From: Flavobacteriaceae bacterium | GTDB taxonomy: Bacteria > Bacteroidota > Bacteroidia > Flavobacteriales > Flavobacteriaceae | Length of the DNA: 32,646 nt | Direction of reading: 5' to 3' | NCBI GenBank assembly: GCA_013001285.1 | Contig: JABDMU010000068.1 | Span: forward strand, 1-32,646 | Shown here: positions 1 to 32,646 of the stretch, piece by piece | Layout of the letters: the number at the start of each line of letters is the position of its first letter | Numbering within the stretch: the first letter of the stretch is position 1 | Program-made: the position numbers and the translations under genes | The notes under the pieces: generated by a model | The model's database searches: none | What the model saw: only the letters and a program-made list of their open reading frames with translations | Told to the model about the DNA's origin: nothing

Positions 1-85
1 CTTGTACAGCAACCCAAATTTTAAATAAAATTTACTTTTTTGACATTTCAATTTTATAAAGTAAACTTTATAAAATCTTATTTAC

Positions 86-116
86 AAAAAAAGCCAAACA
101 CATTCGTATTTGGCTT
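86..116 (-). terminator. terminator downstream of initiator tRNA
   Basis: An 8-bp perfect stem (AAGCCAAA at 91-98, TTTGGCTT at 109-116) with a 10-base loop is followed on the minus strand by a run of T. This is a classic intrinsic terminator shape placed right after the tRNA. Confidence 0.75.
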
Positions 117-120
117 GTTG

Positions 121-193
<73 letters not shown>

Positions 194-204
194 ATATAGG
201 ATTG

Positions 205-234
205 CAAATATACAACCCTTTTTAATTTCTACAA
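205..234 (-). promoter_or_regulatory. Bacteroidota-type promoter of the initiator tRNA
   Basis: On the minus strand the sequence reads TTG, 19 bases, then TATATTTG, a full match to the Bacteroidota -33/-7 consensus TTG-N19-TAnnTTTG. The -7 box lies about 11 bases upstream of the tRNA 5' end. Promoter activity is inferred from the match and position. Confidence 0.6.
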
Positions 235-246
235 GAATAATAGCAT

Positions 247-284
247 AAAAAAATACCGCTTCAATTACGAAGCGGTATTTTAAA
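247..284 (-). terminator. terminator downstream of the LRR protein gene
   Basis: A 12-bp perfect stem (251-262 with 269-280, core TACCGCTTC/GAAGCGGTA) and 6-base loop is flanked by A and T runs. It lies about 20 bases beyond the stop of the leucine-rich-repeat gene and ends its transcript. The flanking runs would allow it to work in both directions. Confidence 0.8.
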
Positions 285-303
285 AACTATAATAAAAGAA
301 ACG

Positions 304-1206
304 TTAATCGGTATTTGCAACTGCTGTATTTTCAGCGTCTTTCAAATTCTTATATTCGTATTGATACAATTTTGGAAATGCTTGTCCTAAAGCAACAAAA
401 TCGCCTTCAAGGTCATTGTTATTCAACATTAAAACCTCAAGATTTTCTAATTTTCTTAATTCATTTGGCACCGTACCATAAAACAAGTTATCTGATAAGG
501 TCAATTCGGTTAATTCTGTCAACTCACCTAAAAGTGTTGGAATACCACCAAATAATTTGTTATCAAACAACCCTAAACGTTCAAGACTTCCAAGATCTTT
601 TATAGTATCAGGAATTTTTCCAGAAAACGAATTACTGCTTAAGAGCAGAACTTTCAAATTTACCAATGATCCGATTTCAGATGGAATTTGTCCAACTAAA
701 TTATTGTTATACAATTCTAATTGTTCAAGACGTACCATGCCAGAAATTGCTTTTGGAAGTTCACCTTCAAAATTATTCATAAATAAAATTAAAGATTCCA
801 GCTTTGTTAATTCACCCAGAACATTTGGTAAGGTACCTACAAGTTTATTGAAGGCCAGATTCAAATGTTTTAAGTTTTTTAATTCACCAATAGTATTCGG
901 TAATGTACCCGAAATTTCGTTCCTGAATAAATTTAGACTCTCTAAGAACTTAAGGTCACTTAATTGATAAGGTAATTCCCCTTTCAAATTATTATAACTC
1001 AAATCAATACCAACTACATGATCGTTCTTTACTGTGACACCATTCCATGTAGAAACGGGATCATCTAAATTCCAATCGGTAGTCCAATTGTTTCCTTCTG
1101 TAGCATTATAAAGCGCAAAAAGTGCTTCTTTTTCTTGGTTCGGGATGCTGCAAAATGCTAATGCATAAGACAGACATAACAGGGTAGTCAATAATAGGTT
1201 TTTCAT
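304..1206 (-). CDS. secreted leucine-rich-repeat protein
   Basis: This 300-residue protein begins with a Sec signal peptide (hydrophobic residues about 3-17, ending near ALAFCS). An N-terminal cap region of the plant type follows (ATEGNNWTTDWN...WNGVTV, about 34-60). Eight or so repeats of about 24 residues then fit LxxLxxLxLxxNxLxGxIPxxLGxL. LRR proteins are binding scaffolds, so the role is probably recognition of another protein or a glycan outside the inner membrane, but no ligand can be inferred. The C terminus is charged and Asn/Ala-rich. I see no type IX secretion C-terminal domain and no transmembrane anchor. It is monocistronic, with its own promoter and terminator. The family is certain; the specific role is not. 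Confidence 0.9.
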   Translation of the reverse strand: MKNLLLTTLLCLSYALAFCSIPNQEKEALFALYNATEGNNWTTDWNLDDPVSTWNGVTVKNDHVVGIDLSYNNLKGELPYQLSDLKFLESLNLFRNEISGTLPNTIGELKNLKHLNLAFNKLVGTLPNVLGELTKLESLILFMNNFEGELPKAISGMVRLEQLELYNNNLVGQIPSEIGSLVNLKVLLLSSNSFSGKIPDTIKDLGSLERLGLFDNKLFGGIPTLLGELTELTELTLSDNLFYGTVPNELRKLENLEVLMLNNNDLEGDFVALGQAFPKLYQYEYKNLKDAENTAVANTD

Positions 1207-1240
1207 AAATGTAGATTTAGTAGGGGGCGTAAATCAGATA

Positions 1241-1271
1241 CGAACATATTGATTATTGGTTAATGTTCCAA
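1241..1271 (-). promoter_or_regulatory. probable promoter of the LRR gene
   Basis: On the minus strand TTG is separated by 20 bases from TATGTTCG, which matches TAnnTTTG at 7 of 8 positions. It lies about 35 bases upstream of the start codon. Function is inferred from the pattern only. Confidence 0.4.
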
Positions 1272-1342
1272 TTTTAATCGTTGAACAACATTGGTGTAAG
1301 AAATTATTTACTTTTACGGCGGTTTTTCATCGATGTTTTGGC

Positions 1343-1528
1343 CTATTGTTCAATATTCAATGCCGAAAAACTTATAATACTACCATTTTCGCATTCAATA
1401 TTCAAACTAATAGGATTGCAACACACCTCACAATCTTCTATATATTCTTGTCGCTCCTGGCTGGTATCAACGAGCATTGATATTTTCTCCCAGCAATATG
1501 GGCAGATAAAAAAATGCAGCTCATTCAT
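1343..1528 (-). CDS. CPxCG motif-containing cysteine-rich small protein
   Basis: This 61-residue protein has a CPYC pair near the N terminus (residues 9-12) and a second cluster CEVCCNP (about 33-39). The two pairs would form a small zinc ribbon. This arrangement matches the CPxCG cysteine-rich family (Pfam Cys_rich_CPXG), whose function is unknown. There is no signal peptide, so it is probably cytoplasmic. The start codon lies 15 bases after the stop of the TolC-like gene, so it is probably the last gene of the efflux operon, although a functional link to efflux is not established. I found no clear terminator in the following 135 bases. Confidence 0.8.
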   Translation of the reverse strand: MNELHFFICPYCWEKISMLVDTSQERQEYIEDCEVCCNPISLNIECENGSIISFSALNIEQ

Positions 1529-1543
1529 ATACTATTATTTCTG

Positions 1544-2869
1544 CTAGAATTCAATATTTAATAGTTCACCGCTAAGTTGAAGCACAAGAAGTTCGGCAAT
1601 TTTAGCGTCATATTTGGCACGATTCCTATTGATCTCAGAATTGAGTAGATTGAGCTGAGCCTGTCGGAACTCGATAGAAGTCACCTGACCAATTTTAAAT
1701 TGTTCCTCAGTACGTTCAAAATTATTTTTGGAGGTGATGATATTACTTTCCTGGACATAATAAATACTGAGTTTGTTTTGATAATCATCCCATGCTTTGT
1801 TAAATTCAGTTTCAATTGTTAAAAGCAACTCATCTTTCTGCAGCATTTGGTTCTCTAACTCGATATTAGCATTTTTTACACGGGTAATTGTGCCACCACC
1901 ATCAAATAGATTCCAACTAAGATTGACGCCGGCAGAAAGGCCTGTATTTGTTGACCCAGCAACAAATGAAGCTGCATTGTTATTGTTTTTATTCCATCCG
2001 TAGGTTCCGGTCAATCCAATTGTTGGAAGATAACTGGAAGCATTCAATTTTACATTGTATTCGCTTAAACTTATTGACCTATCAATTTGAGATAGAGCGA
2101 CGTTGTTTGTTTTTGCTTTCTGAAGCAATTCGTTTCTATTTAATTGCATCAAAAAAGTTACGAGTGTATCGACCTCAAAATTATTTACAGGGGGACTTCC
2201 TAAAACCACGCCCAAATCTCGTTTAGAATTATTGAGCTGTTGCGACGCATTCATAACATTTATACTGTCATTATTAATATCTACCTGAGCATTGAGAACG
2301 GCTAATTTTGAGCTCTGTCCGTATTCGAACTGGTACTCTGCTCTAGTCAATCTATTTTTGGAGATCCTTAATGTTTCTGCCAGAGCGCGTTCATTCTCGC
2401 TCTGTTGTGCGACTGTATAATAAACGGTAAGCAATTGCGCTATGGTATTCTCTATGGTCTCCCTCGCTTGTAATTCTGAAAGCTGGTATTGTTCCTTTAA
2501 TATTTTATAATTATAACGTCTTCCAAGTCCGTCAAACAAGGTGTAATTCAAATTAAGACCCGCATTATAGCGCGAACTTTCGGCACCATTTAATGTCGTG
2601 ACGTCACCATTTGCGAATTCAGCCTCGGTGTTATCGCGATTATAAGTTGCTCCGGCATTAGCACTTAGGGATGGTAAATACCCAGAATTTAAAATATTGG
2701 TGTTGTTCTCTGCAATTTTAATATTATTGTTAGAAATTTTTACACCGTAATTATTTTCTAATGCAATTGCAATAGCCTCAGACTTCAGCAACACTTGTTG
2801 TGAAAATAGAGGTGTGATAAACAAGGCAAACACCCAAAAACTTAATGTGCTATATTTCATTTTCTTCAT
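1544..2869 (-). CDS. TolC-family outer-membrane efflux channel
   Basis: This 441-residue protein starts with a signal peptide (MKKMKYSTLSFWVFALFI...FSQ) and contains two outer-membrane efflux protein (OEP) repeats. Each has long, Gln/Asn/Ala-rich amphipathic helices and short strands such as NLNYTLFDG and NLSWNLFDG, which mark the two beta-barrel segments of each TolC protomer. TolC-type trimers form a barrel in the outer membrane and an alpha-helical tunnel in the periplasm that docks onto an RND pump. The start overlaps the last 20 bases of the pump gene, implying translational coupling. A second in-frame ATG three codons later is equally possible. The substrate is unknown. Confidence 0.93.
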   Translation of the reverse strand: MKKMKYSTLSFWVFALFITPLFSQQVLLKSEAIAIALENNYGVKISNNNIKIAENNTNILNSGYLPSLSANAGATYNRDNTEAEFANGDVTTLNGAESSRYNAGLNLNYTLFDGLGRRYNYKILKEQYQLSELQARETIENTIAQLLTVYYTVAQQSENERALAETLRISKNRLTRAEYQFEYGQSSKLAVLNAQVDINNDSINVMNASQQLNNSKRDLGVVLGSPPVNNFEVDTLVTFLMQLNRNELLQKAKTNNVALSQIDRSISLSEYNVKLNASSYLPTIGLTGTYGWNKNNNNAASFVAGSTNTGLSAGVNLSWNLFDGGGTITRVKNANIELENQMLQKDELLLTIETEFNKAWDDYQNKLSIYYVQESNIITSKNNFERTEEQFKIGQVTSIEFRQAQLNLLNSEINRNRAKYDAKIAELLVLQLSGELLNIEF

Positions 2870-5800
2870 TTTGTTCTTTTATGGCACGTTCAACTTCTTC
2901 TTTTGTGACCTTCTTCCCTGTTGCAAGCCATTTGCTGCGCGTTTTGATATCATTACTAAACGCTAGAAAAATGGGTAATACCAACAGGGTTAACACGGTA
3001 GCATAACCAATTCCGAAAGAGATTGATATTGCCATTGGTTTCAAGAATTGTGCTTGACGACTCTTTTCCAAAAGCAAAGGAGCAAGTCCGGCAATTGTGG
3101 TAAGCGATGTGAGGAATATGGCTCTAAAACGAGATTTTCCAGCAGCCTTCAACGCCTCATCAAAATTTAAACCGGAGCGCAATTGTTTATTGAACTTCCC
3201 AATAAGTACAAGACCATCATTAACCATAATTCCGATGAGTGCAATAATTCCTAATAAGGATAAAATATTCACTGGGAATCCTAAAATAAAATGTCCCCAA
3301 GCCACTGCGGTTAAACTAAACGGCACTAACAATAGCAACAGCAAAGGCTGGCTATAACTTCGGAATGTAAATGCGATAGTAATATATATAAGTACCAAAA
3401 TAATACCTCCAGCGCTTCTTAACGAATCATTCAGTCGCGTCGCTTCCCTGTTCTGGCCTTCAAAAGATGCTGTGATGGTTGGGTATTTCGATTGAAGATC
3501 TGGAATAAAAGTACCTTTTATTTCATCTAAAATATCTGTGCTACTCGTACTCGGATCCTTGAGATCTGCAGAAACTTGAATTTCTCTTCGACCCTCTAAA
3601 TGATTGATCGCCACATCACCTCTAATGATCGAATAGGTAGCTATATCGGATAGCGCCACCCTTTCGCCACTAGGGGTTAAAATTCTCATATCATCGAGAT
3701 TAGCAATTGAAGATCGGTTCTCTTTGTCATAACGTACCCAAACCCTTATCTCATCTTGACCTCTTTGAAATCGTTGTGCTTGTGCACCGAAGAATCCAGA
3801 TCTGATCTGACTCATAATTGTTCGCAGATCTAAACCTAATAAATAGGCACTCTCTTTAAGTTCTAAGCGAATTTCTTTGATCCCGGCCGGATCATTATCC
3901 TCTACATCTTTTAGCAAGGGATTCGAATTTAAATAATCCTTCAGCTCAATTTTCGCCGCCTTCAGTTCATCGATATTATTACTTAGAAGGGATACCGAAA
4001 CCGGGCTTCCTCCAAAATTACCGCCAAATCCAAAGATAAGACGCTCTGTACCTATTACCGGACCTACTAATTCTCGCAGTCGGTTTGACACTAAAAACGA
4101 ATTGATCTCATCTGGTCTTTCCTCTCCTGGCAACATATTAATAACGAGTCGCGCACTTGAGGCTCCATTAATTGTTTTAATGGTATTCTCGAATAATTCC
4201 TTATCAGTGCCTTTCAAATACTTTTCGGTGAACTCCTGATTGACGATATGAGATTTTTCTTCAATTAGTGAGATGATAGAGTCTGTGATCTTAACATTAG
4301 TACCGTTGGGCATATCCAATTCAACAGAAACCGTATCACTTGCGATTGAAGGAAACAAGGTCACGCCAATTATGCCACCACCAATAGAACCGAATGTTAA
4401 AATAAGTAGCGCAATAAAAAAGCCTAATGATAGCATTTTAAATTCCAGCACAAAGTTTAATGTAGGAGCATAAAGTTTATCTCTTAAAAACACCATCACC
4501 TTATCGCCATAGGTATTAATTCCACGCATTTTTGCGAAGAATTTTTTGATTTGAGACGGATTCTCTTCAAGTTTTTGTTTTCTTAAGGCTTTTGAATGTG
4601 CCAAATGGGCTGGTAAGATGATCAATGCCTCAATTAATGATACTGCCAATGTGAGCATTACAATAACGGAGACTTCCCCAAAAAACTCACCTATCCTACT
4701 GTCTAAAAATAAGAAGGTTGAAAATGCGAGTAAGGTGGTTATAATTGCTGAAACCACTGGTGGGATAACCTCCATGGTACCATCTATAGCCGAATCAACA
4801 GGTGATTTACCCATTTCATGATGTTGGAAAATGTTTTCAGCAATTACTATACCGTCATCTACCAAAATACCTATTACGATGATCATGCCAAAGAGCGAGA
4901 GCACATTGATGGTCACATCAAATTGACCGGCAAAAATAAACATCCCTAAAAAGGAGATTGGCAAACCAAATGCCACCCAAAAAGCCAAGCGCGTGTTTAA
5001 GAAAATTGACAAAAATATCAGAACCAGAAGGACTCCGGCAAGTGCGTTTTCAGCTAATAATTTAGTACGTTGGTTTAATGTAATTGACAAATCTCTTACA
5101 ACGCTCAACTGAACATTATTGTATTTCTGGTTGTAATCTTCAATATAGTCCTTTACCGCATCTGCAGATGATATTAAATCTTCATTATTCGTACTGGTTA
5201 CCGTAATGTCTACTGATAATTCATCATTGAAATACGTAGCACGTGGTGTTTCAGAAAACCGATCTCTTACTTCAGCAATATCTTTTAATCGTACGACTTT
5301 ACCATCAGGATTTGCTCTTATAATGATATGAGATAGCTCATCGCCATAATAGGATCTGTTATTTGCCCTAATGAGATATTCTTCAGCATCTGTCTTAATA
5401 TTACCACCTGTCACGAGGATATTAGATGAACTCACTGCCTGAGCCACATCATTGAAAGTGAGATTATAGGCTAATAAATTTGCTTCGTTCACTGCTACTT
5501 CAATCTCTTCATCCGGAAAACCAGAAATGGTAATTTGAGAAATCCCATCAATACCTCTCAGGTCATTTTCAATTTGCCTGCCTATTTGCTTTAATGTCTT
5601 TAATGGAATGTCTTTTCCACTAATTGCAAAACTAATAGTTTGCCTAATGGCTTCTTGCTTTGCAACCACAAGAGGCTCCATTCCTGTGGGGAAACTTGGA
5701 ACGCGATCTACCGCATTCTTTACTTCAAGAAGCATAAAATCGATATTCTCTCCTTTTTCAATTTCAACAGTAATGGTTCCGCTGTTTTCACGCGCTACAG

Positions 5801-6047
5801 AAGTCACACGATCAATCCCTTTTAATCCTTTGAGGTTATCTTCAATTTGCAGCACAATTCCTTCTTCAATTTCTTGAGGAGAAGCACCAGGATAAATAAT
5901 ATTTACATTGATGATCTTTGAATCAACTAAAGGAAAAAACGATGATTTCAAAGACAACATGCCAATGATCCCAAAAATGAAAAATGCTAGTATGACGACA
6001 TTAACGGCAACATGATATCTAATAAAAAAGCTTATGACCTTTCTCAT
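2850..6047 (-). CDS. RND-family efflux pump, inner-membrane transporter (AcrB-like)
   Basis: This 1065-residue protein has the usual length and duplicated topology of hydrophobe/amphiphile RND pumps: one membrane helix at residues about 9-30, a large periplasmic loop, a block of five or more helices, and then the repeat. The proton-relay pair is visible as Asp-Asp in GILVDDGIVIAEN (about 392-404). The matching second-half helix reads GIMVNDGLVLIGKFNK, with Asn where AcrB has its essential Lys, a substitution seen in many non-AcrB RND subfamilies. The pump exports a substrate by proton antiport through the adaptor and channel encoded on either side. It starts one base after the adaptor stop and overlaps the channel gene. 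The CusA methionine relay is not evident, so drugs or amphiphiles are more likely substrates than metals. Confidence 0.95.
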   Translation of the reverse strand: MRKVISFFIRYHVAVNVVILAFFIFGIIGMLSLKSSFFPLVDSKIINVNIIYPGASPQEIEEGIVLQIEDNLKGLKGIDRVTSVARENSGTITVEIEKGENIDFMLLEVKNAVDRVPSFPTGMEPLVVAKQEAIRQTISFAISGKDIPLKTLKQIGRQIENDLRGIDGISQITISGFPDEEIEVAVNEANLLAYNLTFNDVAQAVSSSNILVTGGNIKTDAEEYLIRANNRSYYGDELSHIIIRANPDGKVVRLKDIAEVRDRFSETPRATYFNDELSVDITVTSTNNEDLISSADAVKDYIEDYNQKYNNVQLSVVRDLSITLNQRTKLLAENALAGVLLVLIFLSIFLNTRLAFWVAFGLPISFLGMFIFAGQFDVTINVLSLFGMIIVIGILVDDGIVIAENIFQHHEMGKSPVDSAIDGTMEVIPPVVSAIITTLLAFSTFLFLDSRIGEFFGEVSVIVMLTLAVSLIEALIILPAHLAHSKALRKQKLEENPSQIKKFFAKMRGINTYGDKVMVFLRDKLYAPTLNFVLEFKMLSLGFFIALLILTFGSIGGGIIGVTLFPSIASDTVSVELDMPNGTNVKITDSIISLIEEKSHIVNQEFTEKYLKGTDKELFENTIKTINGASSARLVINMLPGEERPDEINSFLVSNRLRELVGPVIGTERLIFGFGGNFGGSPVSVSLLSNNIDELKAAKIELKDYLNSNPLLKDVEDNDPAGIKEIRLELKESAYLLGLDLRTIMSQIRSGFFGAQAQRFQRGQDEIRVWVRYDKENRSSIANLDDMRILTPSGERVALSDIATYSIIRGDVAINHLEGRREIQVSADLKDPSTSSTDILDEIKGTFIPDLQSKYPTITASFEGQNREATRLNDSLRSAGGIILVLIYITIAFTFRSYSQPLLLLLLVPFSLTAVAWGHFILGFPVNILSLLGIIALIGIMVNDGLVLIGKFNKQLRSGLNFDEALKAAGKSRFRAIFLTSLTTIAGLAPLLLEKSRQAQFLKPMAISISFGIGYATVLTLLVLPIFLAFSNDIKTRSKWLATGKKVTKEEVERAIKEQNEENEI

Positions 6048-6048
6048 C

Positions 6049-7176
6049 TTAGTTATTGTTTGGAGTTGGCTCTACATATTGCTTCACAAGCATTCCAGCA
6101 TATGCTCCTGGTACAGGACGAGATAAAATGACCGTACCGTTGGGCACATTTTTTAAAACCACTTTCGTCGATCCAAAAAAGACGGGTTCAACCGGTAAAA
6201 CATCAAGAATAGAATCCTTTACCACAAATACCTCATTATTCTCAAGTAGTAAATTTCTATTGATCTCAATGGCATTTTCTTCTTGTTTAGCATCGAGTTG
6301 CGCTTCAAGGAACATGCCTTCTTTTAAATCTTTACTGGTGATCTCAATATAGGCCGTTACCGTTTGGGTTGCTGGATCAATACTTCCATTAACTCGGGAT
6401 ACCTTACCTGAATAGGTTTCGGTTTTCTCAAGGTTATTTAGACGTACCTTTTCACCAACTTTCAACAGGCTTGCATAGTTTTTACTCAAAGCAACTTCCA
6501 TTTCATAAACTGAAGGATCAATAAAGGTTCCCAGTTTTTGTCCGTTACGAATTAAAGATCCTTCGGTAACCAAAGCTTCAGTAACAATGCCATTAAACGG
6601 TGCAGAAATGTTGTATTTCGACAATCGTTGCTCCAAATTCTTGACATTGTAATAATTGGAAATAATACCGCGACCCGTAATAAAATAGTTTTCTTTTTCT
6701 GAAGTCGTATCTGGCAGTTTTGGTGTAGCTTTATTTAAATCGAATCCGTTGAGATAGGCTTCCCATTTAGGAAACACATCCGGAAAATCAAGTCGAAGAT
6801 CCGGTAAAATTGCAGCTATGGAATTATAGAGATTACTTTTAGCTGATTGCACGCTTGCGTAAAACTCCGAAGCATCTATCCTAATAATGGTCTGACCTCT
6901 TTGATAAGTTTGACCTGGTCTGAATAACTTATTCCCAGATCTAAAGATGCCTTGTACTTCCGAAAACAATTCAACGCGACGCTTTGCTGTTAAGCTCCCG
7001 TTAGAAGGGATCACGATTTGAACCGTTTGGTTTTGAACTGTATCGGTAAAAACTGTTTTTACAACTTTGGCCGGAACTGGTCTCGGCTTGGTTTTATTAT
7101 CAATAAGTGATTTGGCAATATAAAAGGACCCTACTATAAGTAGAATCCCTAATATTGAGAGTATTACTTTTCTCAT
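6049..7176 (-). CDS. RND efflux periplasmic adaptor (HlyD/membrane-fusion family)
   Basis: This 375-residue protein has an N-terminal membrane anchor (residues about 4-25) and then a split biotinyl-lipoyl-like domain (SNGSLTAKRRVELFSEVQG at the front, and NISAPFNGIVTEALVTEGSLI after the helical part). A beta-barrel region follows (SGKVSRVNGSIDPATQTV). This is the standard adaptor architecture joining the inner-membrane pump to TolC. The helical hairpin is relatively long, with a poorly conserved insert (about 125-165). It is the first gene of the operon adaptor-pump-channel, followed after one base by the pump gene. Substrate is not predictable. Confidence 0.93.
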   Translation of the reverse strand: MRKVILSILGILLIVGSFYIAKSLIDNKTKPRPVPAKVVKTVFTDTVQNQTVQIVIPSNGSLTAKRRVELFSEVQGIFRSGNKLFRPGQTYQRGQTIIRIDASEFYASVQSAKSNLYNSIAAILPDLRLDFPDVFPKWEAYLNGFDLNKATPKLPDTTSEKENYFITGRGIISNYYNVKNLEQRLSKYNISAPFNGIVTEALVTEGSLIRNGQKLGTFIDPSVYEMEVALSKNYASLLKVGEKVRLNNLEKTETYSGKVSRVNGSIDPATQTVTAYIEITSKDLKEGMFLEAQLDAKQEENAIEINRNLLLENNEVFVVKDSILDVLPVEPVFFGSTKVVLKNVPNGTVILSRPVPGAYAGMLVKQYVEPTPNNN

Positions 7177-7202
7177 TAATTGAAATTTTGATGGTCAAGA
7201 AG

Positions 7203-7210
7203 CAAAATTA
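7203..7210 (-). promoter_or_regulatory. possible -7 box of the RND efflux operon
   Basis: The minus strand reads TAATTTTG, a full match to TAnnTTTG, 27 bases upstream of the adaptor start codon. I could not find a good TTG -33 element at the proper distance, so this is tentative. Confidence 0.3.
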
Positions 7211-7256
7211 GAGATTAGTATGACGTAACACGTTAATAAAAGCATAAAAATTGAAA

Positions 7257-9167
7257 TCAATTCAATTTGTCGATGGCCTCATTTTTAGCTTCCCATTCCA
7301 TCATCAATTTATCTAAGGTTTTTTTCTTGTCCTGGTAGTGATCAAAGAATTTTGGATCGGAAACTGTCTCATCATAATTTGTTGCTAAAGCAACGTCCCA
7401 TTCTTTTATCTCCTTCTCGATCTGGGTGATTTGCGATTCGATCTTACTTAATTTATTGTTGAGGGACTTTAATTTTTTTTGATCTTCGTAGGACTGCTTA
7501 TTATTTTTTTCAACCTTGATCTTTTCAACTTCGGTTTTTTTCTCTGCCTCTCTCAAAGTTTCATAATTGCGTTGCTCCAAGTAAAAATTGATATCGCCTA
7601 AATATTCCTTGATATGTTTGTCCTTGAATTCATAAACCACATTGGTAAGGCCTTGCAAAAAATCACGATCATGAGAAACAAGGATCAATGTGCCTTCAAA
7701 TCGTTTAAGGGCTTCCTTTAGTACCATTTTCGATTTGATATCGAGATGATTTGTTGGCTCATCCATGACAAGAACATTCAAGGGCTGAAGTAACAACTTT
7801 GCCAATGCCAATCGGTTTCGTTCACCACCTGATAGTACTTTCACGTATTTATCGACCTCATCTCCTCTAAATAAAAAAGAGCCCAGAATATCTCTTACTT
7901 TCGGCCTGTTGGTTTCATTCGCCGCATCGATCATGGTATCCAAAACGGTTTTAGAGCCATCCAGATATTCGGCCTGATTCTGTGCGAAGTATCCAATTTG
8001 CACGTTGTGCCCTAATTTTAAATGGCCTTTATGTTCGATCTCACCAACGATGATCTTTGCCAAAGTCGATTTTCCTTGACCATTTTGCCCAACAAAAGCG
8101 GTTTTACTATCGCGTTCGATCTTAAGATCTACATGTTCCAGCACCTGCAGATCATCATAATTTTTTGAGATGTTCTCCATTTCAATAACCACCTTTCCAG
8201 GTGTGACCGAGATGGGAAAATTAAGTGTCATGACACTATGGTCATCTTCATCAACCTCAATCCGATCCATTTTATCCAATTTCTTTATAAGCGATTGGGC
8301 CATGGTGGCTTTTGATGCTTTTGCTCTAAACTTCTCAATAAGCTTTTCGGTTTGTTCAATTTGTTTTTGTTGATTCTTTTGAGATGCTAATTGTTGTTCG
8401 CGGATCTCCTGACGCAATACTAAATATTTTGAATATGGTTTGTTGTAATCGTATATGCGTCCAAGTGAAATTTCGATGGTTCGATTTGTAATATTGTCTA
8501 AAAACATTTTATCGTGAGAAACTATGACCACTGCACCTTGATAGTTCTTTAAAAAATTTTCTAACCATATAATAGATTCAATATCTAAGTGGTTGGTAGG
8601 CTCATCTAGAAGTAAAATATCATTGTTTTGTAGCAAGAGTTTGGCCAGTTCTATACGCATTCGCCATCCACCTGAAAAGGTGTCTGTCAATTTCTCAAAA
8701 TCTTCTCTCCTGAAGCCGAGGCCTTGCAGAATTTTTTCGGTTTCTCCTTTATAATTATAACCTCCTAAGATCTCGTATTGATGTTGCACTTCATTAAGTT
8801 CAACCATCAGGTCATGATAAGATTCACTTTCATAATCAGTGCGTTCCACCAATTGATGATTGATGTCATCAATTTTTTCTTCAACGGATTTTATCTCAGT
8901 AAAGGCTTCATAGGCTTCATCTAAAATGGTCTTCCCATAATTGAAATCGATGTCTTGTTTTAAAAAGCCAACTTTCAGTTCTTTTTCTTGTGCCACTTGC
9001 CCTGAGTCGTAATCGGTTTCCCCAGAAATGATTTTTAGAAGGGTGGATTTTCCAGCACCATTTTTACCTATGAGTCCTACCTTATCGCCTTGTTTTAAGC
9101 GGAATGAAATGTCCTCAAAAAGATAATCGCCTTGAAACGAAATGGAAAGCTTATGAATATTCAGCAT
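7257..9167 (-). CDS. ABC-F family ATPase (ribosome-associated type)
   Basis: This 636-residue protein holds two ABC ATPase domains and no membrane segment. Domain 1 has Walker A GKNGAGKST (about 35-43), signature SGGWRMRIELAK and Walker B LLLDEPTNHLD. Domain 2 has GQNGQGKST, SGGERNRLALAK and VMDEPTNHLD. A charged linker (about 235-320) joins them, and a Lys/Glu-rich C-terminal coiled coil (about 540-636) follows. This is the ABC-F plan (EttA/Uup/YheS/YdiF relatives). Members bind the ribosomal E site and rescue stalled or slow translation, and some confer antibiotic resistance. The C-terminal coiled coil favours a Uup/YdiF-like housekeeping member, but the exact subfamily cannot be told by eye. 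Confidence 0.93.
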   Translation of the reverse strand: MLNIHKLSISFQGDYLFEDISFRLKQGDKVGLIGKNGAGKSTLLKIISGETDYDSGQVAQEKELKVGFLKQDIDFNYGKTILDEAYEAFTEIKSVEEKIDDINHQLVERTDYESESYHDLMVELNEVQHQYEILGGYNYKGETEKILQGLGFRREDFEKLTDTFSGGWRMRIELAKLLLQNNDILLLDEPTNHLDIESIIWLENFLKNYQGAVVIVSHDKMFLDNITNRTIEISLGRIYDYNKPYSKYLVLRQEIREQQLASQKNQQKQIEQTEKLIEKFRAKASKATMAQSLIKKLDKMDRIEVDEDDHSVMTLNFPISVTPGKVVIEMENISKNYDDLQVLEHVDLKIERDSKTAFVGQNGQGKSTLAKIIVGEIEHKGHLKLGHNVQIGYFAQNQAEYLDGSKTVLDTMIDAANETNRPKVRDILGSFLFRGDEVDKYVKVLSGGERNRLALAKLLLQPLNVLVMDEPTNHLDIKSKMVLKEALKRFEGTLILVSHDRDFLQGLTNVVYEFKDKHIKEYLGDINFYLEQRNYETLREAEKKTEVEKIKVEKNNKQSYEDQKKLKSLNNKLSKIESQITQIEKEIKEWDVALATNYDETVSDPKFFDHYQDKKKTLDKLMMEWEAKNEAIDKLN

Positions 9168-9168
9168 T

Positions 9169-9184
9169 TGTAATAAATATTACA
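9169..9184. repeat. 16-bp inverted repeat between divergent genes
   Basis: TGTAATA, two A bases, then TATTACA forms a perfect inverted repeat. It starts two bases upstream of the ABC-F start codon, in the short region shared with the divergent DUF983 gene. It could be an operator or a hairpin in the ABC-F leader; it is also AT-rich enough to be chance. Confidence 0.5.
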
Positions 9185-9205
9185 GGAATCTTATTATTAA
9201 AAGAT

Positions 9206-9213
9206 TATTTTTG
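9206..9213 (+). promoter_or_regulatory. probable -7 box of the DUF983 gene
   Basis: TATTTTTG matches TAnnTTTG fully. It ends exactly on a GTG that could otherwise be read as an upstream start, which argues that translation begins at the ATG at 9252 instead. No convincing -33 TTG is present. Confidence 0.4.
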
Positions 9214-9251
9214 TGTTCAATTTTTATGGCGCTAAAATAAGACAATTACTG

Positions 9252-9653
9252 ATGTTTAGAAAAGGAAATAAATTGTATAGCATTTTTACGGGAACATGCC
9301 CAAAATGTCATCAGGAATCGATGTATAGTAATAAGAATCCCTATATCCTTTCGGAAACCCTTAAAATGCACGAGCGATGTTCTCATTGTCAGACCAAGTA
9401 TAAGATCGAACCATCTTTCTTTTATGGTTCAATGTATGTTAGTTATGGCGTAGGTATCGCCTTTGCCGTAGCAGCTTTTGTCATTTCTTATGTCATCTTT
9501 AATGGTGGCAGAAATGTTGCATTCTTATCAATTGTACTCACTTTGATTTTTTTCCTGCCTATTATTTTAAGGCTTTCAAGAAACATATGGATCAATATGT
9601 TCATGCATTACAGTAAGGATCTCGCTGAAAAATCTAAGTCTGAAAACGCCTGA
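9252..9653 (+). CDS. DUF983 family membrane protein
   Basis: From the ATG at 9252 the protein is 133 residues. It begins MFRKGNKLYSIFTGTCPKC, the normal start of DUF983 proteins. A zinc-ribbon-like pair of motifs (CPKC and CSHC, about 15-18 and 43-46) precedes two membrane helices (about 60-82 and 88-108). An in-frame GTG at 9213 would add 13 residues but coincides with a promoter-like box, so I prefer 9252. The function of DUF983 is unknown; in other bacteria members often lie near cytochrome oxidase genes, which is not the case here. Its last 20 bases overlap the convergent oxidoreductase gene. Confidence 0.87.
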   Translation: MFRKGNKLYSIFTGTCPKCHQESMYSNKNPYILSETLKMHERCSHCQTKYKIEPSFFYGSMYVSYGVGIAFAVAAFVISYVIFNGGRNVAFLSIVLTLIFFLPIILRLSRNIWINMFMHYSKDLAEKSKSENA

Positions 9654-10677
9654 TATCCAGTTCTGGATCGAGTACAGTACCCCTCTCAATATATTCAAAT
9701 AATGCAGTGGCAACATAAGGACCAATCATCACGCCTCGTGTGCCAAGGCCATTCAATACATACATATGTTTATGAGTACCATGTTGTCCAACCAAGGGTC
9801 TTCTGTCTCTCACTGTTGGTCGAATTCCTGCAACATGATCAACTATTGTATACTTGCACTTAAGTACTTTATTTAATTTAGTAACGAGTTCATCTTTCCC
9901 AGCTTCGCTTGGTACATTGGTTTTATCGTTTCGTTCGTAGGTGGCTCCAATGCGATAAATATCGTTTCCGAGAGGAATGACAAAAACACTGCTTTTTATA
10001 ACGACATCCAATTGAAGTTCTGGAGCGTGAATGGTGATCAATTCGCCTTTTGTGCCATTTAAAGGAAGGTCGTTAAAAAACGGATTTGAATTTAATCCGA
10101 AGCCTTCGGCAAAAATTATGTAATCTGCCTTTATATTTTTATATGCAATACCATCTTGATGTGTTTCTAAGGCAGCATGTTTAAAAGATGCTTTTATAAT
10201 AGCATTGTTAGATTCAAGATATTTTCTAAAGTTAGTGATAAGTAAAGCCGTATCAATGCGCCCAGCTTGTAACACTTTGCCATATCCAAATGTGTCGTTT
10301 ATTCCATCAAAGCTTGAACCTATAATATTTGGATCTAAAAATCCGTGTAGTTTTAAATTATCACAGGCTAAGAACCAATTGTTCTGCTCCTCAATGGAAG
10401 AAAACAGTCGTCTTAATTCAATTTTATGATCCAGTTTTACATTTAGGAGTTCCTCCAGTCCCTGATAAAACGGCCTGAGTACATCCAGTTGCTCTTGTGC
10501 CTTCCACACTGCGCTAAAGCGTTTTAGTATCACGGGATTATAAATTCCTCCAGCCACAGAAGATGAACGTTGTGAGTTATCCTCAATAACAACATAAGAT
10601 TTATTTGCACGCCGTAATACCTCGGCAAAGGAAATGCCGGCTAAGCCGCAACCAACGATAATGTAATTGACTTTCAT
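9634..10677 (-). CDS. FAD-dependent oxidoreductase (DAO family)
   Basis: This 347-residue protein opens with a Rossmann FAD-binding motif (VGCGLAG, residues 8-14) preceded by hydrophobic strand residues and followed by an acidic end of strand two (YVVIED). The C terminus carries the usual DAO fold signature GIRPTVRDRRPLVG...NGLGTRGVMIGP, where the flavin is contacted. DAO-family enzymes oxidise amines or amino acids such as glycine, D-amino acids or sarcosine, or act in tRNA modification (MnmC C-domain). No MnmC methyltransferase domain is fused here. No signal peptide is seen, so it is probably cytoplasmic. The substrate cannot be assigned. It runs convergently into the DUF983 gene with a 20-base overlap. 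Confidence 0.9.
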   Translation of the reverse strand: MKVNYIIVGCGLAGISFAEVLRRANKSYVVIEDNSQRSSSVAGGIYNPVILKRFSAVWKAQEQLDVLRPFYQGLEELLNVKLDHKIELRRLFSSIEEQNNWFLACDNLKLHGFLDPNIIGSSFDGINDTFGYGKVLQAGRIDTALLITNFRKYLESNNAIIKASFKHAALETHQDGIAYKNIKADYIIFAEGFGLNSNPFFNDLPLNGTKGELITIHAPELQLDVVIKSSVFVIPLGNDIYRIGATYERNDKTNVPSEAGKDELVTKLNKVLKCKYTIVDHVAGIRPTVRDRRPLVGQHGTHKHMYVLNGLGTRGVMIGPYVATALFEYIERGTVLDPELDIRRFQT

Positions 10678-10718
10678 TTAAGGGCTAAGATACTGGTTTG
10701 TGCTTAATATTAACTAAA

Positions 10719-10750
10719 GCAAAAACGCTCACCAGTATTTTTGGTGAGCG
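10719..10750 (-). terminator. terminator downstream of gldN
   Basis: An 8-bp perfect stem (CGCTCACC at 10726-10733 with GGTGAGCG at 10743-10750) is followed on the minus strand by TTTTTGCTTT. It lies 27 bases after the gldN stop and ends the gld transcript before the oxidoreductase gene. Confidence 0.8.
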
Positions 10751-10776
10751 CTTTATTTATGTATGGTCGTTACAAA

Positions 10777-11667
10777 TTAGTAACTCCACATATCTTGTTC
10801 AAAGTCTCGAATTTTTTCTTTGACTCTGTTTGATTCTAATAATTGCATGAGAGCATTATCAGAAATGTATTCAGTAATTGTTCTGTCTCCTTGTACGTTT
10901 TCTTCTCTGAACGTATAGCCATTGAAACGTCTTGCATTCAATAAATGATCAAATGTTAATGGCACAGCACTATTTTTATTATTGAACGCCTTTGCTTCAT
11001 GAAGCACTTCACGCGCATCTGGGAAGAATACCCAAAATAAAGGCACGAGATCCACCTCGTCACTATCGATGAAGTTAACATCTGGAGCAACAGGAGCTAT
11101 CCCAAGCATTCGATATTTCAATTCGCCATGACGCTTATCGAAGTACCATAGACCTTTAATGTGATATTCAACAATATCAGCTGCAGTAATATCTCTTCTA
11201 TTGATATATTCAGCAGATAAAGCTTCACCGGCGTTTAATTGCTCGATACCTAATTCAGTGGTATCAACCAAAGTTAAGGCGGCTTGAATATCTTTTAAGG
11301 TACGTTTTGTTGTAAAATAAGAGTCGTCATAAATATTCGCGATTTTTCCGTTTTTCACATTGGACATCAAGACGTCAAATAAAGAGCGTCTGTTTTTGCC
11401 AATATTATTGGTATCGATAGGATAGTACATTGGAAAATTAACGCGCTCATCAAGCACTACTTTTTCCCATGTCATTCTTGAATATAAAATGTCTCTATCA
11501 TCAACATAACCATAATCTAATGGTTTATCGTTATCTAAAAGTTTTTGCGCATCAGTTTTCACACCAATATCTTCAGGTGTCTTAGCGTTAAGGATATTTG
11601 CTTGTGCAAATGCTCCAGTGCTTACAAACGCACATAAAACGATTACTATTACATTTTTTAAATTCAT
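10777..11667 (-). CDS. gldN: GldN, periplasmic ring component of type IX secretion/gliding machinery
   Basis: This 296-residue protein has a Sec signal peptide (MNLKNVIVIVLCAFVSTGAFAQ). The body carries recognisable GldN/PorN sequence: DDRDILYSRMTWEKVVLDERVNFPMYYP, SLFDVLMSNVKNGKI, a central EYHIKGLWYFDKRHGE and a conserved DLVPLFWVFFPDARE. GldN associates with lipoprotein GldK to form the large periplasmic ring under the outer membrane, which contacts the GldM shaft. It is the last gene of the gld run, 44 bases after gldM, and is followed by a strong terminator. The length matches the family. Confidence 0.96.
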   Translation of the reverse strand: MNLKNVIVIVLCAFVSTGAFAQANILNAKTPEDIGVKTDAQKLLDNDKPLDYGYVDDRDILYSRMTWEKVVLDERVNFPMYYPIDTNNIGKNRRSLFDVLMSNVKNGKIANIYDDSYFTTKRTLKDIQAALTLVDTTELGIEQLNAGEALSAEYINRRDITAADIVEYHIKGLWYFDKRHGELKYRMLGIAPVAPDVNFIDSDEVDLVPLFWVFFPDAREVLHEAKAFNNKNSAVPLTFDHLLNARRFNGYTFREENVQGDRTITEYISDNALMQLLESNRVKEKIRDFEQDMWSY

Positions 11668-11711
11668 CTTACTTTTACTTTATTGTTTGGGACAGTTATT
11701 TAACTATCAAA

Positions 11712-13268
11712 TTAATTCGTAAGTTCTATAATAATTGGCGACACTTTCTTCAATCTGTAACTAGAGTTGCCTGCTATTTTAGCTTGTATATCAAATATTT
11801 GAACACTAGAACCACGTTTTGCTTTACGCAAGGCGGCCTGAGCTCTACTATTTAACTTACTACCACTTACATTTATTGTTGGTTGTCCTGGAACTTTAAA
11901 TTTAAATCCAGAAACGTTCAGCTTTAAGTCGAAATCAAAGTCATCTAATTTAGCACCAATGGTTGAGATCTCAAGGCTATTACGTTGCATTTTAATAGCT
12001 CCATCTTCACCTCTTACTGTACCAGTTGGTTTAGGGATATCTTTAATTCTGAACTTCGCAGCATCACTTACCTTAGTTCCGTCTGGTAAAGTACCCGTAA
12101 CATTTATAGTTACTTCTCTACCTTTAACTGTAGTTACATTCATCAAGTATTTTCCAACACCATTTGATTTTCTTAATCCACTTGCGCTTGCAGATACATT
12201 ATTATCTGAAACACCTGCGAAAGAAATGGTCATTGGGTTATCAACGCCACGGTATACTACGTTCATTTTATCAGCAGAAATCGTTGCTGAATTTGGTTTT
12301 GGAACAACTGCATATGTACTTTTTACAGGAATTACAATGACAGAGTCACCTTCTTTAAATTGGAATTCTCCATTGATCTCTCTTTCACCAACTGCTCCAG
12401 CTGGGAAATCAAGAAGGGTTTGACCTGCTTGCATTTGATCTGCAGGAATCTCTTGACCATTGATAATTACTTTATCAGCACTTAACGTGTTATCTTTTTT
12501 ACCAAGAACGATCTTTCCTTTAAAGTTTTCACCGTTAAAGAAAGCCGTCTTATCTGGAACCACAATGGCTTCGAAGTTTGTTAATGATGCTTCGATCTTA
12601 AGTTTTCCAGCAAGCATTGAAGACAATACTTCTGATTCAGTTGTTTTAATATCGGCTTGTAATTGTGTCATTTTAGTTAAAGAAGCCACTAAAGGAAATC
12701 CTTTATAGTGGTAGTCTAACCATGACAACACGTTGCCGTCTCTATTAGTTACATCATCTGTAGCAAATTTTTTCTGAACGTCTGCAGCAATATCTTGTAG
12801 ATCTGGGTTATCTTTCAATACATTTGATACTCCTGTTCGGAATTTAGCGATATTATCGAGAAATTCTTGTCCTTCAGGTTTTAGCTTATCACCAATAAAA
12901 AATTGCTGATCTAACCAATCTGATTTATCCATGATTTCATAATCTTGAGGATCATCGACAGAGGCTGTCATTTGACCTTTAAGATTGGTGAGGTATGAAT
13001 TAAAATCATTAGCTAAAACAGAGATTTGATCTGCTTGAGCCTTTAAAGGACGGTATTTTGCAGGTTGTTCTTCAACCTTATCTGCTAATCCTTGCATGAA
13101 ATCTGAATTACGCTGCGTTGCAGAGGCATTCGATTCTGTAAGTTTAGCATTCATCAATCCAAATGCAGATAAGACTTCTTTTGACATATTCAACGCTAAC
13201 ATCGCGATGAAGATCAAATACATCAAATTAATCATTTTCTGCCTTGGGGATAAATTTCCTTGTGCCAT
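11712..13268 (-). CDS. gldM: GldM, motor shaft of the type IX secretion system
   Basis: This 518-residue protein has a short cytoplasmic N terminus (MAQGNLSPRQKM), one membrane helix (about 13-33, MINLMYLIFIAMLALNM) and a long periplasmic part made of consecutive domains. These include a helical D1 region (about 40-220) and immunoglobulin-like domains towards the C terminus. In the known complexes a GldM dimer is surrounded by a GldL pentamer and turns proton flow into rotation transmitted to the GldK/N ring. Length and the N-terminal helix match the family closely. It lies 49 bases after gldL and 44 before gldN, in the usual gldKLMN order. Confidence 0.97.
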   Translation of the reverse strand: MAQGNLSPRQKMINLMYLIFIAMLALNMSKEVLSAFGLMNAKLTESNASATQRNSDFMQGLADKVEEQPAKYRPLKAQADQISVLANDFNSYLTNLKGQMTASVDDPQDYEIMDKSDWLDQQFFIGDKLKPEGQEFLDNIAKFRTGVSNVLKDNPDLQDIAADVQKKFATDDVTNRDGNVLSWLDYHYKGFPLVASLTKMTQLQADIKTTESEVLSSMLAGKLKIEASLTNFEAIVVPDKTAFFNGENFKGKIVLGKKDNTLSADKVIINGQEIPADQMQAGQTLLDFPAGAVGEREINGEFQFKEGDSVIVIPVKSTYAVVPKPNSATISADKMNVVYRGVDNPMTISFAGVSDNNVSASASGLRKSNGVGKYLMNVTTVKGREVTINVTGTLPDGTKVSDAAKFRIKDIPKPTGTVRGEDGAIKMQRNSLEISTIGAKLDDFDFDLKLNVSGFKFKVPGQPTINVSGSKLNSRAQAALRKAKRGSSVQIFDIQAKIAGNSSYRLKKVSPIIIELTN

Positions 13269-13317
13269 GTCTAATTAAGTTTTATTCGTTAGTTATAATA
13301 GATTAATTAAAACCTAA

Positions 13318-13959
13318 TTAGTTTTTGTTCATAGCAGAAAGCATACCACCATACACACCATTTAATGATGAAAGGTTAGAAGCTAATGATTGCATTTGTT
13401 CTTTTAACTTGGCGGCATTTTCAATAGCCTCTTCGTTAATTGTAGCTTGACGGTTTACACTATCAAGTTGTACTTTATATAAACTGTTCAGCGATTCCAT
13501 TTGTGCAGCAGCCAAAGATAGCTCTTCGCCATACTTTTTTGTTGCAGCAATTGAATCTACGGTTGGGTTCAAACTTTTTGCAGCACCTTCAAAATTCTTT
13601 ATGCTGTCGCCTAAACTTGCCATAAGTTCGCCGTCAATTTTTGCGTCTTTTAATAAATCATCTAATTTTTTAGAAAGTAAACCTTCAGCATCTTTGGGGG
13701 CTTCTTTTTTACCTTTGTTTTGTCCACCAGCTAATTCTGGGTAAACTAGAGACCAGTCTAAATCATCGTCAACTGGTTCGAATGCAGAAAGTGCAAAGAT
13801 AATTGCTTCGGTTACAAGACCAATGGTTAACATTACGTTACCCGTTAACGGTCCTATTTCAAAGTGAATAATTTTGAACAGAGCTCCAATAATTACAATT
13901 GATGCTCCTAAACCATAAGCCATATTCATGAACTTTTTGCTTGCTTTTGATTGTGCCAT
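13318..13959 (-). CDS. gldL: GldL, inner-membrane motor protein of the type IX secretion system
   Basis: This 213-residue protein has two N-terminal membrane helices (about 13-32 and 38-59) and a long cytoplasmic tail, partly coiled coil. Polar residues expected in the proton path are present: Lys29 and His32 at the end of helix 1, Glu51 inside helix 2 (GLVTEAIIFALSAFEP) and Glu61 just after it. By alignment these glutamates correspond to those shown to matter for the motor in Flavobacterium. GldL pentamers surround the GldM dimer. It sits between gldK and gldM. The start codon follows the first copy of an 18-base direct repeat (see findings). Confidence 0.97.
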   Translation of the reverse strand: MAQSKASKKFMNMAYGLGASIVIIGALFKIIHFEIGPLTGNVMLTIGLVTEAIIFALSAFEPVDDDLDWSLVYPELAGGQNKGKKEAPKDAEGLLSKKLDDLLKDAKIDGELMASLGDSIKNFEGAAKSLNPTVDSIAATKKYGEELSLAAAQMESLNSLYKVQLDSVNRQATINEEAIENAAKLKEQMQSLASNLSSLNGVYGGMLSAMNKN

Positions 13960-14009
13960 AATAATTGTTTTTAGTTAAGTTAAATGTATTTTAATAATTG
14001 TTTTTAGTT
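13959..14009. repeat. 18-bp direct repeat at the gldK/gldL junction
   Basis: TAATAATTGTTTTTAGTT occurs exactly twice, at 13959-13976 and 13992-14009, with a 33-base period. One copy ends at the last base of the gldL start codon and the other spans the gldK stop codon. It looks like a short tandem duplication of the A-rich leader before the gldL start. Confidence 0.9.
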
Positions 14010-15398
14010 CCGGTTCCTTTTCTTTGTGTTGGTTCCATTACCTTTTGCATTACTGGTAATATCTGTTCCCATATAATCTTGTACAGTACGGAATCCAATA
14101 TAACTTCTTGCAGAATCGGCATATTCATAATCTCTTGAACTTACTTGTAAGAAATATGCAACATCTTTCCAAGAACCACCACGTACAACTTTTCGTTCGT
14201 TTTCTTCGTCGTTAACACTTGGATTGAATGTAGCTGTATATTCATATGATGATGGATCGTAAGATGAATGTACCCATTCTGATACGTTTCCAGCCATATT
14301 ATATAAGTTATAATCATTAGGTTCATAAGCATCTGCTTCAACAGTATATAAAGCCTGATCAGCTGCATAATCACCTCTTAATGGTTTAAAGTTGGCCATA
14401 AAACAACCACGGTCGTTTTTAGCATAAGGTCCACCCCAAGGGAATGTTGCACCTTGAAGTCCGCCACGAGCAGCATACTCCCATTCGGCTTCTGATGGTA
14501 GTCTGAAGCTATTTACGAATTGTCTGTTTCTGCTTTTTTGGCTTGCATTTTTATATAAGGTACGCCATTGGCAAAAGGCTTTAGCCTGTTCCCAAGAGAC
14601 ACCAACAACCGGATAATCTCCATAGGCATCATGCCAGAAGTAGTCGTTATGCATTGGTTCGTTATATGAGTAAGAGAAATCTCTGATCCAAACTGTAGTA
14701 TCTGGATATATTTCCACTTCTTCAGTCATTATGACGTCGCTTCTTTTTAGCTCTTTATATTTTGCAGCTGTTTTAAGGTCCATATATTTATATTGGAACT
14801 TGAACTTAGAAACATCCCAAGTTCTTTGACCATTATAAGACTCTTCAATAGGAAGATACATGGTATCCATAACCTCGGCATAATATTCATCAGGATATTC
14901 GTCGGTATCAAAAATAAGATCTACATCATTATTCAATTTTCTACCTTCATAGCCAGTAGGACCCATTCCACTATAATTATCAAGCATATATTTTTCATAA
15001 ACGCTCATACTAGCGGTATCTGCATCTTTAAATGCAAACTCTCCAGTACCACCATCTCCTGGGGCTAATCCCATATCATCAGCTAAGATCGCTAATTTCA
15101 TTCTGATGGTTGAATCTCTTACCCAATTTACAAATTGACGATACTCGGCATTTGTAATTTCAGTTTCATCCATATAAAAGGCTCTTACAGTAACGGTTTT
15201 TGTAGGTGCATCTTGAACACCAGCTAAATCGTCATCTGATTTTCCCATTATAAAGGCACCTCCTGGAACAAGTTCCATTCCATACGGTTTTTCAGGATGC
15301 CATTTTTTTCCTTTAACTCCTACTAATTCTCCTCTGTCACCAGAGCCACAACTTGCGAGTAGAGCTAAAACTGCGGTTAATAAAACAAACTTCTTCAT
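14004..15398 (-). CDS. gldK: GldK, outer-membrane ring lipoprotein of the type IX secretion system
   Basis: From the ATG at 15398 the product is 464 residues. It begins with a lipoprotein signal, MKKFVLLTAVLALLASC, with the lipid-modified Cys at residue 17. The rest is a formylglycine-generating-enzyme-like fold (early MELVPGGAFIMG; later PVVGVSWEQAKAFCQWR, FRLPSEAEWEYAARGG, NMAGNVSEWV and VVRGGSWKD), which in GldK is structural rather than catalytic. An in-frame start at 15488 would add 30 residues and bury the signal peptide, and a promoter-like element lies inside that extension, so I reject it. GldK forms the ring with GldN. An upstream terminator separates it from the arginase-like gene. 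Confidence 0.96.
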   Translation of the reverse strand: MKKFVLLTAVLALLASCGSGDRGELVGVKGKKWHPEKPYGMELVPGGAFIMGKSDDDLAGVQDAPTKTVTVRAFYMDETEITNAEYRQFVNWVRDSTIRMKLAILADDMGLAPGDGGTGEFAFKDADTASMSVYEKYMLDNYSGMGPTGYEGRKLNNDVDLIFDTDEYPDEYYAEVMDTMYLPIEESYNGQRTWDVSKFKFQYKYMDLKTAAKYKELKRSDVIMTEEVEIYPDTTVWIRDFSYSYNEPMHNDYFWHDAYGDYPVVGVSWEQAKAFCQWRTLYKNASQKSRNRQFVNSFRLPSEAEWEYAARGGLQGATFPWGGPYAKNDRGCFMANFKPLRGDYAADQALYTVEADAYEPNDYNLYNMAGNVSEWVHSSYDPSSYEYTATFNPSVNDEENERKVVRGGSWKDVAYFLQVSSRDYEYADSARSYIGFRTVQDYMGTDITSNAKGNGTNTKKRNRN

Positions 15399-15445
15399 AA
15401 ACATAAACTCGAGGTTAATATTCTCACTTATTAATTTTAAGGTGG

Positions 15446-15476
15446 TAAACATATTTATATATTTCCAAAAAAACAA
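15446..15476 (-). promoter_or_regulatory. possible promoter of the gldKLMN run
   Basis: On the minus strand TTG, 20 bases, then TATGTTTA gives 7 of 8 matches to TAnnTTTG at proper spacing, about 48 bases upstream of the preferred gldK start. It is the best candidate in the 155-base gap, but tentative because the region is very AT-rich. Confidence 0.35.
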
Positions 15477-15506
15477 CTTTTTAGTCAAAAAAAACGCATT
15501 TTATCC

Positions 15507-15540
15507 AAAAAAAATGCATTTCATCGATGAAATTGCGGTT
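15507..15540 (-). terminator. likely terminator between the arginase-like gene and gldK
   Basis: A perfect 16-bp palindrome, ATTTCATCGATGAAAT at 15518-15533, is extended by a GC pair on each side with one bulged base. On the minus strand it is followed directly by eight T. This is a GC-poor but well-formed intrinsic terminator just after the stop of the arginase-like gene. It may be leaky, so some readthrough into gldK is possible. Confidence 0.55.
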
Positions 15541-15553
15541 TATCGGTCGCCAA

Positions 15554-16720
15554 TTAGACGCAATTTTTCTTGAAGGCTTTATACCATCTTTCCGGAATTT
15601 TCCCATTTGAAGCATCGATATAATCTTCATGCATGCATGGTAATAACGTATGACGCTTCAATTTATTATCAATATTCGGTAAAAAAGGTATCTCGATCCA
15701 CCAACGGCCTGTTTTATTACTTTTATAAAAGATCAAGGTATCCTCTTCTATAAGTACCGTAAACTTTTGATAGCCGTTATCATCTGAAAAATCATCATCT
15801 TTTACACGACAATTAACACCTTCGATAAAATACCATATTATTTGAGCAATTAACATTGAAGTAGCTTCATCATCTTTGGATGGTTTATATTCATAAATTC
15901 CAAAAGAAGAAACTTTATTGCTTATTCCAGCATAGCGCGAAATAGCGCAAATCTCCTTGCCGTCAAATCCGTTAGGAGAATATTTTTGTTTTGAACTAAC
16001 CTCAGAAGACCTAATACTTCTAAGATCTAAACTCACAATATTTGCATCCCTCAATATAGGTTCTACAAAACTAACATTATTTGCGATTTCTCCAAGCCTA
16101 TATGCCTCAAAATAAAGCTTTTCCATTAAATCTATTTCTTCTTGAGAATTGAAATAAGTTTGATATCCCAAGGTTGAGTAATTGAATAAATTATATGGTT
16201 GCTCCATTATGATCTTCCCTAAAAAACTAGTGTTCTTAATAGGTTTTGCTGAATCGCCGAGATCGAAATTACAATCTACATTCACGATATTCACCATGGG
16301 CATAAGGTCATCATAGCTTCGGTAAGTTGCATAGGTTAGATCCTGGCTTCCACCTATAATAATAGGAATGATGTCATTTTTTAGAAGCTCGTTAACAGTG
16401 GTTGTTACTGCAAAATAAGTATCTGAAACCTGTTCTCCTTGTTTAATATCACCAAGATCGGCCACACCAGATAGCCAATTTCCTGGAAATAATGCATATA
16501 AAGATTTTCTGATCTCATTCAGTTGAAACTCTTCTCCTATATAATTAACATCATTACGATTTTCGAGGACTCCCATAATGACCATCTTAACATCGCCAAG
16601 GTCTGGGAGCCCATTTTGTGTAGAATGTACTTTAATTTTTCTTCCAAGTGCTTGAGTTGGTAATAACTCATTATGTGCTAATACCAGATCTTGAACAGGT
16701 GAGAGAAAACTAAGATTCAT
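15554..16720 (-). CDS. arginase-fold (formimidoylglutamase-like) protein with altered metal site
   Basis: This 388-residue protein aligns with the ureohydrolase family, and relatives in Flavobacteria are usually named formimidoylglutamase. However, the three metal motifs are changed. GGDHS is GGSQD (residues 123-127, His to Gln). DAHxD is DCNFD (149-153, His to Asn). SxDxDxxDP is SLDLRSIRS (230-238, second Asp to Arg). Three of six Mn ligands are therefore missing, so hydrolysis of guanidine-type substrates is doubtful. No signal peptide or membrane helix is seen. It starts 3 bases after the topA stop and is followed by gldK, without hut or arginine-pathway genes. A structural, regulatory or altered catalytic role is inferred, not shown. 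Confidence 0.8.
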   Translation of the reverse strand: MNLSFLSPVQDLVLAHNELLPTQALGRKIKVHSTQNGLPDLGDVKMVIMGVLENRNDVNYIGEEFQLNEIRKSLYALFPGNWLSGVADLGDIKQGEQVSDTYFAVTTTVNELLKNDIIPIIIGGSQDLTYATYRSYDDLMPMVNIVNVDCNFDLGDSAKPIKNTSFLGKIIMEQPYNLFNYSTLGYQTYFNSQEEIDLMEKLYFEAYRLGEIANNVSFVEPILRDANIVSLDLRSIRSSEVSSKQKYSPNGFDGKEICAISRYAGISNKVSSFGIYEYKPSKDDEATSMLIAQIIWYFIEGVNCRVKDDDFSDDNGYQKFTVLIEEDTLIFYKSNKTGRWWIEIPFLPNIDNKLKRHTLLPCMHEDYIDASNGKIPERWYKAFKKNCV

Positions 16721-16723
16721 TAT

Positions 16724-19213
16724 CTATTTCTTTTTTGTAGTCGATTTTCGTTTGGCGCCTTTTTTCTTTGGTGCATTTTTTTCAAGCAAGTCCTTGACTT
16801 CCTCAAGTGTCAATTTTGAAGCATCAACAGTTTTTGGTAATTCTATTTTGGTCTTACCCTTAATAATTTGGTGTCTACCCCATCGTGCCTTTTCTACTTT
16901 TATACCTTCTTCCTCCCAATGATGAACCAATTTGTCGATGTCTTTTTGAATTTTGGTTTCAATAAGTTCAATGATATCAGCTTCCGAAAGATTATCCCAA
17001 TCGTATTTTTTATTCACATTAATGAACATGTTGTTCCATTTGATAAATGGTCCAAATCGACCTTTACCTTTTATAACTGGCAGTTCTTTATACGTATAAA
17101 TAGGTGCATCAGCCAGTTCTTTTTCTTTTATTAAAACTATGGCGTCTTCTAATTCAACACTCATTGGGTTCATGCCTTTTGGTAAGGAAACAAATTTCTT
17201 TCCGTGCTTAACATAAGGTCCAAAGCGTCCATTATTCACTTCAACCTTTTCATTTTTATATTCTCCAAGATCCTTCGGCAATTTAAACAGATCCATGGCC
17301 TCATCATAGGTTATGGTATTTAATTGTTGATCAGGAGACAGACTGGCAAACAAAGGCTTGTCTTCATCGTCAACCGTTCCAATTTGAACCATTGGTCCAA
17401 ATTTTCCAAGACGTACACTCACTTGTCTTCCGGTTTCTGGATCAACTCCAAGTACGCGTTCACCTGATTCTCGCTCGGCATTCTCTTGAACATCTTCAAC
17501 TTTCGGATGAAAATCTTTATAAAAGTCTTTCATCATTTTAGTCCAATCTTCTTTGCCTTCAGCTATATCATCAAAATCGGCTTCTACCTTAGCGGTAAAA
17601 TTATAATCTAAAATACTTTCGAAATGATTCACTAAAAAATCTGTAACGATCATGCCTATATCTGTCGGCACTAATTTTCCTTTATCTGAACCTACCTTCT
17701 CTGATAAATTCTTTTCCGAAATAGAATTATGTTCTAGTACCAGTTGAACATAGTTGCGTTTTTCGCCTTCAATAGTTCCTTTTTCAACATAACCACGATT
17801 TTGAATTGTAGAAATGGTAGGAGCATAAGTAGAAGGTCTACCAATACCTAATTCTTCTAACTTTTTTACTAATGATGCTTCGGTATATCTATATGGTGGT
17901 CGTGAGTAGCGTTGCGTTGCTGTTATATAATTGTTGATCAAAGTTTGGCCAATGCGCATATCTGGTAGCATGTCTTGTTGCTCAAGATCTTCATCATCTG
18001 TACCCTCAAGATACACCTTCAAAAAACCATCAAATTTTATAACCTCTCCATTAGCACCAAAGATCTCATTATGCGCCGAGGTCTTAATTTTTACTTGTGT
18101 ACGCTCTAATTGCGCATCACTCATTTGCGATGCAATGGCACGCTTCCAAATAAGATCATAAAGTCTGGCCTGATCGCGACTTATATCAACAGATTGTTGA
18201 GAAAAATCTGTTGGTCTTATGGCCTCATGCGCTTCTTGGGCTCCTTTAGATTTTCCTTTGTAATTTCTAGGTTTACTATATTGAGAACCATACGAATTGT
18301 GAATTTCTTGTTCAGCCGATTTTCTAGCTTCATCAGACAAATTGGTACTGTCTGTTCTCATATATGTGATCAAACCTGCTTCGTACAAACGTTGCGCCAT
18401 AGTCATGGTCTTACTTACCGAAAAATACAATTTTCGAGAGGCCTCTTGCTGTAAAGTTGATGTTGTAAATGGTGCAGCAGGTGATTTTTTAGCTGGCTTT
18501 TTTTCGAGATCCGAAACTTCAAAAGTTGCATTGCTGTTTTTTTGAAGAAAGGCGTTGGCCTCATCTTTAGTTTTAAAGGTATGCGGTAATTTTGCTTTAA
18601 ATGACTGTCCGTCCTCCGTTGAAAACTCAGCATCAATTCTAAAGCTCGCTTCAGGAGTAAAGGCTTCTATTTCGCGTTCGCGTTCTACAATTAATCTCAC
18701 TGAAACCGATTGAACACGTCCTGCAGAAAGACCGCTTTTTATTTTTCTCCATAAAACTGGAGATAGCTCATAACCAACTATTCTATCCAGAACACGTCGT
18801 GCTTGTTGAGCATCAACTAAATTATAATCGATATCTCTCGGATTTTCAATAGCGCGTTGAATGGCTGTTTTTGTGATCTCATGAAATACGATACGCTTGA
18901 TTTTCGACTTATCTAACTTAAGCGTTTCTGCAAGATGCCAGGCAATTGCTTCTCCTTCTCTATCTTCATCACTTGCCAACCAAACTATTTCGGCTTTTTT
19001 TGCCAGCTCCTTTAACTTTTTAACCACTGATTTCTTATCACTGGACACCTGATATTTCGGCTTAAAATTTCCATCGACATCAACTCCTAATTCTTTTGAT
19101 GGTAAGTCGGCAATATGTCCAAAACTAGACTCTACTTTAAAATCTTTTCCTAAAAATTTTTCTATAGTTTTTGCCTTTGCAGGTGACTCAACAATCACTA
19201 AATTCTTCGCCAT
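16724..19213 (-). CDS. topA: DNA topoisomerase I (type IA)
   Basis: This 829-residue protein starts with the TOPRIM domain (LVIVESPAKAKTIEKFLG, then the acidic metal site ASDEDREGEAIAWHLAE, about 77-93). The type IA core carries the nucleophilic tyrosine in GLITYMRTDST (Tyr284). It nicks one strand through a 5'-phosphotyrosine and relaxes negative supercoils. After the core, instead of the four-cysteine zinc fingers of E. coli, there are several cysteine-free C-terminal repeats (FGPMVQIG, FGPYVKHGKKFVSLP, FGPFIKWNNMFINV, RWGRHQIIKGKTKIELP) and a Lys-rich tail, the Bacteroidota/Gram-positive arrangement. Length fits. It is followed after 3 bases by the arginase-like gene, probably on one transcript. 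Confidence 0.97.
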   Translation of the reverse strand: MAKNLVIVESPAKAKTIEKFLGKDFKVESSFGHIADLPSKELGVDVDGNFKPKYQVSSDKKSVVKKLKELAKKAEIVWLASDEDREGEAIAWHLAETLKLDKSKIKRIVFHEITKTAIQRAIENPRDIDYNLVDAQQARRVLDRIVGYELSPVLWRKIKSGLSAGRVQSVSVRLIVEREREIEAFTPEASFRIDAEFSTEDGQSFKAKLPHTFKTKDEANAFLQKNSNATFEVSDLEKKPAKKSPAAPFTTSTLQQEASRKLYFSVSKTMTMAQRLYEAGLITYMRTDSTNLSDEARKSAEQEIHNSYGSQYSKPRNYKGKSKGAQEAHEAIRPTDFSQQSVDISRDQARLYDLIWKRAIASQMSDAQLERTQVKIKTSAHNEIFGANGEVIKFDGFLKVYLEGTDDEDLEQQDMLPDMRIGQTLINNYITATQRYSRPPYRYTEASLVKKLEELGIGRPSTYAPTISTIQNRGYVEKGTIEGEKRNYVQLVLEHNSISEKNLSEKVGSDKGKLVPTDIGMIVTDFLVNHFESILDYNFTAKVEADFDDIAEGKEDWTKMMKDFYKDFHPKVEDVQENAERESGERVLGVDPETGRQVSVRLGKFGPMVQIGTVDDEDKPLFASLSPDQQLNTITYDEAMDLFKLPKDLGEYKNEKVEVNNGRFGPYVKHGKKFVSLPKGMNPMSVELEDAIVLIKEKELADAPIYTYKELPVIKGKGRFGPFIKWNNMFINVNKKYDWDNLSEADIIELIETKIQKDIDKLVHHWEEEGIKVEKARWGRHQIIKGKTKIELPKTVDASKLTLEEVKDLLEKNAPKKKGAKRKSTTKKK

Positions 19214-19233
19214 TTTTTATTTTTTGAGAGGTA

Positions 19234-19261
19234 CAAATGTATATGATTTTTTTTATTTCAA
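19234..19261 (-). promoter_or_regulatory. probable promoter of topA
   Basis: On the minus strand TACATTTG matches TAnnTTTG fully, 20 bases upstream of the topA start, with TTG 17 bases further upstream. The spacing is on the short side for Bacteroidota. Confidence 0.45.
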
Positions 19262-19284
19262 TACTTCAATTTAAAAATTGCCAC

Positions 19285-19313
19285 AAAAAAAGCCTGTTTA
19301 AAACAGGCCTTTT
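19285..19313 (-). terminator. terminator between the membrane-protein gene and topA
   Basis: A perfect stem GCCTGT/ACAGGC (19292-19297, 19303-19308) with a 5-base loop has seven A on one side, which become a T run on the minus strand. It ends the upstream membrane-protein transcript before the topA promoter. Confidence 0.8.
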
Positions 19314-19333
19314 ATTACAATATATGATAGATA

Positions 19334-20116
19334 TTATTCTTCAATTTGTCCAATATTATTTATTTCAGAAGTATCCTCAAATCCAACAACTTGTTTGTAA
19401 ACCAAATAAAGTGGTAGATACATAAAGGCCGTTAAGAATAGGTTTCCAATTCCGCATGTCATGTAATTAATGATGGTAAGTATTAAGCCAATTACGATCA
19501 TTAAACCAAATACAAGCAACCACTTTTTATTTCCTAAACTAAAACTTGCACTAATGATATCTCCTGTGCTCAACTCTGGGTTAAAGGCCAGCATAACACT
19601 AAAGAAAGATAAGGGCACCATGACATAAAATACTGGCAAAACACACAAAATCACAGCTAGTGTACCAATAAGCATTGAGATGAGTACCAAGGCCAATGTT
19701 TTTGATAAATACTTTCCTTTTAAAAAGTAAAAGAAATCTGAGGTTGACACGGACTGGTTATGATCCATTTTCATTACAATTCTGTAAAATGCTGCTTTAA
19801 TAGCCAATACCACGGCTCCAAGAACTAGAAATCCTACGATTAAAAATAAAATGTAAAGAATAGACATTCCTGCAAAAAATGAATCTAAGGTTTCTGGATT
19901 AAATTCACCATTTTCAGATTGTGATATGATAAGCCCGAGTATAGGTGCATATAATATGAGTATGATCGGTAAAATAACGATGATGGAGAACAATTGAAGT
20001 AAGAGACCTTGAACCCAAACGATTTTAAACAGGTCAATAGATTTGCTGAAAATATCGCTGAAATTGAGTTCTGGTGCGCGTCTGATTTTGTCTTGAATAC
20101 TAATAAGTGTGTCCAT
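19334..20116 (-). CDS. uncharacterised multi-span membrane protein
   Basis: This 260-residue protein has a short soluble N terminus (MDTLISIQDKIRRAPELNFSDIFSKSIDLF) followed by about six hydrophobic segments (about 32-65, 88-112, 138-165, 165-182, 200-222, 225-245). Glycine- and proline-rich helices resemble those in families annotated as glycerophosphodiester phosphodiesterase membrane-domain or DUF975-like proteins, but I cannot assign it to one. The pattern of an N-terminal amphipathic stretch leading into the membrane is typical of these integral proteins of unknown role. It is monocistronic, divergent from miaB, with its own terminator. Function unknown. Confidence 0.8.
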   Translation of the reverse strand: MDTLISIQDKIRRAPELNFSDIFSKSIDLFKIVWVQGLLLQLFSIIVILPIILILYAPILGLIISQSENGEFNPETLDSFFAGMSILYILFLIVGFLVLGAVVLAIKAAFYRIVMKMDHNQSVSTSDFFYFLKGKYLSKTLALVLISMLIGTLAVILCVLPVFYVMVPLSFFSVMLAFNPELSTGDIISASFSLGNKKWLLVFGLMIVIGLILTIINYMTCGIGNLFLTAFMYLPLYLVYKQVVGFEDTSEINNIGQIEE

Positions 20117-20143
20117 TTATTGGTGTGTTGGTTGATTTATAGC

Positions 20144-20173
20144 CAAATTAAGCCCATTAAAATCACATATCAA
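20144..20173 (-). promoter_or_regulatory. possible promoter of the membrane-protein gene
   Basis: On the minus strand TTG, 19 bases, then TTAATTTG (7 of 8 to TAnnTTTG) lies about 28 bases upstream of the start codon. It is back to back with the miaB promoter. Confidence 0.4.
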
Positions 20174-20197
20174 AAATTAATTATATTAATCTGACAC

Positions 20198-20230
20198 TTT
20201 GTCATAAAATCTAAATTAATTGTATCTTTG
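20198..20230 (+). promoter_or_regulatory. promoter of the miaB-secG operon
   Basis: TTTG at 20198-20201, 21 bases, then TATCTTTG at 20223-20230 matches the Bacteroidota consensus at every fixed position. It lies 36 bases upstream of the miaB start and is the best promoter in the window. Confidence 0.7.
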
Positions 20231-20266
20231 CATGCTTATTGACCCAAAAAGATTTATTGGCGACGC

Positions 20267-21712
20267 ATGGAAAAGATTATTGATGAAAAGAAACAAGGAC
20301 AAACCCTTGTACTAGATAAGAAAGAAGGCAATTCACGAAAACTTTTTATTGAAAGTTATGGCTGTGCTATGAACTTTAGCGATAGCGAGATCGTGGCATC
20401 AATCCTCTCTAACGAAGGCTTTGATACGACTCAACATCTTGAGGATGCCGATCTTGTACTGGTAAATACTTGCTCGATTCGTGATAAAGCCGAACAAACG
20501 GTTAGAAAACGCTTGGAGAAATACAATGCCGTTAAAAAAATAAATCCGAAAATGAAAATAGGCGTATTAGGCTGTATGGCCGAACGTCTGAAAACCAAAT
20601 TTCTAGAGGAAGAAAAAATGGTAGATATGGTCGTCGGACCAGATGCCTATAAGGATCTTCCTAACCTCATCGCTGAGATCGATGATGGACGAAATGCCGT
20701 AAATGTCATTCTTTCTAAAGAAGAAACCTATGGCGATATTTCACCTGTCCGATTAAACAGCAATGGCGTTACAGCTTTTGTTTCTATAACACGAGGATGT
20801 GATAACATGTGTACCTTTTGTGTTGTTCCATTTACCCGTGGTCGTGAGCGCAGTCGAGATCCACATAGCATTCTTGAAGAAGTGAATGACCTTTGGTTTA
20901 AAGGCTATAAAGAAATTACCTTACTTGGCCAAAATGTAGATAGTTATTTATGGTATGGTGGCGGACTTAAAAAGGACTTCGATAAAGCTACAGAAATTCA
21001 AAAAGCAACAGCCACCAATTTTGCCGGATTACTCGATCTTTGTGCAAAAGCACAGCCAAAAATGCGCATCCGCTTTTCAACATCGAATCCTCAGGATATG
21101 ACCATGGACGTTGTTGAAACTATGGCGCAACATAAAAACATTTGTAATTATATTCATCTTCCAGTACAAAGCGGAAGTAATCGTATTTTGAAAGCGATGA
21201 ACCGTCAGCACACACGTGAAGAATATTTTGATATGATTGCTAAAATAAAACGTATTCTTCCTGATTGTACGATCTCTCATGATCTTATCGCTGGTTTTCC
21301 AACCGAAACCGAAGCCGATCATCAAGAAACTTTGAGTTTAATGGAACATGTAAAGTATTCGTTCGGTTATATGTTTGCGTATTCAGAACGCCCTGGAACC
21401 ATGGCCGAACGCAAACTAGAAGATGATGTACCGGAAGCCGTTAAGAAAAGAAGATTACAGGAAATTGTCGATCTGCAACAAGTACATAGTCGCATTCGAA
21501 CAGAAGAATTTTTAAATAAAACAGTGGAAGTCCTAATTGAAAAAGAATCAAAAAAATCTGATCAGCATTGGTCAGGACGAAACGAACATAATTCGGTGGT
21601 GGTCTTTCCGAAGGAACATTATAAAATAGGCGATTTTGTGAATGTAAGAACAACTGATTGTACAACAGCTACGCTTATTGGAGAAGCTATAGGATATTCA
21701 GAAAATAATTAA
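20267..21712 (+). CDS. miaB: tRNA-2-methylthio-N6-dimethylallyladenosine synthase MiaB
   Basis: This 481-residue protein has the methylthiotransferase plan. The N-terminal UPF0004 domain carries three cluster cysteines (Cys33 in [11 protein letters not shown], then NTCSIRDKA and GVLGCMAER). A radical SAM domain follows with CxxxCxxC in [17 protein letters not shown], and a C-terminal TRAM domain (about 415-478) binds tRNA. It adds the methylthio group at position 2 of i6A37 in tRNAs reading UNN codons, using two 4Fe-4S clusters and [13 protein letters not shown] and NRQHTREEY favour MiaB over MtaB or RimO. It is the first gene of a compact operon and is followed after two bases by the sigma-54 activator. 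Confidence 0.96.
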
Positions 21713-21714
21713 TT

Positions 21715-22968
21715 ATGGAATCAGTTCAAGCAATAAAACAACGTTTTGGAATTATTGGAAACGATCCAGGATTAAATCGGGCCGTTGAAAAAGCCATTCA
21801 GGTTTCGCCAACCGATATTTCTGTTTTGGTGACTGGTGAATCTGGTGTTGGAAAAGAAAGTATCCCCAAGATCATACATCAATTATCACATCGTAAACAT
21901 GGAAAATATATAGCTGTGAATTGCGGTGCTATTCCTGAAGGCACTATTGATAGTGAGTTGTTTGGTCATGAAAAAGGCGCATTTACAGGTGCTACTCAAA
22001 CACGTTCAGGTTATTTTGAAGTTGCCGATGGTGGTACTATATTCTTAGATGAAGTTGGCGAGTTACCGCTGACCACCCAAGTACGCTTGTTGCGTATTTT
22101 GGAAAATGGTGAATTCTTAAAAGTGGGATCAAGTAAGGTCCAAAAAACCAATGTGCGCATTGTAGCGGCAACAAACATGAACATGTTTGAGGCCATTCAA
22201 AAGGAAAAATTTAGAGAAGACCTGTATTACAGATTAAGTACAGTTGAGATCAATTTGCCTGCTCTTCGAAAACGTAAAGATGACATTCATTTGCTATTCC
22301 GAAAATTTGCCAGCGATTTTGCTTTAAAATATAAAATGCCAACCATCCGATTGACTGATGATGCGGTCCAAATATTATTGAATTATCGATGGAGTGGAAA
22401 TATTCGTCAATTGCGAAATGTAGCCGAACAGATTTCGGTATTGGAACAAAATAGAACGATAACTGCTGAAACGCTGAGACACTATTTGCCAGATATGGGT
22501 TCTAATCTACCGGCTGTTATCAAATCTTCAAAATCTGAAAGCGACTTCAGCAACGAGCGTGAGATCTTGTATAAGGTATTGTTTGATATGAAAAGTGATC
22601 TGAACGATTTGAAAAAGTTAACCATGGAGTTAATGCAAAGCGGAAATGGTCATGAAGTTCAAAAAAAGAATCAAGGTCTGATCGAGAAAATATATGGTGA
22701 TGACGACGACGATGCCGTTGAAAGCCAACTTGAAGTAATGCCTGTTGATAGCAGCTCGCAATCTGAAGTTGAAGTGGTTAACACACCAGATAAGTATCAT
22801 TTTGCCGAAGAAATTGAAGAAGAAGAAACCTTATCGCTGCATGACAAAGAATTAGAATTGATAAAAAAATCATTGGAGCGTCATAATGGAAAACGTAAAT
22901 TAGCTGCTGCTGAACTGGGTATTAGTGAACGCACTTTATATAGGAAAATCAAACAATTTGATCTTTAA
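21715..22968 (+). CDS. sigma-54-dependent transcriptional activator without receiver domain
   Basis: This 417-residue protein starts almost directly with the AAA+ domain: Walker A GESGVGKE (41-48), the sigma-54 contact loop GAFTGA (88-93), Walker B GGTIFLDE (about 106-113) and the arginine-finger region REDLYYRLS. A less conserved linker (about 265-375) contains an acidic stretch (GDDDDDAVES). A Fis-type helix-turn-helix closes the protein (KLAAAELGISERTLYRKIKQF). It should remodel RNA polymerase-RpoN at enhancer-bound promoters. There is no receiver, GAF, PAS or other sensor domain, so activity must be controlled by level, by partner proteins (PspF-like) or through the linker. It lies inside the miaB-secG operon. 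Confidence 0.94.
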   Translation: MESVQAIKQRFGIIGNDPGLNRAVEKAIQVSPTDISVLVTGESGVGKESIPKIIHQLSHRKHGKYIAVNCGAIPEGTIDSELFGHEKGAFTGATQTRSGYFEVADGGTIFLDEVGELPLTTQVRLLRILENGEFLKVGSSKVQKTNVRIVAATNMNMFEAIQKEKFREDLYYRLSTVEINLPALRKRKDDIHLLFRKFASDFALKYKMPTIRLTDDAVQILLNYRWSGNIRQLRNVAEQISVLEQNRTITAETLRHYLPDMGSNLPAVIKSSKSESDFSNEREILYKVLFDMKSDLNDLKKLTMELMQSGNGHEVQKKNQGLIEKIYGDDDDDAVESQLEVMPVDSSSQSEVEVVNTPDKYHFAEEIEEEETLSLHDKELELIKKSLERHNGKRKLAAAELGISERTLYRKIKQFDL

Positions 22969-22981
22969 TTAGAAGTTATTT

Positions 22982-23179
22982 ATGAAAGCAGTAGAAATAT
23001 TTATGATCAGAAAATCGTTTAGCAGAAACAGTTCTGAAAAGATTCGTCAAGAAGCTGAAGATCTGGTGAACGAAAAACATTATAAAGGCTATCGCGTCAT
23101 CAACGTAGATTTTGATGTGGCAGATAATGCTGGCTATATTTATGCGTTTATAACCATGAAACGTCCAAATACGTATTAA
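22982..23179 (+). CDS. hypothetical small protein between the activator and lptE
   Basis: This 65-residue product is not one I recognise. It is mixed charged, with a helical middle (SSEKIRQEAEDLVNEKHYKGYRV) and a beta-like end (INVDFDVADNAGYIYAFITMK). There is no signal peptide or membrane segment. Support for it being real: it starts 13 bases after the activator stop, its stop codon overlaps the lptE start by one base (TAATG), and its composition resembles that of its neighbours. An antisense frame of 71 codons over the same stretch has a Phe/Ile-rich composition and no context, so I take it as a shadow. Confidence 0.65.
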   Translation: MKAVEIFMIRKSFSRNSSEKIRQEAEDLVNEKHYKGYRVINVDFDVADNAGYIYAFITMKRPNTY

Positions 23180-23685
23180 TGAAAAAGACATATTTCATTT
23201 TACTAGTTATTAGTGTACTTACCACAGCTTCCTGTGGCCCTTATTCATTTACAGGTGCTTCAATTCCTGACGGCACAGAAACTTTTCAAGTGAACTATTT
23301 TCAGAATAATGCACCATTAATAGAACCTGGACTAGATCGTGATTTCACGCTAGCCCTTCAAGATATCATATTGAATCAAACCAATTTAGATTTGGTTAAA
23401 ACGAATGGTGATCTGGTTTATGAAGGTGAAATCGTTGAATACCGCATTTCCCCAACAACAGCGACTGCAAACAATACAGCCGCTCAAAACCGATTGACCA
23501 TTGCTGTTTTAGTCCGGTTTTTTGATACTAAAAATGACCAAAATGATTTTGAGCAACGCTTTTCATTTTTTTTCGATTATGAAGGCAGTGCGCAATTAAT
23601 CGGTTCGCAAAAAGACACTGCCGTAGCCGAGATTTTTGAACGTATAACTCAAGATGTCTTTAATGCATCGCTAGCTCGTTGGTAA
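23179..23685 (+). CDS. lptE: LptE-family lipopolysaccharide assembly lipoprotein
   Basis: This 168-residue lipoprotein has signal MKKTYFILLVISVLTTASC with the lipidated Cys19, followed by GPYSFTGASIPDGTETFQV, the usual opening of Bacteroidota LptE (annotated LptE family protein). LptE plugs the LptD barrel in the outer membrane and helps insert lipopolysaccharide. The remaining sequence alternates strands and a helix (LDRDFTLALQDIILNQTNL; GDLVYEGEIVEYRIS) consistent with the LptE fold. It begins on the last base of the preceding stop and ends directly against the next start, so translation of all three is likely coupled. Confidence 0.9.
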   Translation: MKKTYFILLVISVLTTASCGPYSFTGASIPDGTETFQVNYFQNNAPLIEPGLDRDFTLALQDIILNQTNLDLVKTNGDLVYEGEIVEYRISPTTATANNTAAQNRLTIAVLVRFFDTKNDQNDFEQRFSFFFDYEGSAQLIGSQKDTAVAEIFERITQDVFNASLARW

Positions 23686-24570
23686 ATGAATACAAGTGAT
23701 TTTATTCACATATTAAAACAGCCTCAAGAACTTGACAGTGCTCAATTTAGTGATGTGCGTTCGGTCATTTCTGAATTCCCCTATTTTCAGCCGGCACGAG
23801 CGATTTATTTGAAGGGTTTAAAAAATCAAGAGAGTTTCAAATACAATCAAGAATTAAAAACGACTGCTGCCTTTACCACAGACCGATCGGTTTTATTTGA
23901 TTTTATTACCTCTTCTGAATTTGAGCAAAATTCGATTTCAGAAAAGATCAAAAAGAATCTCGAAAATCTCAAAGATATTGAGATCTATGATATAGAAGAT
24001 GTTTCCATAAGTACAAGTGTTTCATTGAACAAGGCCATTACAGAACATTTTAAAGCGAATGAGCCCTTGGTTGAAGCTTTTAATAGTGACATAGATTTTG
24101 AGAAAGTTCAAAAAACGGAAGTGCCTTCAATTCAAATTGAAAAAACACCAGAAGAAAAACTTGAGTTAGGAAAACCACTTGAGTTTGACAGTTCAGAAAT
24201 GCATTCCTTTAGCGAATGGCTAAAGATCACAAGTTTCAAACCTATTATAAGGGAAGCCAGTTCAGCCAAAGCTGATACAGCTGAAACTCGTGCCGAAAAA
24301 ACTAAAAAAAGTGACCTAATTGATAGGTTCATAGAAACCAATCCGAAGATCAAACCAGTTCGTGAGGATCAGCAAATAACAGATTTCACCAGTAACAGAA
24401 ACTACGCTCCTGAATCCTTGATGACGGAGACCTTAGCACGCATTTATTTGGAACAAAAAAATTACGAAAAAGCAATTCAGGCTTACAAAATATTAAGTTT
24501 GAAATATCCAGAAAAAAGTGGTTTCTTTGCAGACCAAATTCAAACAATAAAAGAAATTCAAAATAAGTAA
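23686..24570 (+). CDS. TPR-like protein of unknown role
   Basis: This 294-residue protein starts right after the lptE stop, with no gap. It lacks a signal peptide or membrane segment. The N-terminal part (MNTSDFIHILKQP...ISEFPYFQPARAIYLKGLKNQESFKYNQELK) is helical. The middle is low-complexity and charged (about 95-225). The C terminus holds one clear tetratricopeptide unit (ESLMTETLARIYLEQKNYEKAIQAYKILSLKYPEKSG, about 244-280). Relatives in Flavobacteria are usually annotated as TPR proteins without function. Its fixed place between lptE and secG hints at an envelope role, but that is inference. Confidence 0.85.
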   Translation: MNTSDFIHILKQPQELDSAQFSDVRSVISEFPYFQPARAIYLKGLKNQESFKYNQELKTTAAFTTDRSVLFDFITSSEFEQNSISEKIKKNLENLKDIEIYDIEDVSISTSVSLNKAITEHFKANEPLVEAFNSDIDFEKVQKTEVPSIQIEKTPEEKLELGKPLEFDSSEMHSFSEWLKITSFKPIIREASSAKADTAETRAEKTKKSDLIDRFIETNPKIKPVREDQQITDFTSNRNYAPESLMTETLARIYLEQKNYEKAIQAYKILSLKYPEKSGFFADQIQTIKEIQNK

Positions 24571-24575
24571 ACGTA

Positions 24576-24935
24576 ATGAGTACCTTTTCAATATTTTTAA
24601 TATTAATCGTAATTGTAGCATTTTTGCTTGTTGTAGTGATCATGGTACAAAATCCAAAAGGTGGCGGATTATCATCTTCATTTGGTGGTGGTGGCACCCA
24701 ACAATTAGGTGGTGTTAAGAAAACCACGGACTTTTTAGATAAAAGTACTTGGGCATTGGCTACCTTATTGATCGTTTTGATCTTATTATCTAACATTTCT
24801 ATTCCTGGTGCTGGAGGAATTCAAGAATCAAAAGCTTTAGATAATGATGCAACTTCAACGCAAGAATTGCCAGCTACAAATACTGATACTGAAGCGCTTC
24901 CTATTAACGAGGCCGCTCAAGATTCAGCTCAATAA
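24576..24935 (+). CDS. secG: SecG, protein translocase subunit
   Basis: This 119-residue protein has two membrane helices (about 4-24 and 58-77) separated by the conserved SecG loop, VMVQNPKGGGLSSSFGGGGTQQLGGVKKTTDFLDKSTW. It joins SecY and SecE and assists SecA-driven export. After the second helix is a polar tail (about 85-119), longer than in E. coli but usual for Bacteroidota. It is the last gene of the operon, five bases after the TPR-like gene, and is followed by a strong terminator. Confidence 0.95.
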   Translation: MSTFSIFLILIVIVAFLLVVVIMVQNPKGGGLSSSFGGGGTQQLGGVKKTTDFLDKSTWALATLLIVLILLSNISIPGAGGIQESKALDNDATSTQELPATNTDTEALPINEAAQDSAQ

Positions 24936-24955
24936 AAATGACTAACATTCAGATA

Positions 24956-24988
24956 AAAAAATGCCAACTTTTGAGTTGGCATTTTTTA
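24956..24988 (+). terminator. terminator of the miaB-secG operon
   Basis: A 9-bp perfect stem (ATGCCAACT at 24961-24969, AGTTGGCAT at 24974-24982) with a 4-base loop, A run on the left and T run on the right. Placed 21 bases after the secG stop. Confidence 0.85.
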
Positions 24989-24998
24989 TAAATGAAAA

Positions 24999-25033
24999 TT
25001 TGTCAGTGATAAGGCATTGGCATAATTTCTGAA
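24999..25033 (+). promoter_or_regulatory. candidate groESL promoter region
   Basis: Two readings overlap. TTTG at 24999-25002, 20 bases, then TAATTTCT gives a moderate housekeeping match (6 of 8 in the -7 box). TTGGCATAATTTCTGAA at 25017-25033 resembles a sigma-54 -24/-12 element (TGGCA and TG at proper spacing) but has GA where the conserved -12 GC is expected. I see no CIRCE inverted repeat. Neither reading is secure. Confidence 0.35.
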
Positions 25034-25081
25034 TAACTTCAAATCAATTATTAATAATTTAATTAATCAAAACATATTACA

Positions 25082-27009
<1,928 letters not shown>

Positions 27010-27030
27010 CACATTCTATCCGAGAAAACA

Positions 27031-27065
27031 AAAACGCTTCAGTTCATTCTGAAGCGTTTTTTTAT
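27031..27065. terminator. bidirectional terminator between groEL and the metal operon
   Basis: A 12-bp perfect stem (AAAACGCTTCAG at 27031-27042, CTGAAGCGTTTT at 27049-27060) with a 6-base loop, flanked by A and T runs. It lies 21 bases after groEL and 2 bases beyond the stop of the converging DUF6503 gene, so it can end both transcripts. Confidence 0.85.
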
Positions 27066-27811
27066 TTATAAATGACATCAAAGTCAGTGTAAAAATATTC
27101 GGCCCTGAGGTAGGTCTTTTCACCTAATTCATTTAAGCGATAACTTTTCCGATGCAAATTAAATTTGAAATCGGTTGAAGTATCGTAACTAAGATTTTCG
27201 ATCCAACTTGTATGATCTGTTAATACGACTTGGTTTGCCACCACGTCATAAGTTTCAGGGTCTATTATATAGTACCATTGGTCTGCATCAACTGTGTCTC
27301 CTTTGTAAACCACTTTTACGACCTGATGTTCTTTTCCCTCAATGGGAATTTTATCCATTAGGGTTAGTTCACTATCACTTTGCAGAAGGTCGAAGGGTTG
27401 ACAGATCACATATTGTGCAGCAAAAACAGCGTTTTCTGCTCGTTTTAATTCGTCTGGGTCTGTAACAATAGAATCGTTGATGGTTTTAGAGACCTTTTCA
27501 TCCTCATAAATGATCTGCATATCCTTACCATCCTGTTCCCATTCTAATTTTGCAAATAGTTTGGGCTGTAATCTAAAAAGTTGGAATTGTTCAGTTTTGA
27601 TTTGAATCGCACCATCTTCATTAAATAAAGTCACACTTTTGTCAAAACTGATTTGTTTTACCTTATCCCACTTTTCTAATCCTCCGTGGGATTCTATTGC
27701 GCGTTCGACGATTTGTTCGGCACTGAGTTCCGTCTCAGATTGGCAACCGATAAGAATTAAAAAACCGAAGCAAATTACTCCGGTTTTTATATAGGTTTTA
27801 ATCGTGGTCAT
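27062..27811 (-). CDS. DUF6503-like lipoprotein
   Basis: From the ATG at 27811 the product is 249 residues and begins with a lipoprotein signal, MTTIKTYIKTGVICFGFLILIGC. The upstream in-frame start at 27856 would add 15 residues (rich in Met, Lys and Arg) before this and overlap the preceding gene further, so I reject it. The mature part (AEQIVERAIESHGGLEKWDKVKQISFD, then beta-rich repeats such as DADQWYYIIDPETYDVVANQVV) resembles DUF6503 proteins of Flavobacteria, with a LolA/LolB-like or outer-membrane-lipoprotein-sorting flavour. Function is unknown. Its start overlaps the 3' end of the metal-binding lipoprotein gene, so it is probably translated with the metal operon. Confidence 0.8.
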   Translation of the reverse strand: MTTIKTYIKTGVICFGFLILIGCQSETELSAEQIVERAIESHGGLEKWDKVKQISFDKSVTLFNEDGAIQIKTEQFQLFRLQPKLFAKLEWEQDGKDMQIIYEDEKVSKTINDSIVTDPDELKRAENAVFAAQYVICQPFDLLQSDSELTLMDKIPIEGKEHQVVKVVYKGDTVDADQWYYIIDPETYDVVANQVVLTDHTSWIENLSYDTSTDFKFNLHRKSYRLNELGEKTYLRAEYFYTDFDVIYK

Positions 27812-28088
27812 GCCCCGCATGTTCGTCATGGGCTTCGTCATGCTTCTCTTTATCATGCTCCACTTTTTTCAGGTCCATTTTACAAACCGGGCAAGTGCCT
27901 TCCTCTTCATAGGTCTTACCATCTTCGCAATCCATCGGACATTGAAATACATCATTCATTGCCATTTCGGCCTTTTCGGCTGCAAGACTAGATTTCGTTT
28001 CTTCTTCTTTTTCTTTAGACTCTTTACAAGAGACCATTACAATGCTCACACAAAATACGAGCAGCGTTAAATACACTATTTTTTTCAT
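27798..28088 (-). CDS. heavy-metal-binding-domain lipoprotein with His-rich tail
   Basis: This 96-residue lipoprotein has the signal MKKIVYLTLLVFCVSIVMVSC with Cys21 lipidated. A Glu/Lys linker leads to a heavy-metal-binding domain (HMBD, FQCPMDC...GTCPVCKMDLKK; Cys 50, 54, 66, 69). The tail (about 77-96) has His in alternation with Asp/Glu, a typical Ni/Zn/Cu/Co buffer sequence. It probably binds or delivers copper or a similar ion at the outer face of a membrane. It starts 5 bases after the HMA gene stop and its end overlaps the DUF6503 gene by 14 bases. Confidence 0.88.
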   Translation of the reverse strand: MKKIVYLTLLVFCVSIVMVSCKESKEKEEETKSSLAAEKAEMAMNDVFQCPMDCEDGKTYEEEGTCPVCKMDLKKVEHDKEKHDEAHDEHAGHDHD

Positions 28089-28093
28089 GATTG

Positions 28094-28465
28094 TTAGTTT
28101 TCGTTTTCGTTTTCATTTTTATGATCGTCCTTTACGTCTTCGTCGCGATATTTACAACACGGGTGAACACTATTATAGGCTTCATCAGTTGCCTTAATTT
28201 CTTTTGTGTCATGACCAACAGCCGCAATATTTGCTTGAATCGTTTTAAGATCGGTTTTTCGTTCGTCGAAAATAAGCCTCAATTCATGTGTTTTCACATT
28301 CCAAACTGCAGATTTCACTCCCTTGGTCTTGATAGAGGCCTTTTCGATGCGTTCTTTACACATCTTGCATACGCCATCGACTTCAATTGATGCCTTCGCG
28401 TTTTTGTTTTGGGCAACAAGCGTTAAACTAAAAAGTAAAAACGCCATTGCAAATAACTTTTTCAT
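28094..28465 (-). CDS. periplasmic HMA (heavy-metal-associated) protein
   Basis: This 123-residue protein has a Sec signal (MKKLFAMAFLLFSLTLVAQ) and a single HMA ferredoxin-like fold with metal motif DGVCKMC (Cys33, Cys36), then KGVKSAVWNVKTHELRLIF. Cytoplasmic CopZ-type chaperones lack a signal, so this one probably handles metal in the periplasm. A second Cys pair, HPCCKY (Cys103-104), follows the fold, and the C terminus ends in an acidic and Asn/Glu repeat tail. It begins one base before the end of the TonB receptor gene region and ends 5 bases before the lipoprotein gene. Confidence 0.9.
   Translation of the reverse strand: MKKLFAMAFLLFSLTLVAQNKNAKASIEVDGVCKMCKERIEKASIKTKGVKSAVWNVKTHELRLIFDERKTDLKTIQANIAAVGHDTKEIKATDEAYNSVHPCCKYRDEDVKDDHKNENENEN
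28097..28114. repeat. three-copy 6-bp tandem repeat encoding the Asn-Glu tail
   Basis: GTTTTC is repeated three times perfectly at the very 3' end of the HMA gene (GAAAAC on the coding strand). Each unit adds Glu-Asn. Slippage by whole units would change tail length without a frameshift. Confidence 0.85.
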
Positions 28466-28466
28466 A

Positions 28467-30707
28467 TTAATTCAATTTATATCTTAATCCGGTATAGTAC
28501 ATGCTACCAAAAATTGGACCATATACAAATGTAGTATCAAAATTCGGCCCGAATGGATCATTTGCTCCTACAATTGGATTAGTTTGTCTAACATTTGTGA
28601 TATTCTCACCGCCTAAATATACTTCAAATTTTGGAGAAAATACTTTAGTGATCTGCGCATTTAAAGTCCCAACAGTTGGTGATTGCTCAGGCAATTGGTA
28701 TTGTGGCGGACTTGACACAGTAGAAGGAAAACGTTGTTCGCTCAACCAGTTATAGGTAAGATCAAACTTCCAAAACCCGTTGTTATTTCTCTGATTTGTC
28801 TCAAAGGAAGCATTAGCAAAAATTCGATGTTTAGGCGTTAAAGGTCTTGATTTCTTACCATCAAGATAGTCGGTTTTTATTTCATAGAATTTATAAGCCA
28901 TTCTTAAATCGAATCCTTCAAAAGTATTATGATTGAATTCAACCTGAAAGCTATTGGCATAGCTTTCTCCATCTAAATTATAAAAATTGATCTCCTGCGG
29001 ATTTTCCCAGTCAACGACGACCTGATTCTTGAAGTCGGTTCTATAAAAATCAAAAGTGAGATCTGCTTTTTTTCCAAATAAATTAAACCCTTGAAGATAA
29101 GAGACACCGTAATTCCATGCAATTTCAGGATCAAGACCATAAATATCCCCAGAAGTACTTAAGATATTAATAGTTCTTGAAGTTGCAAATAATTGTTGAT
29201 TTTCGGTAAAAATATTTGCACTGCGCTTACCCCTTCCAAATGAGGCCCGAAGTGCTGATTTTTCCCAAGGCGTATATCTTAAATGCAATCTTGGAGTGAT
29301 AAAAGTGCCTAATAAATTATGATTATCTAACCGCAGGCCTGCTGTTAGGTTGAGTGCGTCAAGGTCATCGTAATTGTATTCAAAAAACCCACCTACCGAG
29401 CGTTCACTTCGTTCATAATCTGTACTGTTCACGATTTCATCATAATGATCGTAAGTAAAACTAATACCAGTTTTGATTTTATGTCTTGAGTCGCTTATCA
29501 AGGAATTGTAAATAGCATTAGAATAAATACTATTGTGTCTTATGTTATAGGTATTCAATCCGAAGTAAGAATCCTGATCATGGTGACTGAAGGCAAACTG
29601 AACACCTAGACTTTGATATGGAATTTCAGGGTTAACATAGCCGAATTTTGAAGAAACTTCAAACCGCTTGGTGTCAATCTCACTTCCCCAAGCATTTGTA
29701 GTTAATTTATCGGTGTCTGGATCAAATGCTTCTTCTCCAGACTGATTGCTATCATTTAATAAGCGTACGTTGATAAAATTGACAAGTCCTTTTTCGGGAT
29801 TGATATATTGCCAACGATTCATGATGTTGATCTGTTTCTTTAAAGGGACATCGAGAAAACCATCATCGTTTTTATCAAATTTATTATCCCTCAAATTACC
29901 ATGGATATAGAATCCTGTACTCCATTTTTCAGTCACTTTTGTGTTAATGTGCGTATTGAGCTCAAGTCGTCCATTTGCGGCTGCGTAAGCATTTACAAAA
30001 AGTTTATCATCGGTTGAAGGTTTTTGTAATTCTGCATTGATCTGTCCGGCTATACTTTCAAATCCGTTGACAACGGTTCCCGCTCCTTTTGTAATTTGAA
30101 TACTTTCTACCCACGTGCCTGGAATAAAACTTAATCCATAAGCTTGTGAAGCGCCACGTATTGACGGGATATTCTCCGTTGCAATCAATATGTATGGGCT
30201 GGTCAACCCTAGCATTTTTATTTGACGTGTTCCTGTAACGGCATCCGCAAAATTGACATCAATAGATGGATTTGTTTCAAAACTTTCTGAAAGATTACAA
30301 CAAGCGGCTTTTAATAATTCATCACTGCTTACTGTAATTATGTTTTGAGCCTGTAAATACGATTTTGCCGTGGTTTGCTTCCGTCCTTGCACAATGACCT
30401 CATCTAACGTGCTTTTTGGACTAAGGACATGCCGAATGAATTTAGGTTCATTAATGGATAAAGTATCTGTTTTAAAGCCCACAAAACTAATGATCAATTT
30501 TTTGTACTCAGGTTGATATGGAACCGTAAAATTTCCATCAGCATCCGAAACCGTTCCAACCGAGGTATTAAGCCAATAAACGTTCGCCCCAAGTAGAGGA
30601 ACCTCCTCATTATCTTGATTTAATTCCACAATTTTTCCCTTTAATTCATTTTGAGAAACAACGAATACAGGAAAAATTATAAAAACTATGAATACAATTT
30701 TGGTCAA
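28467..30707 (-). CDS. TonB-dependent outer-membrane receptor, metal-operon type
   Basis: This 746-residue protein has a signal peptide (MTKIVFIVFIIFPVFVVSQ) and a carboxypeptidase-regulatory-like beta-sandwich (about 20-95, GANVYWLNTSVGTVSDADGNF). A plug domain follows (about 100-235, ITVSSDELLKAACCNLSESF...IKMLGLTSPYILI). The rest is a barrel of about 22 strands ending in GSMYYTGLRYKLN with a terminal hydrophobic/aromatic strand. Cys136-Cys137 lie in the plug, where most TonB receptors have no cysteine. Gene context points to metal uptake or efflux across the outer membrane, probably copper-related, driven by TonB-ExbBD. It follows the CusB-like gene by 16 bases. Confidence 0.92.
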   Translation of the reverse strand: MTKIVFIVFIIFPVFVVSQNELKGKIVELNQDNEEVPLLGANVYWLNTSVGTVSDADGNFTVPYQPEYKKLIISFVGFKTDTLSINEPKFIRHVLSPKSTLDEVIVQGRKQTTAKSYLQAQNIITVSSDELLKAACCNLSESFETNPSIDVNFADAVTGTRQIKMLGLTSPYILIATENIPSIRGASQAYGLSFIPGTWVESIQITKGAGTVVNGFESIAGQINAELQKPSTDDKLFVNAYAAANGRLELNTHINTKVTEKWSTGFYIHGNLRDNKFDKNDDGFLDVPLKKQINIMNRWQYINPEKGLVNFINVRLLNDSNQSGEEAFDPDTDKLTTNAWGSEIDTKRFEVSSKFGYVNPEIPYQSLGVQFAFSHHDQDSYFGLNTYNIRHNSIYSNAIYNSLISDSRHKIKTGISFTYDHYDEIVNSTDYERSERSVGGFFEYNYDDLDALNLTAGLRLDNHNLLGTFITPRLHLRYTPWEKSALRASFGRGKRSANIFTENQQLFATSRTINILSTSGDIYGLDPEIAWNYGVSYLQGFNLFGKKADLTFDFYRTDFKNQVVVDWENPQEINFYNLDGESYANSFQVEFNHNTFEGFDLRMAYKFYEIKTDYLDGKKSRPLTPKHRIFANASFETNQRNNNGFWKFDLTYNWLSEQRFPSTVSSPPQYQLPEQSPTVGTLNAQITKVFSPKFEVYLGGENITNVRQTNPIVGANDPFGPNFDTTFVYGPIFGSMYYTGLRYKLN

Positions 30708-30723
30708 TGTGTTTTAAAAATTT

Positions 30724-32475
30724 TTAGTTTATAGTTTGTTTTACACTACCGCATTTTAACATAGCATCTCCAAAATACGGGTTTCTAATTTCATTTTCTA
30801 AACTCAACCAATAGCCTCCACTATTATTATCGGCCATAGGGCAATATTGGCTATATACTGTTTCATTTACGCCAAATAATTGAACTGCTTTGGTTAAATG
30901 AGTCGATAAGGTTTTAAAATGATTTCTTTGAACCATGATGTCATTCGATTTTGAAATTTCATTTGATGCTGATTTTATTTCTTTTTCAAGTGTCATCCAT
31001 TTCGTATGAGCCTTATTATCAGAAAGCAATTTCATATTCACGGTGCCCATTTGTTCTAAGATTAGTGTTGCCTTGGACTTAGTTGATTTCACATCATCTT
31101 CCACCAACTCATTTTTTAAAGCAATGTAAGCATCAAAAACTGTTTTTAATTGATCTTGAAATTTTGAATCAACCTCAATCCTTTCAGTCACATTTAACGC
31201 TGACTCTTCCATTCCTGGATGATCTTTATGTCCAGAGCTTGTTTTTTCGCCATCTTTATTCATCATTGATTTTTTACCTTGTAATTGTGCAGCGGCATCT
31301 ACAGTAAAAGCGCCATTGGTAACAACCTCATCGCCATCAGACAATCCTTCTACAATTTCCTGCATATCACCTGAAATATTTCCTAAGGTAACTTCACGCA
31401 TTTCAAAAACAGGTTGGTCTTTGCTCATTTTCAGATACACCACCGAACGTTCGCCAGTCCAGAGGATCGCAGTCTTTGGAACCGTAATTACAGTTTTCGA
31501 ATTTGAGCTATCTCCCTGAACCAAACCTTGAATAAACATTCCAGGTTTAAACCTGTCATTATTATTCTGAAGGACGGCACGTACACTTATGGTTCGGGTT
31601 CGTGTATTTATAACAGGGTCGATAAACGAAATTTTAGCTTTATATGTTTCATTTGGAAACGCGTTGGTACTAATATCAATTGATTGACCTACTTTAAATA
31701 AATCGATCTGATTTTCATAGGCATCAAACTGGGCCCAAACCGTACTCAAATCGGTAATTTTTAAAAGCGGCTGTCCTTGTTTAACAACGTCACCTTGTTC
31801 AATTAATTTTTTCGAAACTGTGCCTGAAACCGTAGCATAAACGGGGAAATTTTCTTTGACTTCTCCTGAAATTTCAATTTGGTTTATTTGATTCTCAGAT
31901 AGTTTCCAAAGTTTAAGTTTATTTCTTACTGCCTTATATAATTCAGGTTGTGATTCTTTTAATGATGAGGCCGTAAGAAGTTCTTGTTGGGCGGCATATA
32001 ATTGCGGCGAATAAACCGTTGCCAATAATTGACCTTTACGTATTTCCTCTCCCGTAAAACTTACATTAAGGCGTTCAATTCTTCCAGAAAAATAACTCAC
32101 TTGAACGGTATTGGCCTCTTCATTAGGCTGGATTTTACCGGTCAGTTTTATGCGATTTTCATTTGCTTCCGAATTTCCAACTACCGTTGTTTGAATATTG
32201 GCCAATGCTAATGCATTTTTAGATAATTTAAATTGATCTGCAGCCAATCCTTCAGCGCCTACTTCTGCTGGAATAAGATCCATGCCACAAATTGGACAGT
32301 CCCCTGGTTCTGATTGCATGATCTGTGGATGCATAGAGCAGGTCCACATCTGATTTGTTTCAGCCGTCATTGTATCGCTATGCTCATGATTGTCCTTTGA
32401 CGATCCGCCGAAGAACAGCCATCCTAAAATAAGGCCTAAGGCTAAAATTCCGATATAAGCTATATATTTCTTCAT
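30724..32475 (-). CDS. CusB-like heavy-metal RND adaptor with HMBD and DUF3347
   Basis: This 583-residue protein has an N-terminal membrane anchor (about 4-23). A heavy-metal-binding domain follows (MWTCSMHP...GDCPICGMDLIP, 43-69; Cys 46, 60, 63). The CusB adaptor core comes next (lipoyl-type GTVSKKLIEQGDVVKQGQPLLKI, beta barrel AKISFIDPVINTRTRTISVRAVL, about 100-395). A His-rich linker leads to a C-terminal DUF3347 domain (about 430-575; VYSQYCPMADNNSGGYWLSLENEIRNPYFGDAMLKCG). It should bind Cu(I)/Ag(I) in the periplasm and deliver it to an RND pump. No CusA gene is in the window: the gene upstream is a P-type ATPase, 4 bases away. Confidence 0.92.
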   Translation of the reverse strand: MKKYIAYIGILALGLILGWLFFGGSSKDNHEHSDTMTAETNQMWTCSMHPQIMQSEPGDCPICGMDLIPAEVGAEGLAADQFKLSKNALALANIQTTVVGNSEANENRIKLTGKIQPNEEANTVQVSYFSGRIERLNVSFTGEEIRKGQLLATVYSPQLYAAQQELLTASSLKESQPELYKAVRNKLKLWKLSENQINQIEISGEVKENFPVYATVSGTVSKKLIEQGDVVKQGQPLLKITDLSTVWAQFDAYENQIDLFKVGQSIDISTNAFPNETYKAKISFIDPVINTRTRTISVRAVLQNNNDRFKPGMFIQGLVQGDSSNSKTVITVPKTAILWTGERSVVYLKMSKDQPVFEMREVTLGNISGDMQEIVEGLSDGDEVVTNGAFTVDAAAQLQGKKSMMNKDGEKTSSGHKDHPGMEESALNVTERIEVDSKFQDQLKTVFDAYIALKNELVEDDVKSTKSKATLILEQMGTVNMKLLSDNKAHTKWMTLEKEIKSASNEISKSNDIMVQRNHFKTLSTHLTKAVQLFGVNETVYSQYCPMADNNSGGYWLSLENEIRNPYFGDAMLKCGSVKQTIN

Positions 32476-32479
32476 ATTA

Positions 32480-32646
32480 TTAAATATTAATTGTTCTTAA
32501 TCTTAATGCATTCCCAATGACAGAAACAGAGCTAAAACTCATTGCTAATGCTGCGATCATTGGTGAGAGTAATATTCCAAAAATTGGAAATAAAACGCCT
32601 GCCGCAACTGGAACACCTAAGGTGTTGTATATGAGCGCAAAAAATA
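32480..32646 (-). CDS. copA: 3' end of a heavy-metal (copper) P-type ATPase, truncated by the window edge
   Basis: Only the last 55 codons or so are present, running off the right edge. Translation on the minus strand gives [18 protein letters not shown], then [20 protein letters not shown], then [12 protein letters not shown] and a short end. The pattern YNxxGxPxAAGxxxPxxGxLLSPMxAAxAMSxSSVxVxxNALRL is the last two membrane helices of P1B-type copper ATPases; MSFSSVSV is part of the Cu(I)-binding MxxSS site in helix 8. The catalytic domains lie outside the window. It precedes the CusB-like gene by 4 bases and is probably cotranscribed. Confidence 0.85.

Follow-up and report, generated by a model that had tools for sequence, protein, structure and literature searches.

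What does a gene of the arginase superfamily do among the genes of the type IX secretion system (T9SS), and is its product still an enzyme? The question is raised by the window analysed here, a stretch of 32,646 nucleotides from a Flavobacteriaceae bacterium. In Bacteroidota, gliding and the secretion of enzymes and adhesins are driven by the T9SS, and little is known about the cytoplasmic side of its motor. A first-pass annotation had placed the gene at 15554-16720, between topA and gldK. The open reading frame is found exactly there, on the minus strand (the strand had been left unstated), with topA upstream and gldK downstream, followed by gldL, gldM and gldN, all on the same strand:

10777..11667, minus strand: gldN/porN, T9SS ring subunit (TIGR03523, 268.8 bits, cut-off 85.9)
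11712..13268, minus strand: gldM/porM, T9SS motor protein (TIGR03517, 518.5 bits, cut-off 180)
13318..13959, minus strand: gldL/porL, T9SS motor protein (TIGR03513, 226.5 bits, cut-off 68.3)
14004..15488, minus strand: gldK/porK, T9SS ring lipoprotein (TIGR03525, 599.9 bits, cut-off 350); start codon as called by the ORF listing, uncertain
15554..16720, minus strand: putative pseudo-ureohydrolase gene, 388 aa
Residues 64-298 of the 388-aa protein: Pfam Arginase domain (59.9 bits, gathering score 22)
Residues about 306-388 of the 388-aa protein: family-specific C-terminal extension
16724..19213, minus strand: topA, DNA topoisomerase I, directly upstream; its stop codon lies 3 bp before the start of the arginase-fold gene

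By eye, no signal peptide is evident at the N-terminus of the arginase-fold protein, so a cytoplasmic location is likely. Elsewhere in the window, Pfam matches identify an outer membrane efflux protein, an AcrB-type pump and a HlyD-type adaptor, encoded consecutively at 1544-7176 (minus strand). The plus strand carries, at 20267-24570, successive genes for MiaB, a sigma-54 activator-type protein and LptE, which diverge from the topA operon. A TonB-dependent receptor (28467-30707) precedes a HlyD/CusB-type protein with a heavy-metal-binding domain and DUF3347 (30724-32475).

Fold and metal ligands

The match to the Pfam Arginase superfamily is significant. An AlphaFold2 model of the 388 residues, built from an alignment of 40 close sequences only, has a mean pLDDT of 61 and a pTM of 0.63, with residues 152-220 below 50. 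The top Foldseek matches of this low-confidence model are metformin hydrolase chains and formiminoglutamases (E 7e-10 to 1e-8), and a second structural comparison places the formiminoglutamase of Trypanosoma cruzi first (Z 16.4). The formiminoglutamases superpose at 3.6-3.7 A over 242-251 residues of the model (pLDDT 61). Agmatinases reach Z 14. The rows of this second comparison, formiminoglutamases included, span model residues about 16-307, with the extension beyond about 307 barely covered. Profile and model together point to a predicted arginase fold.

In the numbering of the window protein, metal A of a binuclear ureohydrolase is taken here to be bound by His126, Asp149, Asp153 and Asp232, and metal B by Asp149, His151, Asp232 and Asp234. 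The corresponding codons, with coordinates computed from the start at 16720, are as follows:

16341..16343, minus strand: codon 126, Gln replaces the first His ligand (metal A) of GGDHS
16272..16274, minus strand: codon 149, Asp ligand common to metals A and B, kept
16266..16268, minus strand: codon 151, Asn replaces the His ligand of metal B in DAHxD
16260..16262, minus strand: codon 153, Asp ligand of metal A, kept
16023..16025, minus strand: codon 232, Asp ligand common to metals A and B, kept
16017..16019, minus strand: codon 234, Arg replaces the second Asp of SxDxD (metal B)

The motifs named in the first-pass annotation, GGSQD (Q126), DCNFD (N151) and SLDLR (R234), are thus present, and the window protein keeps three of the six ligands (H, D, H, D, D, D) of binuclear ureohydrolases. 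In Escherichia coli agmatinase the ligands are reported as H126, D149, H151, D153, D230 and D232 (PMC8049259). The true ligands do not lie elsewhere in the protein: pairwise, multiple and fold-level comparison place Q126, N151 and R234 at the ligand positions. The motif register holds in pairwise alignments with agmatinase 3pzl and formimidoylglutamase 3m1r, both solved structures. Multiple alignment sets the protein beside 22 ligand-bearing enzymes from the same phylum; of these, 21 have His at 126, and all 22 have His at 151 and Asp at 234. Misalignment of the motifs is ruled out by these pairwise and multiple alignments.

The pattern was followed through 152 family rows (80 named loci and further genomes), compared with the same 22 ligand-bearing ureohydrolases. 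Seven duplicates and the 22 enzymes were removed before the 152 rows were counted, and the position counts are dominated by Flavobacteriaceae (the 80 named loci and the genomes of family f1, that of the window); a core of 65 rows is also without 7 divergent members. None of the six ligands is kept in 1 family row, one in 6, two in 9, three in 121 and four in 15, and no row keeps five or six. The 22 relatives, which comprise 20 secondary or weak matches fetched regardless of their ligands plus L125 and L128, assigned after motif inspection, keep five in 2 cases and six in 20. The substitutions therefore run through the family, with exactly three ligands kept in 121 of 152 rows. The earlier proposal of a pseudoenzyme or altered enzyme gains support from the three replacements and from the lack of any relative among the 152 that keeps more than four of the six. 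A tree built from 72 family rows and the 22 enzymes has one branch, with support 100/99, that parts the two groups; the tree was midpoint-rooted and has several long branches, and the dividing split occurs in 100% of 200 bootstrap trees.

Among the 152 rows, D149 is kept in 143, D153 in 137 and D232 in 147 (94%, 97% and 100% of the 65 core rows, respectively), H151 is kept in only 5 and D234 in only 3. Positions 151 and 234 vary across the family (K, N, R, S, T, G), and position 126 is Q in 128 rows, H in 12 and N in 7. Asn114 of the T. cruzi formiminoglutamase presumably occupies the ligand position equivalent to 126. In the PDB listing, both the wild type and the N114H variant of that enzyme carry two Mn, and because of this, and of the family members that have His there, position 126 is not decisive by itself. 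As judged from the alignment, the ligand loss discriminates between the sites: metal B is without its two private ligands (151 and 234), and the metal A aspartates D149, D153 and D232 are kept. This division of the three lost ligands by metal site was absent from the first-pass annotation. Selective loss of this kind speaks against simple decay, and D149, D153 and D232 form a candidate metal site only.

A metal A site built of three Asp and Gln, His or Asn might support a different, one-metal reaction. The conservation of D149, D153 and D232 in the core rows speaks for this, as does E277, kept in 118 of 152 rows, and the histone deacetylases are reported to show that the fold works with one metal, at site B (PMC5454378). 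Against it, positions 151 and 234 vary freely, E277 is lost in 34 of 152 rows, and distant members (L122, L123, L126, L127 and L129) lose the A-site aspartates too. A conserved enzyme would not tolerate such variation and loss at its site, and an altered enzyme is for this reason considered rather unlikely.

Positions invariant in the 65 core rows and rare in the 22 enzymes include R55, P175, F204, G210, E220, P221, R224 and G274, and also W296, W340, W341, C362, Y367, A370 and P376. The C-terminal extension (about 306-388) is strongly conserved and family-specific. In six close pairs dN/dS is about 0.005-0.065, with dS above 1 in three of the six; at the level of sequence, the family gene is shown to be under purifying selection. 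Random pseudogene decay is ruled out by these ratios together with the open frame in most genomes.

Some copies depart from the common form. In L126 and L127 the family profile matches only from position 196 and 205 onward, respectively; the half with GGxxD and DxxxD is unrecognisable and the C-terminal half still matches. These two copies (L126:5451-6284 and L127:4996-5832, both of family f5) and L223 and L224 (f84) are shortened or diverged, with only the C-terminal part of the profile recognisable. In genome G249 (C1:921214-922365; L216, L225 and L226) the copy upstream of gldK lies in three overlapping pieces, one of them with 3 TAG; it is either a broken gene or a sequencing error, and is a counter-example to the open frame. 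Tamlana nanhaiensis (NZ_JTDV01000010.1; L059 and L060) has two copies 189 kb apart on one contig with identical proteins (388/388), either a real duplication or an assembly artefact.

Enzyme annotation and the histidine pathway

The first-pass annotation had held that the name formimidoylglutamase would be wrong, and the curated models agree. The best curated family match is hutG (TIGR01227), at 68.7 bits against an NCBIfam cut-off of 229.15, and the curated agmatinase model of NCBIfam gives 22.9 bits against a cut-off of 174.3; both lie below the cut-off, and the formimidoylglutamase name is not justified. Its remark that no histidine-degradation genes lie nearby holds for the annotated ORFs of the window; elsewhere the genome carries urocanase and FtcD, the latter on contig C69 (358.5 bits, cut-off 221.25). 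The same genome has two ordinary ureohydrolases elsewhere (229.8 and 210.2 bits).

It is highly improbable that the protein is a true formimidoylglutamase, unusual in its ligands, that acts in histidine breakdown. hutG is its best curated match, and with urocanase in the genome the pathway exists. The hutG cut-off is not reached, however, the metal B ligands are missing, and FtcD performs the same step, so that with urocanase and FtcD histidine breakdown can do without the arginase-fold protein. The family gene is also still carried by 17 of the 20 urocanase-negative class genomes listed (of 55 negatives). In one genome paper, histidine degradation is reported as undetected except for formiminoglutamase (PMC11278836); this call may be a member of the T9SS-linked family described here. 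The name formimidoylglutamase on family members misleads pathway reconstruction.

Gene order and co-occurrence with the T9SS

Linkage was counted in the 91 genomes common to both match lists (the best 150 rows of each). Among the matches listed, 71 of 91 genomes, in 25 of 31 families, have the gene within 5 kb upstream of gldK and in the same orientation; it is far away on the same contig in 5 genomes and on a different contig in 15. The gap between the gene and gldK is 110-296 bp in f1 and about 1.2-1.5 kb in other families, with room for one gene, which is of the porP family where examined (TIGR03519 in L133). The order topA-X-porP-gldK, where X is the arginase-fold gene, is frequent. Among 80 named loci of the Flavobacteriaceae type, which include two identical copies on one contig, 76 have topA-X-gldK, 3 have a locus that ends with topA-X, and 1 has no match. 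Ten further genomes with weaker profile matches were compared by hand; four are linked (G249, G346, G406 and G419) and six are not.

The gene is not near gldK in families f2, f3, f4, f8 and f9. In f3, f4, f8 and f9 it has unrelated neighbours, among them nqrF and genes for an S13 carboxypeptidase and a sugar epimerase. In three f5 loci it adjoins murF and a GldJ-like gene (410.4 bits, below the cut-off of 458.2), and two of these also have a porP-family gene.

Occurrence was surveyed at two levels. In 198 genomes of the phylum, all 49 with GldK belong to one class, and 48 of the 49 also match the window protein (exception G190); the remaining 149 give only weaker matches, which end before the C-terminal extension. 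The class survey covered 295 genomes: 274 have GldK, and 276 have a family member by profile search (E at most 1e-6). Bacteroidales such as Porphyromonas are not recognisable in the class survey, and human-associated T9SS lineages lie outside the tested set. Ordinary ureohydrolases score up to 120 bits with the family profile, and a second search covered 25 of the 26 rows with E above 1e-82 (all except G455, E 1.5e-75). The C-terminal extension or part of it is reached in 22, one of them in pieces and one a contig-end fragment; G303, G334 and G356 are N-terminal fragments of 137-278 bits. That the weak matches among the 276 are ordinary ureohydrolases is ruled out by this second search, and the count stands.

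The T9SS was scored as present where any of GldK, GldM or SprA was found, with GldM and SprA searched in 17 discordant or double-negative genomes and in the genome of the window. Among 253 good-quality class genomes, 246 are T9SS-positive, and 238 of these carry the family. The other 8 give no family match (G190, G213, G292, G312, G347, G373, G397 and G454), and the protein is therefore not an obligate T9SS part everywhere. Of the 7 T9SS-null genomes, 5 are without the gene (G219, G226, G262, G320 and G440). G250 (95% complete) and G423 (99%) have a full-length copy and no match to GldK, GldM or SprA. The association of family and T9SS gives a Fisher p of 3e-6, a value that takes no account of kinship; of the five losses, three fall in one family. 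Co-occurrence is strong but not strict.

There is a modest chance that the gene has a housekeeping function unrelated to the T9SS and owes its position between topA and gldK to an old conserved gene order. The presence of topA upstream in most linked loci fits such a function, as does family f2, where topA is a neighbour and gldK is not nearby (L122; in L123 topA is two ORFs away). G250 and G423 keep the gene without a T9SS, and lineages in which it is unlinked to gldK keep it too. Against this, the link to gldK persists in L028/L139, where topA was not seen, the three f5 genomes have the gene beside murF and the GldJ-like gene, two of them with the porP-family gene, and the gene is lost in 5/7 T9SS-null versus 8/246 T9SS-positive genomes. 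The tie to gliding and secretion raised in the first-pass annotation is supported by conserved linkage to gldK and by imperfect co-occurrence, with the gene present in two T9SS-null genomes and missing from eight that are T9SS-positive.

Proposed role and related systems

The explanation we favour, with somewhat more belief than doubt, is that the protein is a cytoplasmic, non-hydrolytic, arginase-fold accessory of the T9SS/gliding machine and no longer a binuclear ureohydrolase. Putative pseudoenzyme status is well supported by the ligand pattern, and a role in the T9SS is suggested by linkage and imperfect co-occurrence; that topA, a housekeeping gene, is likewise a constant neighbour counts against an accessory of the T9SS. 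With metal B absent, the hydroxide that bridges the two metals and attacks the carbon of the guanidino or formimino group would not form, and hydrolysis would therefore not take place. The pocket may be structural, or may hold one metal or a small ligand. Less certainly, the protein might bind a T9SS part on the cytoplasmic side. PorX is reported to bind the cytoplasmic domain of GldL in Flavobacterium johnsoniae (PMC10951265), so that this surface of GldL takes soluble partners; since another cytoplasmic protein already binds there, the GldL cytoplasmic domain would be the most plausible target. The family protein could help to assemble or regulate the GldLM motor, possibly acting through the family-specific EP..R and RWW...C...DY..A surfaces. 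The likeness to PorX as a soluble cytoplasmic protein acting on the T9SS motor is a proposed one: PorX is described as unrelated in fold and sequence (CheY-like and PglZ domain), and interaction with GldL was shown for PorX and is proposed here (PMC10951265).

Pseudoenzymes of the ureohydrolase superfamily are already known: MetCb/MfmB is reported to be a metal-free pseudoenzyme subunit of metformin hydrolase (PMC11271267). Like the family protein it has the arginase fold and has lost metal ligands, and it persists as a binding partner, a part that is only proposed here. It differs in being paired with an active ureohydrolase encoded alongside, whereas the neighbours of the family are topA, porP and gldKLMN; unlike MetCb/MfmB, the family conserves the three A-site aspartates. 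By this same-superfamily precedent, the window protein might be a pseudo-subunit that joins one of the cell's ordinary ureohydrolases in mixed oligomers and modulates it. The two ordinary ureohydrolases of the genome and the metformin hydrolase chains at the top of the Foldseek list are in keeping with such a pairing. We regard it as improbable, with T9SS genes and topA as the conserved neighbours: MetCa and MetCb are encoded together, whereas no ureohydrolase adjoins the gene among the annotated ORFs of the window or the annotated neighbours in other loci.

The preferred reading, a T9SS accessory, sets the family apart from its enzymatic relatives as well. With HutG (TIGR01227) and agmatinase/arginase (PF00491) it has in common the fold, the motif register and the DLGDI, GG and SxD strands. 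It differs in that the metal B ligands are gone, position 126 is mostly Gln, the gene context is that of the T9SS, a C-terminal extension of about 80 residues is added and the scores fall far below the curated cut-offs. An arginase-like protein of Trypanosoma brucei without the Mn cluster is said to be a natural pseudo-arginase likewise, and differs in being eukaryotic. Histone deacetylases and acetylpolyamine amidohydrolases are described as having the fold with one of the two metal sites lost, the deacetylase metal site being site B of arginase (PMC5454378). They keep site B and are active (PMC5454378); the family is the reverse, with site A residues kept and B lost.

Among open-licence papers, no literature was found that links an arginase-fold or formimidoylglutamase-like protein to the T9SS or to gliding. 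The family also offers a large natural case in which binuclear enzymes appear to have shed one metal site selectively. With its position in the core cluster in most families checked and its presence in 276 of 295 class genomes, the gene is an obvious candidate for a missing T9SS part, and this candidate matches only an enzyme family whose chemistry its ligand set would not be able to perform. The family protein is probably an overlooked helper of the secretion and gliding machine rather than the metabolic enzyme that sequence matches call it.
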